DNA of 64,000 nucleotides from Roseomonas sp. HF4. Lineage in GTDB: Bacteria > Pseudomonadota > Alphaproteobacteria > Acetobacterales > Acetobacteraceae. A model generated the notes under the pieces. The model had not been told where the DNA came from, ran no database searches, and was given only the letters and a program-made list of their open reading frames with translations. The stretch spans positions 1 to 64,000 of the forward strand of contig NZ_STGD01000015.1 of assembly GCF_005222755.1 (NCBI RefSeq), given 5' to 3'. Positions 1-64,000 of this stretch are shown here, piece after piece; position 1 is the first letter of the stretch, and each line of letters begins with the position of its first letter. The position numbers and the translations under genes were made by a program.

Positions 1-119
1 CCCGACCAGGCGCCATTCGTCCCTCGGCTACCTCTCGCCCATCGAATTCGAAGCAAGGAAGATGCTCATGAAGGACTGACCACTGCCCGCAGACCGTCCA
101 CAGAACCGGGGCAACTTCA
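1..119 (+). mobile_element. IS3-family insertion sequence, 3' remnant (transposase C-terminus plus right end)
   Basis: Reading from base 2, the frame gives PTRRHSSLGYLSPIEFEARK and then MLMKD before a TGA at 77-79. The segment RRHSSLGYLSPIEFE is the hallmark C-terminus of IS3-family OrfB transposases (DDE, rve domain). After the stop, the sequence up to base 119 ends ...GGGGCAACTTCA, so the other strand starts TGA, as expected of an IS3 terminal inverted repeat. The rest of the element lies outside the window, so it cannot be said whether it is intact. It sits at the edge of the polysaccharide locus, a common place for such elements. Confidence 0.8.
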
Positions 120-327
120 AGTGAACTCGCGCCATGGAACCTGCGGCCCGACGCCACCTGAGCCGCGTCAAGGCCATCACGCCGCAGTCGTCGGCGCACG
201 CTTACCCCTCACGGCGGCTTGCGCATGCGCTCGCCCCGTGAGTTCATCGCTACGCAGTCAGCAACCCACGCCGACTGTCCGGTTTGATGGGGGCAACTCC
301 ATCGCGCCCGTACAGAGGCCCTCTCAC

Positions 328-858
328 ATGCGCTTTAGCCCGACCACACTGCCTGACGTTGTCCTGATCGAGCCGGAACCGCATTACGATGTACGCGGGT
401 CCTTCGCGCGCACCTTCTGCACGAGAGAATTTGCCGCACAGGGGCTCGAGACGTCCTTCGTCCAGCACAGCGTCTCCCATTCACGACTGTGCGGCACGGT
501 CCGCGGCATGCACTTCCAGCGTGCCCCTCATGCCGAGGTGAAGATCGTACGTTGCATCCGCGGCGCCATCAGGGACGTTCTCGTCGACCTGCGACCTGAC
601 TCGCCGACCTTTGGACGTTGGGAGGGCTTCGATCTAACGGCGGATAACGGCCGCTCGCTTTACGTTCCCAAGGGCGTAGCGCACGGCTTTCAGACACTAG
701 AGGCCGAGACGGTCGTCGCCTACCTCATCTCCGAGTTCTACGTACCGGAGGCGTCCTACGGCGTACGGCATGACGATCCGGCATTCGGCATAGAATGGCC
801 GCTTCCGCCGTCCGCCATCTCGGAGAAGGATCGTGACTGGCCTGCCTTCGCTCGCTGA
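328..858 (+). CDS. rfbC: dTDP-4-dehydrorhamnose 3,5-epimerase-like protein (RmlC family)
   Basis: This 176-residue protein has the full RmlC cupin pattern. The GTVRGMHFQ segment carries the catalytic-type His62, VDLRPDSPTFGRW lies at 86-98, VAHGFQTLE at 117-125, and HDDPAFGIEWP is near 148-158. Length matches the family (about 180). The enzyme converts dTDP-4-keto-6-deoxy-glucose to the L-rhamnose or related 4-keto precursor. The upstream in-frame reading to base 121 has no family similarity, so ATG 328 is chosen. No rmlA, B or D gene is in the window, so the final sugar may not be rhamnose. It belongs functionally to the glycosyltransferase cluster that follows. Confidence 0.88.
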   Translation: MRFSPTTLPDVVLIEPEPHYDVRGSFARTFCTREFAAQGLETSFVQHSVSHSRLCGTVRGMHFQRAPHAEVKIVRCIRGAIRDVLVDLRPDSPTFGRWEGFDLTADNGRSLYVPKGVAHGFQTLEAETVVAYLISEFYVPEASYGVRHDDPAFGIEWPLPPSAISEKDRDWPAFAR

Positions 859-864
859 GGTCGT

Positions 865-1848
865 TCAGCGTCGCGGCAACAGCGAGTCGCGGATAACCCG
901 CAAAGCGTGACCCCTCGCATTCGGCATGCGCCAGAGGTGCTCGAGCGGCGGCATCCATCGGCTGCGCGGCGCACGCGAGTAGGCGAAGCGCAGCAGCTCC
1001 ATCGCGGCATTCACGTCGCCCTTCACGAGATGAGAGGCGGCCGCCCACCAAGCTGCGGCGCCAAGCCGGGCGCGGACGATCCGCAGCAAATCAGACGCTT
1101 CCGCCATCGCAGCGCCTTCGTGCGAGAAGAAGCTCACGAATGCGTCCTCGCGGTGGCGCAGGGAGTCGATCCGGCGACGCCAGAAGAGGCACGACATGTT
1201 GGCACCATGCTCACGGCGCAGCCCCTGAACGCATTGGCTTCGCGCGACGCGCCCGAACAGGGCGAGGCGCATCATCATCTCCCAGTCGTCGGTGTAGGGC
1301 AGTTCTGGCCGGTAGTGGCCAGCGCGCTTCTGGATCGGCGTGCGAACGAGGACGGAAGCACAAGCGAGCGATGTGTTAGGGGCGTCGCAGAGAGTACGGA
1401 TGAAGTCGCACCCGCCATCGAAGCGCCAATGCAATTGATGCGGCATCCTGGTGAGGTCGGGCGGTCCAACAGTCTCGTCGAAGATTGCCTCCTCGCCGAT
1501 CGCCATGGCGGCGCCGCGGTCGATCTCCAGGGTCGTGAGCGCGCGATCCAGGGCCGACTCTGTCAGCATATCGTCGGCCGGTATGATCAGCATGTAGTCA
1601 GCCTCGGCCCAGTCGATGCCGGCGTTGAAGGAAGCTTGAGGACCGAGGTTTTTTTCGCGCAGCAGCAGGTGAATTCGTGCGTCCTCGGCGGCGAGCGAGC
1701 GTGCGACCTGCCGGCTGTCGTCATCGGACGCATTGTCGACGATGAGGATCCGCAACCCCTCGATGCCCTGCCCGCGGATGCTGCCGACGCAGTCCCGCAG
1801 GTAGCGACCATAGCGATAATTCGGAATGACAACGTCGACGGTTGGCAC
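865..1848 (-). CDS. Glycosyltransferase family 2
   Basis: A 327-residue GT-A fold enzyme. The N-terminus VDVVIPNYRYGRYL with VDNASDDDS (38-45) is the nucleotide-binding half. IIPADDM (88-94) supplies the acidic metal-binding motif that replaces DxD. The C-terminal third is less conserved. It should transfer a sugar from a nucleotide donor to a lipid-linked intermediate at the inner face of the inner membrane; donor and acceptor cannot be read from sequence. The start is GTG at 1848, preceded by a purine-rich GGAGAGG. It converges with the epimerase gene (6 bases apart) and is divergent from the next glycosyltransferase. Confidence 0.85.
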   Translation of the reverse strand: MPTVDVVIPNYRYGRYLRDCVGSIRGQGIEGLRILIVDNASDDDSRQVARSLAAEDARIHLLLREKNLGPQASFNAGIDWAEADYMLIIPADDMLTESALDRALTTLEIDRGAAMAIGEEAIFDETVGPPDLTRMPHQLHWRFDGGCDFIRTLCDAPNTSLACASVLVRTPIQKRAGHYRPELPYTDDWEMMMRLALFGRVARSQCVQGLRREHGANMSCLFWRRRIDSLRHREDAFVSFFSHEGAAMAEASDLLRIVRARLGAAAWWAAASHLVKGDVNAAMELLRFAYSRAPRSRWMPPLEHLWRMPNARGHALRVIRDSLLPRR

Positions 1849-1991
1849 GGCCCTCTCCGGGATCAGTCAATGCTTCAAGGATGCCGCACCGGGCGCGGAA
1901 ATCCACGGTAAGTCGTGAATCCCCTGAAAGTTTTTCCTATCGTACCGGATGACCTTTCGGCAAAATTGGATCTGAGTGGACAACCGGAACC

Positions 1992-3191
1992 ATGGCGCTC
2001 ATCGCTTTTATCCAATCCTACCCCTACGAGGCGGATTACGGTGGTGACCCCGAATACATTCATAGGCTGGCTCGCCGTCTGAAAAGACGCGGCCATGACT
2101 GTCATTTCCGCGTCACGGACATGACACGCGGCCGTTCGATGCCCTTCTTCCGGAGCCCGTACGCAATCGAGAGCTATTCCTCCTATCGCATGAGGAACGG
2201 GGTTCGAATCGGGCGTGTCGTCGCATGCCTCGATCCACGCTTCTCGCTGCGCGTGCTGGCACGAAAGCTGGGCACTCAGATGGCGGCAACCCAGCCCGGC
2301 GCATCCGAGTTCAGCGAAGTGGAGGTGGCATGGATCCGGAAGGAGTTGCGCGACCTCGGGTTCCAGGTGGCCGTGTTGTGCTTCGGCGCCGTTCGTATGG
2401 CACCGATGCTTCGCGATTCAGGCCCGCGCATCATTGGACTACCATCCATCATACCGGGCCGGACCCTTGGATTGGGACAGGATACCGACGCAATCCCAGA
2501 GTGGTTCCTTGATGCCGCGCGAGCCTGCGACGTCATCGCCGCAAACATCGACGACGATGCGCGCGCGCTGGCCCAGGCCCTGCCCGGCGCGGATGTCGTG
2601 GTCGTCGGCATGGGCTCGACGGCACAGTTTGCCGAACTGGAATTGATGGACGGCGGCCAGCGCCTGCTCTTCGTCGGCAACGACACTCCTTTCAATCGCA
2701 GTGGCATTGCCTGGTTCCTAGCCGAGGCCTGGCCGCGCATCATCGCGGATCTGCCTTCCGCGCGGCTGCGCGTCGTCGGCCGAGTGGTGCAGTCTCTCGG
2801 TCCTGTTCCGAAGGGGGTCGAGGCCGTGGGACCAGTTGGTGATCTCGCCGCCGAGTACAGGAAGGCGCAAGTGGTGGTGGCGCCGCTCATCGAAGGTACA
2901 GCGAGTGTCAAGACCAAGGTCGCTGAAGCGATTTCGTTCGGCCGTGCCATCGTAACCACCCGTGTCGGCGTGGATCCCGCCCACCCGAATCAACTGGACC
3001 TGGCGGGTTTCGTGGCGGATGACGGCAATACCTTTGCGGATCGCGCGATCGAACTGCTTCGCGATCCGGTCCTTCTGGCGGAAAAGTCTCGCGGGGCGCG
3101 CGTCGTGTTCGAGAGGTTTTTCTCGGAGGATGCCGCTTACGGAGCGGTCGAAGAGCGTATCCGGCGCTTCGAAGAGATCCGCAAAAGATAG
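1992..3191 (+). CDS. Glycosyltransferase, GT-B type (GT4-like)
   Basis: A 399-residue protein. Its N-terminal domain shows YGGDPEYIHRLARRLKRRGH, typical of the acceptor domain of GT4 enzymes. The C-terminal domain (from about residue 220, LLFVGNDTPFN) has VVVAPLIEGTASVKTKVAEA, the usual donor-binding EGT...K..E pattern. Its last 55 bases overlap the convergent flippase gene end, so the two genes share coding DNA on opposite strands. Its upstream region carries a T-rich GAAAGTTTTTCC stretch resembling those before other genes of this locus. Substrates are unknown. Confidence 0.82.
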   Translation: MALIAFIQSYPYEADYGGDPEYIHRLARRLKRRGHDCHFRVTDMTRGRSMPFFRSPYAIESYSSYRMRNGVRIGRVVACLDPRFSLRVLARKLGTQMAATQPGASEFSEVEVAWIRKELRDLGFQVAVLCFGAVRMAPMLRDSGPRIIGLPSIIPGRTLGLGQDTDAIPEWFLDAARACDVIAANIDDDARALAQALPGADVVVVGMGSTAQFAELELMDGGQRLLFVGNDTPFNRSGIAWFLAEAWPRIIADLPSARLRVVGRVVQSLGPVPKGVEAVGPVGDLAAEYRKAQVVVAPLIEGTASVKTKVAEAISFGRAIVTTRVGVDPAHPNQLDLAGFVADDGNTFADRAIELLRDPVLLAEKSRGARVVFERFFSEDAAYGAVEERIRRFEEIRKR

Positions 3192-4633
3192 GCCACGAGA
3201 GTGTTCGAGCGTGCTCCGGGCACGCCGGAAAGCGACCCGCGCAGCGGATGAGCCGTGGCAAGGATGGCCAGCAGCCAACCTATCCCGGCTAGTGGCGCGG
3301 CCAGGAGCAATTGAACGACGGGATTCGTGAGTCCGAGGAAGCCGATCTGAGTCAGCAGCAGTGGTCCGATAGATGCTGCCAGTGCCAGGACCATTCCTCG
3401 CCAAGCATGCGCGAGGAGATCCCACGCTGAGAAAGCCACGACCCGGCGAACAAAGAGCATCGAAACGACGCATTGGAAGGGACCGACGATGAGCAGGCTC
3501 CACACCGCCGCTTCGAGACCCCACCCGGCAGCAGCTATGATGAGAGCACCACTCGCGGGATAGATGATCGCCGCCCTGATCAGATTGGCCCGGATCGCGC
3601 CGCAGACCACGAGAACCGGATAGTTGATCTCCGCGGTAAAGAAGAACATCCACGCGACTGCCGCGATGGGTAGAAGATCCGCCACGTCGGTCCACTGGCT
3701 GCCGAAGAGCATCAGGATGATGGGATCCGCCAGGACTGCGAGCAGCGCGAGGGCCGGCCACTGAAAAGCCGCTATATACTCGATAGCGCGCAGATAGGCC
3801 TGACGGAGATTACCGCCTTTCCTCGCCTCGCGCGCGAAGGCTGGCAGGGCGACCGAGATGACGCCGCTCAAGAGCATGCGATCCGGCAACTGGGCAACGG
3901 TCAGCACGCGCTGGAACATGCCGGTCGCGGCGACGTTGAGGATATGGCCCACGGCCAGCAGCGGAAGCGCTTCGAACGTTCGATGGAGGAGGGCAGAACT
4001 TCCATTGTAGGCGCCGAACCGCAAGGGCTCCAGGAGCCCTGCGCCGAGGGGTACGAAGATGCGTAGATCCCGCCGAAGGAAAACCGCCACTACAGACGTC
4101 GTTGATGCTGAAGCGAGCCAAGCCCATCCGAACGCCTCGAATGTCATGCCAAGGGCGACCAACTCCACTATGACGAAGCCGTAGACCATGGCATTCGTGA
4201 TATTCAGGATTGCAACTTTGCCGAATGCCAACTCGCGACGCAGTAGGCCCCCGATAGTCTGGGAGATCGGCTCGATCAGTAGAGCGAGGCAAATCAGATG
4301 CAGATAGAACGTGATTCCTTCCCGATCGTAGATCTGCTCGATCCAATCGGCGGCCCCATAGATTCCACCGACTATCAGCAAGGTGACGAGGACCATGACT
4401 GTGAAGAACGACCTGACGGTGGGGGTGGAGAGCTCCTGGCGTTGGATCAGCCAGGTCTGAGAGGCAAACTCCCGGGCCGCCACAGCGACTGACGTGATCG
4501 CCGCGCCGAGGACCGCGACGCCGAAATCCTCAGGCGCCATGAGGCGAGCAACAACAGCGAGCGAGATGAAGTTGACCGCCATCGAGACGTAGCGGTCGCC
4601 CGTCGTCACCAGCAGCGCGAGCCTCAGTTCCAT
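3137..4633 (-). CDS. Polysaccharide flippase, Wzx/PST family membrane protein
   Basis: A 498-residue, strongly hydrophobic protein with around 12-14 predicted membrane segments. The N-terminus VSMAVNFISLAVVARLMAPE followed by DFG is typical of the Polysacc_synt/WzxC group. It should flip undecaprenyl-linked repeat units from the cytoplasmic to the periplasmic face for polymerisation. Its ATG shares one base with the stop of the pyruvyl transferase gene (TGATG at 4631-4635), so it is the last gene of a translationally coupled operon. The 3' end overlaps the convergent glycosyltransferase by 55 bases. The basic C-terminal tail (SSKRRIRSS) is cytoplasmic by the positive-inside rule. Confidence 0.88.
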   Translation of the reverse strand: MELRLALLVTTGDRYVSMAVNFISLAVVARLMAPEDFGVAVLGAAITSVAVAAREFASQTWLIQRQELSTPTVRSFFTVMVLVTLLIVGGIYGAADWIEQIYDREGITFYLHLICLALLIEPISQTIGGLLRRELAFGKVAILNITNAMVYGFVIVELVALGMTFEAFGWAWLASASTTSVVAVFLRRDLRIFVPLGAGLLEPLRFGAYNGSSALLHRTFEALPLLAVGHILNVAATGMFQRVLTVAQLPDRMLLSGVISVALPAFAREARKGGNLRQAYLRAIEYIAAFQWPALALLAVLADPIILMLFGSQWTDVADLLPIAAVAWMFFFTAEINYPVLVVCGAIRANLIRAAIIYPASGALIIAAAGWGLEAAVWSLLIVGPFQCVVSMLFVRRVVAFSAWDLLAHAWRGMVLALAASIGPLLLTQIGFLGLTNPVVQLLLAAPLAGIGWLLAILATAHPLRGSLSGVPGARSNTLVAYLLRISSKRRIRSSTAP

Positions 4634-5841
4634 CAGTGCGCCTCGGACAGGCGGAGCGCGCTGAACATACGCTTCTCCTGTGAGGCGAGGCGGTCACGAT
4701 AGGCCTCGACGCGCTCGGCTATGCGCAGTGCATGCTCCTCCCGCTCCGCCATCAGTGTCTTCACGCGATCCTCGAGCCAACCAAGCTCGAACCGCTCAAC
4801 GTGAGAGGTGAAGGCCCCGAGGCCCATGTCCTGAAGCAGGACGTCATTCTTGCTGCCATAGCTGAGCGAGATTACCGGCGTGCCAGCCATGAGTGCACAG
4901 ACGACATTGTGAAAGCGCGTCGCAACCGCAACATCAACCCTCGCCATTTGCTCCATGACATCGCCCAGGCTCCGGGCCGGCATATATTCGACGGATGCAA
5001 GCAGGCCGCGCGCCCCCTGCTCCGCAATGGTGGTCCGTAGGGCCTCGACGGCTTCCTCGTCCGCATCCTCACCGATCATCAGTCGAATTCGATAGCCCTG
5101 CTGGAGCATGGCAATCGCGAACCGTGCGAGCTTCCCGATATAGGCTTGGTAGATGCCGCCATCATCGTTGGTCCAACCGCGGTAACGCATGACACCGAGG
5201 CCTAGGACCGGTGCGTTCGCGGGCGGCCATGATGCGCGCTCGGGGATCGGCAGCCCGAATGCAAGATCCGGAAACACGTCATCGGCGGAGACAGGCACGT
5301 GATGCCGTCGAGCAAAGTCCCGGGATGGCTCATCGCGGAAGGTGAGGAAGTGCGCGTAACGTGAGGCTGTGAGCATGAAGAACCGGCTGAGACGGCGATG
5401 AATGGGACCTGCGCCGATGCTGACCATGGCGAAGGGGCATCCCGCTAGGCGTGCCGCCAAAGCCCACTTGAAGATGACGAAGGGCACACCGCGCGGGCGT
5501 TCACCGAAATCGTCGAGGATGCCGGTCCCCGGGATGATCAGCGCATCGAAGCGGCGGAGGATGCGGCGCGCGCGGATGGGGCCCAGCAGCTTGTAGGGAA
5601 TGCGCAATGCTGTCCCGTTCAGCCACCTGAGCACCGGGTTCCGCAGTTCCTTGCGGGTCCATGATATGCCGGGGACGGCAAGACCCGGATCGAGCGCGTC
5701 AGGCGCGGAGCAGACGGCATAGATCCTGGCCTCGGGGTGGTGCCGGCGAATGGCGAGCACCATCGCTTCGAGCGAACCATCGTTGCCGAGGTTGCCGATG
5801 CCGAACTGGCCGAAGAGGGCAATTCTCGGGTTGCTAGTCAT
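4633..5841 (-). CDS. Polysaccharide pyruvyl transferase family protein
   Basis: A 402-residue protein of the PS_pyruv_trans family (CsaB/WcaK-like). The N-terminus ALFGQFGIGNLGNDGSLEAM has the glycine-rich loop typical of these GT-B-like enzymes. The C-terminal VATRFHNVVCALMAGTPVIS motif is diagnostic. These enzymes place pyruvate ketals on sugars of exported polysaccharides, adding negative charge. The start at 5841 is chosen because the family homology begins there and it overlaps the previous stop by 8 bases; a longer reading to 5949 runs into the upstream gene. It is gene four of five in the operon that ends with the flippase. Confidence 0.87.
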   Translation of the reverse strand: MTSNPRIALFGQFGIGNLGNDGSLEAMVLAIRRHHPEARIYAVCSAPDALDPGLAVPGISWTRKELRNPVLRWLNGTALRIPYKLLGPIRARRILRRFDALIIPGTGILDDFGERPRGVPFVIFKWALAARLAGCPFAMVSIGAGPIHRRLSRFFMLTASRYAHFLTFRDEPSRDFARRHHVPVSADDVFPDLAFGLPIPERASWPPANAPVLGLGVMRYRGWTNDDGGIYQAYIGKLARFAIAMLQQGYRIRLMIGEDADEEAVEALRTTIAEQGARGLLASVEYMPARSLGDVMEQMARVDVAVATRFHNVVCALMAGTPVISLSYGSKNDVLLQDMGLGAFTSHVERFELGWLEDRVKTLMAEREEHALRIAERVEAYRDRLASQEKRMFSALRLSEAH

Positions 5842-7180
5842 ACGACCTGATGTCCAAGATCCAATCGGCTGCACCATCGGCATTTGTTCCTGGCAGCTCA
5901 TACCGGCCGCTTGAACGGCCCAACCTAATCGCCGGGCGGTAGGTTCCATTTGCAGGGTCGTACCATCGCGCGGTGTGGCGCCGGCCCTGCAGCCCTTCCA
6001 AGGCCACTCTGAACGGCGTCACTTCCGTGAAGTGCAGCAGTGCCGTCCGACGATCCAACGTCATGGCAGCCGAGATCGGTTCGGCCGACTGCGACGACGC
6101 CTCGGCAAGCATGGCACCTGTCGCCACCGGCACGAGTTGTGCCCAGGAGACCTCGGCAAAGAACTTCAGCAAGTGCTCCATGCTGCGGCTGCCTCGGCCG
6201 TCCAGCGCCTGCCGCCAAGTGACCGGTGCTGGACGGGCATGGGGCGTGCCGAAATGCCAGATCGGATTGTTGCCGAAGACCTGGCCGCACGCGCCACCGA
6301 GCACGGCCTGGTATGCCTGGGTACGCAGCCTATCCGCACGAACCCCATGCTCATTTTCATAGGCGCTCTCGATGAGCAGGAAGGGCCGGCGAGGTCGTCG
6401 GTTTTCCGCCCGTAGCGCCGCAGTATGCACGGGCCGGTAGGTGTACAGCGTATCGAGATCGAGCCAGGGAAGCCCGCCCCAGAACAAGGCCGCGTCGGTT
6501 TCCGGTGCGCCATGCGCCGTATGAAGGGCGTTCGGCGCGTGCTTGCGAATGCCCTCGACGACCGCCTCGACGAGGGATCGCCTCGGCGGGTTGTAGTCGC
6601 CTCCATGGACCCAGATGATGTTGTCCATGCCGCCGTAGCGCCGGCCGATGAACTCGCCATAACGAAGCAGGCGATCTTCGCCCGCGGTCACCATCGCCTG
6701 GTACCAGCCTTCGTCGTTCCCACCGTAGCCGAGATAGGCCGGCGCGAGCAGCACAAGGAAGCCTAGTGCCCTCGCGCGGAGCAGCACCCGGTCCACATGC
6801 GCAAAGTAGGCGTCATTCGGTGCGGCGAAGTCTCCCGACCTGAGAAATGGTGCATCCCCATAGGCGTTGAGAGGTGCTCGGGAAGCGAACTTGTGCTCGA
6901 TGAGGTTCACAAGGAGAGTGTTGAACCGCTGTTCACTTCGGCGCTGAAGGTAGAACTCCGCATCCTCGAAGCGCAGCTGGGCAAGCAAAGACCAGGCCGT
7001 GTCGCCGTGCACGAGAAAGGGCCATCCTGCCGAATCAACAAGGCGACGCCGATCGGGCGCAATGCGCAGGGGAAATATGCGCGCCTGTGCCGAAGGACGT
7101 CGAGGCAGGACGGCAAAGGCGGAACCAGCGCCGAGGAGGATCCGTCGGGGGAGCGGGGAGCCGCCTTTCAAGCTGATCAT
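5834..7180 (-). CDS. Apiosidase-like glycoside hydrolase (DUF4038 family)
   Basis: A 448-residue protein with a Tat-like or Sec N-terminus (PRRILLGAGSAFAV) suggesting export. The body matches the apiosidase-like TIM-barrel family (DUF4038, related to GH140). Examples are FLVHGDTAWSLLAQL near 55, RFNTLLVNLIEHKF, NIIWVHGGDYNPP near 210 and FLLIESAYENEHG near 270, where acidic residues of the barrel active site sit. The C-terminus resembles the small collagen-binding-like domain usual in these proteins. In a biosynthetic operon it may trim or edit the polysaccharide rather than digest plant pectin; that role is inference. The ATG overlaps the upstream stop (ATGA, 7177-7180). Confidence 0.8.
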   Translation of the reverse strand: MISLKGGSPLPRRILLGAGSAFAVLPRRPSAQARIFPLRIAPDRRRLVDSAGWPFLVHGDTAWSLLAQLRFEDAEFYLQRRSEQRFNTLLVNLIEHKFASRAPLNAYGDAPFLRSGDFAAPNDAYFAHVDRVLLRARALGFLVLLAPAYLGYGGNDEGWYQAMVTAGEDRLLRYGEFIGRRYGGMDNIIWVHGGDYNPPRRSLVEAVVEGIRKHAPNALHTAHGAPETDAALFWGGLPWLDLDTLYTYRPVHTAALRAENRRPRRPFLLIESAYENEHGVRADRLRTQAYQAVLGGACGQVFGNNPIWHFGTPHARPAPVTWRQALDGRGSRSMEHLLKFFAEVSWAQLVPVATGAMLAEASSQSAEPISAAMTLDRRTALLHFTEVTPFRVALEGLQGRRHTARWYDPANGTYRPAIRLGRSSGRYELPGTNADGAADWILDIRSYD

Positions 7181-8544
7181 CCCGCGACCGACACGGGACG
7201 GGCCGTGTTGTAACGCCGATAGACGATATCCGACGGGCGACCGACCAGGAACCGCTCGACGCCGCTCTCCATGGCCATGCGGTAGACGTTGAGGGCGCCG
7301 TCCAGGGCGTCGACTGTCCGCGCGATGTCTTCGTCCTGGTGCGCATAGCTTACAACCAGGGAGGGCATCAGGACGCCGCGGCGGATCGTCTCCTGCAGCA
7401 GGAGCGAGCGGAACGCCTGCGACGGTTTTCCCTCCACATCCAGCGTCGCATAGGCCAGGCAGCAGTTCCGTCCAACAATACGGACATGCTCCTGCAGACC
7501 ATGTCGCTGGATTGCCTGCTCCGCCTGAGTGCGCAGCGAGGCCCCTTGCCGGTGCAGGTGCTCTATGACCGGCTCGCGGCGATAGATTTGCATGTTCGCA
7601 ATGCCGGCCGCCATGGCGTGGGTCTCGGCGCCATGGGTCGTGGAGAGCAGGAAGACGCGCGGCCGTTCCGTCTGCTCCAGGCCGCCGAGGCTCATGATCT
7701 CACGCTTGCCGGCGAGGGCCGAGAGTGAGAAGCCGTTGGCGAGCGCCTTGCCGAAGGTGCTGAGGTCCGGATCCACGCCGTAGAGCCGCTGCGCGCCGTT
7801 CACGTGCCAACGGAAGCCCGTGATCATCTCGTCAAGGATGAGCAGCGTTCCGTTCTCGGTGCAGAGCCGTCGCACCTCGTGCAGGAAGCCGCTGACCGGC
7901 TCCTCCCCGCGGGAAGGTTCGAGGATCAGGGCGGCTATTTGCCGCGGATGCTCCGCGAACAGACTGCGCACGCTGCCAATGTCGTTGTAGCGGAAGCAAA
8001 GCGTCAGGCGCTTCACCGTCTCGGGGATGCCGGCATCGACCGGTGTCGTGCCCATGAACCAGTCGTCGGTGGAGAAGAAAGGATGATCGCTACAGATCGC
8101 GATCAGATCCCGCCCCGTCCAGGCGCGCGCCAAGCGCATCGCGGCCGAGGTCGCGTCGGACCCGTCCTTGCAGAACTTCACCATCTCCGCCGTGCCGATC
8201 AGGTCCAGGAACTGCTCGGCGCATTCCACCTCGATCGCCGCCGGGCGCGTGAAGTTCGCGCCATGCGTCATGGCCTCGCGCGCTGCGGCGACCACCTCAG
8301 GCCACGCGTGCCCGAGGCCGACCGCGCGATTGCCCATGCCGAACTCGATGTACTCGTTGCCGTCGACGTCCCAGACGCGGCATCCCGACCCGCGTGCGAT
8401 GAAGCCGGGCGAAAGGACCGGATACTGGTCATCCCCCTTCGCATAAGTATGGCAGCCGCCGGGGATCAGGTGATGCGCCACGCTGCGGAGACGCTCGGAG
8501 GTTGCGAAGCCGCGATGCTGGATGCCCATCCTGCCCACCGTCAT
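7177..8544 (-). CDS. Class III aminotransferase, glutamate-1-semialdehyde 2,1-aminomutase-like
   Basis: A 455-residue PLP enzyme. GGCHTYAKGDDQYP and VWDVDGNEYIEFGMGNRAV are the HemL-type N-terminus; LLILDEMITGFR holds the cofactor Asp and FGKALANGFSLSALAG the Schiff-base Lys. HemL proper makes tetrapyrrole precursors, but this copy sits in a polysaccharide operon. It more likely aminates or isomerises a sugar or a decoration, as do HemL-like proteins of surface-glycan clusters. The start at 8544 is picked because ATGA overlaps the stop of the preceding gene (8541-8544); a longer frame to 8589 would lie inside that gene. Confidence 0.82.
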   Translation of the reverse strand: MTVGRMGIQHRGFATSERLRSVAHHLIPGGCHTYAKGDDQYPVLSPGFIARGSGCRVWDVDGNEYIEFGMGNRAVGLGHAWPEVVAAAREAMTHGANFTRPAAIEVECAEQFLDLIGTAEMVKFCKDGSDATSAAMRLARAWTGRDLIAICSDHPFFSTDDWFMGTTPVDAGIPETVKRLTLCFRYNDIGSVRSLFAEHPRQIAALILEPSRGEEPVSGFLHEVRRLCTENGTLLILDEMITGFRWHVNGAQRLYGVDPDLSTFGKALANGFSLSALAGKREIMSLGGLEQTERPRVFLLSTTHGAETHAMAAGIANMQIYRREPVIEHLHRQGASLRTQAEQAIQRHGLQEHVRIVGRNCCLAYATLDVEGKPSQAFRSLLLQETIRRGVLMPSLVVSYAHQDEDIARTVDALDGALNVYRMAMESGVERFLVGRPSDIVYRRYNTARPVSVAG

Positions 8545-9422
8545 GCGATCGAGGCCGGGACGTGCGACGGACGGCCGGAACGGCGCCACTCCGCGGTTCG
8601 GCCCGGCATTGCCTCGGGGAGCAGGACCTGCGCGACCAGCGCCTCGAACGCGTCCATCCCGACCCTAACGCGGCGCAGGCCCTGCTCGCTCAGGGATAGC
8701 ATGCGCCTGTCGCGACGAAGCATGTCCCGCTGCTCCGCGCGCCGCAGCAGGTTGCGGATCGTGACCGGGGTCACATGCAGCCTATCGGCCTCGCGCCGGA
8801 TCAGGTCCGTCGTCGCGAGCGGGCTGTGCAGATGCAGGTCGAGCATCGCGAGCATGAAGCTGAGGCTCCCCACGCCCCGATTCCCGAGATCGAGGCCGCC
8901 GAGGAACTGCAGCATGCCTTCGATGAAGCGGCGCTGCGCCGCGCGCCCGCGCGCCATCGTCACGGGCGCGCGGCGACCGATCAGCGCGGGTGCGGCTTCG
9001 TGGAAGTCCTCCACGAGGCGATCGAGCAGGTCGAACGCCCGCGCGCTCGGCTCGAAGACGTACTGGCGCGCATCGCGCGGGTCACGGCGGCGCTCGAAGT
9101 CGCCGGTCGCATGCGCCATCTCGAGCAACTGCGACAGGCGGGCGAGCGACAGTTGCGACCGCGTGGCCGCCAGCGCGAAGGGGACGCGTCCCGCCTGTCC
9201 GTCGCGCATCCAATCGGACTCACGCAGCATATAGAGGAACAGGCAGAAGCGTCGCAGGTCGGAAAGCCAGAAGCGCTCCATCGGCGCCTGGCGCAGGAAG
9301 TTCGCGACGAAGGGACCTTCGCGGAAGGTGCGGAAGCGCGCGTCCTGCCCGGCCGGCCGGGACGCGGGCGACGCCGCGGCCAGGCGCGGCAACAGGGTCG
9401 AGGCGGCATGGCCCATCATCAT
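8541..9422 (-). CDS. Winged-helix-like protein, possible transcriptional regulator
   Basis: About 293 residues, first gene of the five-gene minus operon. No confident family match. The C-terminal third (DLIRREADRLHVTPVTIRN then LLRRAEQRDML) reads like a helix-turn-helix followed by a wing, and the mid-part (RLSQLLEMAHATGDFERRRD) also resembles a MarR-like fold, so a DNA-binding role is plausible. Three consecutive ATG codons (9414-9422) lie 4-10 bases after AGGGGAG, so the start is one of these; the longer reading to 9512 lacks such a site. The position upstream of enzyme genes suggests it regulates the operon. Function is unproven. Confidence 0.6.
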   Translation of the reverse strand: MMMGHAASTLLPRLAAASPASRPAGQDARFRTFREGPFVANFLRQAPMERFWLSDLRRFCLFLYMLRESDWMRDGQAGRVPFALAATRSQLSLARLSQLLEMAHATGDFERRRDPRDARQYVFEPSARAFDLLDRLVEDFHEAAPALIGRRAPVTMARGRAAQRRFIEGMLQFLGGLDLGNRGVGSLSFMLAMLDLHLHSPLATTDLIRREADRLHVTPVTIRNLLRRAEQRDMLRRDRRMLSLSEQGLRRVRVGMDAFEALVAQVLLPEAMPGRTAEWRRSGRPSHVPASIA

Positions 9423-9788
9423 CGTACTCCCCTGCCCTCGGGCCGAGGCCCTTCGTGCGTTGCGTCGTTCGAGGGGGAACATCGATGCTGCGTCGACGCG
9501 GCGCACTGACATCCGTCATTGCCGCAGGGTTGAACACGCGCCCGGCGTTGCATCCATGGCTCGCAACGGCCGCGGCGACGACGCAACACCGGGGAAACCC
9601 GGGCGCCCCTTCAAGCCGCATGGCAAGGAATTCAACCCAAGGCTGCCGCGGATGGCGCGTTCGCCCGCCGATCGCGGGATGCGCGACGCCACATTCGCAC
9701 GACAAGTTTTCCCCGTGCGGCCGTTCTCCCCGACACCGCGGGCCGGCCACTCTCGCCTCGTTCGATCGCAAAGCCGAGGAGCCGCGAC
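9423..9788. promoter_or_regulatory. Divergent intergenic region between two polysaccharide operons
   Basis: This 366-base stretch holds no convincing gene. It must contain the promoters for the minus operon starting at 9422 and the plus operon starting at 9789. The only clear element is the AT-rich CGACAAGTTTTCCCC at 9700-9714, listed separately. A good Shine-Dalgarno (GAGGAG) sits just before ATG 9789. Confidence 0.5.
9700..9714 (+). promoter_or_regulatory. CGACAAGTTTTC motif, copy 1
   Basis: CGACAAGTTTTCCCC stands out from GC-rich surroundings 75-89 bases before the epimerase start. An almost identical CGACAAGTTTTCGCC lies at 24728-24742 before the acyltransferase gene. Looser T-rich versions precede other genes of the locus. 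It may be a regulator site or part of a promoter; no known consensus was matched. Confidence 0.35.
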
Positions 9789-10865
9789 ATGAAGGTCCTG
9801 ATCACCGGTCATCTCGGCTACATCGGCACCGTGATGACGCCGATGCTGCTCGCCGCGGGGCACGACGTCACCGGCCTCGACAGCGGGCTCTATGAACGCT
9901 GCACCTACGCCCCCGGCGGTCCGATCGTCTCCGTGCCCACGATCGCGCGCGACCTGCGCGACGTCGAGGCGGAGGAGATCGCCGGCTTCGACGCGGTCAT
10001 CCACCTCGCAGCGCTCTCCAACGATCCGCTCGGCAACCTCGACGAGGCGCGGACCTACGACATCAATCACCATGGCAGCGTCCGCCTGGCACGGCTCGCG
10101 AAGCGCGTCGGCGTGCGCCGCTTCCTGCTCGCCTCCTCCTGCTCGAACTACGGCAAGGCCGGAGAAGGGCTGCTCGATGAGACCGGCGCGCTCAACCCCG
10201 TCACCGCCTACGGCCGGTCGAAGGTCCGGTCGGAGCGCGACATCGGCGCGCTCGCGGGTGACGGCTTCTGCCCGACCTTCCTCCGCCCCGCCACGGCCTA
10301 TGGGCTGTCGCCGCGGATCCGCTTCGACATCGTCCTCAACAACCTCGTCGCCTGGGCGACGACGACGGGGCGCATCCTGCTGAAGTCCGACGGCTCGCCC
10401 TGGCGGCCGATCGTCCATATCGAGGACATCTCGCGCGCCTTCATCGCGGCGCTGGAGGCGCCCGAGGACGTGGTCTTCAACCAGGCCTTCAACGTCGGGC
10501 AGACCGCACACAACTACCGCATCCGCGACATCGCCGAGGTGGTGGCCGAGGTCGTGCCGGGCTGCCGCATCGAGATCGCGACCGATGCCGGGCCCGACCT
10601 GCGGTCGTATCGCGTGGACTTCTCGAAGATCGCGCGCTGCCTGCCGGCCTTCCGGCCCGAATGGGACGTCCGGCGCGGCGCCGAGCAGCTCTATGAGGCC
10701 TACCGCGCATCGGACCTCGACCTCGAGGCGTTCGAGGGACCGCGCTATCAGCGCATCGGGCACATCCGGATGCTGATGGCGGAGGGCGTGCTCGGCCCCG
10801 ACCTCCGCCGCAGCGCGGCGCAGGGCCAGGACAGGACGGACGCCGCGCTGCTGCCGGCCCCATGA
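9789..10865 (+). CDS. NAD-dependent epimerase/dehydratase (extended SDR)
   Basis: A 358-residue nucleotide-sugar [13 protein letters not shown] at the N-terminus is the Rossmann Gly motif, AALSNDPLG is the region of the catalytic Ser/Thr preceding [10 protein letters not shown], and YGRSK is the YxxxK catalytic pair near residues 138-142. Substrate is probably an NDP-sugar for the glycan; the exact sugar cannot be told. The start has GAGGAG five to nine bases upstream. The stop overlaps the ATG of the DUF4910 gene (ATGA, 10862-10865), so the two are coupled and probably act on the same intermediate. Confidence 0.87.
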
Positions 10866-12142
10866 CCGCGGAGACGGGCGCGGCGCTGCACGCCCTCGTC
10901 GCCGGGCTCTACCCGATCTGCCGCAGCATCACGGGCGACGGCCTGCGGCGGAGCCTCGACATGCTCCGCCGGCACGTGCCCCTGGCGATCCACGAGGTGC
11001 CGAGCGGAACCGCGGTCTTCGACTGGACGGTGCCCCGCGAATGGCGCATCCGCGACGCGTTCATCGAGGACTCCGCGGGGCGCCGCGTGCTCGACTTCCG
11101 CGCCTCCAGCCTGCATGTCGTGAGCTACAGCGCCGCGGTCGATGCCGTGCTGCCGCTCGCGGAACTGCGGCGCCACATCCACACCCTGCCCGCGCAGCCC
11201 TCGGTGATCCCGTACCGCACCTCCTACTACGCGGAGGCATGGGGGTTCTGCATGGCGCATGACGCGCTCGAAGCCCTGCCGGAGGGCCTCTATCGCGCGC
11301 GCATCGATGCCGAGCACCTCGACGGCAGCCTCACCTACGGCGAGTACCTGCACCGGGGCGAGACGGAGGAGGAGGTGCTGCTCTCGGCGCATTGCTGCCA
11401 CCCCTCCCTTGCCAACGACAACTGCTCGGGGATGGCGGTGCTCGCGTTCCTCGCGGCCCGCATGGCGGGGCGGCGGACGCGGCTGAGCTACCGCTTCCTG
11501 TTCGCGCCCGGCACCATCGGCGCGATCACGTGGCTGGCCCGCAACCGGGAGACGGCACTTCGCATCCGCCACGGCCTGGTCGTCGCGGGCGTGGGGGATG
11601 CGGGCGCGGCCACCTACAAGCGCAGCCGGCGCGGCGACGCGCCGATCGACGCCGCCATGGCGCATGTGCTGCAACACGCCGAACCGTCGGCCCGGCTGCG
11701 CGACTTCTCGCCCTATGGCTACGACGAGAGGCAGTTCTGCTCGCCCGGCTTCGACCTGCCGGTCGGCCTCCTGCAGCGCAGCCCGTATGGCGAGTTCCCC
11801 GAATACCACACCTCGGCCGACGACCTCGACTTCGTGCGGCCCGAGAAGCTCGCGGCTTCGCTCGCCCTGATCGAGAACGCGCTCTCGATCCTCGAGCAGG
11901 ATCGCCACCTGCGCAACGCCTTCCCGTTCTGTGAGCCGCAGCTCGGTCGCAGGGGCCTCTATGCCGCGCTCGGGGGCGATCCCGACGCCGCCCGCCGCAA
12001 CCTCGCGATGCTCTGGCTGCTGAACCAGGCGGACGGGTCGCGGAGCCTGCTCGACATCGCCGAGCGCGCCGCCCTCCCCTTCGCGACGATCGCCGCGACC
12101 GCCGCGGTCCTGGAACGCGAGGGCTTGCTGGTTCCCGACTGA
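10862..12142 (+). CDS. DUF4910 aminopeptidase-like protein with C-terminal winged helix
   Basis: A 426-residue protein of the DUF2172/DUF4910 group. The N-terminal part ([19 protein letters not shown]) precedes a zinc-peptidase-like core with [16 protein letters not shown] at 175-190 (His177 and Asp186 as likely metal ligands) and [11 protein letters not shown] near 315. The C-terminal 60 residues ([20 protein letters not shown]) look like a winged helix. These proteins recur in surface-glycan clusters, but their reaction is not established; acting on an amino-sugar amide is a guess. It overlaps the epimerase stop by four bases and converges with the sugar transferase gene. Confidence 0.8.
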
Positions 12143-12152
12143 ACGGGCTGCT

Positions 12153-12866
12153 TTAGCAGGCGCCGCGTGCGCGCAGCACGACCAAGGGGGTCCTGCAAAG
12201 GATACGAAGGTCGAGAGCCAGAGATGCGTTGCGGACGTACTCGACATCGAGGCGTACGCGATCGTGGTAGGCGAGCCCGCTGCGCCCGCTCACCTGCCAG
12301 AGGCCGGTCACGCCGGGCCTGACGCTGCAATAGAGGTGCGCAGCCTCGCCGCGGTAGTGCTCGTCGAGCTCGGCCTGCACGACGGGGCGCGGGCCGACCA
12401 GGCTCATCTCGCCGCGGAGCACGTTCAGGATCTGCGGGAGTTCGTCAAGCGAACTGCGCCGCAGCAGCCGCCCGACCGGCGTCACGCGCGGGTCGTCCGT
12501 CAGCTTGCGGCGCTGCTGCCATTCGCGCCGCGCGGCCTCATTCCGCTCGAGATGCGTCGCGAGCACCCGGTCTGAATTGAGGACCATCGTGCGGAACTTG
12601 AGGCAGGGAAACACCTGGCCGTTGCGCCCGATGCGCGGGTGACGCACCAGCACCTGCGGCCCGCTCGTGATGCGCAGCAACAGGGCAATGGCGGCGAGTA
12701 TCGGAACCAATGGAACCATAAGCGCCACGGCGAGGACAAGGTCCATGGCGCGCTTGGGGCGCCCCGACCACGCCGCGTCGGCGCGCGGTATCCGGACCGT
12801 GCCCTGCGGTGCCGACACCGTCCGTTCGAGTTGTGCCGCGCCGCCGGTCGTTCGCATGCCATCCAT
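12153..12866 (-). CDS. Initiating undecaprenyl-phosphate sugar phosphotransferase (ExoY/WcaJ type)
   Basis: A 237-residue bacterial sugar transferase, the short form without the extra N-terminal membrane segments of WcaJ. It has one hydrophobic hairpin (MDLVLAVALMVPLVPILAAI near 41-60). The catalytic region follows: PCLKFRTM near 90, the basic-acidic RRSSLDELPQILNVLRGEMS and LVGPRP near 135-160, and VRPGVTGLWQVSGR near 185-200. It transfers a sugar-1-phosphate onto undecaprenyl phosphate and so starts each repeat unit. It lies downstream of the Wza-like gene on the same strand, 126 bases away, with its own T-rich element in between. Confidence 0.92.
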   Translation of the reverse strand: MDGMRTTGGAAQLERTVSAPQGTVRIPRADAAWSGRPKRAMDLVLAVALMVPLVPILAAIALLLRITSGPQVLVRHPRIGRNGQVFPCLKFRTMVLNSDRVLATHLERNEAARREWQQRRKLTDDPRVTPVGRLLRRSSLDELPQILNVLRGEMSLVGPRPVVQAELDEHYRGEAAHLYCSVRPGVTGLWQVSGRSGLAYHDRVRLDVEYVRNASLALDLRILCRTPLVVLRARGAC

Positions 12867-12992
12867 GACGTGGAAGGTGCGATGCGGCGTGCTTGCCGTT
12901 CAAAGACAGGGAGCAAAAACTCTTGGCTGCATCCGCGCGACGCTTCCGGCGACCGCGCATCCGTCGGTTGTCGTGCTGACGCTGCGAAAGTG

Positions 12993-13562
12993 TCAGAAGC
13001 GCCGCTCGAACACGGTGACGACGTCGCCGGGCTGCAGCAGATCCGCGCGACCGGCGCGGTACTCACGGCTGCGCCCATCCGCGTCGAGGCGCGTGACCGA
13101 GACACGGTCCTGGATGGCGCGGTAGTTGAAGCCGCCGGCAAGCGCGACGGCCGAAAGCACCGTCATCCCCGGCTGGAAGGGGAACTGCCCGCCGCGCTCG
13201 ACCATGCCGAGGACAAAGAGCGGGCGGTAGGCGACGACCTGGACGGCGACGCCCGGGTCCTGAAGCAACTGGCGGCGCTGGAACTCGCGCCGGATCAGGG
13301 CCTCGGCCTCGGCGACCGTAAGGCCGAGCACGCGCACGGGGCCGAGCAGAGGGATCGCGACCGTGCCGGAATCCGCCACGCGGAACTCGCCCGACAGGCG
13401 GGTATCCTCGAAGACCGTGATGCGGAGCTGGTCCTCCGCCGCGAGCCTGTAGGGCCCGCTCGGCGCGCCGGGCAGCGGCGGGAGGTCCGCGCCCGGTCCG
13501 GCGCAGCCGGCAACGACAAGGGCGACGGGCAGGAAGCTCCTGCGGGCGAAGGATAGGCTCAC
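12993..13562 (-). CDS. Polysaccharide export lipoprotein, Wza-like
   Basis: A 189-residue protein with lipoprotein signal VALVVAGC followed by AGPG, then a Poly_export domain (YRLAAEDQLRITVFEDTRLS near 35-54, VADSGTVAIPLLGPVRVLGL) and a SLBB-like stretch (VLGMVERGGQFPFQPGMTVL). It would form the outer-membrane channel for the polymer with the Wzc-like protein. It is shorter than E. coli Wza (379), as is common in alphaproteobacteria. GTG 13562 is preferred because AAGGGGAGAG sits 9-10 bases upstream and the signal peptide begins there; longer readings to 13709 have no such support. Confidence 0.85.
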   Translation of the reverse strand: MSLSFARRSFLPVALVVAGCAGPGADLPPLPGAPSGPYRLAAEDQLRITVFEDTRLSGEFRVADSGTVAIPLLGPVRVLGLTVAEAEALIRREFQRRQLLQDPGVAVQVVAYRPLFVLGMVERGGQFPFQPGMTVLSAVALAGGFNYRAIQDRVSVTRLDADGRSREYRAGRADLLQPGDVVTVFERRF

Positions 13563-13849
13563 GATAATTTCTCTCCCCTTCTGCGGTCGGCGCATCCTGC
13601 GCGCCTGCGACCGCTCCATCCGAGCATAGGGCCACCACGGAGCAAAGCGCCACGCATTGATCCTGCTCGCACAGTCAGCACTGCGCGCGTCGCGACGACC
13701 GTCGACCAAGGGTTTAGCGTCCCCCCGCGCGCTTCGAGGGAAGACTTTTCCGCGGTGCCGTTTGAAGCGCGCCGCCCCCGGCCGCCATCAATGCGCATGA
13801 TCTCGGAACAGACGCCGTCGATGCGCGCACGCCCGTACCGGGGTCGGCC

Positions 13850-15100
13850 ATGACCCCCTGGAAGGCGCAGTTCAAGCCGGCGCTCGCGCAGGTCTACTCG
13901 CGGGCCTGCGCGCAGTACGTTCGGCTGTCCGTCGGCAGCGCAGAGGCGGAGCGCAGCTTCGGCCGCGTCGCCATCGTCGCCGCGCTCGGGCGCAACAACG
14001 GCATCGCCAACGGCGCCCGCCTGCAGCACGCGATGCTGCGGCGCATGGGCGTCGATGCCGAGCTGATCGATGCCGGCGCGGTTCTGCGCAACCCGCTGTT
14101 CCGCTCGCGCCACACGCCGGCATCGGCCTATGTCGTGCATTGCGGCGGCCCGCAGACAGCCCAGCTCCTCACCGCCATGATGCCTGCGGCGGCGCGTGCG
14201 TGGCGCATCGGCTACTGGGCCTGGGAGCTGCCCGACCCGCCGAGAGACTGGCACGGCTTCGACAGCCTGCTGCATGAAGTCTGGACACCGAGCCGCTTTT
14301 CGCAGCGGAGCCTTCGCCGGCTGACGGACCTTCCCATGGAGGTCGTTCCCCATGTCGTGCCGGTTGCGCGGCGGCGCACGCGGGATGGCGCGTGTCCCTT
14401 CACCGTGCTCTGCTTTGGCGACAGTCGGTCGAGCTTCGCGCGCAAGAACCCCATGGGTGCGATCGCTGCGTTCCGCGCGGCCTTCGGCGACAGCCCGGGC
14501 GCACGCCTCGTGGTCAAGCTGAACGGCGGCGCCGAGGATGGCTGCGAACTGGCGCGTGCTGCGGCCGGCTGCGCCAATGTCACCATCCTTCGAGACTTCC
14601 TCGATGCAGATGCGCTGGCGCGCCTCCACGCATCCGCCGACGTTCTCCTCTCTCTCCACCGTGCCGAAGGCTTCGGCCTGCCGATGATCGAGGCGATGGG
14701 CCACGGGGTCCCGGTCATCGCCACCGCATGGTCGGGCAATCTCGACTTCATGGACGGCACGAATGCGGTGCTGGTGCCTGCGCGGCTCGTGCCGGTCGTG
14801 GACGATGCGGGCATCTACCGCGACAGCGTCTGGGCGGAACCGGACCTCGACGTCGCGGCCGCGGCTCTGCGCGGACTCGCGCAGGACCCCGAGCGTTGGT
14901 CGCGGCTCTCCGTGGCTGCGCACGCCGCGGCATCGGCGCTCGCCCGGCAGGTCCCGACGGCGCTGCTGCAGCCACGCCGTCGTCGCGATGAGATCCGCGC
15001 CACCGTCGCCGCACGAATGGCCGGCCCGAACCAGACAGCACCGACGGCCCTGCGCGGCGCGCCGCCTGCCTGGGAACCCGTCCAGGGAGAACACGGATGA
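13850..15100 (+). CDS. Glycosyltransferase, GT-B type (GT4-like)
   Basis: A 416-residue protein. The C-terminal donor domain carries LLSLHRAEGFGLPMIEAMGH with nearby GVPVIATAWSGNLDFM, the classic GT4 EGFGLPxxEAM signature at about residues 263-285. The N-terminal half (GRNNGIANGARLQHAMLRRM, GYWAWELPDPP) is the acceptor domain. It opens a tightly packed operon: its stop overlaps the next ATG (15097-15100), and the following two junctions are also four-base overlaps. Substrates unknown. Confidence 0.87.
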   Translation: MTPWKAQFKPALAQVYSRACAQYVRLSVGSAEAERSFGRVAIVAALGRNNGIANGARLQHAMLRRMGVDAELIDAGAVLRNPLFRSRHTPASAYVVHCGGPQTAQLLTAMMPAAARAWRIGYWAWELPDPPRDWHGFDSLLHEVWTPSRFSQRSLRRLTDLPMEVVPHVVPVARRRTRDGACPFTVLCFGDSRSSFARKNPMGAIAAFRAAFGDSPGARLVVKLNGGAEDGCELARAAAGCANVTILRDFLDADALARLHASADVLLSLHRAEGFGLPMIEAMGHGVPVIATAWSGNLDFMDGTNAVLVPARLVPVVDDAGIYRDSVWAEPDLDVAAAALRGLAQDPERWSRLSVAAHAAASALARQVPTALLQPRRRRDEIRATVAARMAGPNQTAPTALRGAPPAWEPVQGEHG

Positions 15101-16062
15101 GGATCGCCATCGGCATTCCCACCTTCGGCCGTGCGGCGGTCCTCGCGCAGACCGTCGCGGACCTCGCGCGGCAGACGCGGCGGCCCGACCGCATCGTGGT
15201 CTGCCATGCGCGCGCCGAGGACGTGCCCGCAGCGCCGACCCGCGCATCCGGGGTCGAGTACGTGAGCGCCGAGCCCGGCCTGCCGCGGCAGCGCAACCGT
15301 ATCATCGACCATGTGCGGGACTGCGACCTGCTGTTGTTCCTCGACGACGACTTCCTGCTCCGCAAGGACTACGTTGCGGTGATGGCGCGCCTTTTCACGC
15401 TGCGGCCGGGACTCGTGGTCGCGACGGGGACCGTCCTGGCGGACGGGGCGACCGGCAAGGGGCTGGGCTTCGCCGAAGCGCGCGCGGTCCTCGAAGCCGC
15501 CTCGCCCTGCGCGGACCCGCTCGCCACGACGCCCGTGCCCAATGGCTACGGGTGCAACATGGCGATCCGACTCGAGACCCTCCGCCGGACCGGCCTCCGC
15601 TTCGACGAGCGGATGCCGCTCTATGCCTGGCAGGAGGATGCCGAACTGTCCTGCCGGCTTGCTGCGCATGGCGAGATCCTGCGCGTCGCGGGCGCGCGCG
15701 GCGTGCATCTCGGGGTCAAGGGCGGCCGGACCGCAGGGCTGCAGCTCGGCTACTCCCAAGTCATCAATCCCTTCTACATCGCCCGCGGTGTCCCGGCCTA
15801 CGGGCTGCGTCGCGCTGCGCTGCAGGTCGGGCGCAACCTGGCGGCGAACCTGCTGCGCGCGGTGCGACCCGAGCCATGGATCGATCGGCGGGGTCGGCTG
15901 CGCGGCAACATGCTGGGGCTTGTCGACCTCGTGCGCGGACGCCTGACGCCCGAGCGCGTCCTGGCGCTCGGCCCATCGAATAGCGGGCGTGGAGGGCGGG
16001 GCATGATCGGGACCGTTGCATCCGGGCCCGGCACGACCTACCGCCGGGAATCACGCCAATGA
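15097..16062 (+). CDS. Glycosyltransferase family 2
   Basis: A 321-residue GT-A enzyme: IGIPTFGRAAVLAQTVADLA at the N-terminus, LLLFLDDDFLLRKDY near 82-96 with the DDD metal-binding motif, and MPLYAWQEDAELSCRLAAHG near 175-195 holding the ED catalytic-type motif. Second gene of the operon, overlapping neighbours by ATGA at both ends. Probably adds one sugar of the repeat unit. Confidence 0.87.
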   Translation: MRIAIGIPTFGRAAVLAQTVADLARQTRRPDRIVVCHARAEDVPAAPTRASGVEYVSAEPGLPRQRNRIIDHVRDCDLLLFLDDDFLLRKDYVAVMARLFTLRPGLVVATGTVLADGATGKGLGFAEARAVLEAASPCADPLATTPVPNGYGCNMAIRLETLRRTGLRFDERMPLYAWQEDAELSCRLAAHGEILRVAGARGVHLGVKGGRTAGLQLGYSQVINPFYIARGVPAYGLRRAALQVGRNLAANLLRAVRPEPWIDRRGRLRGNMLGLVDLVRGRLTPERVLALGPSNSGRGGRGMIGTVASGPGTTYRRESRQ

Positions 16063-18299
16063 CCCTGCCCGCCCTCACGCTCGCCCCGTCCCGTCAGGAC
16101 GCCGACGCCTTCCGGGAGGACGAGCCGCTCGGCGTCCCGGTGCGGCGGCTGCTCGCCGTGCTGATCCGGCGGGCATGGCTGGTGCTGCTGGTGCTCGTGG
16201 CCGGCCTTGCCGCCGCCTTCGCCTGGCTCGACCGCTCGCCGCCCGTCTATCGCGCCGAGGCCTCGGTGCTCATCGAGCCGCGCAGCACGCAGGTAAGCGA
16301 CCTGCAGGCGATCTCGGCCGACTCCAGCAGTGCGAACGTCATGCGCACGCAGATCGACATCCTGCGCTCCCCCGCCATCTCGCGCCGCGTCGTCGACCAA
16401 CTCGGCCTTGCCGAGGAGCCCGAGTTCAAGGGCGGCCCGGGCCTCTCCGCCCGCGTCATGGCGATGCTGCACGATACCTTCGGCCTGTTCCCCGATGCCG
16501 TGCGAATCCCGGCCACCGGCGATGCGCGTGAGATGGCGGCGGCGATTCTGGCGTCGCGCATCGGCGTCCAGAACGAGCCGCGCTCCAATGTCCTGATCGT
16601 CTGGATCGAGACCCAATCGCCCGAGCTGAGCGCCAGGATCGTCAACGCGCTCGCAAATGATTTGCTGGAATTCCGGCGGCGGCAGAAGGGCGCCGCAATG
16701 GAGCGCGCCCATGCCTGGTTCAACGATCGCCTCGGCGAGCTGGCGGAGCGCATGCGCCAGTCCGAGCGGGCCATCGAGGCGTATCGGATCGAGCACGGGC
16801 TGACCGAGATGATCGGCATGCGTTCCGGCGCCACCCCCGTCCTGACCGTCAACCGGCAGCAGCTCGACGACATCGCGCGCCAGCTCGTGGCCGCCGAGGC
16901 GGACCGCCTGCGCAAGGAGGGCCAGCTCGACGAGGCGCAGGCGGCGCTTCGTGCGGGCGGCCGCGCGGACGCGCTGCCCGAGGTGATGAATTCGCCGATC
17001 ATCCGGACGCTGCGCGACCAGGAGGCGGTGGTCGCGGCGCGGGAGGCGCAGCTCTCGGCCCGGCTCGGCGCCCGCGCGCCCGACATGATGGCCGCGCGCG
17101 CGGAGCTCGTGGGACTGCAGCGGCGCCTGCGCGAGGAGATGGCCAACGCGATGGCCGGGCTGCGCAGCGAGGTCGCGGCGGCCCGTGCGCAGGAACAATC
17201 CCTGCGCGACCGCATGGCCGCGCTCCGGGCGACCGTCGCGCGGGACAACATCGCGGAGGTGCGCCTGCAGAGCCTGCAGGCGGAAGCCCAAGCCAACCGC
17301 GCGATCTACGAGAGCTTCCTCAACCGGGCCACGCAGCTCGCGAACGCATCCGGCATCCAGGAGGCGGATGCCGAGCTGGTCTCCGAGGCGATCCCCGCCG
17401 AGGCGCCGAGCGGGCCGCGGCGCGGACGCCTCCTGGCGCTCGCCTTCGGGGGGTCGCTGGTCGCCGGCATCGTCCTCGCCTTCCTCATCGAACGGCTGCG
17501 CGACGGGTTCTCGACGCCCGATGCGCTCGAGGGGGCGCTCGGCGTCGCCTCGATCGGGCTGCTGCCCAAGGTCGGCCAACGGGCGATGCTGGGCGGCAGC
17601 GGCGTCGCCGCCGCGCAGTACGCCGCATCCGTCGCGCGCCTCAGGGGCATCATCCAGGTGCTCGGGCGCGAGCGGCGCATCCGCACCGTCACGGTCACCT
17701 CCGCCCTGCCGCGCGAAGGAAAGTCCGCCCTCGCCCTCGGCCTCGCGCGGAGCGCGGCGCGCAGCGGCTCGCGCGTCCTGCTCGTCGGCGCCGACATGCG
17801 CAACCCGATCATGACCGGGACAGGGGAGGCCGATCGCGGCGCCGGCCTGGCCGAGATCCTGGCCGGGAACCTCGTGGGCGACGGGCGCGAAGTGCTGCGC
17901 GAGATCGAGAAGGGCCTCCACCTGCTGCCGAGCGGGCGCCTCGCGGGGGATGCCCAGGAACTGCTGGGCTCGCCACGCCTCGGCAAATTCCTGGAATGGG
18001 CGTCGGAGAATTTCGACCTGGTCGTGCTCGACACCCCGCCGGTGCTGCCGGCGGCCGATGCGCTGCTGGTCGCGCGGGCGACGGATGCAACGGTGCTCGC
18101 GGTCCGGTGGGAACACACGCCGCGCGCGGCTGCGCGCGACGCGCTGCGCCTGCTGCAGGGCAGCGGGGCCCAAGTGCTCGGCGCCGTGATGACGCAGGTG
18201 AAGCTCCGGCACTTCGCCCGCCAGGCCGACCACGGCCTTGCCCACCTTTTCCGGCATCATCGTGGCTATTACGGGCATCCGACGGACGGGCGCGTGTGA
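16059..18299 (+). CDS. Wzc-like polysaccharide co-polymerase / tyrosine autokinase
   Basis: A 746-residue protein: N-terminal Wzz domain with a membrane segment (WLVLLVLVAGLAAAFAWLD near 45-63), a long periplasmic coiled region, a second segment (LLALAFGGSLVAGIVLAFLI near 448-467) and a C-terminal BY-kinase-like domain. The Walker A is unusual (ALPREGKSALAL, with Arg for the first Gly). Walker A' reads LLVGADMRNP, lacking the first of the two usual Asp residues, while Walker B is normal (FDLVVLDTPP). The C-terminal tail has only one Tyr pair (RGYYG). Length control and export coupling are likely; kinase strength is doubtful. Confidence 0.85.
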   Translation: MTLPALTLAPSRQDADAFREDEPLGVPVRRLLAVLIRRAWLVLLVLVAGLAAAFAWLDRSPPVYRAEASVLIEPRSTQVSDLQAISADSSSANVMRTQIDILRSPAISRRVVDQLGLAEEPEFKGGPGLSARVMAMLHDTFGLFPDAVRIPATGDAREMAAAILASRIGVQNEPRSNVLIVWIETQSPELSARIVNALANDLLEFRRRQKGAAMERAHAWFNDRLGELAERMRQSERAIEAYRIEHGLTEMIGMRSGATPVLTVNRQQLDDIARQLVAAEADRLRKEGQLDEAQAALRAGGRADALPEVMNSPIIRTLRDQEAVVAAREAQLSARLGARAPDMMAARAELVGLQRRLREEMANAMAGLRSEVAAARAQEQSLRDRMAALRATVARDNIAEVRLQSLQAEAQANRAIYESFLNRATQLANASGIQEADAELVSEAIPAEAPSGPRRGRLLALAFGGSLVAGIVLAFLIERLRDGFSTPDALEGALGVASIGLLPKVGQRAMLGGSGVAAAQYAASVARLRGIIQVLGRERRIRTVTVTSALPREGKSALALGLARSAARSGSRVLLVGADMRNPIMTGTGEADRGAGLAEILAGNLVGDGREVLREIEKGLHLLPSGRLAGDAQELLGSPRLGKFLEWASENFDLVVLDTPPVLPAADALLVARATDATVLAVRWEHTPRAAARDALRLLQGSGAQVLGAVMTQVKLRHFARQADHGLAHLFRHHRGYYGHPTDGRV

Positions 18300-19738
18300 C
18301 ACCGACGCCGATCGGCATCGTCGTCCTCGCGTTTTGCGTCCTCGCGATGGGGAACGCCACGCGGCTCGCGCAATTGATCCTCGTGGCCGGGGTATTCGAA
18401 GCAGCGGCGGCGGTCATCCTCGGCTCGCTCGGCGTGCAACCCGGCCTGGTGCCGGCGGGGATGCTGGTCGGGCTGGTCGCGATACACTACCTGGCCGGCC
18501 GGCGCAGCCCCGCCGAAGCGCCGGTGCTGGGCATCATGGCGCCGTTGCTCGTGATGTTCGCCTACGCCGCGCTGACCGCGGTCCTGATGCCCGAGGTCTT
18601 TGCCGGGCACATCATCGTCTGGCCGCAGAAGCTCGACCCGCTGTGGCTTCAGCCGGTTCCGCTGGCGCCCGGCCAAGGCAACCTGAACCAAGTCGTCTAC
18701 CTTGCGGCCAATGTTGCGCTGAGCTGCGCCGCGGCGCTCGCCTTCGGGCGGCCCGGGACGGCATGGGCATCGCTGGTGCGCGCCTACCTGCTGGGGGGCT
18801 GGCTGGTCGTCGGGATCGCCGGGTGGGAGTTCGTCGCGCGCACGCTCCGCCTGCCCTTCCCGCGCGAGTTGTTCTACTCCAACCCCGGTTGGACGATCGT
18901 CGAGCAGAGCCTCGGCGCGATGCCGCGCCTGCAATCGACCTTCGCCGAGCCATCCGCGCTCAGCTTCTATCTGGTCGGCGTGGCCTTCGCCTGCACGGGC
19001 CTCTGCCTTCGTGGCCGAACAGTGATGCGCGCCGACATCCTGCTCGTGCTGGTGCTGGTCGCGATCTTCCTCTCCACCTCGACGACCGGGATCGCCGCGG
19101 TCGCTATCGGCTTGCCCGGCATGCTGGTGATGGCGGCGCTGCGCGGCCGAAAAGTGGCGCTGAAGAAGCTGTTGCGGACCCTCGCCATGCCGCTTGTGGC
19201 CGCGACCCTTGGGGCCACGGCGCTGCTGGTGCTGCGCCCCGAACTCCTGGTGCAGATCGGCGATGTCGTGGCGACGACGCTCAGCAAAGGAGAGTCCGAC
19301 TCCTTCGCCGAACGGAGCGCGATGAACGCCGCCGCCTGGGACGCGTTCATGGCGAGCGGCGGGCTCGGGATCGGCTGGGGCAGCACGCGGGCCTCGAGCG
19401 TGGTGCCCGGTCTTCTGGCGGGCGCCGGGCTGGTGGGCTTGGTCGCGGTCGTGTGGTTCGGGCTCTGTCTGCGGCGCGCGGTCCGCATGGCCCGCGCGCT
19501 GCCGCCGCACCCGTCGGCGATCGCGATGGACGCCTTCGGCGCCGCGCTTGCCGGGCAATGCCTTGCCGGACTGCTCTCGGCGCCGGTGATAACGACCCCG
19601 ATCTTCTTCGTGCAAATCGGGATCCTCGCCGCCGCCGCGATCCGGGCGCGCATGGATGCCCGACGGGAGCGTGACGCGATCGCGCGCGTGGCGACGATGC
19701 TTGCCTATCCCGCGCCCGGCGGGCTCAGCGGCCGATGA
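18296..19738 (+). CDS. O-antigen ligase/polymerase-like membrane protein (Wzy-like)
   Basis: A 480-residue protein with about ten to twelve hydrophobic segments, a large periplasmic loop in the second half (SKGESDSFAERSAMNAAAWD then GLGIGWGSTRASS), and the general layout of Wzy/WaaL proteins. The start is GTG 18296, overlapping the Wzc-like stop by four bases (GTGA); the open frame extends upstream only because it shadows the Wzc gene. Its position after wzc-like and glycosyltransferase genes suggests the polymerase of the Wzx/Wzy route. The 3' end overlaps the convergent Crp-type gene by 14 bases. Confidence 0.8.
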   Translation: MTPTPIGIVVLAFCVLAMGNATRLAQLILVAGVFEAAAAVILGSLGVQPGLVPAGMLVGLVAIHYLAGRRSPAEAPVLGIMAPLLVMFAYAALTAVLMPEVFAGHIIVWPQKLDPLWLQPVPLAPGQGNLNQVVYLAANVALSCAAALAFGRPGTAWASLVRAYLLGGWLVVGIAGWEFVARTLRLPFPRELFYSNPGWTIVEQSLGAMPRLQSTFAEPSALSFYLVGVAFACTGLCLRGRTVMRADILLVLVLVAIFLSTSTTGIAAVAIGLPGMLVMAALRGRKVALKKLLRTLAMPLVAATLGATALLVLRPELLVQIGDVVATTLSKGESDSFAERSAMNAAAWDAFMASGGLGIGWGSTRASSVVPGLLAGAGLVGLVAVVWFGLCLRRAVRMARALPPHPSAIAMDAFGAALAGQCLAGLLSAPVITTPIFFVQIGILAAAAIRARMDARRERDAIARVATMLAYPAPGGLSGR

Positions 19739-20348
19739 ATTCCAGCGAGGCGCGGTGCAGGATCTGCACCGCATGGCTCTCGGGCAGAGCCACGAGCCCG
19801 TCCGCGACCATCTGGGTGAAGTTGCGGCACACGGTCTCGGGCGAGAGGCAGAGATAGTCGGCAATGTCGTAGCGCGACATCGGCAGCACCACCTCGTTGC
19901 CACCGGCGGCGATCCGGTCCGACATCTCGATGATGAAGGCGGCGAGCTTCTCGCGTGCGTTCTTGTGGCCGAGCATGAAAAGCTTCGCCTGCAGCACGCC
20001 GAGCCGGGCGTTGTAGAAGTCCGTCGCCTGTTCCTCGTCCCGCGGATCGGTCGGCTGGAGGGTGATGGCGGCGGGCGTCACCGCTTCGATGCTGCCGTTG
20101 TGCGAGCGCACCTCTGCCAGACCGATCCGGTCACCGGCAAAGAGGAATTCGGTGATCTGGCGCCTGCCGTCCGAATGGGGATGACAGACACGCAGGCAGC
20201 CCTGCTCGACCTGCAGGGCCTGTTCCGTGCCGCGATCCTGGGTGCGCAGGACCTCGCCCCGGCGCAACCGCTTCGCGACGCCCGAGGACAAGGGCGGGGA
20301 GGACCGCAGCTCACGCAGGAGCTCGGGGTCGTGCTGCCTGATCAACAT
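19725..20348 (-). CDS. Crp/Fnr-family transcriptional regulator
   Basis: A 207-residue protein: cyclic-nucleotide-binding-like beta-roll (VEQGCLRVCHPHSDGRRQIT, FLFAGDRIGLAE) then a dimerisation helix and HTH_Crp domain with YDIADYLCLSPETVCRNFTQ near 160-179. The recognition helix E-T-V-C-R keeps the Glu and Arg that contact TTGAT half-sites but has Cys in place of the usual Ser. No N-terminal Fe-S cysteine cluster is visible, so it is FixK-like rather than FNR-like. ATG 20348 is preferred over 20360 because GGAGG lies six bases upstream; a run of nine G (plus strand, 20363-20371) is just beyond. Confidence 0.87.
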   Translation of the reverse strand: MLIRQHDPELLRELRSSPPLSSGVAKRLRRGEVLRTQDRGTEQALQVEQGCLRVCHPHSDGRRQITEFLFAGDRIGLAEVRSHNGSIEAVTPAAITLQPTDPRDEEQATDFYNARLGVLQAKLFMLGHKNAREKLAAFIIEMSDRIAAGGNEVVLPMSRYDIADYLCLSPETVCRNFTQMVADGLVALPESHAVQILHRASLEFIGR

Positions 20349-20475
20349 GGCGTCCTCCATCCGGGGGGGGGCTGGAAGGCCCGGCGTTGGACAGACGGTA
20401 TGAAGAGAAATGCTGCACCGCCATACGGGAGAACCCTGACGGTACCCTCACGTTATATTCACGCTGCGACTCGCG

Positions 20476-21129
20476 TCAGGCGTGTGTCGACGACGAGGTT
20501 TCCTCCACGATCCCCGCCGCGATCGCGATGCGCACGAGTTCCGGCACCGAACTCGCGCCCGACTTGCGGACGATGCGGGAACGATGGACCTCGACCGTCC
20601 GCGGGCTCATGCGCAGCGCGTTCGCCACGCCCTTGTTCGACCCGCGGGTCACGAAGCTCGCGAGCACCTCGCGTTCCCGCGGCGTGAGGGACCTGAGGCG
20701 CTCGGCGGCGGCCGGATCCTTGGGATCGCCCTGCTCGAGGTCTGCGAAGGCGTCCTTGACTGCCTTCAGCAGGAGGTCGGGGTCCGCCGGCTTTTCGATC
20801 ACATGGGCTGCCCCGCTGCGCATCGCCTGGACCGCGAGCGGCACGCAGGCGTGCCCGCTCAGCAGGATGATGCGCAGCGCCTGGCCAGGTCCTTCCTGCC
20901 CCGGCCGCAAGTCGTGCAGCAGGGCGAGACCGCTGCGCCCCGGCATCTCGACATCCGTGATGACGACCATCGGCCTGGAGCCCGGGCGGTGGGGGAGGAA
21001 TGTGGTCAGAAAGGCGTCTGCCGAGGCATGCTTATGGACCGAATACCCGTTTTGCGTGAGTAGGATGCCCACGGACTCGCGGATATCGGCGTCATCATCG
21101 AGCAGATGCACGATCTGGTCTGTATTCAT
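20476..21129 (-). CDS. FixJ-like response regulator (receiver plus LuxR-type HTH)
   Basis: A 217-residue two-domain regulator. The receiver has LLDDDADIRES (acidic pocket 11-13), phospho-acceptor Asp59 in VVITDVEMPG and Lys113 in EKPAD. The output domain begins LTPREREVLASFVTRGSNKG near 150 and is of the GerE/LuxR type. It is divergent from the histidine kinase gene, its likely partner, with an FNR-type box between them. Start ATG 21129 gives the normal N-terminus; the extension to 21174 adds residues not seen in the family. Confidence 0.9.
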   Translation of the reverse strand: MNTDQIVHLLDDDADIRESVGILLTQNGYSVHKHASADAFLTTFLPHRPGSRPMVVITDVEMPGRSGLALLHDLRPGQEGPGQALRIILLSGHACVPLAVQAMRSGAAHVIEKPADPDLLLKAVKDAFADLEQGDPKDPAAAERLRSLTPREREVLASFVTRGSNKGVANALRMSPRTVEVHRSRIVRKSGASSVPELVRIAIAAGIVEETSSSTHA

Positions 21130-21441
21130 GACATCAACCTCAACGAGCAGATTATATTGGACCGCCCCCGGCAATATTCTTTAACATACTCGACGACCAC
21201 AAGAGCATTTTTCATTTGATCTGGATCACAAGCCGGGCATGCTTTCATCCGCAAATCCGTGCTTCTATCTGGCAAACTGTATCGAAAAAAGCATGCCTGC
21301 AGCGAGCGAGGCGCGCGGTATACGTAAATGCGCGGTGTCGAGGGGGCCGAGGATCATGTCACGGCAGGTGTTCCCAGGCCGGACTGCCTCCGCCATGACG
21401 GCACGGGCCGGGTGGAACGCGCCGGCCGCGTCGGGCGCTAG
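21130..21441. promoter_or_regulatory. Divergent promoter region of the two-component pair
   Basis: This 312-base region between the response regulator and the kinase is AT-richer than its surroundings, especially 21140-21320. It has no credible gene. It contains the FNR/FixK-type box at 21216-21229 and should hold promoters for both genes. Confidence 0.55.
21216..21229. promoter_or_regulatory. FNR/FixK-type box
   Basis: TTGAT-CTGG-ATCAC matches the Fnr/FixK consensus TTGAT-N4-ATCAA at nine of ten defined bases. It lies 87 bases before the response-regulator start and 213 before the kinase start. The Crp/Fnr-type gene at 19725 is the obvious local candidate to bind it. Confidence 0.6.
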
Positions 21442-23151
21442 GTGAAACAGCCGACTTCCCGCGCCGCGTCGGGGCGGCGCGCCTCGCGCTGGCCCTTCAT
21501 CGGGCTGTCCGCCGTCGCGGGCTGCATCGCGGCGGGCGGACTGGCGATGACGCTGATGCCGGCGGAACGCCAGGAGTTGGCGGGCAGCGCGGCGGGGCGC
21601 CAGGCGCAGCAGGTCGCAGCCGCAACGGCGGCCCACGTCGCCGCCGCGGTCGGGCAAGCGCAGGCGATCGCCCGACTGGCGCTCGCATCGCAGGACGGCG
21701 CGACCGCCGCCCGTCGGGAGATCGAAGGCGGCGCCGGCGTCACCATCCTGCTCCGGCCGGATGCGGATACGCCGCAGGATCCCCTGGTCCCGCGCTCCTC
21801 CCCCAGGGTCGATCTCACTGAGCCTTCGCCGGGCGTCCTCGGCATCGTCGTCGAGCACGCCGCTGCGCCCCCCGCCGGCGGGGCCGTGACCGTGACGCTT
21901 CCGCTCGGCCGCCTGTCTGCATCGGACGGCGCGGCGGAGGTCGCCTTGTTCCGGGTCGGAATGGCCCCGGCGTTGCGGCCGGCCGCCGCCGGACCGCTCC
22001 GCGCGGCGGAACGGTATCTGTCGGGGCTCCCCCGGACGGCACTTGCGGCGCCCGGCGCCCTTGCGATGCCGCCCGACGATGCCGGAACGACGGCCCGGGT
22101 CGCCTGGACACCGGTCGCGGGCACGGATCTGGCGGCCGTTGCCGCCGTGTCGGTCGCGCCCGTCGCGCCGCGCCAGGTCTTCCCGCCGCCGGTCATCCTG
22201 GCCGCGATCCTTGGCGCCATGCTCGGCATCCTGGTGACCGACCTCGCGCGGCGCCGCGAGGATCGGCGGGACCTCGGCGCGGCTCTCGCCCGTGCCCGGC
22301 GGGACCACGATGCGGCGCTCCGCGCCCTGGCCGAGCGCCAGGACCTCGAGACCCTGGGTCGCCTCACGGCCGGCGTCGCGCACGACATGGGCAATGTGAT
22401 GCAGGTGGTCGAGACCTACCTCAGGGCCATCCCCGGCGCCGCCGGCGACCCGGCCGAGATGACCCGGCTGCTCGATCGGGCACGCGGCGCCGCGCGGCGC
22501 GGCGCGAATGGGGCACGCGACCTCCTGGCCCTCGCGCGCGGCAGCAGCCGCAGGCCGCGCCCGGTCGATGTCCCCTCGCTCCTTGCCGAGCTCGCGGACG
22601 TCATGCAGGAACTGCTGGGGGAGACGTTCACGGTGCGCCTCGACGTGCCGGCGGCCCTGCCGCCCGCCCTCGCCGACCCCGGCGACCTCGAGGCGATGCT
22701 CGTGAACCTCGCCACCAATTCGCGCGACGCGATGGCGGCGGCGGGCTCGGGCATGCTGACCATTTCCGCCGCGCTGATCGGAAGCCCCGGCTCGGCCAAG
22801 CCCGACGAGGCATCGCAGGGCGGCGAATGGATCCGCATCGATATCGTCGACACCGGAATCGGCATGGATGCTGAGACGCTTGCCAACGCCCTGGAGCCCT
22901 TCTTCACGACCAAGCCGCGCGGCCGGGGGACCGGCCTCGGCCTAGCGCTGGCGCGCGAATTCGCAGAACGCTCGGGCGGCATGCTGCAAATCGAGAGCAC
23001 GCCCGGCGTCGGCACGCGGGCGAGCCTTCTCCTGCATCCGGCTTCGCAGGAAAACTTGACGGACGACGTGGCTGTGCCCGACCTGGACGCCGCGTTGAAT
23101 GCTTCGGGCAACACCGCTCCCCCGCAAGGGGCGATGCACATCAAGGGGTAG
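21442..23151 (+). CDS. Membrane sensor histidine kinase
   Basis: A 569-residue kinase with two membrane segments (near 15-35 and 250-270) framing a periplasmic domain of about 210 residues without a recognised fold. The cytoplasmic part has the H-box GRLTAGVAHDMGNVMQ (His314), N-box MLVNLATNSRDAM, G1 DIVDTGIGMD and G2 RGRGTGLGLALAREF. The H-box resembles that of NtrB-type hybrid kinases. The start is GTG 21442. It is divergent from the FixJ-like regulator and seven bases upstream of the outer-membrane barrel gene, so sensing is linked to the envelope or polysaccharide export. Confidence 0.88.
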   Translation: MKQPTSRAASGRRASRWPFIGLSAVAGCIAAGGLAMTLMPAERQELAGSAAGRQAQQVAAATAAHVAAAVGQAQAIARLALASQDGATAARREIEGGAGVTILLRPDADTPQDPLVPRSSPRVDLTEPSPGVLGIVVEHAAAPPAGGAVTVTLPLGRLSASDGAAEVALFRVGMAPALRPAAAGPLRAAERYLSGLPRTALAAPGALAMPPDDAGTTARVAWTPVAGTDLAAVAAVSVAPVAPRQVFPPPVILAAILGAMLGILVTDLARRREDRRDLGAALARARRDHDAALRALAERQDLETLGRLTAGVAHDMGNVMQVVETYLRAIPGAAGDPAEMTRLLDRARGAARRGANGARDLLALARGSSRRPRPVDVPSLLAELADVMQELLGETFTVRLDVPAALPPALADPGDLEAMLVNLATNSRDAMAAAGSGMLTISAALIGSPGSAKPDEASQGGEWIRIDIVDTGIGMDAETLANALEPFFTTKPRGRGTGLGLALAREFAERSGGMLQIESTPGVGTRASLLLHPASQENLTDDVAVPDLDAALNASGNTAPPQGAMHIKG

Positions 23152-23158
23152 CAGTCAG

Positions 23159-24436
23159 ATGCGGCATGCGGTCAGGTCGCCCCACGCCCCGGCATTCATG
23201 GCATGCCTGGTCGCGGCGTTTCTCGCGCCGGCAGCGCCGGCGGCGGCGCAGGAGGATCTGCGCACCGTCCCCGCGCGCGGGCAGCCCGTCATGGAAAGGC
23301 CGCGCCCCGAGGTCGACCCGGCCGGGGTCCGCATGGGCAGCTTCCGGCTCGATGCCTCGGCGGCGGCGGGAATCGGCTACGACGACAACCTGTTCGGGTC
23401 GAACAGGACCCGGCGTGGCGACGGCTTCGGCGAGACCGCGCTCCGCGCCCGTCTCGCGAGCGACTGGACGACCCATGCGGTCGGCGTCTCGGCGGGGCTG
23501 ACCGACCGCCGCTATTTCAGCGAGCGCAACCTCGACTGGACCGACTGGGACGCCTCCGTCTTCGGGCGCTACGACATCGACAGCGTCACCGCGGTCCGCG
23601 CGTCATACGTCCGTCGGCGCGAACACCTCGACCCGCAGAATGTCGACGCGCAGCAGGCGGGCCTCGTCGAGCCGGTTCCATACGATGTCGACGAGATCGA
23701 CGCCGGCATCGCGACCATGCTGAACCGCATCCCGCTGGGCGCCTCGGCGACCTATTCCCGGTACCGCTACCAGGACGAAGCGGGTGCCGGCGGCGTCGGG
23801 GCCTTCTCCGTGTTCGACTACGATACCCTGACGCTGCGCCTCGACAGCGGCTACGAGTTCATGCCCGGCCGGACGCTGACGATCGGGGTGCGACACCAGA
23901 CCGTGACCTACCAGGACCTCCTGCTGCGCGACCGCGACAGCGAGACCTGGGCTGGCCTCGTGGGTTTCCGCTATGACTTCGACGGCGTCTGGGCCGCACG
24001 CATCGCCGTCGGCTATGCCCGGCGCGACTACAGCGGCGCGCAGTTCAAGCCGATCGAGACGCCGGCCGTCGACATCGCCGTTACCTGGAACGTGACGCCG
24101 CTGACCACGATCAGCTTCGCGGCCGGCCGGGCGATCCGCGAATCCATCCGCACGAACAGCGCGAGCTACGTGAGCGACTACGCGGTGCTGCGCGCGGACC
24201 ACGAACTCTATCGCAACATCATTCTGTCCGCTTCGGCCGGGCTCAATAGGCAGGATTACCAGCAGCCTTCGGAAAGCGCGCTGGACGGCGTCCTGCGCGC
24301 CTCGGCCACATGGCTCGTCAACCGCAATATCGCCGTCACGCTAGACTATCAGTATACGAACCGCCTCTCGCGCTCGGGCGGCATTCCGGATTTCGACGAG
24401 AATGTCGTCTTCCTCCGCGCGCGTTTTGCGATCTAG
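23159..24436 (+). CDS. Outer-membrane beta-barrel protein (BBP2-type)
   Basis: A 425-residue protein with a Sec signal (MACLVAAFLAPAAPAAAQ, cleavage after AAAQ) and many alternating beta strands. It ends in an aromatic/hydrophobic strand (VVFLRARFAI), as outer-membrane barrels do. The pattern (GIGYDDNLFGSNRTRRGD at the mature N-terminus) fits the putative beta-barrel porin 2 family common in alphaproteobacterial exopolysaccharide loci. Probably assists polymer passage or anchoring. The upstream frame to 23099 overlaps the kinase gene, so ATG 23159 is used. Confidence 0.85.
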   Translation: MRHAVRSPHAPAFMACLVAAFLAPAAPAAAQEDLRTVPARGQPVMERPRPEVDPAGVRMGSFRLDASAAAGIGYDDNLFGSNRTRRGDGFGETALRARLASDWTTHAVGVSAGLTDRRYFSERNLDWTDWDASVFGRYDIDSVTAVRASYVRRREHLDPQNVDAQQAGLVEPVPYDVDEIDAGIATMLNRIPLGASATYSRYRYQDEAGAGGVGAFSVFDYDTLTLRLDSGYEFMPGRTLTIGVRHQTVTYQDLLLRDRDSETWAGLVGFRYDFDGVWAARIAVGYARRDYSGAQFKPIETPAVDIAVTWNVTPLTTISFAAGRAIRESIRTNSASYVSDYAVLRADHELYRNIILSASAGLNRQDYQQPSESALDGVLRASATWLVNRNIAVTLDYQYTNRLSRSGGIPDFDENVVFLRARFAI

Positions 24437-24813
24437 GGCGGCGTCCGGCCAGGCGTAACCTCGGCGAGGGTCTGGCACCCAGGCATTGGCTTGCTCCGAA
24501 GCGTATGTTTGCCGGGCAAGCCATCCGGCCGGGTGGTTCCGGCTGGCAGGTTATTGCGTCAGGAGGCTCTCCGGAACGCCCGGCGGGCCACGCACGCTTC
24601 GGAAAGCTGCTGCCGTTGGATCGCGCCATGCGTGCACGTTTCTCCCGCATCAATGCCTTGGCGCGTATCGGCCTAGGTCAGGCCGCTCCGCCAGTGCGTG
24701 CGCCCTGAAGTCCTCCCGTGTGTGTGCCGACAAGTTTTCGCCAGCCCTCAGGGACCCGCCTGAACCTTTCGACCATACTGATGTTTCAGCCGAGGTCGGG
24801 AGGCGGTGCGACG
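24437..24813. other. Intergenic region before the acyltransferase gene
   Basis: These 377 bases contain no gene that I can support. The only notable item is the AT-rich motif at 24728-24742. Confidence 0.5.
24728..24742 (+). promoter_or_regulatory. CGACAAGTTTTC motif, copy 2
   Basis: CGACAAGTTTTCGCC differs at one position from the copy at 9700-9714. It lies 71-86 bases before the acyltransferase start, a spacing close to that of copy 1. Confidence 0.35.
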
Positions 24814-25938
24814 GTGTCGGCGAAGGAGAACGGGCCAGCCGCGGCATCCCCTGGAAGACTGACCACGCTCGACGCGCTGCGCGGCGCCGCCAGCCTCCTG
24901 GTGCTGTTCTACCATCTCGACGACGTGCTCGTCGCGCTGGGCGCCGACCCGCCCTTCGGCGGCCTGGGCCATGGCGGCGCGCGCGGCGTGGACTTCCTCT
25001 TTGTGCTCAGCGGCTACGTCATGGCCCGGGTATACCTGATGGACCGCGAACGAAGGACAAGCGCGACCGCGTTCCTCCGCCAGCGGGCACAGCGCCTGCT
25101 GCCGGCCTTCTGGACCGTCAGCCTCGCCGCGCTCGCGCTCTATGTGGCCGGATACGGCGGTATGGAAAAGGCGACGAAGCTTGAGCCGTTGCGCCTGTTG
25201 GCGAGCTTCCTGCTGCTGCCGCAGGACCACCAGCCTCTCCTGAATGTCAGTTGGTTCCTGGTCTACGAGGCTTTCTTCTACCTGCTGGTGGCCCTCGCGC
25301 TGTTCGACCGGCGCATCGGCTTCGCCGCCATCTTCGCATGGCAAGGCCTGGTGCTGGCGCTGCTGTTGGCTGGCCAGCATGTCGGGCCGTCGGAGGTTCC
25401 CAACTACCTCAGCCCGAGGTGCCTGGGCCTCGGCATCGGGATCGCCTTCGCGATGCTCGGCCGGCGGATCGAACAGCGTTGCGGCCTTCGGGCAATGTCC
25501 TTCGCCTTCGTCGCTGCCGCAGGGCTCTTCCTGGGCGACATGGTCTGGGAAGGGATCGGCGAGCGGGACACCCACGGCCTGCCGATCCTGTTGCTCGACC
25601 TGGCCGCCGGCACCGTCCTGCTGACCGTCACGACGCTGGAGCGCCGCGGTGGCTGGAAAGCGCCGCGTCCGCTGGCGGCACTCGGTTCCATCTCCTATTC
25701 GGTATACCTCACGCATTTTGCGGTGCTGACGCTGTCCGTCCGCTTCATCGCATCGCTCGGCATGCCTGTCGGACAAGCTACGGCGCTCGCCTGTGCGGTC
25801 GCCGCGCTTGCGGTGGGGGCCAGCTTCCACCGCTGGCTGGATGCGCCAGTCCAGTCGGCCCTGCGCGGCAGGCAAATGGCACGAAAGGCGGAGACGCGGC
25901 GCACGGTCGGCGTCGAGGCGAGCCACCGCTCGGCCTGA
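24814..25938 (+). CDS. Acyltransferase family 3 membrane protein
   Basis: About 374 residues with roughly ten membrane segments. The N-terminus LTTLDALRGAASLLVLFYHL carries the family signature R-G-x-A and the catalytic-type His of the YHL motif. GGARGVDFLFVLSGYVMARV with downstream RRAQRLLPAFW-like residues complete the Acyl_transf_3 pattern (OafA/ExoZ type). It likely adds acetyl or other acyl groups to the polysaccharide. GTG 24814 is favoured by GGGAGG ten bases upstream; ATG 24781 is the alternative. Last intact gene of the locus. Confidence 0.83.
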   Translation: MSAKENGPAAASPGRLTTLDALRGAASLLVLFYHLDDVLVALGADPPFGGLGHGGARGVDFLFVLSGYVMARVYLMDRERRTSATAFLRQRAQRLLPAFWTVSLAALALYVAGYGGMEKATKLEPLRLLASFLLLPQDHQPLLNVSWFLVYEAFFYLLVALALFDRRIGFAAIFAWQGLVLALLLAGQHVGPSEVPNYLSPRCLGLGIGIAFAMLGRRIEQRCGLRAMSFAFVAAAGLFLGDMVWEGIGERDTHGLPILLLDLAAGTVLLTVTTLERRGGWKAPRPLAALGSISYSVYLTHFAVLTLSVRFIASLGMPVGQATALACAVAALAVGASFHRWLDAPVQSALRGRQMARKAETRRTVGVEASHRSA

Positions 25939-26223
25939 TGCCAAAGGCTTCGGTGAAGCTGGCATTGCCCCGCCGTCTTGATGGTCGGCAGGTGCTGACA
26001 GGTCGCTCCTGGCCATGATCCCCGCTTGCCATGCCATCGGCAGTCGGCGCGACGATGAGGCTTGTCTTTCGGATCAGCGCGCGCCGTCACGCCCTTGAGC
26101 AACAAGGGAAACATCTGATCGGATTTCTTGCTTCGGAAAACATCGGTTCTGGAGGAACTTACGTCCGACCGGCGAGACCGTGCCCCCCCAGGCACGGCGC
26201 TGCTCCAGGCGGGGCGGCGCGCG

Positions 26224-26976
26224 TCAGGCGCCGCTGCCGGGGCCCTTCCGGCGCGCCAGCGCCAGGATGGTCCAGCCCAGGCCCAGGTCTTCCTTGAGCC
26301 GCTCGAACCGGTCGCCCACCACCGCGCGGGCCAACCGGTCCAGCTTGCGAGAGTTCAGTAGCCGCAGCACGCCCTGCCGCGCGCGACGTTAGGGTCCGCA
26401 TGCCAAGAACGTCGAAATCCGCGCGAGTAGCTGGCGGAGCTCACGCCGGTCCATCCATTTCCGCAACTGCCCCGGCGCCGGGAGCGGGATGCGGTTGAGT
26501 TCGAGGATGGGTCGGTTCTGCGTCGCCAGCAACAGGTGCCCGCCCGGCCGCAGCAGGCGCGCGATGCGCCCGAGGAACGCCTGCTGGTTGGCCACATGCG
26601 CCAGCACCTCGAGGCTGCCCGCCACATCGTAGGCGGCCTCGCCGAACTCGAGCGTCATGAAGTCGCCCGCGACGAAGCGTGCGCGGGGTACGCGGCGCGC
26701 GGCGCGGGCGAGCACCTGGTCCGACAGGTCCGCCGCCGTGACGCGACCGAAGGGCAGCACGTCGCTCTCGAGTCAGCCCGCGCCGCAGCCGACGTCGATG
26801 ATGTCGAGGTCACGGCGACCGCGCGTCGCCAGCCACTCCAGCACCTCCCGCCGCTGGCGCGCGGGCATCTCGTCGACGGCATGCTCGCGCGTCTCGGCGT
26901 TCCAACGGTTCCAAAAGGGCCGCTGCAGCGTCGTGTCGTGGAGGAGGGGGCTGGTCACCACGCCGACCGCCGGCAA
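26224..26976 (-). pseudogene. SAM-dependent methyltransferase (UbiG-like), two in-frame stops
   Basis: One continuous frame encodes a class I methyltransferase: WNRWNAETREHAVDEMPARQ at the front, motif I LDIIDVGCGAG, then a TGA (26773-26775), then GRVTAADLSDQVLARAARRV and PGGHLLLATQNRP. A TAA (26389-26391) follows, then a family-like C-terminus (GVLRLLNSRKLDRLARAVVG, LGLGWTILALARR) to a TGA at 26224-26226. There are no indels; the frame is intact except for the stops. The first probably replaces a Trp codon. No good ATG is found at the 5' end. Most simply a decayed glycan or quinone methyltransferase. Confidence 0.82.
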
Positions 26977-27051
26977 GATAGGGCCAAGGACGTTTTTCAG
27001 GGCGGTCCGTGGCGCGGCGTGGCGGGCATCTGCCGAAAACGTGTCCGCACT

Positions 27052-27585
27052 TCACCCGGCGGGATAGGAAATCGACACGACCTCGACCTCATCCGTGCCC
27101 GCAGGCGTGCGCACGCGGCGCACATCCCCCACCTGCGCGCCGAGCAGCGCGCGCGCCACGGGCGCGACCCAGGAGACGTCGCCGCGGTCCGCATCCGCCT
27201 CGTCCACGCCCACGATCCGGATGGTCGCCTCGGCGTCGTCGGACAGTCGCGCATAGGTGACAGTCGCGCCGAAGAACACCTTGTCGCGCCGCGATTGCGC
27301 CGCCGGGTCCACCACCTGCACACGCTCCAGCCGCTTGCGGAGGAAGCGCACGCGGCCGTCGATCTGCCGAAGCCGGCGCTTGCCGTACTGGTAGTCGGCA
27401 TTCTCTGACCGGTCGCCGAGCGCGGCTGCCCAGGACACCACCTCGACCACCTTCGGCCGTTCATCCTCCCAGAGCGCGCGGATCTCCTCGCGCAGTCGCG
27501 CCGCACCTTCCGGCGTCATGTAGAAGGGCGTCCCGGGCGGGAGGCCGGGCGGCGCGTCGTCGCCGTCCTCGTCGTCGCCGTTCAC
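27052..27585 (-). CDS. greB: Transcription elongation factor GreB
   Basis: A 177-residue Gre factor. YMTPEGAARLREEIRALWED starts the N-terminal coiled coil, DRSENADYQYGKRRLRQIDG near 57-76 is the GreB-type coiled-coil tip with acidic D/E residues, and VFFGATVTYARL opens the FKBP-like C-terminal domain. It rescues backtracked RNA polymerase by stimulating transcript cleavage. The acidic N-terminal stretch (GDDEDGDDAPPG) is an extra. The ATG overlaps the upstream stop (27582-27585). Confidence 0.9.
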   Translation of the reverse strand: MNGDDEDGDDAPPGLPPGTPFYMTPEGAARLREEIRALWEDERPKVVEVVSWAAALGDRSENADYQYGKRRLRQIDGRVRFLRKRLERVQVVDPAAQSRRDKVFFGATVTYARLSDDAEATIRIVGVDEADADRGDVSWVAPVARALLGAQVGDVRRVRTPAGTDEVEVVSISYPAG

Positions 27586-28409
27586 GGGTCGAGCAGGGCG
27601 TGCCGCACGGCGTCCCAGGAGTGACGGTCGGGCGTCACGATCAGTCCGCCGTCACGGTGCAGCGGGCCATAGGCACTGCCGTCGAAGCGCGCGGCATAGC
27701 CGCCGGCCTCGCGGTGGATCAGCCATCCGGGCAGATGATCCCAGGGCATCAGCCGGTTGTAGAACTGCGCATGGCAATGCCCGCTGGCGGAAAGCCTGTA
27801 TTCGTGCGCCGCGCACCGGAAGCCCACGACGCCGGCGAAGCGCGCGAGCCGTCCCGCGACCTGGCTGCGCATCGGCTCCTTGAGGTAGGTCCAGGACACC
27901 GCGACGATCATGCGCTCGACCGGCACGGGCGCCGCGACGCGCAGGTCCGCCATGTGCCGCCCCTCCCCGTCCGCGATCCAGGCACCCTCACCCCGCAGCG
28001 CGATCGCCGTGTCGTCGCCGAGCGGGTCGTGGATCCAGGCGCCCACCACCTCGCCGCGCACCACGGCCGCCGCCATGCAGCCGAACAGGGGCGTGCCGGA
28101 GGCGAAGTTGGCCGTCCCGTCCACCGGATCAACCACGAAGGCGAGGTCGGCCCCAACCAGACGGTCGAGCACGCCCTCGTCGGCCGCCGCCGCCTCCTCG
28201 CCCACGATCACGGCGCCCGGGAACATGCGCAGCAGGCCCGCCTCGATCACGCGCTCGGCCGCCTCGTCCGCATCGGTCACGAGGTCCAGCGGCCCCGACT
28301 TCGACCGCACCTCCCCCTGCGCCAGCCTGCGGAAGCGGGGCAGGATCTCGGCGCGCGCGGCCTCGCGCAGCAGGGTCGCGACCTCGGTCGCGTGTCGTGC
28401 GGTGATCAT
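27582..28409 (-). CDS. Inositol monophosphatase family protein
   Basis: A 275-residue Mg-dependent phosphatase. VGEEAAAAD near 70 gives the metal-binding Glu, FVVDPVDGTANFASG near 93-107 the core DPxDGTxNF motif, and MPWDHLPGWLIHREAGG near 223-239 the WD..(A/G) motif that closes the active site. Substrate may be inositol phosphate, histidinol phosphate or another small phosphate; sequence does not decide. It is coupled to hflX upstream (ATGA, 28406-28409) and greB downstream. Confidence 0.87.
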   Translation of the reverse strand: MITARHATEVATLLREAARAEILPRFRRLAQGEVRSKSGPLDLVTDADEAAERVIEAGLLRMFPGAVIVGEEAAAADEGVLDRLVGADLAFVVDPVDGTANFASGTPLFGCMAAAVVRGEVVGAWIHDPLGDDTAIALRGEGAWIADGEGRHMADLRVAAPVPVERMIVAVSWTYLKEPMRSQVAGRLARFAGVVGFRCAAHEYRLSASGHCHAQFYNRLMPWDHLPGWLIHREAGGYAARFDGSAYGPLHRDGGLIVTPDRHSWDAVRHALLDP

Positions 28410-29716
28410 GCGCGATCCTCGAAGCGCGCGCGATCGGCCGGCGAGATTCGCACGGTCAGCCGGATCGCCTCGTCCCCATCGTTGCGCGCCAGCACCTCGC
28501 CGTGCTCGTAGAGCCAGGCGAGGCCGGCGCCGTCGGTCGTGGGGAGGCTGACCTCGATCGTCTCCATCCCGGCCGAGAGGCGCGCGTCGATGGCGGCGCG
28601 CAGTTCCTCGAGCCCCTCCCCGGTCAGGGCCGAGACGGGCACGGCGCCGGGTGCGCGCCGCTGCACCGCCTCGATGCCGCCGAGCAGGTCGGCCTTGTTC
28701 AGCACCTCGACCACGCGGTCCTGCCAGCCTTCCTCGAGCGAGGCATGCGGGCCTTCGGCCATCTCCTCCATCACGCCGAGGACGTCGGCGCGCTGCGCCG
28801 CGCTGTCGGGATGCGCGATGTCGCGCACATGAAGGATGATGTCGGCCGCGGCCACTTCCTCGAGCGTCGCGCGGAAGGCTTCCACCAGCTGCGTCGGCAG
28901 GTCGGAGATGAAGCCGACCGTATCCGACAGGATGGCCGTGCGGCCCGACGGCAGGCGGATCGCCCGCATGGTCGGGTCGAGCGTCGCGAAAAGCTGGTCC
29001 TGCGCGTAGACGCCGGCACCGGTCAGCGCGTTGAACAGGGTGGACTTGCCTGCATTGGTGTAGCCGACCAGCGCGACCACCGGATAGGGCACTCGCTCGC
29101 GCGCCTTGCGATGCAGGCCGCGGGTGCGGCGTACCTGCTCCAGCTCGCGCTTCAGCTTCACGATGCGGTCGCCGATCAGGCGACGGTCGATCTCGATCTG
29201 GCTCTCGCCCGGCCCGCCCAGGAAGCCGAACCCGCCGCGCTGCCGCTCAAGGTGCGTCCAGGAACGAACGAGGCGTGTGCGCTGGTATTCGAGGTGCGCC
29301 AGCTCGACCTGCAGCGCGCCTTCCTTGGTGCGGGCACGCTCGCCGAAGATTTCGAGGATCAGGCCGGTACGGTCGATGACCTTGCAGGCCCAGGCGCGTT
29401 CGAGGTTGCGCTGCTGCACGGGCGTCAGCGCCGCGTCCACGACGACGAGCTCCGCTTCCTGTTCCTTCAGCGCGCGGCCGATCATCTCGACATGACCTTC
29501 GCCGAGCAGCGTCGCCGGACGGCGTTCGCGCAGCGGATGCACCGCCTCATGGACGACGGCCACGCCGATCGAGGCCGTCAGGCCGACCGCCTCCGCCAGC
29601 CGCGCCTCGGCCGCGCGATGCCCGCCGCCGTCGCCGATGGCGACGCGGGAGGGACGCTCGAAGGGGAGGATGACGGCGGCGCGCGTCGGGCGGCCGCCGG
29701 GCGCGTCAGTCGCCAC
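28406..29716 (-). CDS. hflX: Ribosome-associated GTPase HflX
   Basis: A 436-residue GTPase. The N-terminal HflX domain ends in a long coiled segment after [19 protein letters not shown]. The G domain shows G1 GYTNAGKS, G3 DTVGF, and G4 NKAD. HflX splits stalled ribosomes under stress. The start is GTG 29716, overlapping hfq by 11 bases; the hfq-hflX order is conserved in proteobacteria. A gene for the inositol-phosphatase-like protein follows with a four-base overlap. Confidence 0.95.
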
Positions 29717-30026
29717 CGCCAGTGGGCACCTCGCTCCGCGCCAGGGTCATGCGCGTTTCCGAGGCCGGCGCGGCGGGCTGCGCGCCCGCCTGGGCGGTCG
29801 CATCGAACAGCATTATCGGTGCGCCGGGCATGACCGTACTGATGGCGTGCTTGTACACGAGCTGCGTATGGCCATCACGCCGGAGCAGCACGGAGAAATT
29901 GTCGAACCAGGTGATGATCCCCTGCAGCTTCACGCCGTTCACCAGGAAGATCGTCACGGGGGTCTTCGATTTGCGAACGTGGTTCAGGAACACGTCCTGC
30001 ACGTTCTGGGACTTCTCGGCGGCCAT
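29706..30026 (-). CDS. hfq: RNA chaperone Hfq
   Basis: A 106-residue Sm-like protein. The Sm1 motif [20 protein letters not shown] and the Sm2 motif [10 protein letters not shown] are canonical (the K-H pair contacts U-rich RNA). The N-terminus [20 protein letters not shown] is the usual one, which fixes the start at ATG 30026 with AGAGGA upstream. A longer frame to 30083 is not part of the family. The C-terminal tail is Ala/Pro rich. It mediates sRNA-mRNA pairing. Confidence 0.97.
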
Positions 30027-30118
30027 GGGACCGGTCCTCTGTTTTTGCTGGTCACCGACCAGGGGCGGACCGGCGAAAACCATTTCCGGCCGCCGGCGTG
30101 CTCAGTGTTGTCCTGACA

Positions 30119-30769
30119 TCAGCGGATGGCAAGTGGCAGGAGATGCGCTTCCAGCGCATGGCCATCCGCGAAGGCGATGTCGGGCGCGACTGCCGCCATG
30201 CCGCCATCATGCGACGCGTCGCCGAGCAGCACGGCGCGGCAGCCGGCCGCGCGCGCGGCCTGCATGTCGAGCGCCGTATCGCCCACGTACCAGACCCGGC
30301 CCGAGGGCGGCACGCCGATCGCGGCCAGCGCCATCAGCAGCGGTGCCGCGTCGGGCTTGTCGCGCGCCGCATCCCCGGCGCCGACCAGCGTGCCGAAATG
30401 CGCGGTCCAGCCGAGATGCGCGGCCTCGGCCCGCAGCAGCGGCCCCTGCTTGTTCGAGACGACCGCCTGCGGCGCTGTCCGCCCGGCCGCCGCCAGCGCC
30501 GCCGCCGCACCCGGCATCGGCACAAGAACCGAGAGATGCGTGGCGCGCACCTCGGCATAGAAGATGTCCCGCGCCCTCTCCCACTCCGCGCCGAACAACG
30601 GCGGAAAGCTCTCGCGGAGCGATTTCCGCACATTGGCCAGCACCTGGATGCGGGTCCATTCCGCCATGCCGAAAGCACGGAAGGCCGCGTTCAGCCCGGC
30701 CTCGATGGCGGCCCAGCCATCCACAAGCGTGTTGTCCCAGTCCCAGAGGATGGCATCCGGCCGGGTCAT
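30119..30769 (-). CDS. HAD-superfamily hydrolase, phosphoglycolate-phosphatase-like
   Basis: A 216-residue HAD protein: motif I ILWDWDNTLVDGW (nucleophile Asp10, general-acid Asp12), motif II VVSNKQG, a conserved Lys in DKPDAAPLLMA, and motif IV VWYVGDTALDMQAA. The alpha-helical cap after motif I places it in subclass I (Gph-like). Motif I has Trp where many family members have Phe or Leu. Substrate unknown. It is coupled to the NTF2-like gene by ATGA (30766-30769). Confidence 0.85.
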   Translation of the reverse strand: MTRPDAILWDWDNTLVDGWAAIEAGLNAAFRAFGMAEWTRIQVLANVRKSLRESFPPLFGAEWERARDIFYAEVRATHLSVLVPMPGAAAALAAAGRTAPQAVVSNKQGPLLRAEAAHLGWTAHFGTLVGAGDAARDKPDAAPLLMALAAIGVPPSGRVWYVGDTALDMQAARAAGCRAVLLGDASHDGGMAAVAPDIAFADGHALEAHLLPLAIR

Positions 30770-31173
30770 TTCTTCAGCTGCGCCATGAGGCCGAGCATGT
30801 CCCCCATCACCCAGAGGTGGCGGATGCGGCCCTCATGCACCTCGAAGAAGCCCACGCCCTCCCAGGCGAGGTCGCGCCCCGAGGGCTCCGCGCCGAGAAA
30901 GGGTCCCACGTCGTGCGTGCCGGAGAAGCCGACGCGCGCGGCCGCGCGGGCGCCCTCCACGACCAGGTCCCGCAGGTCGCAGCGATAGGTGCTGAAGGCC
31001 TCCCTCACGCTGCGCACATAGGCGCCGAAGGCCTCGAGGCCGCGCATGGTCTGGCCGAAGGTGCCCTGGAAGGCGACATCCTCGGTCAGCAGCGCGGGCA
31101 GTCTGGAGAAATCCGCCTTCTCCCAAAGTTCGGCGTAGAAGGCGCGGACGACGCTGGCGGTGTCCGCGGTCAC
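30766..31173 (-). CDS. NTF2-like (SnoaL-type) protein
   Basis: A 135-residue single-domain protein of the NTF2/ketosteroid-isomerase fold: VVRAFYAELWEKADFSRLPA at the front, LTEDVAFQGTFG, and the closing VGFFEVHEGRIRHLWVMGD. Members are enzymes or binding proteins with very varied ligands; none can be assigned. It lies between dat and the HAD gene with four-base overlaps on both sides, so it is co-translated with them. Confidence 0.8.
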   Translation of the reverse strand: MTADTASVVRAFYAELWEKADFSRLPALLTEDVAFQGTFGQTMRGLEAFGAYVRSVREAFSTYRCDLRDLVVEGARAAARVGFSGTHDVGPFLGAEPSGRDLAWEGVGFFEVHEGRIRHLWVMGDMLGLMAQLKK

Positions 31174-32042
31174 GCGGCGTTCTTCAGCCCGCCCTTCACG
31201 TGGCGGGCGAAGATCTCGAACAATTGCCGCACCACGGGCCCGACCTTGCCATCGCCGACCGGCTGCCCGTCGATCTTCACGATCGGCTTCACGAAGGAGG
31301 TCGCGGAGGTGATGAAGGCCTCCCGCGCGCGGCGCATCTCCTCCATCGAGAATTCCCGCAACTCGAACGGGATGCCCGCCTGCTTCAATTCATCGAGCAA
31401 CGCCGCGCGGGTGCAGCCGGGCAGGATGGCATGGTCGAGGTGGCGAACGCGGATGACGCCATGTTCATCGACGATCCAGAAGGATGTCGCGGCGCCTTCG
31501 GTGACCATGCCGGTGTCGGGGTCGAACAGCACCGCCTCGATCGCCCCCTGCTCGCGCGCCGCCTGGCGCGCCAGGCAGTTGGGCAGCAGGTTCACGGTCT
31601 TGATGTCGCAGCGCGCCCAGCGGAGGTCCGGCGTCGTGATCGCGGCGGAGCCCCATTTGTCCACATCGGTCGGGTAGGGCGGGATGCGCTTGATGGTCAC
31701 CACCAGCGCCGGCGGCACCGGCTCGGTCGGGAAGGCGTGGTCGCGCCGGGCCACGCCGCGGGTCACCTGCATGTAGAGCAGGCCCTCGGTCACGCGGTTG
31801 CGTCGCGCCACCTCCCGCAGCACCAGGCGGAGCGCCGCGCGCGACATCGGCATGGGCAGGCGGATCTCGCGCAGCGAGCGTTCCAGGCGGTCGAGGTGCA
31901 GGTCCTCGTCGATGTAGCGGCCGTCGAACAGGTGGACGACCTCGTAGATGCCGTCGCCGAACTGGTAGCCGCGATCCTCGATGTTCACGCTGGCTTCGGG
32001 CTGCGGCAGGTAGCGGCCGTTCACGTAGGCGATGCGGGACAT
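31170..32042 (-). CDS. dat: D-amino-acid transaminase
   Basis: A 290-residue class IV PLP aminotransferase. VNIEDRGYQFGDGIYEVVHL near 19-38 is the family entry motif, RCDIKTVNLLPNCLARQ near 150-166 holds the cofactor Lys, and EGAATSFWIV near 190 binds the PLP phosphate region. It interconverts D-alanine and D-glutamate with 2-oxo acids for peptidoglycan. It sits 11 bases after ntrX, a placement seen in several Acetobacteraceae and Rhodospirillales by recollection, not checked here. Confidence 0.88.
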   Translation of the reverse strand: MSRIAYVNGRYLPQPEASVNIEDRGYQFGDGIYEVVHLFDGRYIDEDLHLDRLERSLREIRLPMPMSRAALRLVLREVARRNRVTEGLLYMQVTRGVARRDHAFPTEPVPPALVVTIKRIPPYPTDVDKWGSAAITTPDLRWARCDIKTVNLLPNCLARQAAREQGAIEAVLFDPDTGMVTEGAATSFWIVDEHGVIRVRHLDHAILPGCTRAALLDELKQAGIPFELREFSMEEMRRAREAFITSATSFVKPIVKIDGQPVGDGKVGPVVRQLFEIFARHVKGGLKNAA

Positions 32043-32053
32043 GCGTCCGTCCT

Positions 32054-33472
32054 TCAGGCGTTGCCGACCGTGCCGGCCGTGGTGGCGCGGTCCTCGGCAT
32101 GCACGCCGAGGAACTTCAGCTTGCGGTGCAGGGCGCTGCGCTCCATGCCGACGAAATTCGCCGTCCGGCTGATGTTGCCGCCGAAGCGCAGCAGCTGCGC
32201 CTCGAGGTACTGGCGCTCGAACAATTCCCGTGCGTCGCGCAACGGCAGGGTCATGATCTCGCTGCTGCGATCGAGCTTCAGCACCGCCGGCGCCGCCGCG
32301 CCCACCTGCGGCGGCAGCATGTCGGGGCGGATCGACTCACGCGCCTCGCCCGGCGCCATGATCAGCAGCCAGTCGATCAGGTTGCGCAACTCGCGCACGT
32401 TGCCGGGCCAATCATAGGCCTGCATGGCGGCCAGCGCGTCCTCGCTGAGCTCGCGCGGCGCCATGCCGGTGGTCTCGGCGGACCGCCCCATGAAGTGGCG
32501 CGCCAGCACGGGCACGTCGTCCCGGCGCTCGCGCAGCGCAGGCACGCGCAGCGGCACCACGGCCAGGCGGTAGAACAGGTCTTCCCGGAAGCGCCCGGCC
32601 TGGATCTCGGCCGTGAGGTCGCGGTTGGTGGTGGAGAGCACGCGCACATCCACCTTGACCCGCGTGCCGCCACCGACGCGCTCGAAGCCCTGTTCCTGCA
32701 GGGCGCGTACGATCTTGCCCTGGGTCTCGAGCGGCATGTCCGCCACCTCGTCCAGCAGCAGCGTGCCGCCATGGGCGCGTTCAAGCACGCCGGCCCGGCG
32801 CGGCTGGGCGGATGGGTCGGGCCCGGCCTCGACGCCGAACAACTCCTCCTCGAAGCGGCTGGGGTTCAGCGTCGCGCAGTTCAGCACCAGGAAGGGACCG
32901 TCGGTGCGGCGTGACCGCGCATGGATCATGCGCGCCGCTACTTCCTTGCCGGCGCCGGCCGGCCCGGTGATCAGCACGCGCGATCCGGTCGGCGCCACCT
33001 TCTCGATCGCGCCGCGCAGCGCGCCGAGCGGCCCCGAGCCGCCGACCAGCTCGGTCTCGGGCCCGGCGCGCAGGCGCAGCTCGCTGTTTTCCCGCCTGAG
33101 GCGCGCCGCTTCCAGCGCGCGGGAGACGATGAGCAGCAGGCGGTCGGACTTGAAGGGCTTCTCGATGAAGTCGTAGGCGCCCTGCTGGATCGCCTGCACA
33201 GCGGTCTCGATGGTGCCGTGGCCGGAGATCATGACCACCGGCACCTGCGGCTCCTCGACATGCAGGGCCTCCAGGATGCCGAGCCCGTCGAGGCGCGAAT
33301 TCTGCAGCCAGATGTCGAGGATCACGAGCGAGGGCCGGCGCTGCCGGAAGGCGGCGATGGCGGAATCCGCGTTGTGCGCCTGGCGCGTCTCGTAGCCCTC
33401 ATCCGACAGGATGCCCTCGATGAGGGCCCGGATGTCGGGCTCGTCGTCCACGATCAGGATCTCATGCGCCAT
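32054..33472 (-). CDS. ntrX: Nitrogen-regulation response regulator NtrX
   Basis: A 472-residue regulator: receiver (ILIVDDEPDIRALIEG, phospho-Asp in LVILDIWLQ), AAA+ domain and Fis-type HTH (RTANFVGMERSALHRKLKFL). Walker A is GPAGAGKEV and the Walker B region is LLLDEVADMP. After EELFG the sequence runs VEAGPDPSAQPRRAGVLERA, so the GAFTGA loop that touches sigma-54 is missing, unlike in the NtrC of this operon. It probably acts without sigma-54. It overlaps ntrY by 11 bases. Confidence 0.93.
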   Translation of the reverse strand: MAHEILIVDDEPDIRALIEGILSDEGYETRQAHNADSAIAAFRQRRPSLVILDIWLQNSRLDGLGILEALHVEEPQVPVVMISGHGTIETAVQAIQQGAYDFIEKPFKSDRLLLIVSRALEAARLRRENSELRLRAGPETELVGGSGPLGALRGAIEKVAPTGSRVLITGPAGAGKEVAARMIHARSRRTDGPFLVLNCATLNPSRFEEELFGVEAGPDPSAQPRRAGVLERAHGGTLLLDEVADMPLETQGKIVRALQEQGFERVGGGTRVKVDVRVLSTTNRDLTAEIQAGRFREDLFYRLAVVPLRVPALRERRDDVPVLARHFMGRSAETTGMAPRELSEDALAAMQAYDWPGNVRELRNLIDWLLIMAPGEARESIRPDMLPPQVGAAAPAVLKLDRSSEIMTLPLRDARELFERQYLEAQLLRFGGNISRTANFVGMERSALHRKLKFLGVHAEDRATTAGTVGNA

Positions 33473-35780
33473 GCGCGACCTTCGCTCCCTCCGCCGCCGG
33501 CGTCGACTCCCCGCCTGCCTCGCCTGCCGGGCGGACCGGCAGGATCAGCGCCACGCGGGCGCCCGGGCCGTCTTCCCGGTCCTCGAGCACCAGCCCGCCG
33601 CCATGGTCCTCCATGATCTTCTTGACGATGGCAAGTCCGAGCCCGGTTCCCTTCGCCTTGTGAGTGACATAGGGCTCGGTCAGGCGGTCGCGATCCTCGT
33701 CCTTCGGCAGCCCGACTCCGTCATCGGTCACGACGATCAGGACCCGGTCCGGCCCCCTCTCGACCCGCGCCTCGATGCGCCCGGCGCCTTCCTCGGCGCG
33801 CATGGCGACGGCGTCCGCCGCGTTCTGAAGCAGGTTCGTCAGCGCCTGGCCGATCAGCCGGCGGTCGCAGGGCAGGACGGGCGGCGGGTCGGCGTAGGCG
33901 GTCTCGTAGACGATGCGCGGATGGGCGTCGCGCTGCAGCACCAGCGCCTCGCGCAGCAACTGGTTGATGTCCTCGGGGCGGATGACCGGCTGCGGCATCC
34001 GCGCGAAGGCCGAGAACTCGTCGACCATCCGCCCGATATCGCCCACCTGGCGCACGATGGTGTCGGTGCATTGCCGGAAGGTCTCGGGGTCGTCCGTGAT
34101 CTGCTTGAGGTAGCGGCGCTTCAGGCGTTCGGCCGAGAGCTGGATCGGCGTCAGTGGGTTCTTGATCTCGTGCGCGATGCGCCGCGCCACATCCGCCCAG
34201 GCCGCCTTGCGCTGGGCGGACAGCAGTTCCGTGATGTCGTCGAAGGTCAGGACGTAGCCATCGACGCGCCCGCCCTGCGCCTCGGCGCCGAGGCGCGCAA
34301 TCAGGGTCCGCCGCGCGGAGGGCGGGCCGGTGCGGATCTCGTCGGTCTGCGGCCGATCCGGGCTCGCGCGCACGGCGGCAAGCAGGGGCGCGAATTCCGG
34401 CGCGACGCCGGCCAGCGGCAGCCCGATCGCGGCATCCAGATCGACGCCCAGCAGCGCCGAGGCCGAGCGGTTCGGCAGGTTCACCCGCCCCTCGGCATCG
34501 AGGCCGATGACGCCGGCGGTGACGCCCGAGAGCACCGTCTCGGTGAAGCGCCGCCGCTCGTCGATCTGCCGGTAGGCCTCCATCAGCTCCCCACGCTGCG
34601 CGGAAAGCTGGCTGGTCATCCGGTTGAAGGCGCGGCCGAGGGAGGCGACCTCGTCATCCGCCGCCCCTTCCTGCACGCGCGTCGATAGATCGCCCGCCCG
34701 CACCCGTTCCGCCGCGGTGATGAGGCGCGAGATCGGCCGCGCGATCCGGTTGGCGATGAGCAGGCCGAGCAGCACGGCGCCCAGCAGCACGAGCAGCGTC
34801 GCGATGGCGAAGACCAGCACGAAGGTGATCTGCAGGTCGCCGCGGTTGCGCTCCAGCCGGTCGTATTCCTGGAAGGCCAGTTCCGTGCGGCGGATGTGCT
34901 CCAGCACCCCGGGGTCAACCGGGCGGCTGATCATCAGCAGCAGCCCCGGCGGGATGTTCAGCTGCACCAGCGCGCGCACGCGCCCCTCCCCGCCCTCGCC
35001 GGGCAGCACCGCGACCTCGCCCGCCCGCGCCGCCTCCAGCGCCCAGGTCGGCGGCACGTTCACCACGGCCCCCGTGGTCAACCCGGCCGAGGCCACCACT
35101 TGGCCGAGGGTCGGCTCCACCACCAGCGCGTCGGTCAGGCCGCGGATCGCGGTGTGGGTCGCCAGCAGCCGCGCGAAGGCGATGCCGTTGTCCGGCAGCA
35201 GCACGGGCCCGGCGCGGTTGAGGTCGTTCGCCATCGCCAGGATGTCGGCGCGGATCGTGTTTCGGTGTTCCTCGAGATAGGCGCGCGACGCGACCAGGGA
35301 GGCTTCAAGCGTGTCCCGCACGCGGTCGCTGAACCAGGCCTGGATGCCGAGGTTGAAGAAGAGCGCCGCGAAGCCCGCGACCAGGATGGCCGGCCCGACC
35401 GCGACCACGCCGAACAGCAGCACGAGCCGCACATGCAGCCGCGACCCGGCCGACCCCCGCCGGCGCTCCGCCCACATCCGCACGAGCCGCGCGACCAGCG
35501 AGGCCGCCAGCAGCAGCAGGACGGCCAGGTTGGCGAGGATGATGCCGACCACCTGCCCCGGGCTGGTCGGCCCGAGTGGCGTGCCGCCCGACAGCGCCGC
35601 GAAGGTCGCAAGCCCGAGCACGAAGGCAATGAGCGCGAGGCCGATCGTGGCCGGCGCACCCTGCAGCGCATCGCCCACGCGGCGGAGGAGGGACCGCCGC
35701 ACGGGCGCGCCCTGCTGCGGCGGCGCTTCAGGCGCCGGCCCGCGCCGCGCGGCCCGGCGGCGGCGGAACAGGCCCGACAT
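33462..35780 (-). CDS. ntrY: Nitrogen-regulation sensor kinase NtrY
   Basis: A 772-residue membrane kinase: three or four N-terminal membrane segments (positions near 40-145), a periplasmic loop, another segment near 310-335, HAMP (IANRIARPISRLITAAERVR), a PAS domain (VLSGVTAGVIGLDAEGRVNL), HisKA with RRIAHEIKNPLTPIQLSAER and HATPase motifs (LTNLLQNAADAV, VTDDGVGLP, KGTGLGLAIVKK). It phosphorylates NtrX and is associated with nitrogen, redox and envelope responses in alphaproteobacteria. It begins 19 bases after the ntrC stop. Confidence 0.95.
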   Translation of the reverse strand: MSGLFRRRRAARRGPAPEAPPQQGAPVRRSLLRRVGDALQGAPATIGLALIAFVLGLATFAALSGGTPLGPTSPGQVVGIILANLAVLLLLAASLVARLVRMWAERRRGSAGSRLHVRLVLLFGVVAVGPAILVAGFAALFFNLGIQAWFSDRVRDTLEASLVASRAYLEEHRNTIRADILAMANDLNRAGPVLLPDNGIAFARLLATHTAIRGLTDALVVEPTLGQVVASAGLTTGAVVNVPPTWALEAARAGEVAVLPGEGGEGRVRALVQLNIPPGLLLMISRPVDPGVLEHIRRTELAFQEYDRLERNRGDLQITFVLVFAIATLLVLLGAVLLGLLIANRIARPISRLITAAERVRAGDLSTRVQEGAADDEVASLGRAFNRMTSQLSAQRGELMEAYRQIDERRRFTETVLSGVTAGVIGLDAEGRVNLPNRSASALLGVDLDAAIGLPLAGVAPEFAPLLAAVRASPDRPQTDEIRTGPPSARRTLIARLGAEAQGGRVDGYVLTFDDITELLSAQRKAAWADVARRIAHEIKNPLTPIQLSAERLKRRYLKQITDDPETFRQCTDTIVRQVGDIGRMVDEFSAFARMPQPVIRPEDINQLLREALVLQRDAHPRIVYETAYADPPPVLPCDRRLIGQALTNLLQNAADAVAMRAEEGAGRIEARVERGPDRVLIVVTDDGVGLPKDEDRDRLTEPYVTHKAKGTGLGLAIVKKIMEDHGGGLVLEDREDGPGARVALILPVRPAGEAGGESTPAAEGAKVAHGA

Positions 35781-35799
35781 GTCAGGGGCCGCGCATGGC

Positions 35800-37242
35800 T
35801 CAGGTCAGGCCGCGCACCACGGGAAGCTCGAGCTCCCGGATCTTCTTGCGCAGCGTGTTCCTGTTCAGCCCGAGCATGGCGGCGGCCTTGATCTGGTTGC
35901 CCCTTGTAGCACCGAGGGCGAGTCGCAGCAGCGGGCGTTCCACCTCCGCCAGGACGCGGTCATAGAGGTCGCGCACCGGCATGCCGTCCTTGTGCGCCGA
36001 CATGAAGGACTGCAGGTGCCGCTCGACCGCCTGCTCGAGCGTCGCGGGCTGCGCCTGCCCGTCCGGGCCGGCGGGCTGCACCGCCTCCGCCAACTCGGCG
36101 GCGACGGCATCGGCGCCGATCACCTCCTGCGGATAGAGCGCGGCCAGGCGGCGCGTCAGGTTCTCGAGCTCGCGCGCATTGCCCGGCCACCCATGGCCCT
36201 TGAGCGCATCGAGCGCCTCGGCGCTGAGCTGCTTGCCCGGCAGCCCCGCGGCGCGCGCGCGGTCGAGGAAGTGGCGGGCCAGCAGCGGGATGTCCTCCAT
36301 CCGCTCGCGCAGCGGCGGCAGGCGGATGGGCACGACGTTCAGGCGGTAGAACAGGTCTTCCCGGAACATGCCCTGGCGGATCAGCTGCCGCAGGTCGCGG
36401 TGCGTCGCCGCGACGATCCGGACATTCGCCTTGATCGGCTGGCGGCCGCCGACGGTCGTGAACTCGCCTTCCTGCAGCACACGGAGCAGGCGGGTCTGGG
36501 CCTCGGGCGGCATGTCGCCGATCTCATCCAGGAACAGCGTCCCGCCGGCGGCCTGCTCGAAGCGGCCGATGCCGCGGTTGAGCGCGCCCGTGAAGGCGCC
36601 GCGCTCGTGGCCGAACAGTTCGGCCTCGATCAGCTCGCGCGGGATCGCGGCCATGTTGATCGCGACGAAGGGCCCCGCCCGGCGCTTGCCGTAGTCGTGC
36701 AGGGCGCGCGCGACCAGTTCCTTGCCCGTGCCGCTTTCCCCCGTGATCATCACGGTCAGGTCGGTCGTCGTGAGGCGGGCGACGGTGCGGTAGATCTCCT
36801 GCATCGCCTGGCTGCGCCCGACCAGCGGCAGCTTCTCGCCCTCCGGCTCGTCCGCCGCCTGGGCGGAGGGCGGCGCCGCCAGCGCGCGCTCCACCACCGA
36901 CAGCAATTCCTTCAGGTCGAAGGGCTTGGGCAGGTATTCGAAGGCGCCGCGCTGGGTCGCCTTCACGGCTGTCGCGAAGGTCGACTGCGCGCTCATGACG
37001 ACCACGCGCAATTCCGGGCGCACGCGCCGGATGCGGGGGACCAGGTCGAGCCCGTTCTCGTCCGGCATCACGACGTCGGTGATGACGAGGTCGCCCTCCC
37101 CGTCCTCGACCCAGCGCCAGAGCGTTGCGGCGGAGGAGGTCGCCCGGACCTGGTAGCCGCTCCGCCCCAGCGCCTGGCTGAGCACGGTGCGGATGGCCCG
37201 GTCGTCATCGGCGATCAGGATGGTGCGCGCTTCGGCGGTCAT
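35800..37242 (-). CDS. ntrC: Nitrogen-regulation response regulator NtrC
   Basis: A 480-residue sigma-54 activator: receiver ([17 protein letters not shown], phospho-Asp in [13 protein letters not shown]), AAA+ with Walker [26 protein letters not shown] (intact GAFTGA), Walker [12 protein letters not shown], and a Fis HTH at the C-terminus ([20 protein letters not shown]). It turns on nitrogen-assimilation genes when phosphorylated by NtrB. The ATG directly abuts the ntrB stop (TGA then ATG, 37240-37245). Confidence 0.96.
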
Positions 37243-38376
37243 TCACTCGGTCCCAGTGCTTCCCGGCGGGGGCGTTGCCATGGAGAGCCGGAAGACGGTG
37301 CGTCCCGGGCGGCTGTCGCATTCGATCAGCCCGCCCTGGTCGGCCACCAGCTTCGCGACGAGCGCGAGGCCGAGCCCCTGTCCCCCCCGCTTGGTGCTGA
37401 CGAAGGGTTCAAAAAGCGTGCCGCGCACTTCCTCGGCGATGCCGGTGCCGTTGTCCCGCACGCTGATCTGCAGCGGCAGGTGCACACGTTCGGCCGAACC
37501 TGGCACTGCGATGCGCACGCCGTGATGATAGGCGGTGGCCAGGACGATCTCGCCGCCAACGGGATCGACAGCCTCTGCCGCATTCTTCACCAGGTTGAGC
37601 AGAATCTGCACAAGCAGGTCCCGGTTGCCCCAGACCGGCGGCAGGGAGGGGTCGTAGTCCTCCACCAGCCGCAGGTGGGAGGCGAAGCCGGTGGCCGCGA
37701 TCCGCTTCACGTGGTCCAGCACCTGGTGGATGTTCACGGGGGCGAGGTCGACCGGCCGTTCCGAAAACATGTCGAAGCGATCGACCAGGCCGCGGATGCG
37801 GTCGGCCTCGTCCTGGATCAGGACGCAGAGCTCGCGGTCGCCTTCCTCCGCATTCTGCTCCAGCAGCTGCGCGGCGCCGCGGATGCCCGAGAGCGGGTTC
37901 TTGACCTCGTGCGCGAGCATCGCCGCCATTGCCGAGGCGCCGCGCGCCGCGCCGCGGAAATTGAGTTGCCGGTCCAGCATCTGCGCCGTCGAGCCGTCCT
38001 GCAGCGTCAGAACGACCGCGCCCGGCATCTCGGGCAGCGGCGCGGCGTGGACGCTGACGCCGCGGCGCGCCAGGCGCGGACTTTCCAGCATCAGGTCGTG
38101 GTCCGAGACGTTGCTGTTTTCCTGGCGGACCTGCGCGATGACGGCGAAGATCCGGCTGTCCGGCGGCAGCAGGTCATCGAGGCGCACCTGCGCGAGCGAG
38201 GCCGCCGAGGCGCCGAAAAACTGCTCGGCCGCGGCGTTGGCGCTGACGAAGCGGTTCTCCGCGTCCAGCACGACGATGGGCACGGCGATGGCGCCGAGGA
38301 TCGCCGCGGCGTCAGGCCCGTCCGGCCGCAGCAGGATCGCGCGCAGCGCCGCCCGGCCGGGAATGCCGCGACTCAC
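37243..38376 (-). CDS. ntrB: Nitrogen-regulation sensor kinase NtrB
   Basis: A 377-residue soluble kinase: N-terminal PAS (AILGAIAVPIVVLDAENRFV), HisKA with MAAMLAHEVKNPLSGIRGAA (His156) and HATPase (LLNLVKNAAEAVD, VRDNGTGIAEE, RGGQGLGLALVAK). It phosphorylates or dephosphorylates NtrC according to PII state. The start is GTG 38376, whose TGA-containing overlap (GTGA) ends the reading frame of the upstream tandem repeat. Start is thus coupled to translation through the repeat. Confidence 0.94.
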   Translation of the reverse strand: MSRGIPGRAALRAILLRPDGPDAAAILGAIAVPIVVLDAENRFVSANAAAEQFFGASAASLAQVRLDDLLPPDSRIFAVIAQVRQENSNVSDHDLMLESPRLARRGVSVHAAPLPEMPGAVVLTLQDGSTAQMLDRQLNFRGAARGASAMAAMLAHEVKNPLSGIRGAAQLLEQNAEEGDRELCVLIQDEADRIRGLVDRFDMFSERPVDLAPVNIHQVLDHVKRIAATGFASHLRLVEDYDPSLPPVWGNRDLLVQILLNLVKNAAEAVDPVGGEIVLATAYHHGVRIAVPGSAERVHLPLQISVRDNGTGIAEEVRGTLFEPFVSTKRGGQGLGLALVAKLVADQGGLIECDSRPGRTVFRLSMATPPPGSTGTE

Positions 38377-38690
38377 GCCGGCACGCGGCTCGCGCCGCGC
38401 CTCCGGTTCACGCGGCTCACGCCGCGCATCGCCACCACGCGGCTCACGCCGTGCTTCGCCACCACGCGGCTCACGCCGTGCTTCGCCACCACGCGGCTCA
38501 CGCCGTGCTTCGCCACCACGCGGCTCACGCCGTGCTTCGCCACCACGCGGCTCACGCCGTGCTTCGCCACCACGCGGCTCACGCCGTGCTTCGCCACCAC
38601 GCGGCTCACGCCGTGCTTCGCCACCACGCGGCTCACGCCGTGCTTCGCCACCACGCGGCTCACGCCGTGCTTCGCCACCACGCGGCTCAC
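38373..38690 (-). CDS. Possible repeat peptide ORF between dusB and ntrB
   Basis: A 105-codon frame made almost wholly of the nonapeptide VSRVVAKHG. It opens with GTG 38690-38688, which overlaps the dusB TGA, and closes with TGA 38375-38373, which overlaps the ntrB GTG. Because the unit is 27 bases, copy-number change keeps the frame. No Shine-Dalgarno was found, so expression would rely on coupling from dusB. It may have no protein function and merely carry ribosomes to ntrB. Confidence 0.3.
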
Positions 38691-38694
38691 GCCG
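38383..38694. repeat. 27-bp tandem repeat (minisatellite) at the dusB-ntrB junction
   Basis: On the plus strand the unit reads ACGCGGCTCACGCC then GTGCTTCGCCACC. Nine identical copies occupy 38437-38679. One variant copy lies at 38410-38436, a degraded one at 38383-38409, and the beginning of a last one at 38680-38694 that contains the dusB stop codon. On the minus strand each unit carries GTGAGCCGC, a near copy of the ntrB start GTGAGTCGC. The array therefore looks like repeated duplication of the dusB/ntrB start-stop junction. Confidence 0.97.
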
Positions 38695-39751
38695 CGATGC
38701 GGTCGTCCCCCGCCTCCCGGAACGCTTCGCGCACCGCCTCGACGCCGCGCTCGATCAGCGGGTCGTAGAAGGCGTGGACGAGGTCGGTCACGGCCTCGGG
38801 CGTCTCGCAGCGGTTGACCTCGACCCGGAACTCGGCCGAGCCCGGCAGCCCCTTGGAATACCAGGCGACATGCTTGCGGGCGAGCCGCACGCCCGTCCCC
38901 CGCCCATGGTGCAGCAGCATGTCCTCGTAATGGCCCAGCAGGATGCGCTTCTGCTCCGCCAGGGACGGCTCGGCGGCCGTGGCGTCGCCCGCCAGCCGCG
39001 CCGCCACCACGGCCGGGAACCAGGGGCGCCCGTAGCAGCCGCGGCCGATCATCACGCCATCGGCGCCGGATCGCCGCAGCGCCTCCTCGGCATCCTCGAC
39101 GGTCACGATGTCGCCGTTCGCGATCACGGGGATGCGGACCGCCTCCTTCACCCCGCGGATGAAGTCCCAGTCGGCGCGGCCGGTGTAGAACATCTGGCGC
39201 GTGCGGCCGTGCACCGTGACCATGCGGATGCCGCATTCCTCGGCGATGCGCGCCAGGCGCGGGGCGTTCAGGCTGCCGTGGTCCCAGCCCATGCGCATCT
39301 TCAGCGTCACGGGCACCGAGACGGCGCGGACGGTCGCCTCCAGGATGCGCGCGGCCGCGATCTCGTCGCGCATCAGCGCCGAGCCGGCGCTCTGCCCGAC
39401 CGCCACCTTCTTGACCGGGCAGCCGAAATTGATGTCCACGACCGCGGCGCCGCGATCGACCACAAGACGCGCCGCCTCGGCCATCGTGGCCGGGTCGCAC
39501 CCGGCCAGCTGCACCGAGGCCGGGCCGCCGAAGCCGTCCACCTCGGCCATCTTCAGGGTCGCACTGTTGGTCCGGACCATGGCCTGGGACGCGATCATCT
39601 CGCTGACCACCATCGGCGCGCCGAGCGCGCGGGACAGGCGCCGGAACGGCAGGTCGGTGACGCCCGACATGGGCGCCAGGATGACGGGCATCGCGATGAC
39701 CGGGCCGCCAAGATCGATCGGCGCCAGCCGGGGAGCGGATGGAATGCTCAT
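38687..39751 (-). CDS. dusB: tRNA-dihydrouridine synthase DusB
   Basis: A 354-residue flavoenzyme: [20 protein letters not shown] binds [23 protein letters not shown] holds the catalytic Cys, and [20 protein letters not shown] is the usual tRNA/FMN region. The family (NifR3) reduces uridine in tRNA D-loops and precedes ntrBC in alphaproteobacteria. ATG 39751 is selected since the family sequence starts there. Its stop TGA lies in the last copy of the tandem repeat. Confidence 0.94.
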
Positions 39752-39926
39752 GATTTGGGCTGGATAGGGCGTCGGCGGCCGCTTCGCAATGGAAACCCGG
39801 GGTGACTGCCGCATTCTTGTTCAGCGGGTGGCACCTCCGTCCCCGCACGACGCGCCCGGTCCGCCCGCAGCGCAGGGGCGCGCCGGCGCCCGCTTCGCCC
39901 TATGATGCGCTGAAGGAGGACCCGCC

Positions 39927-41102
39927 ATGACCACCGACCCCTGCATCATCGGCTGGGCGCACAGCCCCTTCGGCAAGCTCGAGGACTGCCCGGACCTCGA
40001 GACGCTCATGGCTCGCGTCGCCCGCGCCGCCATCGAGGATGCCGGCGTCGCGCCCGAGGAGATTGACGCCGGCTTCGTCGGCGTCTTCGGGGAAGGCTTC
40101 ACGCCGCAGGGCTTCCCCTCCTCCCTCGTGCTGCAATCGCTGCCGGAACTCCGCTTCCGCCCGATCACGCGCTACGAGAATGCCTGTGCCACCGGCTCGG
40201 CCGCGATCCACGCGGCACGGGACTTCCTGACCGCCGGGCGCGGCCGCCTGGCGCTCGTGGTCGGCGCCGAGAAGATGACCGCGACGCCCGGGCCCAAGGT
40301 CGGCGACATCCTGCTGACCGCGTCCTACCGGCGGACGGAACAGGACATCGAGGGCGGCTTCGCCGGCGTCTTCGGTCGCATCGCGGAAGCCTATTTCCAG
40401 AAGCACGGCGATCAGTCCGATGCGCTGGCCGCCATCGCGGCCAAGAACCACCGCAACGGCGTGGACAATCCCTGGGCGCAGATGCGCAAGGACCTCGGCT
40501 TCGCCTTCTGCCGCACGGAGAGCGAGAAGAACCCCTATGTCGCGCGCCCGCTGAAGCGCACCGACTGTTCCCTGGTCAGCGACGGCGCGGCCGCGCTGGT
40601 GCTCGCGGACGCCGAGACCGCCGCCGCCATGGCCAAGGCGGTCCGCTTCCGCGCGGCGGTGCAGGTGAACGACTTCCTGCCCATCGCCGCGCGCGACATC
40701 ACCCGCTTCGAGGGCGCGCGGGAGGCCTGGGCGCGCGCCTACGAGGCGGCCGGCGTCACCGTCGCCGACCTGTCCTTCGCCGAGACGCATGACTGCTTCA
40801 CCGTGGCGGAGCTCATCGAATACGAGGCGATGGGCCTGGCACCCGAAGGCCAGGGCGCGCGCGCCGCGTTGGAAGGCTGGACGGCGGCGGACGGACGCCT
40901 GCCCGTCAACCGCTCGGGCGGGCTCAAGTCCAAGGGGCACCCGATCGGCGCGACCGGCGTCTCGATGCACGTGCTGGCGGCGATGCAGCTCACCGGTACG
41001 GCGGGGACGATGCAATTGCCGAAGGCCGATCTCGGCGGCGTGTTCAACATGGGCGGCGCCGCCGTCGCGAACTACGTCAGCATCCTGGAGCGCGCGCGCT
41101 GA
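39927..41102 (+). CDS. Thiolase-family acetyl-CoA acetyltransferase (SCP-x-like)
   Basis: A 391-residue thiolase-fold protein: ITRYENACATGSAAIHAARD near 81-100 carries the acylated Cys, VSDGAAALVLAD is the mid-domain hallmark, FAETHDCFTVAELIEYEAMG near 282-301 and GHPIGATGVSMH near 340 the catalytic His. This set fits the SCP2/SCPx thiolase branch, used in fatty-acid or sterol chain degradation rather than PHB synthesis. A perfect AAGGAGG lies eight bases before the ATG. It is divergent from dusB with 175 bases between. Confidence 0.85.
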   Translation: MTTDPCIIGWAHSPFGKLEDCPDLETLMARVARAAIEDAGVAPEEIDAGFVGVFGEGFTPQGFPSSLVLQSLPELRFRPITRYENACATGSAAIHAARDFLTAGRGRLALVVGAEKMTATPGPKVGDILLTASYRRTEQDIEGGFAGVFGRIAEAYFQKHGDQSDALAAIAAKNHRNGVDNPWAQMRKDLGFAFCRTESEKNPYVARPLKRTDCSLVSDGAAALVLADAETAAAMAKAVRFRAAVQVNDFLPIAARDITRFEGAREAWARAYEAAGVTVADLSFAETHDCFTVAELIEYEAMGLAPEGQGARAALEGWTAADGRLPVNRSGGLKSKGHPIGATGVSMHVLAAMQLTGTAGTMQLPKADLGGVFNMGGAAVANYVSILERAR

Positions 41103-41234
41103 CGGGGCTGCGCGAGCGCCGCGTGAATCCAGCGTCAAACCGATTTCTTTAAATTGTGCGAGTCGAATATCGCGCTTTAGTTGAGGGCTGCCGGCCGATC
41201 CGCGCCGGCGCCGCTCAACTTGCGGAGGCGCGCG

Positions 41235-42347
41235 ATGTCCGGCACCGGGTGGTTCGATCCCGATGGCAATCCCCGTCCCGGCAATGCGCCGACCCCGGGG
41301 GATGACAGCTTCGTCGGAACCGAAGGCGACGACATCCAGACCGGCGGCGAGAGCCCGATCATCAGCGCCGGCCTCGGCAACGACACCATGCGGGGCTTCG
41401 GCGGCACCGACCTGCTGTCCGGCGACGAGGGGGAGGACCTTCTCGACGGCGGCGCCGGGGACGACGAGCTCTACGGCGGCGCGGACAACGACACGCTGAT
41501 CGGCGACGCCGGCGACGATTTCCTCTCCGGCCGGGACGGCGACGACAAGATTTACGGCGGCGAGGGCAGCGACACCGTGGTGCTGGGCGGCACGCCCGGC
41601 GGCTATTCCTGGACACCCACGGCCGGTGGCTGGATCGTCACCGACCTCAACGTCAACGACGAGGACGACGGTACCGACTTCATCGCCTCCGACGTCGAGT
41701 GGATCCAGTACAACGCGTCGGGCGACATCCTGCCCACTCCCTGCTTCGCCGCCGGCACGCGGATCATGACCGCGCGGGGGGAGGTGCCGGTCGAGATGCT
41801 GCGCGTGGGGGACCTGGCCGTGACCCTCGGCCTCCGGGGGCCGTGGCTGCGTCCGGTGGAATGGATCGGCCATCGCCGCGTCGATTGCCGGCGGCACCCG
41901 CGGCCGGCCGCGGTGCAGCCCATACGGATCCGCGCCGGCAGCCTCGGCCCCGGCGTGCCGCACCGCGACCTGCTGGTCTCGCCGGACCACGCGCTCTACC
42001 TCGACGGCGCGCTGGTCCCGGCCGCCATGCTGGTCGACGGCACGGCGGCGGTGCGCGAGGTCGCGGCACGCGAAGTGCGCTACTTCCACGTCGAGCTCGA
42101 CCAGCATGACGTGCTGCTGGCCGAGGGGGCGCCGGCGGAATCCTGGCTCGACTGCGGCAACCGGGACCAGTTCTCCAATGGCGGGCTGGTGGCCCGGCTC
42201 CATCCGGACTTCGCCGCCCCGCGCGGCGCCGCGGCTTGCGCCGAGCTGGTCACCGGCGGGCCGCGGCTCGCGCGGATCCTGGCCGCCATCGCTGCCCGCC
42301 GGGGCGACGGCGGCGGCGGCCCTGGCGGCCTGAAGCAGGCCGGGTAG
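41235..42347 (+). CDS. RTX-type repeat protein with Hint_2 domain
   Basis: A 370-residue protein. Residues 20-120 contain calcium-binding RTX nonapeptides (GGAGDDELYGGADNDTLIGD, DGDDKIYGGEGSD). A Hint_2 domain follows, beginning at CFAAGTRIMTARGEVPVEML near 173, with LLVSPDHALYLDGALVPAAM near 250-270. Such proteins are widespread in Acetobacteraceae and Rhodobacterales and thought to be secreted by type I systems, with Cys-dependent self-processing. No transporter gene is adjacent. ATG 41235 has GGAGG upstream. Confidence 0.83.
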   Translation: MSGTGWFDPDGNPRPGNAPTPGDDSFVGTEGDDIQTGGESPIISAGLGNDTMRGFGGTDLLSGDEGEDLLDGGAGDDELYGGADNDTLIGDAGDDFLSGRDGDDKIYGGEGSDTVVLGGTPGGYSWTPTAGGWIVTDLNVNDEDDGTDFIASDVEWIQYNASGDILPTPCFAAGTRIMTARGEVPVEMLRVGDLAVTLGLRGPWLRPVEWIGHRRVDCRRHPRPAAVQPIRIRAGSLGPGVPHRDLLVSPDHALYLDGALVPAAMLVDGTAAVREVAAREVRYFHVELDQHDVLLAEGAPAESWLDCGNRDQFSNGGLVARLHPDFAAPRGAAACAELVTGGPRLARILAAIAARRGDGGGGPGGLKQAG

Positions 42348-42445
42348 GCTCACGCGATCCGTGGCACGCAACCTGCATCATGCGCTGTGTCAGACAGCGG
42401 GATCCTCCCGGGCCTGGCAGCTTAGCCTTCCTCAACCTTGCCTCG

Positions 42446-42475
42446 GGGCCATCCACACGGATGGCCCTTCTTTTT
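42446..42475 (+). terminator. Intrinsic terminator after the RTX-Hint gene
   Basis: A perfect nine-base stem GGGCCATCC / GGATGGCCC with loop ACAC is followed by TTCTTTTTG. It stands about 100 bases after the Hint-gene stop and 174 before the GGDEF-EAL start. It could also end a small RNA from 42350-42475, for which there is no other sign. The rest of the 301-base gap shows nothing else. Confidence 0.85.
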
Positions 42476-42648
42476 GTCCTCATCGATTCGCAGAATGCGA
42501 AGCGAGGCGCGACGCCGAACGCGAACCACCCTGTGCGGCACTGTCCATCCTTTTTTCATCTCCGCGTGCGCAGGTTGAGATTGCGGGCGCGCCGGACGAA
42601 CCAGGCCATGCGCCGCCCGCGCTAGTCAGGGAAGGCAGGCAGGGCGCG

Positions 42649-44319
42649 ATGGACGGGATGGCGGAAGCCGGCGCCGCGGAAGCCGCGCGGAAGGGCACTC
42701 CAGGGGCCGGCGCCTCCGCGGCCGCGGCCGAGGCGGTGCTGAGCTTCGACGCCGGCCTTCGCGTCGGCATCGTGTCCGGTGGTGCGGCGGCGCTGCTCGG
42801 CCTTTCACGGGCGACGCCCGGGCTGCGTTCCCTGACCGAATTGCTGGAGGCGAGCCCGCGCCTCGACCGCGCGGCGGTGGCGGCGCTGACCGCCGCCTGC
42901 CACGCCGCGGCCCTCGGCATTCAGGACGGCACGGCGGGCCTGCGCTTCACCGGCGCACCGGGGCTCTGCTTCCGCATCAACCCCGCCTCCGCCGTCGGCT
43001 GGCTGATCGAGGTCGCGGCGGACCGCAGCCTGCCCGGCGGCGGCGGCGCCGACCCGCTGACGGGCCTGGCCGACCGCCCGATGTTCGAGGCCCGCCTCGC
43101 CGCGGCCCTCGACCGGCCGTCCCGGCGCGTCGGCGGCTGTGCCGTGCTGCTCTGCGAACTCGAAGGCATCCGCGCCGTCAACAACATGCTCGGCCACGCG
43201 ATCGGGGAGGACCTGCTGCGCGCCGCCGCGCGGCGCCTCCAGGCCGCGGTCCGCGACGGCGACCTCGTGGCGCGGCTGGCGGGCGAGGAATTCGCCATCC
43301 TCCAGGGCAACGTCCCAGACGCAGCCCAGGCCGCGGCGCTGGCCGGACGGCTCGTGGACCTGCTCGGCCGGCCCTACATCATCTCGGGCGAGACCGTCGT
43401 CGTGACGCCGCGCGTCGGCACCGCGATAGCGCCCGCCGACGGCGCTGATGCGGCGCTGCTGCTGCGCCGCGCCGCCATGGCCCGGCACGAGACCCCGGCG
43501 GAGGGCAGCGGGTCCTGGCGCCGCTTCAGCCCCGAGATGGATGTCCGCTGGCGCGAGACCCGCGCGATCGAAGCCGCGCTCCGCCTGGCCGTCGCCGAGG
43601 ACCAGTTCGAACTCCACTACCAGCCCCAGGTCGCCCTGCCCGAAGGACGCCTGACGGGGTTCGAGGCGCTGATCCGCTGGCGCCACCCGCAGCGCGGCGT
43701 GCTGACCCCCGCCTGCTTCCTGCCGGTCGCCGAGCGCCTCGGCCTGATGCGCCCGATCGGCGCCTGGGTGCTGCGCGAGGCCTGCCGCGCCGCCGCCGGC
43801 TGGGGCGGCGGGCTGCGCGTCGCGGTCAACATCGCCCCCTCGCAGTTCGAGGACGGCAGGCTGGCCGAGGCGGTCGGGGAGGCCCTGGCCGCCAGCGGCC
43901 TCGATCCTGGCGCGCTCGAACTCGAGGTGACCGAGACCGTGCTGCTGGCCAGCGGGGATTCCGCGCTGGGCCAGTTGCTGGCGCTGCGCCGGCTCGGGGT
44001 CGGCATCGCCATGGACGATTTCGGCACGGGCCATTCCTCCCTGACGCAACTCAGGGTCTTTCCCTTCGACCGCATCAAGATCGACCGCTCCTTCGTGACC
44101 GACCTGCCCTCGGGCGGCGATGCGGCCGCCATCGTGCGGGCGGTGACGGGTCTGGGCCGCAGCCTCGGCATCGCCGTGACGGCCGAGGGCGTGGAGACCG
44201 AGGCGCAGCTGCAGGAACTGCTGAAGGAGGGCTGCGACGCCGCGCAGGGCTACCTGTTCGGTCGCCCGATGCCCGGCGCGGCGCTGGCGGAGATGATCGC
44301 CGGGCTCGAAGCGGCCTGA
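42649..44319 (+). CDS. GGDEF-EAL protein, probable c-di-GMP phosphodiesterase
   Basis: A 556-residue protein: about 130 residues of N-terminal domain without clear family (perhaps PAS-like), then GGDEF (near 140-295) and EAL (near 315-556). The GGDEF half is degraded: its active-site loop reads AGEEF and the usual DxDxFK has become CELEGIR. The EAL half has the catalytic set: FEALIRWRHP, NIAPSQFED, LELEVTET, AMDDFGTGHSS, IKIDRSFV and VTAEGVETE. Hydrolysis of c-di-GMP is therefore more likely than synthesis. No membrane segment is seen. It converges with the HD-GYP gene 17 bases away. Confidence 0.88.
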   Translation: MDGMAEAGAAEAARKGTPGAGASAAAAEAVLSFDAGLRVGIVSGGAAALLGLSRATPGLRSLTELLEASPRLDRAAVAALTAACHAAALGIQDGTAGLRFTGAPGLCFRINPASAVGWLIEVAADRSLPGGGGADPLTGLADRPMFEARLAAALDRPSRRVGGCAVLLCELEGIRAVNNMLGHAIGEDLLRAAARRLQAAVRDGDLVARLAGEEFAILQGNVPDAAQAAALAGRLVDLLGRPYIISGETVVVTPRVGTAIAPADGADAALLLRRAAMARHETPAEGSGSWRRFSPEMDVRWRETRAIEAALRLAVAEDQFELHYQPQVALPEGRLTGFEALIRWRHPQRGVLTPACFLPVAERLGLMRPIGAWVLREACRAAAGWGGGLRVAVNIAPSQFEDGRLAEAVGEALAASGLDPGALELEVTETVLLASGDSALGQLLALRRLGVGIAMDDFGTGHSSLTQLRVFPFDRIKIDRSFVTDLPSGGDAAAIVRAVTGLGRSLGIAVTAEGVETEAQLQELLKEGCDAAQGYLFGRPMPGAALAEMIAGLEAA

Positions 44320-44336
44320 GGCCCTGCGGCCTGGCG

Positions 44337-45002
44337 TCAGCGCGGCATGGTCGCGAGCAGCGGCGCCACGCGCGCCAGCGCGCGCAGGACCGCCGGGTCG
44401 AACTGCCCGGGCGACATGCGTTCGTCGCCTTCCGCAAGCCGCGCCAGCGCCTCCTCGTGCAACTGCGCCTCCTTGTAGGCACGCTCCGAGCGCAGCGCGT
44501 CGTAGACATCCGCCACGGCCACGATGCGCGCCGCGAGCGGCACCGCCTCCCCCGCCAGACCGGCCGGATAGCCGCTGCCGTCCCAGCGCTCATGGTGGCC
44601 GAGCGCCACGACGGCGCCGAGCCTGAGCCACGGCGCGGCGCCATTCGCCAGGATGCCGGCACCGAGGGTGGTATGGCTTTCCATCACCCGCCGCGCACCC
44701 CGGCCGAGCGTACGCGCGCGGCCAAGCACGCCTGGGGGAAGCAGGGCCTTGCCGACATCGTGCAATGCAGCGGCCCGCTCGAGTACCGCCCGATCCTGCC
44801 GCGGGAGGCCGAGCGCCCCACCCAGCAGACCGGCGATGCGCCCGACGCGAAAGGGATGATCCGGCCCCTCCGGATCGGTCGCGATGGCCTGCCGCGCGAA
44901 GGCTTCCAGCGCCGCGTCATGATAGGCGTCGGGCTCGAGGGGCCCTGGCGAGGCCGCCGAGCCGCGTTGCGCGACGGGGCGAATTCTTGAAATGCGAGAC
45001 AT
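44337..45002 (-). CDS. HD-GYP domain protein, c-di-GMP phosphodiesterase-type
   Basis: A 221-residue stand-alone HD-GYP: HPFRVGRIAGLLGGALGL, AALHDVGKALLPPGVL (HD pair and Lys), ESHTTLGAGIL, and HHERWDGSGYPAGLAGEAVP, the signature GYP loop. No sensory domain is attached. HD-GYP proteins hydrolyse c-di-GMP to GMP using a bi- or tri-metal site. The first ATG of the chosen frame is at 45002; 45029 is also possible. A perfect hairpin lies just upstream. Confidence 0.87.
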   Translation of the reverse strand: MSRISRIRPVAQRGSAASPGPLEPDAYHDAALEAFARQAIATDPEGPDHPFRVGRIAGLLGGALGLPRQDRAVLERAAALHDVGKALLPPGVLGRARTLGRGARRVMESHTTLGAGILANGAAPWLRLGAVVALGHHERWDGSGYPAGLAGEAVPLAARIVAVADVYDALRSERAYKEAQLHEEALARLAEGDERMSPGQFDPAVLRALARVAPLLATMPR

Positions 45003-45005
45003 GAT

Positions 45006-45024
45006 CCCGGCCTGACGAGCCGGG
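45006..45024. promoter_or_regulatory. Hairpin in the HD-GYP leader
   Basis: CCCGGC-CTGACGA-GCCGGG forms a six-base all-GC stem with a seven-base loop, four bases from ATG 45002 and just after ATG 45029. If 45002 is the start, the stem would cover the ribosome-binding region and could lower translation. It could instead be chance in GC-rich DNA. Confidence 0.35.
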
Positions 45025-45070
45025 ACCATAACGCGGGACGCCCTGTCTTTTCGCCCGATACGGCGCGGGG

Positions 45071-46237
45071 TCACGCCATAGTGAAGGCGGCGTCCGGCGG
45101 CAGCAGCACAACCGCGGCGGCCTGCGCCGCGATCCCCTCCCCGCGCCCCGGGAAGCCGAGCCGCTCGGTCGTCGTCGCCTTGACCGAGACGGCGCCGAGG
45201 CCGACGCCGAGCAGGTCGGCGAGGCGCGTGCGCATCGCCTCGGCATGCGGCGCGATCTTCGGGCGCTCGCAGATCAGCGTCACGTCCGCATTGGCGAGCA
45301 CGCCGCCGCGCGCCGCGATCCGCGTCGCCGCATGGCGCAGGAAGCGGGCGCTGTCGGCGTCCTTCCACTCGGCCTCGGAGGGCGGGAACCAGCGCCCGAT
45401 GTCGCCTTCCGCCAGCGCGCCGTAGATCGCGTCGCAGAGGGCGTGGATGCCGACATCGGCATCGGAATGTCCCGAAAGGCCAAGCGGATGCGGCACGGTC
45501 ACGCCACACAGGATGAGCGGCCTGCCCGCGACCAGGCGATGCACGTCGAAGCCCGTGCCCATGCGCGGGACCAGGCGGGCGGCGAGATGGGCTTCCACGC
45601 GGGCGAGGTCCTCGGGCCAGGTGATCTTCACGTTGCTCTCGGCGCCCGGCACCAGGGCCACGGGCAGGCCCGCCGCCTCCAGCAGGGCGGCGTCGTCCGT
45701 CGCGCCGCCATCGCCGCCGCGATGGGCCGCGGCCAGGGTCTCGAAGCGGAAGGCCTGCGGGGTCTGGGCGCGGAACAGGCCGTCCCGCGGCACCGTCTCC
45801 TGCACCCGCCCTGCAGCGCCGCGCTTCAGGGTGTCGGCGACGGGCTGGGCGGGGATGGCGCCGGGCGCCCCGTCCAGTGCCGCGAGAAGCGCGGCGATCG
45901 TCCCCGGCGGGATGACCGGGCGCGCCGCGTCATGCACCAGCACCACCGCGGGCGGGTCCGCCGCCAGGGCGGCGAGGCCGGCGCGGACGCTCCCGGCGCG
46001 CGTCGCGCCGCCGGGGACGGGCGGTCGGGCGGGCAGGCCGGCCAGCAGGGCGGCGACGCGCGCTTCCTCCCCGGCCGCCACCACCGGCTGGATGGCGTCG
46101 ACGAGGCCGCCCGACAGCAGGGCCTCCGCCGCATGGCGGATCACGGGGCGGCCGAGCAGCGGCAGGTACTGCTTCGGCTCGGGCGCCCCGAAACGCGTGC
46201 CGCTGCCGGCGGCCATGAGAAGTGCGACGATGCTCAT
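45071..46237 (-). CDS. ispDF: Bifunctional IspD/IspF isoprenoid enzyme
   Basis: A 388-residue fusion. The N-terminal 225 residues are IspD ([20 protein letters not shown] nucleotide motif; [20 protein letters not shown]), adding CMP to methylerythritol phosphate. The C-terminal 160 are IspF ([11 protein letters not shown] with metal-binding [37 protein letters not shown]), forming the cyclodiphosphate. The fused form is common in alphaproteobacteria. The MEP pathway supplies IPP/DMAPP, the source of undecaprenyl carrier. Confidence 0.95.
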
Positions 46238-46358
46238 GCGGGGCTTCTAGAGGAATATCCGAGCGGATGAAGCCGATGGAACGGATCTGCCGCGCCCGCC
46301 GGCATGCGATGCCGGGACGCCGGGCCCGAGTGCCCGTCGTGGCGGCGCTGCCCGCCCG

Positions 46359-47006
46359 TCATCGCGGCGGCCGCAGCGGGAGGGCCGGTGCCATGGCCGG
46401 CGTCAGCGGGAAGGCGGACAGGCGCTCGCGCAGTGTCCCGACCGCGGGCGCGGGTTCCGGCGTGGCGTCGCGGGACGACCAGCCCATCGCCTCGGCCCGC
46501 CAGCCGAGCAGCGCCAGCAGCGGGCCGCCGGGCGCCGCGCGCGGCAGGCAGGGCGCGGCGTCCGGGCTCGGCAACCCCGTCTCGACCGCGGCGCCCTCGG
46601 CCAGCACGGCGTCATGCCCGGCGAGCAGCAGGAGGATCGCCTCGCGCCCCGGTTCCGTCGCTTCCGCCACGATGCCGAGGCCGTCCACCAGGGCGCCGGC
46701 CCCGACCAGTGCACCATCGAGCAGCAGCCCCTGCCCGGCAGGCACCAGCAGGTCCTGTCGCGGCGCACCGTCGGCGAGGGCGCCGGCGCGGATCCGCACC
46801 AGCGGCCCGGCGAGCGCGACGCGCCGGATGTCGGCCACGCGCTGGAAGGGCGCCGCCGTGCCGGACACCGCGATGACGAGATCGCCGGTGGACAGCGCCT
46901 CCACCGGCCTCTCGCCGGCCGGCGTCAGCACGAGCGTGCCGGTGGGCAGGCCGCTTTCCGGCAAGGTCGGCGTCACGTCGTCTCCCGCATCGCGGCGATC
47001 GGCCAT
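46359..47006 (-). CDS. Hint_2-domain protein lacking the N-terminal cysteine
   Basis: About 215 residues. The pattern LVLTPAGERPVEALSTGDLV, VRIRAGALADGAPRQDLLVP and GLLLDGALVGAGALVDGLG matches the Hint_2 core of the protein at 41235. The position of the catalytic Cys (CFAAGTRI there) is TGTLV here, and no RTX repeats precede it, so self-cleavage is unlikely. ATG 47006 is chosen; GTG 47021 is the alternative. Function unknown. Confidence 0.65.
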   Translation of the reverse strand: MADRRDAGDDVTPTLPESGLPTGTLVLTPAGERPVEALSTGDLVIAVSGTAAPFQRVADIRRVALAGPLVRIRAGALADGAPRQDLLVPAGQGLLLDGALVGAGALVDGLGIVAEATEPGREAILLLLAGHDAVLAEGAAVETGLPSPDAAPCLPRAAPGGPLLALLGWRAEAMGWSSRDATPEPAPAVGTLRERLSAFPLTPAMAPALPLRPPR

Positions 47007-47049
47007 GCCGGCCAGCGCCACGTCACTTCGCGGCAGGCCGGGCCGGCCG

Positions 47050-47418
47050 TCAACCGGCGGCGCTTGGCGCCAGCGCCGCGGCGTAGCGCGCCGGGTCGAA
47101 GCCGACCAGCACGGCGCCGTCCTGCACCAGCACCGGGCGCTTGATCATCGAAGGCTGCGCCAGCATCAGCGCGATGGCGCGGGCTTCGGTCAGGCCCTGC
47201 TTCGCGGCCTCCGGCAGCTTGCGGAAAGTGGTGCCGGCACGGTTCAGCAGCGCCTCCCAGCCGACCTGCCTCGCCCAGGATTCCAGGGTGGGACGGTCGA
47301 TGCCCGCGGTCTTGTAGTCGTGGAAGGCGTAGGCGATGCCGCGTCCGTCGAGCCAGGCGCGCGCCTTCTTCATGGTGTCGCAGGCCTTGATGCCGTGCAG
47401 GGTGATGGCGTCGGGCAA
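47050..47418 (-). CDS. ArsC/Spx-family reductase-like protein (YffB type)
   Basis: A 122-residue thioredoxin-fold protein: LHGIKACDTMKKARAWLDGR (single Cys near 13, typical of YffB/ArsC-like proteins), AYAFHDYKTAGIDRPTLESW and SMIKRPVLVQDGAVLVGFDP (the Arg-cis-Pro motif). Start is TTG 47418 with CGGAGG five bases ahead; the frame continues upstream only in the shadow of tag. It lies 14 bases after the tag stop. Usual role: glutathione-dependent thiol reduction, substrate unknown. Confidence 0.85.
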   Translation of the reverse strand: MPDAITLHGIKACDTMKKARAWLDGRGIAYAFHDYKTAGIDRPTLESWARQVGWEALLNRAGTTFRKLPEAAKQGLTEARAIALMLAQPSMIKRPVLVQDGAVLVGFDPARYAAALAPSAAG

Positions 47419-47432
47419 GGGGGCCTCCGTGG

Positions 47433-47990
47433 TCAGGCGGGCTTGCGCAGGAAGCATCCGGGCGCGTGGTCGTCGATGATGCCGACGGCCTGCAGCCAGG
47501 CATGCGCGATGGTGGGACCGACGAACTTGAAGCCGCGCCGTTTCAATTCCTTCGAGACGCGTTCGGACAGCGGGGAGACGCTGGCGATGCCGTCGCCCCG
47601 CACCGGCACGCCGCCGGTGAAGGACCAGCAGAACGCCGCGAAATCCTCGCCCGCCGCCTGCATCGCGTTGAAGATGCGCGCGCCGGCGATGGTCGCCTCG
47701 ATCTTGGCGCGGGAGCGGACGATGCCGGGGTCGGCCAGCAGGCGGGCGATGTCGGCCTCGGTGAATTGCGCGACGCGGGCGGGGTCGAAGCCGGCGAAGG
47801 CGGCGCGGAAGGCGTCGCGCTTGCGGAGGATGACGGTCCAGGACAGGCCGGCCTGGAAGCCCTCCAGCATCAGGGTTTCCCAGAGCATGCGGCCGTCGCG
47901 TACGGGCACGCCCCATTCGGTGTCGTGGTAGTGGCGCTCGAGCGGGTTGCGCTCGGCCCAGGCGCAGCGGGGATGGTGCGTCGTCGTCAT
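47433..47990 (-). CDS. tag: DNA-3-methyladenine glycosylase I
   Basis: A 185-residue HhH-like glycosylase: CAWAERNPLERHYHDTEWGV at the N-terminus (zinc-binding Cys and His, the catalytic-type Glu in DTEWG), LWETLMLEGFQAGLSWTVIL near 36-55 and ELKRRGFKFVGPTIAHAWLQ near 149-168 are Tag hallmarks. Removes 3-methyladenine from alkylated DNA. It precedes the ArsC-like gene, probably in the same transcript. Confidence 0.95.
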   Translation of the reverse strand: MTTTHHPRCAWAERNPLERHYHDTEWGVPVRDGRMLWETLMLEGFQAGLSWTVILRKRDAFRAAFAGFDPARVAQFTEADIARLLADPGIVRSRAKIEATIAGARIFNAMQAAGEDFAAFCWSFTGGVPVRGDGIASVSPLSERVSKELKRRGFKFVGPTIAHAWLQAVGIIDDHAPGCFLRKPA

Positions 47991-48056
47991 GGATTCATGT
48001 TCGCATTGTGTTCCCGGCCCGGCCAGCCCTGTTCGCGGCCGCCCCGTGGCTCCGCG

Positions 48057-49451
48057 TCAGGTCGCCAGCATCGTCGGGCGGAAGCCCAGCGCCTCCTCGC
48101 CCAGCCGCGCCTGGCCAAGCAGCGCGGCATCGCCATGCGGCCGCCCGACCAGCTGCAACCCGACCGGCAGGCCTTCCTTCGTCAACCCGCACGGGATCGA
48201 GATCGCCGGGCAGCCGGTCAGCGTCACCACGAAGGTGAGGAACATCCAGTCGATATAGGTGGTGAGCGCCTCGCCCGCGATCTCGGTCGGGAAGCGCTGC
48301 TCCACCGGGAAGGGCGGCACCGCAACGGTCGGGCAGGCGAGCAGGTCGAACTCGTCGAAGAAGCGCGCGACGCGATGAAACAGCGCGGAGCGGGCGCGGC
48401 GCGCGGCGATGATCTCCTCCGCCGTAAGTGCGAAGCCCTTCTCGATGTTCCACACGATGTCGGGGTTGATGCGCTGGCGCTCGCGCGGCAGCAGGCCACC
48501 GCGCACATCGGCGAACAGCAGCGCGCGCAACACCTGGAAGGCCTCGATGGCGCCGGCGAAATCCGGCGCGGCCGCTTCCACCGCCGTGCCCATCGCCGTG
48601 AAGCGCCGCGTCGCCGCCTCGCAGATCGCGGCCACCTCGGGGTCCACCTTGCGCAGGCCGAGATCGGCGCTGAAGCCGATCCGCGCCGGCGGGCGCCCCG
48701 CCCGCATGGCCGCCTGGTAGCCGCCCGCCGGCAAGGGGCGGGAGAGCGGGTCATGCGGCGTCTGCATCGCCATCGCGTCCAGCATCAGCGCGAGGTCCGG
48801 CACGTTGCGCGCCATGGGCCCATCGACCCAGAGGCTGTCGAAGGCCGGCAGGCCATCCCCGCGCGGCACCACGCCCGCGCTCGGGCGCAGCCCGACCACG
48901 CCGCAGAAGGCGGCCGGGATGCGCAGCGACCCGCCGAGGCAGGAGCCGTTGGCCAGCCACACTTCCTGCGCCGCCAGCGCCGCCGCCGCCCCGCCGGAGG
49001 ACCCGCCCGCCGTGCGCCCCAGGTCCCACGGATTGCGCGTGACGCCCCAGACCGGGTTGAAGGTATGGCTGCCGGCGAATTCGGGCACGTTCGACTTCGC
49101 AACCGGGATCGCGCCGTTGGCGCGCAGCGTGGCGACCGTGCGGTCATCCGCCGGCGCGACATGGTCCGCGTAGATTGGCGAGCCGAAGGTGGTGAGCTGC
49201 CCGCCCACATCGTTGTAGTCCTTGATCGCGACGGGCAGGCCGGCGAGCCAGCCGGGATGGTCCCTGCCCTCGCGCGGGAAGTCCCGCGACTGCGCGCGCG
49301 CGGCGTCGAGGAAACGGATCGGCAGCGCGTTGATCCTGGGCTCCACGGCCGCGATGCGCGCGGCGGCGGATTCCACCATCTCGAGCGGCGAGACCTCCCC
49401 GCGGCGCAGCCTTGCGACGGCCTCGGTCGCGGTCAGTTCCCACAATTCCAT
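48057..49451 (-). CDS. Amidase-signature family protein
   Basis: A 464-residue amidase: LPVAIKDYNDVGG near 75-87 supplies the catalytic Lys, GRTAGGSSGGAAAAL near 152-166 the cis-Ser, and SCLGGSLRIPAAFCGVVGLR near 174-193 the nucleophile Ser. It hydrolyses an amide; whether it is a stand-alone amidase or GatA-like cannot be told, but no gatB/gatC is adjacent and the C-terminus is amidase-like. ATG 49451 has GGGAGGG upstream, so the extra N-terminal reading is not used. It is the last gene before the att-like sequence. Confidence 0.9.
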   Translation of the reverse strand: MELWELTATEAVARLRRGEVSPLEMVESAAARIAAVEPRINALPIRFLDAARAQSRDFPREGRDHPGWLAGLPVAIKDYNDVGGQLTTFGSPIYADHVAPADDRTVATLRANGAIPVAKSNVPEFAGSHTFNPVWGVTRNPWDLGRTAGGSSGGAAAALAAQEVWLANGSCLGGSLRIPAAFCGVVGLRPSAGVVPRGDGLPAFDSLWVDGPMARNVPDLALMLDAMAMQTPHDPLSRPLPAGGYQAAMRAGRPPARIGFSADLGLRKVDPEVAAICEAATRRFTAMGTAVEAAAPDFAGAIEAFQVLRALLFADVRGGLLPRERQRINPDIVWNIEKGFALTAEEIIAARRARSALFHRVARFFDEFDLLACPTVAVPPFPVEQRFPTEIAGEALTTYIDWMFLTFVVTLTGCPAISIPCGLTKEGLPVGLQLVGRPHGDAALLGQARLGEEALGFRPTMLAT

Positions 49452-49537
49452 CGGGTGCCCTCCCGGCCGGTAGCGGCCGAGGCCGCGCACCACGATGGGC
49501 GAGCATCAGGTGGCGCGCAACCGGTGGCGGCGCGCCG

Positions 49538-49555
49538 TCACTCCCACTCGATGGT
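49538..49555 (-). other. Orphan guaA 3'-end signature, probable attachment site
   Basis: Read on the minus strand, ACCATCGAGTGGGAGTGA encodes TIEWE-stop, the conserved end of GMP synthase GuaA, but no guaA gene precedes it. The guaA 3' end is a known integration site for genomic islands. If this is the copied att core, the island extends to higher coordinates, with guaA beyond the window. Confidence 0.6.
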
Positions 49556-49612
49556 CAATCAGAGTCTTAGGCACAAGTTTTCATTCAGAAATTCGCCCCA
49601 TAACGCCGCCAT

Positions 49613-49633
49613 ATACCGTCATCCATACCGTCA
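49613..49633. repeat. Two short direct repeats beside the att-like site
   Basis: ATACCGTCA occurs at 49613-49621 and again at 49625-49633, a 12-base period, in an AT-richer stretch. Paired short direct repeats near an att core could be integrase arm-type sites; this is inference. Confidence 0.45.
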
Positions 49634-49705
49634 GATGATAGCCTCAGAAAGCCCGCCCGCATGGCAGCCCGAGCATCGCCGCTCACAGCCAATCAGCGCG
49701 CACTT

Positions 49706-50326
49706 CTAGTCGCGCCGCGTCAGAAGGCGGAGCTTCTCCAACGCTACACGCTCGCTTTCCTTATGGTCGATCGTCCCGGCGAACCGCCCCGACGCGTCAA
49801 GCAGGAAGATGCTGGCGGAATGGTCCATCGTGTAGCCGCCGCCGTCCACCGGTACGCGCCGGTAGTAGACGCGGAAGCTCTGGGCGACCCGCGCAATCTC
49901 GGCCTCGGTGCCCGACAGGCCGGTGATCCGACGGTCGAAGGCTTCCAGGTAGCCGGCCATCGCCTGCGGCGTATCGCGCTCGCTGTCGACGCTCACGAAC
50001 AGCCAGTGAACCCGGTCCGCCTCGGCGCCCATGGCCTCGATGAAGCCCGTCATCTCGGTGAGGGTGGTCGGACAGACATCGGGGCAGTACGTGAAGCCGA
50101 AGAACACCGCCGTCGGCCGGCCGCGGAAGTCGCGCTCCGTCACCGCGCGGCCGCGGTGGTCGGTCAGGCTGAAGGGCCCGCCGATCGCCAATGTCTGTGG
50201 CCCGGTCGCGACGCGCGGCGGCGCCAGCGGACCATCGGAGACCAGCCACCCGCCGGTGGTGGCCAGCAGCAGAAAGCCCACGACGCCAACGGCGCCCCAG
50301 GCAACCCAACGGATGATGCGGAGCAT
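49706..50326 (-). CDS. SCO1/SenC-family copper chaperone
   Basis: A 206-residue membrane-anchored thioredoxin-fold protein: N-terminal segment VAWGAVGVVGFLLLAT, then FFGFTYCPDVCPTTLTEMTG with the Cu-binding Cys81 and Cys85, and MDHSASIFLLDASG with the third ligand His. It delivers copper to cytochrome c oxidase or acts as thiol reductase. ATG 50326 fits the signal-anchor start. It lies seven bases after the PCu(A)C gene, the classic partner in CuA assembly. Confidence 0.93.
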   Translation of the reverse strand: MLRIIRWVAWGAVGVVGFLLLATTGGWLVSDGPLAPPRVATGPQTLAIGGPFSLTDHRGRAVTERDFRGRPTAVFFGFTYCPDVCPTTLTEMTGFIEAMGAEADRVHWLFVSVDSERDTPQAMAGYLEAFDRRITGLSGTEAEIARVAQSFRVYYRRVPVDGGGYTMDHSASIFLLDASGRFAGTIDHKESERVALEKLRLLTRRD

Positions 50327-50333
50327 TGTCGCC

Positions 50334-50831
50334 TCAATGGCCCTGGTGCGGCCCGGTGCCGCGCGCACCCGGCGCATCGACGGCCAATTCGACCGTGATC
50401 CGCCCGGCGCGCTCGAACACCAGCGTCACCGGCACGCGAGCGCCTTGCTGGAAGCCGCCCTGCGGCCCGATCAGCATCAGGTGCAGACCGCCGGGCGCGA
50501 GCCGGACCTCCCCGCCCGGCGGCAGCGGGATGCCGCCGGCAATCGGGCGCATGCGCATGATGCCGTCAGTGACGGACATCTCGTGCATCTCGACGCGCGC
50601 GGCGCGCGGCGTCTCGGCGGCGACCAGGCGATCCGGCGCGGCGCCGGTGTTGCGGATGACCATGTAGGCGGCGGCGGTGGGCGCCGCAGCACCGACGGCG
50701 CGCGTCCAGGGATGGTCGATGGCCAGGTCCCCGGCACGGAAATCGTGCGCGGCGACCGGGGTGCCCAGGAAGGGCAGCGGGACGAAGGCGGCGCCGGTCA
50801 TCAGGACCGCGCGCAGAAGGGTGCGACGCAT
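50334..50831 (-). CDS. Periplasmic copper chaperone PCu(A)C
   Basis: A 165-residue protein: Sec signal ending near TPVAAHD, cupredoxin-like fold. The Cu(I)-binding ligand set is present: Met82-His83-x-Met85 in EMHEMSVTDG, the later Met residues MRM, and His117-x-Met119 in GLHLMLIGP. It loads Cu into the CuA site together with SCO. ATG 50831 is the first start that gives a signal peptide. Confidence 0.92.
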   Translation of the reverse strand: MRRTLLRAVLMTGAAFVPLPFLGTPVAAHDFRAGDLAIDHPWTRAVGAAAPTAAAYMVIRNTGAAPDRLVAAETPRAARVEMHEMSVTDGIMRMRPIAGGIPLPPGGEVRLAPGGLHLMLIGPQGGFQQGARVPVTLVFERAGRITVELAVDAPGARGTGPHQGH

Positions 50832-50883
50832 GGAAGGATACTCCGACAAGGATGGAACAGCCCCGCGCCAGGCGGGGCGGGCT

Positions 50884-51276
50884 TCAGCCGAGGATCGGAG
50901 CGGCAGGCGGTGCGCGGGCCGGCGGCGGCGCCCGCGCCGGCGGCAGGGGAGATGCGCCGGCGACCGCGGCGCGGGGCGCGGCCAGCGCCGCCCAGGCCGG
51001 CATCGGCAGCACGAGTGGGGCCGGCGGCGGCGCATCCGCGGCATCGGGCAGGCGGCACAGCGGGCAATGCGTCGCGGCCGTGGCGTCCGGCGCCTGCTCG
51101 GGCGCCTCCGGTGCGGGCAGGCCGGACGGCAGGCACAGGGTCGCGCGCAGCATCGCGTCGAAAGCGGCCCGGTCCATCGCCGCGAGAGCCGGCAGCGGCG
51201 CCAGCAGCCGCGCTACCATGGCCAGAAGCAGCAGCGCGGAGATCGGCGCGCGCAGCTCGGCCCAAGCCCGCCTCAT
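50884..51276 (-). CDS. DUF2946-type protein
   Basis: A 130-residue protein with an N-terminal hydrophobic segment ([20 protein letters not shown]) and a short [11 protein letters not shown] Cys-x-x-Cys motif, then Pro/Ala-rich sequence. This matches DUF2946, found near copper genes; function is not known. It shares ATGA with the YnfA gene (51273-51276), so it is co-translated with it. Confidence 0.7.
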
Positions 51277-51599
51277 GCTGCGCGTGGCCCCCACAGGATA
51301 ATCGCCGCGCCAGCCAGGGCAACGGCACCGCCGATCAGGTCCCAGCGATCGGGCGCGAAGCCCTCGACCACCCGCAGCCATACAAGTGTCGCCGCGATGT
51401 AGACGCCGCCATAGACCGCATAGGCGCGGCCGGAGTGCTCCACCTCGACCAGGGTCAGCAACCACGCGAAGGCGATCAACGCAACGACGCCCGCGGCTGC
51501 CCACAGGGCCGAATGGCCCAGCCGCAGCCACGCCCAGAAGGCGAAGCAGCCGGCAATCTCCGCCAGCGCCGCCGCGGCGTAGATCGCGACCGTCCTCAT
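51273..51599 (-). CDS. YnfA-family (UPF0060) small membrane protein
   Basis: A 108-residue protein with four membrane segments. [20 protein letters not shown] near 12-31 and [20 protein letters not shown] near 61-80 are the family hallmarks; the C-terminal [14 protein letters not shown]-type motif is present as [20 protein letters not shown]. YnfA proteins are SMR-like; transport is suspected but not settled. Confidence 0.93.
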
Positions 51600-51661
51600 C
51601 GCCGGGCGGGCGCCTCGGCGACCTCGATGCCCGGGATGCAGGACTGCCGCGTCAGCCAGGG

Positions 51662-52093
51662 TCAGGGATTCTCCGCGCGCCCGTCGCGGCGCAGCTCGAC
51701 ATGCAGGTTCGCCCCGGTGGTGCGGCCGGTGCGCCCCACCACGCCCAAATCCTGGCCCGCCGCGACCGGACGCCCAGCCGCCACGTCGGGCGCGAAGCGT
51801 GCCAGGTGGGCGTATCGAGCGCGCGAGCCATCGGCGTGCTCGATCTCGATCATCAGGCCGTAGTCGTAGTAGCGGCCGGCGAAGACCACCACGCCGTCGC
51901 TCGGCGCCACCACGGGCGTGCCGATCGGCGCGCGGATGTCCACGCCGGGATGCGGCCTGCCGTGGCGCGAGCCGAAGCCGGAGGAGAATTCGCCTGCGAC
52001 CGGCATGGTCGCTGGACAGGGGGCTGCGAGCGCGGCGGACCCGGTGCCGAGAACGAGCGCGACACCCAGGATCAGGGAGGGGCGATGGATCAT
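51662..52093 (-). CDS. M23-like peptidase domain protein, one catalytic His missing
   Basis: A 143-residue exported protein (signal [15 protein letters not shown]) consisting only of a LytM/peptidase M23 domain. Zinc ligands His48 and Asp52 ([14 protein letters not shown]), His96 (YAHLARF) and His131 are there, but the first His of the HxH pair is Asn129 (GANLHVEL). It may be a weak enzyme or a binding protein such as a LytM activator. ATG 52093 keeps the signal peptide. It is in the run of genes after dsbA. Confidence 0.82.
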
Positions 52094-52139
52094 GGCGCGG
52101 TCCGTGCCTTGACCTGCGCCGGAAGGCAACCCCGGAGCC

Positions 52140-52808
52140 TCAGCCACGCGGCGTCGTGCCCGGCGGCAGCAGCGGGCGGACCAGCGCGGAGAAGCGCTCG
52201 AAGCTCTGCACGCCGCGATGCAACTGCCCGTTGATCACGAAGGACGGGGTCGCGTTGACGCCCGACTCGCGCTCGCCCTGGAGCCGCATCAGGATGATCG
52301 GGTCGGTGAAGCCGCGGTCGGTCATGCAGGCGTCGATCCGCGCCGCCGGGATCCCGGCGAGCGTGCCGGCGCGGCGCAGCCAGGTGCGCGCATCCGGGCT
52401 GTGCGCCCAGGCCTCCTTGTTCGCGTAGAGCGTTGAGATCAGCGCCTCGTAGCGCTCCGGTCCGCCGCAGTGGACCATCGCCGCGGCTTCGAGCGCGACG
52501 CGGTCGAGCGGGAAGTCGCGCATCACGAAGCGTACCAGGCCCGGCTCGATGAAGGTCGTGCGGATGCGCGGAAAGATCGTGGTGTGGAAGTTCGCGCAAT
52601 TGCCGCAGGTCAGGGAGTGGTACTCGATGACCGCCACCGGCGCGTCGGCGCGGCCGATGATGCGCTCGCCCGGCAGGGGGCGCGGCGTGTCGGGGCCGGG
52701 TGCCGTCGGCTCGAAGGCCTGGGGCCCGGGCGCCTGGGCGAATGCGGCCGCCGCGGGAATGGAGATTGCGACGGCGAGCGCCGCCCGGCGGGTTGTGGCG
52801 TGGGACAT
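52140..52808 (-). CDS. DsbA-like thioredoxin-fold disulfide protein
   Basis: A 222-residue exported protein with an N-terminus like a Tat or Sec signal (TTRRAALAVAISIPAAAAFA). The active site is Cys68-Gly-Asn-Cys71 (YHSLTCGNCANFH), and NATPSFVINGQ supplies the cis-Pro. It resembles the DSBA_2/thioredoxin_4 group. Its place beside CcdA suggests that the membrane protein feeds it electrons. ATG 52808 has CCGGAGGAA upstream. Confidence 0.87.
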   Translation of the reverse strand: MSHATTRRAALAVAISIPAAAAFAQAPGPQAFEPTAPGPDTPRPLPGERIIGRADAPVAVIEYHSLTCGNCANFHTTIFPRIRTTFIEPGLVRFVMRDFPLDRVALEAAAMVHCGGPERYEALISTLYANKEAWAHSPDARTWLRRAGTLAGIPAARIDACMTDRGFTDPIILMRLQGERESGVNATPSFVINGQLHRGVQSFERFSALVRPLLPPGTTPRG

Positions 52809-52837
52809 CGGTAGTTCCTCCGGTTCAGGGATGGTGG

Positions 52838-53341
52838 TCACAGGGGCTGCGCCTGTGGCGCCGGCGCGCGGAAGCTGGTGAGCACCAGCAGCGTGACGCC
52901 GCAGACGATGGCGACATCGGCCATGTTGAAGGTCGGCCAGTGCCAGCCGCCGTAATGCGCGTCGATGAAGTCAGTGACCGCGCCGATGCGCAGGCGGTCG
53001 GCGATGTTGCCGATCGCCCCGCCGATGATGAGGCCGATCGCCGTCGCCTCGGTCCGGTTGGCCGCGCGGCGCAGCCACATCAGCAGCCAGGCGACCACGG
53101 CGAGCTTGATGCCCACCAGCAGCCAGACAGCGCCGGCGGCGCTATCGGCGAACATCCCGAAGGTGACGCCGGTGTTGAAGCCAAGCCGCAGGTTCAGCAC
53201 CGGCAGCAGCGTGATGCCCTCGCTGTAGGGCGGCCAGAGCGCCTCCAGCGCCCAGGCCTTGGTCGCCTGGTCGATGACCGCTGCGATCGGCGCCGCGATC
53301 AGGCCGAAGCGCCGCAGCGCGCGCGGGGCGGGCGTGGTCAT
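52838..53341 (-). CDS. lspA: Lipoprotein signal peptidase II
   Basis: A 167-residue aspartyl protease with four membrane segments. GGAIGNIADRLRIGAVTDFI near 108-127 and FNMADVAIV near 138 provide the catalytic Asp124 and Asp142. It cleaves lipoprotein signals after diacylglyceryl transfer. It follows ccdA with ATGA overlap (53338-53341). This copy is next to lnt, ccdA and metal genes in the island-like region, so a second housekeeping lspA may exist elsewhere. Confidence 0.93.
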   Translation of the reverse strand: MTTPAPRALRRFGLIAAPIAAVIDQATKAWALEALWPPYSEGITLLPVLNLRLGFNTGVTFGMFADSAAGAVWLLVGIKLAVVAWLLMWLRRAANRTEATAIGLIIGGAIGNIADRLRIGAVTDFIDAHYGGWHWPTFNMADVAIVCGVTLLVLTSFRAPAPQAQPL

Positions 53342-54060
53342 CCCAGCCGTGCCAGCCATGGAAATGCCTCCAGGATCCAGATGGCGAGACGGGTCATCTC
53401 GCCGGTTGCGATGGCCAGGCCCGCCGCCACCATGATGGCGCCGCTCGCGACCTGCAGGATGCGCCCCAGCCGCCCGAGCCGCCGCGCACGGGCCATCGCT
53501 GCCGGCAGGTAGAAGGCCGCGAGCAGGAACGGCACGCCGAGGCCGAGCGCATAGGCGGCGAGCAGCCCCACCCCCGCGCCGGGTGTGAGCGCCGCCGCCG
53601 TCAGCACGCCGGCCAGCACCGGCCCGATGCACGGCGTCCAGCCGAAGCCGAAGGCGACGCCGATCAGCGTGGCGGAGACCGGGCCGCCGCCCTCGCCCGG
53701 CGGCTTGAAGCGCAGGTCGCGCATCAGCGGCGCCACGCGCAGCAGGCCCATCTGCACGAGGCCCATCGCCGCGATCAGCAGACCGGCAACGACGGTGAGC
53801 TCGTTGGACCAGCGCCGCAGCAGCCCGCCGATGGCGGTCGCCCCCAGGCCCAGCAGCACGAAGACCAGCCCGAAGCCGAGCACGAAGAAGGCCGACAGGC
53901 GCAGCGCCCGCCAGCGTTCCGCGCGCGCGGTCGCAAGATCCGTCCCCGCCACCCAGGCGACATAGCCCGGCACCAGCGGCAGCACGCAGGGCGACAGGAA
54001 GGACACCAGCCCCCCGCCGAAGGCCAGCACCAGGCCGAACAGGGTGAGGTCGATCGTCAT
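53338..54060 (-). CDS. ccdA: CcdA/DsbD-type transmembrane electron carrier
   Basis: A 240-residue protein with six membrane segments. LVSFLSPCVLPLVPGYVAWV (Cys25) and FGFGWTPCIGPVLAGVL (second Cys) are the redox pair on opposite faces of the bundle. It moves reducing equivalents from cytoplasmic thioredoxin to periplasmic thiol proteins, for cytochrome c maturation or for the DsbA-like protein two genes on. Overlaps lnt and lspA by ATGA at both ends. Confidence 0.92.
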   Translation of the reverse strand: MTIDLTLFGLVLAFGGGLVSFLSPCVLPLVPGYVAWVAGTDLATARAERWRALRLSAFFVLGFGLVFVLLGLGATAIGGLLRRWSNELTVVAGLLIAAMGLVQMGLLRVAPLMRDLRFKPPGEGGGPVSATLIGVAFGFGWTPCIGPVLAGVLTAAALTPGAGVGLLAAYALGLGVPFLLAAFYLPAAMARARRLGRLGRILQVASGAIMVAAGLAIATGEMTRLAIWILEAFPWLARLG

Positions 54061-55559
54061 GCGCGCCGCCCTGCGGCCAGCGCGAGCCCCGCCAGCGCCG
54101 CGACGCCGATCGCGAAAGGCAGGTCGCCGAAGCGCGCATAAAGCGTGCCGCCGGCCAGCGCCGCCGGCAGCGGCAGGTTCAGCACGCCCTCGGTCGCGAG
54201 CGGCAGCCGCGCGCGCTCGCGCCCCATCGCGTCGGTCACCAGGGAGATGCCGCTGTTCGCCACGCGCACCAGCGGCAGGCCGAGCTCGATGGCGCGCAGC
54301 CGGGCGGCAAGGGCATGCTGGTATGGGCCCCAGGAGGTGCCGAACCAGGCATCATTGGTCACCGTCAGGATCCAGGCCGGCGCCGGGCCTTGCGCCGGCA
54401 GCGTGGTGGGGAAGATCGCCTCGTAGCAGATCAGCGGCCAGAACGGCGGGAGCCCGGCGACGCGCATCGCCCGGCGCGGCGGGCCGGGGATGAAGTCCAC
54501 CGTCCCGGCGGTGAGTTTCGGCAGGTCCGTGAGCAGCCTGCGGAGCGGCTGGTATTCGCCGAAGGGCACCAGCTGGATTTTGTCGTAGGCGGCGGTGATC
54601 TCGCCGGTGTCGTCGAGCGCGACCAGGCTGTTGAGCAGCGCCAGGCCGCCATCGTCCGCGATGGTCCGCCTTACCGCGCCGGTCAGCAGCGCGCCGCCCG
54701 GCGGAATGATGCGCGCGACCGCCGCGCGGATCGCCGGCGCCTCGGCGAGGAGATAGGGCACGGCGCTTTCCGGCCAGACGATATGCGTCGGCGCTTGGCC
54801 ATCCGCCGCCGGCGCCGTGCTCAGCGCCAGCAGCTGGCCGAGGATGCGCTCGCGCTCGCCCTCGGCCCATTTCAGGTTCTGGGGGATGTTCGGCTGCACC
54901 AGGCGCAGCCGGATGCTCGGGGCGTCGCCGGGCATCGCATCGGCAAGGCGCGCCGTGCCCCAGGCCCCGGGCAGGGCGATGATGACCACCGCGACCGCCG
55001 CGGGCCAGACGCGCCGCTGCCGCACCGCCACCGCCGCCAGCACCGACGCGAGCACAGCGAGCAGCCCGAGGCCATGGATGCCGACCAGCGCCGCCGCCTG
55101 CAGCCCGGCATCGCTGCCGCCCCAGGAATGGCCGGCGATGTTCCACGGAAAGCCGGTCAAAACCATGCCGCGCAGCCATTCGCCCGCGACCCAGCACGCG
55201 GCCAGCGCCAGGGCGAGCGGCACGCCGCACGCGCGGCCCGCCAGCAGCCGCGCGGCTGCGACCGAGACTGCGGGGAACAGCGCAAGCCCGGCGCTGAGCG
55301 CGGCCAGCGCCGGCAGCGCCAGCGCACCGAAGCGTGCCGCATCCACGCTGAAGGCCTCGGTGATCCAGGACAGGCCGACCAGGAACGATCCCAAGCCGAA
55401 CAGCCAGCCGAGCACGAAGGCGCCGCGCAAGGACGCCGTCCGCTCAAGCACGAACCACAGGCCGCCGAAGGCCACCACGCCAGCGGGCGCGATGTGCAGT
55501 GGCGCCAGCGCAATGGCGCTGAGCGCTCCGAGCCCGAGCGCGGTGGCGCCATAGGCCAT
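54057..55559 (-). CDS. lnt: Apolipoprotein N-acyltransferase
   Basis: A 500-residue protein: six to seven N-terminal membrane segments, then a nitrilase domain with HIVWPESAVPYLLAE (Glu), YDKIQLVPFGEYQPLRRLL (Lys) and FWPLICYEAIFP (Cys nucleophile), and a last membrane segment. It puts the third acyl chain on lipoproteins. The start is uncertain: ATG 55559 is used; ATG 55703, which overlaps the previous stop (TGATG), would add 48 residues. Confidence 0.9.
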   Translation of the reverse strand: MAYGATALGLGALSAIALAPLHIAPAGVVAFGGLWFVLERTASLRGAFVLGWLFGLGSFLVGLSWITEAFSVDAARFGALALPALAALSAGLALFPAVSVAAARLLAGRACGVPLALALAACWVAGEWLRGMVLTGFPWNIAGHSWGGSDAGLQAAALVGIHGLGLLAVLASVLAAVAVRQRRVWPAAVAVVIIALPGAWGTARLADAMPGDAPSIRLRLVQPNIPQNLKWAEGERERILGQLLALSTAPAADGQAPTHIVWPESAVPYLLAEAPAIRAAVARIIPPGGALLTGAVRRTIADDGGLALLNSLVALDDTGEITAAYDKIQLVPFGEYQPLRRLLTDLPKLTAGTVDFIPGPPRRAMRVAGLPPFWPLICYEAIFPTTLPAQGPAPAWILTVTNDAWFGTSWGPYQHALAARLRAIELGLPLVRVANSGISLVTDAMGRERARLPLATEGVLNLPLPAALAGGTLYARFGDLPFAIGVAALAGLALAAGRRA

Positions 55560-55702
55560 GCGGTGCGTCACGTGGTGGATTGGTCCGCGCGCCACTTGCG
55601 GCCGCGTCACGCACGCGCCGTCGTGGCGGGTCCACGGCAGCAAGAAGCCCTTCATGGCGCGGTGCAGCTCAGCGCGGTCGCTCGCAGCCGGGCGTCCCAT
55701 CA

Positions 55703-56170
55703 TCAGTGCCAATGCGCCCGAAGCGACACGACCACTGCGCCTGCGCGTTCGAAGCGCAGCGTGACGCGGATCTCGTCGCCGAGCGCGAGCGGTACCTGCA
55801 GGTCGCGCAGCAGAAGGTGCCGTCCGCCGGGCTCCAGGGCGACGACGTCACCGGCTGGGATGACGAAGCCCTCGGTCACGGCCCGCGCACCGCCGGAGGC
55901 GGACGGGTCTGGTTCTCGCAGTTCCACGGCGGCCGCGCCGGACGACGTGGCGGAGAGCAGCCTCTCCGCCTCACTGCCCCGGTTGCGGATCGTCACGAAG
56001 CCGAAGGACAGGCGCTGGTCGTTGTCGGCGGCCTTCGCCCAGGCTCCGGTCAGGAGCAGGCAGCCCGCCTGAACATCCTGGGCCGCGGCCGGGCCCGACA
56101 GGATCAGGCGCCACGCGAGGAGGACAGCGGGCATCAACCAGCGCCGCCCGAGGATGTTGCCGGGCATCAT
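55703..56170 (-). CDS. PCu(A)C-family protein lacking the usual copper ligands
   Basis: A 155-residue exported protein (hydrophobic segment then GPAAAQD) with the PCu(A)C fold (LSFGFVTIRNRGSEAERLLS near 54-73, ALEPGGRHLLLRDLQVPLAL). At the site where the copper protein at 50334 has MHEM it reads VELREPDP, and HLM becomes His118-Leu-Leu120. So the Met/His Cu(I) site is lost except for one His. It may bind another metal or have a structural role beside the P-type ATPase. Confidence 0.82.
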   Translation of the reverse strand: MMPGNILGRRWLMPAVLLAWRLILSGPAAAQDVQAGCLLLTGAWAKAADNDQRLSFGFVTIRNRGSEAERLLSATSSGAAAVELREPDPSASGGARAVTEGFVIPAGDVVALEPGGRHLLLRDLQVPLALGDEIRVTLRFERAGAVVVSLRAHWH

Positions 56171-56222
56171 GCGGTCGCCTTTGTAATGTTCCGTGTCACC
56201 CAGGGACCCACCACGAAGGACA

Positions 56223-58517
<2,295 letters not shown>

Positions 58518-58544
58518 GGCACCCGTTCCAACGTCGCGGGCATC

Positions 58545-58575
58545 GGTATGGCACTTCCAGTGACTGGAGGTTCAA
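58545..58575 (-). promoter_or_regulatory. MerR-family type promoter of the ATPase gene
   Basis: On the minus strand, a -35 TTGAAC (58570-58575) is followed by exactly 19 bases and then CATACC (58545-58550). The spacer holds the dyad ACCTCCAG / CTGGAAGT. An overlong 19-base spacer with a dyad in it is the hallmark of MerR, ZntR, CadR and CueR targets. The gene start is 28 bases further on. No MerR-type gene is in the window. Confidence 0.8.
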
Positions 58576-58719
58576 GGGGCTTTTTTCGGCCTCATGTCAT
58601 CACTGGCCACCCTCAGCGGGAGCGCGGTCGGGACGTTGCGCGCTCGGTCCACGCCGCTTGCGCATTGACCGCGATGTTTGGGATAGATCGCTCCCCCCCC
58701 CCGGGCCAGGAGCCTTGCC

Positions 58720-59736
58720 GTGCGGTCGTTCAATTCACGAGATCTGCGCATCGGTCGCCGTCTCGTCGTGCGCGCCGCGCTGGCTGCGCCGTTCATCGCT
58801 GCCGGACGCGACGCCGGTGCCCAGCCGGTGGCCGAGGCGCCCGCGCCGCCCGCCGGCTCGCTGTTCGTGCTCAATTCGCTCGATGCCAATGTGCAGGTGC
58901 TGGACCCTGCCAGCAGCAATGACCTGCGCCGCGTACCGGTGCTCCGCGAACCGCACCACCTGGTCCTGACGCCGGCGCGGGACCTGATCCTGGTCGGCGA
59001 TTCCGGCGCCAACGAGATGTTCCTGCTCGATCCGCGCAGCGGCGAGGTGCGGCGGCGGGAGCCGATCAGCAACCCCTACAATCTCGGCTTCACGCCGGAT
59101 GGCAAACGCCTAGTCGTGACCAGCCTGCGGCGCAACCAGGTGGACATCTACCGCTGGGACGGTGCCGCCCTGGCCTTCGAGGGCCGGCTGCAGGCCGGGC
59201 GCAAGCCGAGCCACGTCACCTTCTCGCCGGATTCGCGCTACGCCTTCGTGACGTTGCAGGGCGAGGCCGCCGCCATCGCGATCGACCTCGACACCTGCAC
59301 CGAGGCCTGGCGCGCCGAGGTCGGGCGCGACCCGGCCGGCATCCTGTGGCATCGGGGCCGCATCCTGGTGGGCGTTATGGGCAGCGACTACGTCTCCGTC
59401 ATCGACCCGGCGACGCGCCGCGCCGACCGGCGCATCACGGTCGGGCGCGGTGCGCACGCGCTGTTCGAAGGGCCGCAGGATGGCTTGGTCTACGTCACCT
59501 CGCGCGTCGACAGCCGGATCACCGCGCTCGACCCGCAGACGCTGGAGATCAAGCGCGTCCACGAGATCGGCGGCGGGCCGGACTGCCTGACCTTCGACGC
59601 GGACGGCACGATCTGGGCGACGCTGCGCTGGACCGGGCGCGTCGCCGCCATTGATCCGCGCAGTGGCCTGACGCGGGTGTCGCGCGTCGGGCGGTCGCCG
59701 CACGGCATCGTGTTCGCGCCGGCGACTGGCGCCTGA
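58720..59736 (+). CDS. YVTN/YncE-type beta-propeller protein
   Basis: A 338-residue protein with a Tat-type N-terminus (DLRIGRRLVVRAALAAPFIA) and repeated propeller blades: LFVLNSLDANVQVLDPAS, LVVTSLRRNQVDIYRWDG, SDYVSVIDPATRRADRRITV, LVYVTSRVDSRITALDPQTL. Such proteins sit in the periplasm; ligand or partner unknown. GTG 58720 has AGGAG eight bases ahead. A run of ten C (58693-58702) lies just upstream. Confidence 0.83.
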   Translation: MRSFNSRDLRIGRRLVVRAALAAPFIAAGRDAGAQPVAEAPAPPAGSLFVLNSLDANVQVLDPASSNDLRRVPVLREPHHLVLTPARDLILVGDSGANEMFLLDPRSGEVRRREPISNPYNLGFTPDGKRLVVTSLRRNQVDIYRWDGAALAFEGRLQAGRKPSHVTFSPDSRYAFVTLQGEAAAIAIDLDTCTEAWRAEVGRDPAGILWHRGRILVGVMGSDYVSVIDPATRRADRRITVGRGAHALFEGPQDGLVYVTSRVDSRITALDPQTLEIKRVHEIGGGPDCLTFDADGTIWATLRWTGRVAAIDPRSGLTRVSRVGRSPHGIVFAPATGA

Positions 59737-59788
59737 CGGCCGCGCCGGCACGGCGCCGAAGGGCGAGCCGGACCCTGGTCCGGTCGCC

Positions 59789-60253
59789 TCAGGCGGGTTG
59801 CGACCCGTTGAACCGCATGAAGGACCGGTGTGGACCGCTACCGAAGGCGATCACGTCGTAGCTGTCGACCGGCGCGCCGGGCACTTCCATGCCGGGCGAG
59901 CCGACCGGCATCTCCGGCACGGCGAGGCCGCGGACGCCGGCAGGGCGTTCGGCCAGCAGGCGGCGGATGGCGATGGCGGGCACGTGGCCTTCGAGCACGA
60001 AGCCCTCGACCTCGCCGGCATGGCAGGACAGCAGGTCTGCCGGTGTCCCGAGGCGACGCCGAACCGGCGCGACCGAGGGCACCACCTGGTCCACCACGGT
60101 GAAGCCCTCGGCGCGCAGATGCGCGACCCAGCCGGTGCAGCAGCCGCAGTTCGGGTCACGCCAGACGCTGACGCGCGTGGGTGCGGCGGCGTGCGTGGCT
60201 CTGGCGGTGGCGAGAAGCGCCACGGATCCCAGCAGCAAGCGGCGTTTCTGCAT
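59789..60253 (-). CDS. DUF411 metal-binding protein
   Basis: A 154-residue exported protein: signal LLLGSVALLATARATHA, then DPNCGCCTGWVAHLRAEGF with Cys36, Cys38 and Cys39, LSCHAGEVEGFVLEGHVPAI and VPEMPVGSPGMEVPG. This is the complete DUF411 pattern, associated with copper resistance. The Cys, His and Met sites would bind Cu(I). ATG 60253 starts the signal; the extension to 60334 is unsupported. Confidence 0.9.
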   Translation of the reverse strand: MQKRRLLLGSVALLATARATHAAAPTRVSVWRDPNCGCCTGWVAHLRAEGFTVVDQVVPSVAPVRRRLGTPADLLSCHAGEVEGFVLEGHVPAIAIRRLLAERPAGVRGLAVPEMPVGSPGMEVPGAPVDSYDVIAFGSGPHRSFMRFNGSQPA

Positions 60254-60380
60254 GTGACGGTTCCTCTCCCTCTTGCCGCAGCAGTCAGATAGCACTCCGC
60301 CTTCGAAGTAAATGGGCGTAGTGCCCCAGATCACCAGACGCGCCGCCGCGCCGATCGTGCGCAGCGGCGCCGCTCGGGCG

Positions 60381-61028
60381 TCAGGGTCGGATGATGCGCG
60401 CGTAGTCGCCGCTGGTCCGCAGCGTTACGGTCAGATCGCGGTCGGAGCGGTTGCGCCAGAACCAGCCATGGGTGCCGTCGAAGCGGGCGATGAGTTCGCC
60501 CTGCTCCCCGGAGGAGCCGCGGCCGTTCCGATAGCTGTATGTCGAGTTTCGCCCGGCGTTGGGCGGCTCGCCATGCATGTCGTAATTGACCGGGCCGGTG
60601 GCGGTCCAATTGAAGTTGACCCGCGCACCACTGCGCATGTCGAGCTTTACCTCGATGCCCTGGTTCGGCCGGAGCGTGATGATGGTCTCGTCGGTTCGCG
60701 CGGCGACGGCCGGCAGCGCCGTCTGAGCGGCGGCCGGGCGGATGAACAGCCCTGCGAAGATCGCGCCAGGCAGGCTCGAACGCGGGCCTGGCGTTGCGGC
60801 CGGTGGCGCCCGATCGGCTGCAGCCTCGGCCGCCAACTGCATCTTCAACTCGCCCATCTCGGTCAGGCCGAGGGGACGGCCAACGCCGGTCGGGTCGATG
60901 CCGTACTCAGCGGGCAGGACCACGGTGATGAGGATGGCCACGGCGGCCGCGGCTGCGATAGCGGTGGAGCGAAGCAGCTGCTTTGAGGAAGGCAGTTCCG
61001 CGCGGGTCGGCAGGTCGGTGTTGTACAT
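60381..61028 (-). CDS. Transmembrane anchor protein (unknown function)
   Basis: A 215-residue protein: short cytoplasmic N-terminus (MYNTDLPTRAELPSSKQLL), one membrane segment (TAIAAAAAVAILITVVLPAE) and a periplasmic domain (NQGIEVKLDMRSGARVNFNW, DGTHGWFWRNRSDRDLTVTL). The N-terminal sequence is like that of proteins called transmembrane anchor protein found next to HupE/UreJ genes. It starts 12 bases after the HupE-like stop, so they are likely a pair. Confidence 0.72.
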   Translation of the reverse strand: MYNTDLPTRAELPSSKQLLRSTAIAAAAAVAILITVVLPAEYGIDPTGVGRPLGLTEMGELKMQLAAEAAADRAPPAATPGPRSSLPGAIFAGLFIRPAAAQTALPAVAARTDETIITLRPNQGIEVKLDMRSGARVNFNWTATGPVNYDMHGEPPNAGRNSTYSYRNGRGSSGEQGELIARFDGTHGWFWRNRSDRDLTVTLRTSGDYARIIRP

Positions 61029-61040
61029 GTCAGGGATCCC

Positions 61041-61763
61041 TCAAGAGACGAACCAGCCGGTGAGCTGATAGCCGATCAGCACAAACCCGGCGGTCATCAT
61101 GACGACGTTGGCGGTGTAGGCATGGCGCAGGAAACTCGGGCTGCGGCGCCAGAAGCCCATGGCGATAAGGATGACGGCGAGCGCCAGCAACTGCCCGACC
61201 TCGACGCCGACGTTGAATGCCAGCAGGTTCGGCAGCAGGCCATCGGGCGAGACGTTGTAGTCGAGGATCTTCGAGGACAGGCCGAAGCCGTGGCAGAAGC
61301 CGAAGACCAGCGTCGCCACCTTGGTGTTCGGCTGGTAGCCGAGCCAGCGCTGGAAGGCGCCGAGATTGTCGAGCGCCTTGTAGACGATCGAGAAGCCGAT
61401 GATGGCATCGATGATGTAGCTGTTGATACCGATGCCAAAATACACGCCGGCCAGCATGGTCGTGGAGTGGCCTAGCGCGAAAAGGCTCACATAGATCGCG
61501 ATGTGCTGCAGCCGGTACAGGAAGAAAATCACGCCGAACAGGAACAGGATGTGGTCGTAGCCGGTGACCATGTGCTTGGCGCCGAGATAGACGAAGGGCA
61601 GCAGCTGGATGCCCGATATTTCCTGGATGTAGCCCTTGTCGCCCTCGGCGACGGCATGGGCGAGCGCCTCGGTGGTGGCGCCCAGCAGGGTCAGGCCGAG
61701 GACGCACAGGCATAGCCATGGAATTCGCGACAGGCGCACGTCGCCCGCGATGATGGGATTCAT
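61041..61763 (-). CDS. HupE/UreJ-family membrane protein
   Basis: A 240-residue protein with seven or so membrane segments. The hallmarks are AKHMVTGYDHILFLFGVIFF near 61-80 (H and D ligands), FALGHSTTMLAGVYFG near 95-110 and FGFCHGFGLSSKIL near 155-168. HupE/UreJ proteins are presumed Ni or Co permeases; in metal islands the substrate may differ. Probably cotranscribed with the anchor protein gene. Confidence 0.85.
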   Translation of the reverse strand: MNPIIAGDVRLSRIPWLCLCVLGLTLLGATTEALAHAVAEGDKGYIQEISGIQLLPFVYLGAKHMVTGYDHILFLFGVIFFLYRLQHIAIYVSLFALGHSTTMLAGVYFGIGINSYIIDAIIGFSIVYKALDNLGAFQRWLGYQPNTKVATLVFGFCHGFGLSSKILDYNVSPDGLLPNLLAFNVGVEVGQLLALAVILIAMGFWRRSPSFLRHAYTANVVMMTAGFVLIGYQLTGWFVS

Positions 61764-61822
61764 GAGTGAGACCGCTCAGGTGAGAAAGGAAGGAACTGTC
61801 CGAAGACGGCGGCATGGGCAGC

Positions 61823-62137
61823 TCAGCCGAGCCCGCGGGGCGGCCGTTCCATCCTGCTGTTTGGCCCCGGCGCGAGGCCCTCCTGCCCCAGGATTGCGAG
61901 CCCGGCACGCGGCATCCATCGCGGCGCCAAGGAGGCCGGACGCACGGTTACCGCCTCATGCACATGGTCTGTGATCGCATGATCGACGGCATCGTGGGGT
62001 CCGCGCAGGTCCTGATCGTCCGTGGCGTGGATATGGTCGGCAGCACCGTGCATCGACACCGCGGCGAGGGGCGGCGCGAAGGTAACCACCAGCAGTGCCA
62101 CGAGCAGCAGCCTGACGATGTGTCGAAACCCCCTCAT
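61823..62137 (-). CDS. His-rich small exported protein
   Basis: About 104 residues: signal or anchor (IVRLLLVALLVVTFAPPLAA) then a His/Asp-rich stretch (MHGAADHIHATDDQ, GPHDAVDHAITDHVHEAVTV) and a Pro/Arg tail. No family recognised. The His spacing suggests periplasmic metal buffering, in line with the neighbours. Start at 62137 is preferred to 62155 because the signal peptide begins near there. Confidence 0.5.
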   Translation of the reverse strand: MRGFRHIVRLLLVALLVVTFAPPLAAVSMHGAADHIHATDDQDLRGPHDAVDHAITDHVHEAVTVRPASLAPRWMPRAGLAILGQEGLAPGPNSRMERPPRGLG

Positions 62138-62181
62138 GCCGCGCTGCTGCTCCAATCCGCCATCCCATGGTGACTAGCAGA

Positions 62182-62209
62182 TTGACGGTATCCATACCAG
62201 GGGGATAGG
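62182..62209 (+). promoter_or_regulatory. Promoter and G-tract operator before the CsoR/RcnR-type gene
   Basis: TTGACG (62182-62187) and GATAGG (62204-62209) are 16 bases apart and could be -35 and -10. A G5 tract with AT-rich flanks (ATACCAGGGGGATAGG, 62194-62209) overlaps the -10. CsoR/RcnR/FrmR repressors bind G/C-tract sites flanked by AT, so autorepression is likely. Transcription would start near the ATG at 62218. Confidence 0.5.
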
Positions 62210-62217
62210 ACAGGCCC

Positions 62218-62496
62218 ATGAGCGAACAGCATGTCCACGGATCCCACCCCGAGATCGCCAAACGGCTGAAGCGGGCCGAGGGTCATCTGCGCAGCGTGGT
62301 TGAGATGATCAACGCGGGGCGACCTTGCCTCGACATCGCTCAGCAACTGCATGCGGTTGAACGCGCGGTCAGCGAGGCCAAGCGCAGCTTGATCCGCGAC
62401 CACCTTGACCACTGCCTGGATCACGCCGCGGAGGAGACCGGCGCCGAGCGGCGCGCCGCAATGGAGGCGTTCAAGCAGATCACGAAATACCTGTGA
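62218..62496 (+). CDS. CsoR/RcnR-family metal-sensing repressor
   Basis: A 92-residue all-helical DUF156 protein. Ligand positions are Cys37, His62 and Cys66 (INAGRPCLDIAQQL, DHLDHCLDH), the Cys-His-Cys set of copper-sensing CsoR, whereas RcnR has a third His. It also has three N-terminal His (5, 7, 10), more like RcnR. It should release its operator on metal binding and derepress the MFS exporter that follows 25 bases later. Confidence 0.9.
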   Translation: MSEQHVHGSHPEIAKRLKRAEGHLRSVVEMINAGRPCLDIAQQLHAVERAVSEAKRSLIRDHLDHCLDHAAEETGAERRAAMEAFKQITKYL

Positions 62497-62521
62497 TGCT
62501 CTTCCTATCAGGAGCGGCGAA

Positions 62522-63847
62522 ATGCTGAGTCCGCTGGCCGACCGCACCTATCGCCACCTGTTCGGCGCGCAGATCCTGTCGCTGATCGGCACCGGCCTCA
62601 TGACCGTGGCACTCGGCCTGCTCGCCTTCGACCTCGCCGGCGCCAATGCCGGCGCGGTCCTGGGCACGGCACTGGCGATCAAGATGGTGGCCTATGTCGG
62701 CATCGCGCCAGTCGCCGGCGCCTTCGTGCACCTGGTGCCGCGGCGCGCGCTGCTGGTGGCGCTCGACCTGCTGCGCGCCGCCGTCGCGCTGGCGCTGCCC
62801 TTCGTCACCGAGATCTGGCAGGTCTATCTGCTGATCGGCCTGCTGCAGGCCTGCTCGGCCGCCTTCACGCCGACCTTCCAGGCCACCATCCCTGACGTGC
62901 TGCCGGATGAGGCGCAATACACCCGCGCTCTGTCGCTCTCTCGCCTCGCCTACGACGTGGAGGCACTGACCAGCCCGATGCTGGCCGCGGCCCTGCTTTC
63001 CGTCATCGGCTTCCACTGGCTGTTCGCGGGCACGACGCTCGGCTTCATCGCCTCGGCGGCGCTGGTGGTCTCGGTGCTGCTCCCCTCGCCCAAGCCGCCT
63101 TCGACGCAGGAGAGCGCCTGGGGGCGCACGACGCGCGGCGCACGGCTCTATCTCGCCGCGCCGCGGCTGCGCGGGCTGCTGGCGCTGAACCTGGCGGTCG
63201 CCGCGGCCGGGGCGATGGTCATCGTCAACACGGTGGTACTGATACAGGCGGGGCTCGGGCTGGGTGCAGGGCAATTGGCATGGACGCTGGCGGCCTATGG
63301 CTTCGGCTCGATGGTCGCCGCACTCGCGTTGCCGCGTGTGCTGGATCGCGTCGGCGACCGCCCGGTGATGCTGGCGGGCGCCGTGATCCTGGTGGCAGGC
63401 CTGCTCGCGGGGCCGCTGACGCTGCAACACTGGGGGCTCGTGCTGGCGCTCTGGGCGCTGCTTGGCCTCGGCAATGGGCTGGTGCTGACGCCCTCGGGGC
63501 GACTGCTACGGCGGTCTTCTGACGCGGGCGACCGTCCCGCGCTGTTCGCGGCGCAATTCGCGCTCAGCCACGCCTGCTGGCTGCTCGCCTATCCGCTGGC
63601 GGGGTGGCTGGGGGCAGCGGCGGGGCTGGCGCCGACCTTCCTGCTATTGGCGGCGCTGGCGGCTACCGGCACATGGCTCGCCATCCGGCTGTGGCCGGCG
63701 GAGGCCGAGCGCGCCGCGCCGCACGACCACCACGGCCTGCCGGCGGACCACCCGCATTTGAACGGCGCGCAGCCCCTGCCGGACGGCGGCTTTCGCCACG
63801 TCCATGCCCCGGTCGCCGATACACTGCACGCGATGCGCGGCGGCTGA
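62522..63847 (+). CDS. MFS transporter with His-rich tail, probable metal exporter
   Basis: A 441-residue protein with twelve membrane segments (first: LFGAQILSLIGTGLMTVALG). The C-terminal tail is rich in His (HDHHGLPADHPHLNGAQ, FRHVHAPVADTLH). This layout is like the nickel exporter NreB. With the metal repressor just upstream, a role in metal efflux is likely; which metal is open. ATG 62522 has AGGAG ahead; the longer frame to 62405 shadows the repressor gene. Confidence 0.83.
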   Translation: MLSPLADRTYRHLFGAQILSLIGTGLMTVALGLLAFDLAGANAGAVLGTALAIKMVAYVGIAPVAGAFVHLVPRRALLVALDLLRAAVALALPFVTEIWQVYLLIGLLQACSAAFTPTFQATIPDVLPDEAQYTRALSLSRLAYDVEALTSPMLAAALLSVIGFHWLFAGTTLGFIASAALVVSVLLPSPKPPSTQESAWGRTTRGARLYLAAPRLRGLLALNLAVAAAGAMVIVNTVVLIQAGLGLGAGQLAWTLAAYGFGSMVAALALPRVLDRVGDRPVMLAGAVILVAGLLAGPLTLQHWGLVLALWALLGLGNGLVLTPSGRLLRRSSDAGDRPALFAAQFALSHACWLLAYPLAGWLGAAAGLAPTFLLLAALAATGTWLAIRLWPAEAERAAPHDHHGLPADHPHLNGAQPLPDGGFRHVHAPVADTLHAMRGG

Positions 63848-63863
63848 AGCGCCCATCATCGCC

Positions 63864-64000
63864 GTGCCCGACCTTGCCGCCTATGCGGGCCTGTTCGCCA
63901 TCGCCTTCGCCGCCGCGACACTGATCCCGGCGCAGTCCGAGATCGCGCTGGCCAGCCTGCTTGTCGCCGGGCAGCAGCCCGTGGTCCTGCTGCTGGCGGT
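63864..64000 (+). CDS. YqaA-family membrane protein, N-terminal part (cut by window end)
   Basis: GTG 63864 opens a frame (PDLAAYAGLFAIAFAAATLI then PAQSEIALASLLVAGQ) that runs off the end. It resembles the first membrane segments of YqaA proteins of the DedA/SNARE-associated superfamily. It starts 16 bases after the MFS stop and may be part of the same operon. Confidence 0.6.
   Translation, partial: MPDLAAYAGLFAIAFAAATLIPAQSEIALASLLVAGQQPVVLLLA

Follow-up and report, generated by a model that had tools for sequence, protein, structure and literature searches.

The 64,000-nucleotide stretch of Roseomonas sp. HF4 DNA analyzed here (the window) very probably contains the attR end of a monopartite integrative and conjugative element (ICE) of about 90.9 kb that is inserted at guaA. 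We give this reading a probability of roughly 95%. The initial annotation had proposed that an orphan guaA 3' end in the window marks the boundary of a genomic island. An element does lie at guaA, and with its size of about 91 kb and its conjugative nature it goes beyond the island that was proposed. Five leftover codons of a gene had correctly predicted this element, although its two ends are on different contigs.

The orphan guaA end

The sequence TCACTCCCACTCGATGGT at 49538–49555 reads TIEWE-stop on the minus strand and has no guaA gene upstream, as had been claimed. It is the single match in the window at ≤3 mismatches, where shuffled sequences gave an expectation of 0.06, and the single match in the genome at ≤1 mismatch. 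To its right are two ATACCGTCA direct repeats on the plus strand (49613–49621 and 49625–49633), whose starts are spaced by the 12 bases reported initially. The paired motif is likewise found once in the window at ≤3 mismatches (0.02 expected from shuffles). The description of the adjoining DNA as AT-richer also holds, with 54.7% G+C at 49556–49705 vs 73.9% immediately to the left.

The 168 bp end was used to search 35 genomes of the genus. Besides this genome it was found in G010, G011 and G018 at 94–98% identity, with the orphan guaA end at the same position in their elements. Random matching of TIEWE-stop and the repeats, for which only the shortness of the sequences speaks, was ruled out by the shuffles together with the recurrence of this end in three congeners, and its probability is negligible. 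We therefore assign 49538–49555 to the attR core and 49556–49705 to the element-side attR arm, with the repeats at 49613–49633 as probable arm-type integrase binding sites. The chromosomal neighbor directly outside the element is an amidase gene (48057–49451, minus strand). The left 14.5 kb of the element occupies 49542–64000.

Intact guaA and the attL end

The genome has one copy of guaA, on the minus strand at the extreme start of a 619 kb contig (C1:2082–3662), which places it at the far end of the element as predicted. The window's own contig is C15. The intact guaA end, TCATTCCCACTCGATCGT (C1:2082–2099), is identical to the orphan at 16/18 positions, and the second 18-base core that was sought thus exists as a near-copy rather than an exact one. 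The two ends share an identical 11 bp stretch, ATCGAGTGGGA, which lies at 49542–49552 within the attR core. A tyrosine recombinase was expected near guaA, and a 426 aa tyrosine integrase (C1:484–1764; PF00589, the arm-binding PF13356, PF22022) is encoded directly downstream. All of the catalytic residues checked (5/5) are present: R238, H335, R338, H361 and Y371. An AlpA-like gene (C1:210–518) is convergent with the integrase gene. Four ATACCGTCA-like repeats lie beside guaA on C1 at 1811, 1826, 1945 and, as a variant, 1957.

Apparently guaA and the window are on separate contigs because an IS66 copy splits the assembly. C15 ends with 111 bases, and C1 starts with 119 bases, that exactly match the two ends of a collapsed contig, C40, which encodes an IS66 transposase (PF03050). 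Joining C15, C40 and C1 yields an IS66 copy of 3,099 bp between ardC and the AlpA-like gene, with AGCGGATC as an 8 bp target duplication at both flanks. The place of insertion is uninterrupted in G010 and G018. For this strain we infer the join from the overlaps, the target duplication and the relatives. The element then runs rightward past 64 kb, as had been predicted, from the window to C15:135478, through C40 and into C1:1–2099. It measures 90,903 bp core to core with both cores counted, or 87.9 kb without the IS.

Closed elements and an empty site in relatives

Closed elements are found between guaA and an orphan stub in G010, a complete one-contig chromosome (93.4 kb), and on one contig of G018 (92.2 kb). 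Without its IS, the element aligns with that of G010 over 67.4 kb at 92.2% DNA identity and with that of G018 over 63.8 kb at 91.5%. The flanking guaA/RsmB DNA is 84.4–85.3% identical to these genomes. Identity within the element is thus above that of the flanking DNA, which fits horizontal movement and suggests that it was recent.

An empty site, which the initial annotation had suggested looking for in a relative, was found in G020. There the amidase orthologue (89% aa identity) comes immediately after guaA, and from 15 bp past the guaA stop onward a stretch of 1,470 bp has 84.8% DNA identity to the amidase side of the window. The guaA end of G020 is ACGATCGAGTGGGAGTGA, the hybrid expected for a crossover within ATCGAGTGGGA. 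This agreement is consistent with such a crossover but is weak support, because many congeners have that ending.

Two differences among the elements were also observed. In G018 an insert of about 2 kb with two ORFs interrupts the integrase of the related element (contig C7, about 113.9–115.8 kb), which may prevent this copy of the element from leaving its site. The interval between trbB and the TraG gene (C15:99750–108400) is a hotspot whose gene content differs in all three elements compared.

Comparison with known elements at guaA

That the guaA 3' end is a known insertion site agrees with the literature, in which islands and ICEs at this site are already established: GIsul2, ICE6775, the Mesorhizobium ICEs and a Brucella island. 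GIsul2 has a tyrosine integrase at the guaA 3' end, a GAGTGGGA core and alpA (PMC9376610). The Brucella suis IncP island also has a tyrosine integrase there (PMC5704250). These two are reported as integrative and mobilizable, short of full ICEs (PMC9376610, PMC5704250), and the present element resembles them, by description, in its tyrosine integrase at the guaA 3' end. ICE6775 is a conjugative mercury-resistance ICE of Pseudomonas with a GAGTGGGAGTGA duplication at the guaA 3' end (PMC7419628). By description it shares insertion site, metal-resistance cargo and conjugative nature with the present element and is set apart by its gammaproteobacterial host and by carrying mercury rather than copper cargo.

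In Mesorhizobium, tripartite-ICE integrases have been linked to guaA, and guaA ICEs are described (PMC8627217). The tripartite ICE of M. ciceri WSM1271, ICEMcSym1271, has intG with a convergent rdfG (PMC5882170) and is described as being under quorum-sensing control (PMC8627217, PMC5882170). Our element resembles its IntG module in the guaA target, the P4-type integrase (76% aa identity to that at the WSM1271 guaA locus), the convergent AlpA/RdfG-like gene (67%) and the TGACGGTAT/ATACCGTCA repeats in the spacer between guaA and the integrase gene. This likeness, together with the fact that the integrase gene and guaA are not on the window's own contig, would suit one arm of a Mesorhizobium-like tripartite ICE with regions at several chromosomal sites. 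We rejected that structure, and consider it very improbable, since in G010 and G018 the element is single and uninterrupted with guaA cores on both sides, and since the contig break in this genome is the IS66 copy. Instead of three integrases, three att pairs and three chromosomal regions, we found one contiguous element with one guaA-linked integrase. It further differs from ICEMcSym1271 in carrying copper/metal cargo instead of symbiosis genes, an IncP-type Trb set and an RlxS-like relaxase. A literature search for a Roseomonas copper ICE gave nothing specific, and no description of this element turned up in the papers covered.

The integrase family and its repeats

We compared 80 named relatives of the integrase (73–98% aa identity). 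In 75/80 of their loci guaA lies alongside the integrase gene, and in these 75 the guaA end pattern begins 304–334 bp upstream of int. Among the other five loci, three start within 330 bp of int and two have other neighbors. The integrases of Mesorhizobium muleiense and Phyllobacterium phragmitis, which are without guaA upstream, are possibly rearranged or at another site. A convergent AlpA-like gene is present in 71/80, and the family includes the guaA locus of the tripartite-ICE strain M. ciceri WSM1271.

In 77 guaA–int spacers there are 204 copies of the ATACCGTCA-type motif (8.0 per kb), as against 16 in 822 kb elsewhere in those loci (0.019 per kb). This 412-fold enrichment is not to be read as a probability because the spacers are related by descent. 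The reversed motif has 0 occurrences. Such conservation supports the predicted binding-site role, and the ATACCGTCA repeats are probably arm sites of the integrase. As a direct repeat at the crossover they were rejected: they lie 58–70 bp from the core at attR, while at attL they are 116–262 bp away from the stop codon of guaA, and they recur at similar distances across the integrase family. A literature search for arm sites with this motif gave nothing specific. The integrase set defines a guaA-tied alphaproteobacterial family with conserved repeat motifs, which supplies a search rule for draft genomes: an orphan TIEWE-stop plus ATACCGTCA pairs.

Conjugation genes and mobility

On C15, TrbI, G, F, L, E and B are encoded at 90.8–99.6 kb, a TraG coupling protein at 108.5–110.6 kb and an RlxS-like relaxase at 110.6–112.3 kb. 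TrbB, E and L exceed their family cut-offs, as does TraG (PRK13876), and VirB8, CagX and TrbI Pfam matches were also obtained. Family searches gave no individual confirmation of TrbC, D or J. The relaxase match has an expectation value of 8e-162 and a score of 540, below the NCBIfam RlxS cut-off of 850. RepA, DUF2840, ParB and ArdC proteins are encoded as well. With TraG (PRK13876), the TrbB, E, L and I families, RepA and ParB, the element resembles IncP/Tn4371-like Trb systems, from which it differs by the guaA target and the P4-type integrase.

At the level of sequence, the element qualifies as an ICE. An integrase with intact catalytic residues is encoded at one end, directly downstream of guaA as in its relatives, matching att cores lie at both ends with an empty site in a relative, and a relaxase, a coupling protein and a mating-pair apparatus are all encoded. 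The element is probably self-transmissible. The P4/IntG-type integrase would insert it into the last guaA codons by a crossover within ATCGAGTGGGA. Since the element brings its own copy of these codons, guaA would remain intact at attL, while the displaced chromosomal stub would stay at attR next to the amidase gene. The arm-binding domain of the integrase probably binds the ATACCGTCA repeats found at each end, and a probable excision factor is the AlpA-like protein encoded convergently with the integrase. After excision the circle would be transferred by the relaxase, TraG and the IncP-type Trb system, spreading the copper/heavy-metal cargo.

We considered whether decay has cost the element its ability to excise or to be transferred. 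The IS66 copy between ardC and the AlpA-like gene and the interruption of the related integrase in G018 lend this some weight. On the other side, the integrase, AlpA-like protein, TraG, relaxase and TrbB, E, L and I are encoded by uninterrupted frames of plausible full length, the catalytic residues are intact, and an identity above that of the host flank suggests recent movement. Decay is unlikely, though appreciably more probable than a tripartite structure.

Metal cargo

The genes right of the stub form the predicted metal cargo. On the minus strand they begin with the copper chaperones SCO1/SenC (49706–50323; PF02630) and PCu(A)C (50334–50834; PF04314). These are followed by a YnfA-type membrane protein (51273–51599; PF02694), an M23 peptidase (51662–52099; PF01551), a DsbA-like thioredoxin (52140–52808; PF13462), an lspA-like signal peptidase II (about 52838–53350; assigned from sequence and the annotation of plasmid homologues), a CcdA-like protein (53338–54060; PF02683), apolipoprotein N-acyltransferase (lnt/cutE; 54057–55655; PF20154, PF00795) and a heavy-metal P-type ATPase with an HMA domain (56223–58517; PF00122, PF00403). 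A YncE-like beta-propeller protein (58720–59736, plus strand; PF21783) precedes a DUF411 protein (59789–60253; PF04214) and a HupE/UreJ-like protein (61041–61763; PF13795), both on the minus strand. A metal-sensitive transcriptional repressor (62218–62496; PF02583) and an MFS transporter (62540–63847; PF07690) are on the plus strand. Over the whole element, the set comprises SCO1, two PCu(A)C (the second identified by reading the sequence alone), DsbA-like, lspA-like, CcdA-like, Lnt and a multicopper oxidase. Transporters and regulators include three P-type ATPases, Nramp, an RND pump, a two-component system and a MerR regulator.

Most of the metal genes fall in stretches common to the closed elements of G010 and G018, within the att-to-att interval, and are thus cargo, as the initial annotation had supposed. 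The stretch at 60.2–64.3 kb of the window is common to G010 and absent from G018. The G+C content of the cargo resembles that of the chromosome, so composition alone is no mark of foreign origin. This likeness would suit metal genes native to the chromosome, with the guaA stub left behind by some unrelated island or rearrangement. However, both G010 and G018 have these genes, in this order, inside the att-to-att interval, and G020 has nothing between guaA and the amidase gene, which makes a native origin highly improbable. As cargo, the genes point to recent movement of a copper/metal package between Roseomonas-like species.

Wholesale borrowing of the copper cluster from known plasmids was rejected: no plasmid record covers 80% of the left 14.5 kb of the element, and the best plasmid matches listed cover ≤15% of it. 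Genes for lspA, CcdA and the P-type ATPase also occur on Roseomonas mucosa plasmids at about 78–80% DNA identity. Extra copies of lspA and lnt (cutE) travel with the copper genes on the element (52838–55655). Conceivably, though we hold this as a doubtful idea, a Roseomonas-type ICE lineage has taken genes for copper homeostasis and lipoprotein maturation (SCO1, PCu(A)C, DsbA, CcdA, lspA, lnt, P-type ATPases, RND pump and multicopper oxidase) as one package into its near-constant backbone, with the extra lnt and lspA copies contributing to metal resistance.

Two further regions of C15 were observed. Right of RepA, the element-specific stretch 117228–122243 encodes an HTH regulator, an M78 peptidase with capP-like similarity and a protein with 5-hmdU DNA kinase helical and MazG_C domains; it is possibly a defense or DNA-modification block inside the ICE. 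The stretch 126116–129415, absent from the G010 and G018 elements, encodes a PD-Lambda-5_A-similar protein, an ORF of unknown function and an N6/N4 DNA methylase, and is a candidate defense module.

Follow-up and report, generated by a model that had tools for sequence, protein, structure and literature searches.

In Escherichia coli, copper tolerance led to the same two functions that are found together in the locus described here: lnt is part of the copper-tolerance locus cutE (PMC6538781), and another cut locus holds a dsbD-related gene (PMC3668242, citing Fong 1995). For decades there was no clear reason why lnt should be a copper-tolerance gene; recent work indicates that copper impairs, and stalls, lipoprotein acylation (PMC6538781), and Lnt-depleted cells accumulate copper (PMC7387801). 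Mobile elements of Listeria and Enterococcus carry lit2 and lgt2, which encode accessory enzymes acting on the lipoprotein N-terminus and lie in metal operons, beside housekeeping copies on the chromosome (Armbruster 2019, via PMC8275575 and PMC7387801); they are co-transcribed with copper determinants (PMC8275575). In the PbrC/lspA loci of Cupriavidus pMOL30 and Mesorhizobium metallidurans, which belong to lead, zinc and cadmium operons, a second signal peptidase II stands beside a P1B ATPase; in Mesorhizobium the PbrC-like signal peptidase II is induced by Zn, and ccdA beside cadA by Zn/Cd (PMC3668242). In the ScsABCD system (suppressor of copper sensitivity) a DsbD-type membrane reductant, ScsB, and a DsbA-like partner are tied to copper tolerance, ScsC being a trimeric isomerase, and the lead-resistance pair PbrBC combines lspA with the undecaprenyl-PP phosphatase PbrB.

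The window, which is the whole 64,000-nucleotide stretch of Roseomonas sp. HF4 DNA analysed, carries both functions in a metal island. Where the Gram-positive systems have Lit2, an intramolecular transacylase, and Lgt2, this Gram-negative locus has Lnt and LspA combined with thiol-redox genes; unlike lit2/lgt2 it has a predicted MerR-type promoter and no lgt. The likeness to the lspA-type genes of lead and cadmium operons, pointed out in the preliminary description, holds for the PbrC-like signal peptidase II and the cadA-linked ccdA of Mesorhizobium, but here lspA is chained with lnt, ccdA and dsbA, whereas the text of PMC3668242 does not mention an apolipoprotein N-acyltransferase. No PbrB-type undecaprenyl-PP phosphatase was found among the annotated operon genes; on plasmid L039 a gene for such a phosphatase lies close to another lnt. 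Compared with ScsABCD, the island has a short CcdA instead of ScsB and couples it to lipoprotein enzymes, and its DsbA-like protein was identified by a Thioredoxin_4 domain. The cut genes of E. coli are scattered housekeeping genes, whereas the island holds accessory copies in one putative operon.

No report of an accessory lnt in metal islands was found in the literature searched, which consisted of titles and the beginnings of abstracts, with most subscription papers outside it. On our best reading the operon would be a metal-inducible, horizontally spread back-up of lipoprotein maturation and of thiol chemistry in the periplasm, and the Gram-negative counterpart of the copper-inducible lit2/lgt2 operons of Listeria. 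With a naturally occurring second lnt-lspA set that can be transferred, is apparently under metal control and was recruited repeatedly, the cutE puzzle becomes directly testable. If the reading is true, a layer of target protection joins metal resistance, which is usually told as pumping and sequestration.

Gene content and proposed function of the operon

Profile matches and overlapping junctions confirmed all four genes of the minus-strand set that had been proposed earlier, lnt, ccdA, lspA and a dsbA-like gene (Table 1). The junctions read ATGA (lnt/ccdA), TGATG (ccdA/lspA, with the lspA start inside the ccdA stop codon) and GTGA (lspA/dsbA). An M23 gene that overlaps dsbA by 8 nt extends the set described before by one gene. 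In the M23 protein the usual HxH motif reads NLH, with Asn replacing the first His; the motif was present in 14/14 module loci examined. CcdA has the cysteine motifs SPCVLP and TPCIGP. The position of the set among metal genes was also borne out: genes for PCu(A)C and a heavy-metal P-type ATPase lie upstream, those for YnfA, DUF2946, PCu(A)C and Sco downstream.

Table 1. Features of the metal island (window coordinates)
Feature	Coordinates	Strand	Evidence
Sco1/SenC copper chaperone, likely start about 50326	49706..50377	-	PF02630 E 3.3e-51
PCu(A)C copper chaperone, likely start about 50831	50334..50930	-	PF04314 E 1.2e-37
DUF2946 protein	50884..51276	-	PF11162 24.7 bits (cut-off 23.7)
YnfA/UPF0060 small membrane protein	51273..51599	-	PF02694
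M23/LytM protein coupled to dsbA	51662..52147	-	PF01551 E 1.2e-28
DsbA-like periplasmic thioredoxin-fold protein, CGNC	52140..52841	-	PF13462 (Thioredoxin_4) E 1.6e-31
lspA, second signal peptidase II	52838..53338	-	TIGR00077 108.9 bits (cut-off 73.95); PF01252 (Peptidase_A8) E 6e-37
ccdA, DsbD transmembrane-domain thiol reductant conduit, 240 aa	53338..54060	-	PF02683 (DsbD_TM) E 1.5e-15
lnt, second apolipoprotein N-acyltransferase, 500 aa	54057..55559	-	TIGR00546 292 bits (cut-off 132.9); LNT_N and CN_hydrolase
PCu(A)C copper chaperone upstream of lnt, likely start about 56170	55703..56275	-	PF04314 E 1.5e-23
HMA-domain P1B-type ATPase, closest to ZntA/CadA models	56223..58517	-	NF008262 795.8 bits (cut-off 1005)
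Predicted MerR-type metal-responsive promoter	58545..58575	-	Motif and position shared with family loci
DUF411 metal-binding protein	59789..60334	-	PF04214
HupE/CsoR-like/MFS block adjoining the operon	60180..64000	.	Genome comparison

The proposed operon would comprise 11 genes in the order P1B ATPase, PCu(A)C, lnt, ccdA, lspA, dsbA-like, M23, ynfA, DUF2946, PCu(A)C and sco, from 58517 to 49706. No credible terminator was found between the ATPase and sco genes, which is consistent with a single transcript; a terminator call within ccdA lies in coding sequence and was attributed to chance, with 2 calls where 3.7 were expected.

We consider it probable that this operon of a transferred island is switched by MerR, exports and binds metal, re-reduces thiols and backs up lipoprotein maturation. 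Toxic metal would hit periplasmic thiols and stall lipoprotein maturation, the vulnerable points being the lipobox cysteine of the substrate and the catalytic cysteine of Lnt, the last enzyme. A metal sensor of the MerR family would turn the operon on, the ATPase would export the metal, and PCu(A)C and Sco would bind copper. CcdA may supply the DsbA-like protein and Sco with electrons, by which periplasmic thiols would be re-reduced. With the extra LspA and Lnt, the cell's own lipoproteins could still be cleaved, N-acylated and delivered to the outer membrane. The ATPase has its highest NCBIfam score with NF008262, under the cut-off of that model, and exceeds the subfamily cut-offs TIGR01525 and TIGR01512; this scoring is of the Zn/Cd/Pb type, not the copper type, and counts against the back-up reading in that the inducing metal may or may not be copper.

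Second copies, active sites and candidate clients

The preliminary description had made its proposal dependent on housekeeping copies elsewhere, and the genome search revealed both: an lnt in phoH-ybeY-corC-lnt order (G000:C9:70344-71510, 44% identity) and an lspA adjoining ileS (G000:C10:117901-118359, 46% identity). Neither Lit nor Lgt was found in the profile annotation of the operon genes; lgt is present in a single copy, its sole match lying on contig C8, outside the island. PMC6538781 likens the copper block to losing Lgt, which acts at the first step, and the single lgt outside the island counts against the back-up reading.

The active sites of the second copies are intact. The island Lnt has both the LNT_N and the nitrilase domain, and alignment placed its Glu-Lys-Cys motif, which we take to be the catalytic triad, at E264-K327-C378, with E335 and E380 in addition. 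The catalytic residues are kept in 30/30 module Lnts with letters at these positions (one more is gapped) and in 55/55 housekeeping Lnts. In LspA the translation contains the NIADR and FNMAD aspartate motifs, presumably the two catalytic motifs of the enzyme. By its domains and catalytic residues the island Lnt is assigned as an apolipoprotein N-acyltransferase and is predicted to N-acylate diacyl apolipoproteins. Omega values of 0.07-0.40 for lnt, ccdA, lspA, dsbA and M23 indicate purifying selection. A cysteine-poor, metal-tolerant Lnt was considered and rejected, because module Lnts carry slightly more Cys than housekeeping Lnts (means 3.4 and 2.7; His 6.1 and 8.4; 30/31 module and 55/55 housekeeping rows, those of 400 aa or shorter excluded), and as the two sets differ in taxonomy, neither difference is decisive.

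Extra N-acylation might itself be the resistance, by removing the free alpha-amino group of lipoproteins, which would otherwise bind copper at the membrane. This idea has been reported for Lit2, agrees with the copper build-up in Lnt-depleted cells (PMC7387801), and would account for Lnt being carried rather than Lgt. N-acylation is, however, expected from the housekeeping Lnt already, and surface chemistry alone leaves lspA, ccdA and dsbA unexplained; we regard it as very unlikely.

The preliminary description had the set serving metal-handling lipoproteins, and one may suppose that LspA and Lnt mature such proteins encoded in the same island. Outside this island the idea has some appeal, as some module neighbours in Rhodobacterales look lipidated and an L,D-transpeptidase (locus L043) starts with a lipobox-like LAGC. 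In the island itself, from 49.5 to 78 kb, the lipobox scan revealed no credible lipoprotein; neither PCu(A)C nor Sco has a lipobox, and the sole good candidate lies at 91.9-92.9 kb. The scan used a regular expression, not a trained predictor, and gave nine matches, most of which came from overlapping or out-of-frame ORFs and were discarded by eye; a match in YnfA was dropped since this is a multi-spanning membrane protein. The scan thus spoke against this part of the proposal, and dedicated island substrates appear quite unlikely. With no credible island lipoprotein, the cell's own lipoproteins are the likelier clients of the back-up enzymes.

Distribution, recruitment and horizontal spread

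An extra lnt is patchily distributed, occurring in 5/35 genomes of the genus, 13/299 of the order and 10/387 of the class; the surveys were sampled and scored the best 4 candidates per genome in one case and the best 6 in the other, so that copy counts may be slightly low. In 15 of the 22 genomes with at least two lnt genes (two sampled surveys) the extra copy lies inside such a metal/redox module; in 5/22 no module marker was found near it, which counts against the back-up reading, and 2/22 were outside the examination. Four further genomes of the genus retain the gene order, the lnt of G011 being truncated where its contig ends; another six second-copy loci from the same family show it as well. 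A survey of islands for the same set had been suggested in the preliminary description; the set was found again beside metal genes, in islands and on plasmids alike.

The 80 loci fetched with module Lnts fell into 22 module, 54 housekeeping and 4 unclassified loci (L056, L063, L075, L076). A module call required at least two module families and no housekeeping marker, which makes the context counts partly circular; the non-circular part is that 0/80 loci hold both kinds of marker. Module Lnts form two separate supported clades (SH-aLRT 99 and 100) in a tree from a quick search with SH-aLRT support only, rows under 380 aa, one module row among them, being excluded, from which it follows that recruitment happened at least twice. 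In a broader reading, to which we give an even chance, lipoprotein maturation would be a Gram-negative metal-resistance trait: alphaproteobacterial islands and plasmids would have assembled, at least two and perhaps three times, a MerR-controlled envelope-survival cassette of spare LspA-Lnt, thiol-redox power and peptidoglycan enzymes, which keeps outer-membrane biogenesis going while metal disables the housekeeping route.

Sco and PCu(A)C are CuA-assembly factors, and their presence in 18/22 and 19/22 module loci, respectively, would suit a cassette in which Sco, PCu(A)C, CcdA and the DsbA-like protein mainly help to assemble cytochrome c or CuA oxidase in metal-stressed cells, with lspA and lnt as passengers. 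We find this unlikely, because lspA is as constant as any partner (21/22 module loci and 10/10 further ones), lnt was recruited twice or more, both genes are under purifying selection, and a pump gene heads the operon.

Islands pick up extra genes, and lspA and lnt are common genes, which could be neutral duplicates travelling with the pump genes. Ten other genomes share the overlapping operon order; together with the intact active sites, the omega of 0.07-0.40 and the independent recurrence in Rhodobacterales, this makes such passive hitchhiking most improbable, and we disfavour it.

Compared with another species, identity is 90–99.8% for the module DNA but 72–89% for the core, and related modules are carried on conjugative plasmids. 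These comparisons indicate that the metal island was horizontally transferred. The term "mobile set" used earlier therefore stands for the horizontal, patchy spread but not for an integrase, since no tyrosine integrase was found on contig C15. tRNA calls inside the lnt of L047 and L048 were taken as GC-rich false positives. The HupE/CsoR-like/MFS block is missing in G018, and over 61-64 kb G010 matches it at 98.6-99.8% identity; the block is a later insertion. G020 has the amidase-tag flank but lacks the module; the comparison covered the near side of the island and did not reach its far side, hence no clean empty site is claimed.

Predicted promoter and MerR gene

MerR promoters have a 19-20 bp spacer with a dyad between the -35 and -10 elements. 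The predicted promoter agrees with this layout: TTGAAC is followed by a 19-bp spacer with the dyad CTCCAGT-C-ACTGGAA, then by CATACC. The motif stands 61-62 bp before the ATPase ATG in 11/11 family loci compared. It occurs in 30/40 module loci, as against 0/66 housekeeping loci; the 10/40 module loci without it, some of them truncated, count against the back-up reading with its metal induction. The pattern was drawn up after the family sites had been inspected, together with those in L042, L166, L170 and L175, and these four are therefore not independent of it; the remaining Rhodobacterales sites and the 0/66 housekeeping loci are the fairer test. From the MerR-type motif we predict that the operon is induced by metal. 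A MerR gene lies at contig position 66195-66599, and its product is 33-47% identical to four plasmid-borne MerR seeds.

Second copies and proposed operon layout

The Lnt model had seven matches in the Roseomonas sp. HF4 genome (G000), only two of which were full length and above the cut-off: the window copy and one encoded on contig C9 (C9:70344-71510) in the gene order phoH-ybeY-corC-lnt. LspA had two matches, the window copy and a copy on contig C10 directly 3′ of ileS. The window proteins share 44% (Lnt) and 46% (LspA) identity with these housekeeping counterparts. The preliminary description had taken the lnt-ccdA-lspA-dsbA-like chain for a mobile set serving metal-handling lipoproteins or Cys-rich metal proteins, provided that housekeeping lnt and lspA exist elsewhere; they do, and since each gene has a second copy, the opposing case of a single lnt and a single lspA does not apply. 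Lgt had one match in the genome.

The five genes from lnt to the M23 gene overlap at each junction. A terminator scan from the ATPase gene to sco yielded no credible candidate; one match falls inside ccdA, and the number of matches is that expected by chance. Because the genes lie on the same strand with gaps of at most ~145 bp and without a terminator, we infer that lnt is probably on the same transcript as the ATPase gene.

MerR-family metal promoters have a −35/spacer/−10 layout like that of the candidate upstream of the ATPase gene, with a dyad within the spacer. The candidate keeps a distance of 61-62 bp from the ATPase start in all 11 family loci compared, although their flanks differ. 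Of the 40 module loci (754 kb), 30 contained the pattern, with 58 sites in total; the 66 housekeeping loci (1.15 Mb scanned) contained none.

Features of the metal island and its surroundings (contig positions)
Feature	Position	Strand	Remark
Hint_2 domain protein gene	46359-47021		adjoins ispDF
YnfA, DUF2946, PCu(A)C and Sco genes	end at 49706	minus	downstream of chain
M23 protein gene	51662-52147	minus	member of overlapping chain
DsbA-like protein gene	52140-52841	minus	member of overlapping chain
lspA	52838-53338	minus	LspA model well over cut-off
ccdA	53338-54060	minus	member of overlapping chain
lnt	54057-55559	minus	Lnt model well over cut-off
PCu(A)C gene	55703-56275	minus	upstream of lnt
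Heavy-metal P1B ATPase gene	56223-58517	minus	upstream of lnt; top scores, ZntA-type models
Candidate MerR-type promoter	58545-58575	minus	TTGAAC-19 bp-CATACC, dyad in spacer; upstream of ATPase
HupE, transmembrane-anchor protein, CsoR-like regulator, MFS block	60180-64000		adjoins operon region
MerR-family gene	66195-66599		beyond window

Horizontal spread and genomic contexts

Compared with the congeneric genome G010, tag, the gene flanking the island, is ~85% identical. The long match starts at 49,517, and up to 78 kb the 1-kb bins are mostly 90-99.8% identical, the exceptions being 86.5% (partial first bin), 89.6% (59 kb), 81.2% (75 kb) and 89.9% (76 kb); the core control, the region around the housekeeping lnt, gave 72-89%. 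The HupE/CsoR-like/MFS block at 61-64 kb is 98.6-99.8% identical in G010 yet absent from G018, another member of the genus, and thus joined the island later as a recent, separate insertion. Beyond the window the island encodes a multicopper oxidase, another P1B ATPase, an LTXXQ protein, a histidine kinase and an RND pump. No tyrosine integrase was found on the contig.

Searching genomes with eight module Lnts as queries gave 80 named loci, classified by their neighbours as module (22), housekeeping (54) or unclassified (4), none being both. Partners in the 22 module loci were LspA (21), DsbA (20), PCu(A)C (19), Sco (18), M23 (17), DUF411 (17), DsbB, CDF and MerR (15 each), P1B ATPase and CcdA (13 each). 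A tree built from 119 Lnts places all 30 module rows in just two clades (SH-aLRT 99 and 100). Clade A, which spans several orders, contains the window, Acetobacteraceae/Roseomonadaceae, a Geminicoccaceae plasmid, Rhizobium and Aquibium plasmids, Jiella and Mesorhizobium. Clade B consists of Rhodobacterales; in many of its loci a site of the promoter pattern directly precedes a sco-dsbB-dsbA-PCu(A)C-sco-M23-DUF411-ZIP-lspA-lnt run.

Two Lnts above the cut-off were found in 5 of 35 genomes of the genus (own included; some incomplete). At least two Lnts at E ≤ 1e-40 occurred in 13 of 299 sampled genomes of the order and 10 of 387 of the class, making 22 genomes, as our own is common to both surveys. 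The context of the extra copy was fetched for 20 of them (all except G379 and G668). In 15 of the 22 the extra lnt belongs to a module that also contains lspA and copper/redox genes: five of the genus (G000, G003, G010, G011, G018) and ten others (G549, G551, G563, G574, G623, G641, G138, G248, G336, G396). Module markers were not found near the extra lnt copies of G095, G214, G295, G363 and G667; several of these copies lie on short contigs or at contig ends. The extra genes of these five are full-length copies (loci L163, L164, L167-L169, L176-L181).

Plasmid copies

An Lnt match at E ≤ 1e-20 was present in 195 of 72,556 plasmid records, mostly from Rhodobacterales, and 102 of the 195 plasmids were typed as conjugative; the lower-ranked matches include very large replicons and Gammaproteobacteria. 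Seven regions were read for context. In six, lnt lies near several genes from the following set: lspA, ccdA, dsbA/dsbB, sco, PCu(A)C, CDF or P1B pumps, DUF411, L,D-transpeptidases or M23 proteins. In the seventh (L040) the pump-ccdA-lspA part is present, but the stretch read contains no lnt. Metal genes are few in the part of L044 that was read: MntP and, at the end of the stretch, a P1B ATPase. L045 encodes a CDF and an Nramp transporter but no P1B ATPase.

In the region 15821-25732 of the Roseomonas mucosa plasmid p3-AD3 (L039), a different lnt neighbours genes for ArsR, a P1B ATPase, undecaprenyl-diphosphate phosphatase, CcmF and a DsbE-type protein. In the tree it clusters with housekeeping Lnts of the window's family, not with the module clades, and perhaps represents a third recruitment.

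L,D-transpeptidases are also found in the related plasmid modules L041, L043 and L045, and L041 and L045 additionally have PBP2 and cell-wall hydrolases; peptidoglycan genes thus travel with modules too.

Maintenance and possible role

It is already known that metal operons can carry an accessory lspA and copper operons an accessory Lit/Lgt. Among the open-access papers retrieved, judged by their titles and abstract openings, no description of an accessory lnt in metal islands was found.

All aligned module Lnts retain their catalytic residues, and comparison with four relatives gave omega values of 0.07-0.40 for lnt, ccdA, lspA, dsbA and M23, from which we conclude that the module enzymes are maintained. 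A scan of the island from 49.5 to 78 kb found no credible lipoprotein gene. According to the papers cited, copper impairs lipoprotein acylation in E. coli, resembling Lgt loss, and the cutE locus holds lnt (PMC6538781); Lnt-depleted cells accumulate copper, and a transposon or plasmid carries lit2 within a copper operon (PMC7387801). Copper induces lit2, which is transcribed together with lgt2, and stops Lit activity (PMC8275575). In metal-tolerant Mesorhizobium, Zn and Cd raised the expression of a ccdA adjoining cadA more than 4-fold, and Zn raised that of a PbrC-like signal peptidase II more than 3-fold (PMC3668242). These findings lead us to infer that the operon is probably induced by metal and backs up lipoprotein maturation and periplasmic thiol reduction. 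The absence of lgt from the set is among the weakest points of this reading.

M23 proteins usually have an HxH motif. The module M23/LytM protein has Asn for the first His (NLH) in all 14 module loci examined (window, L043, L046-L048, L053, L074, L153, L154, L156, L158, L161, L166, L175), a feature common to both Lnt lineages. It is possibly a non-catalytic LytM activator.
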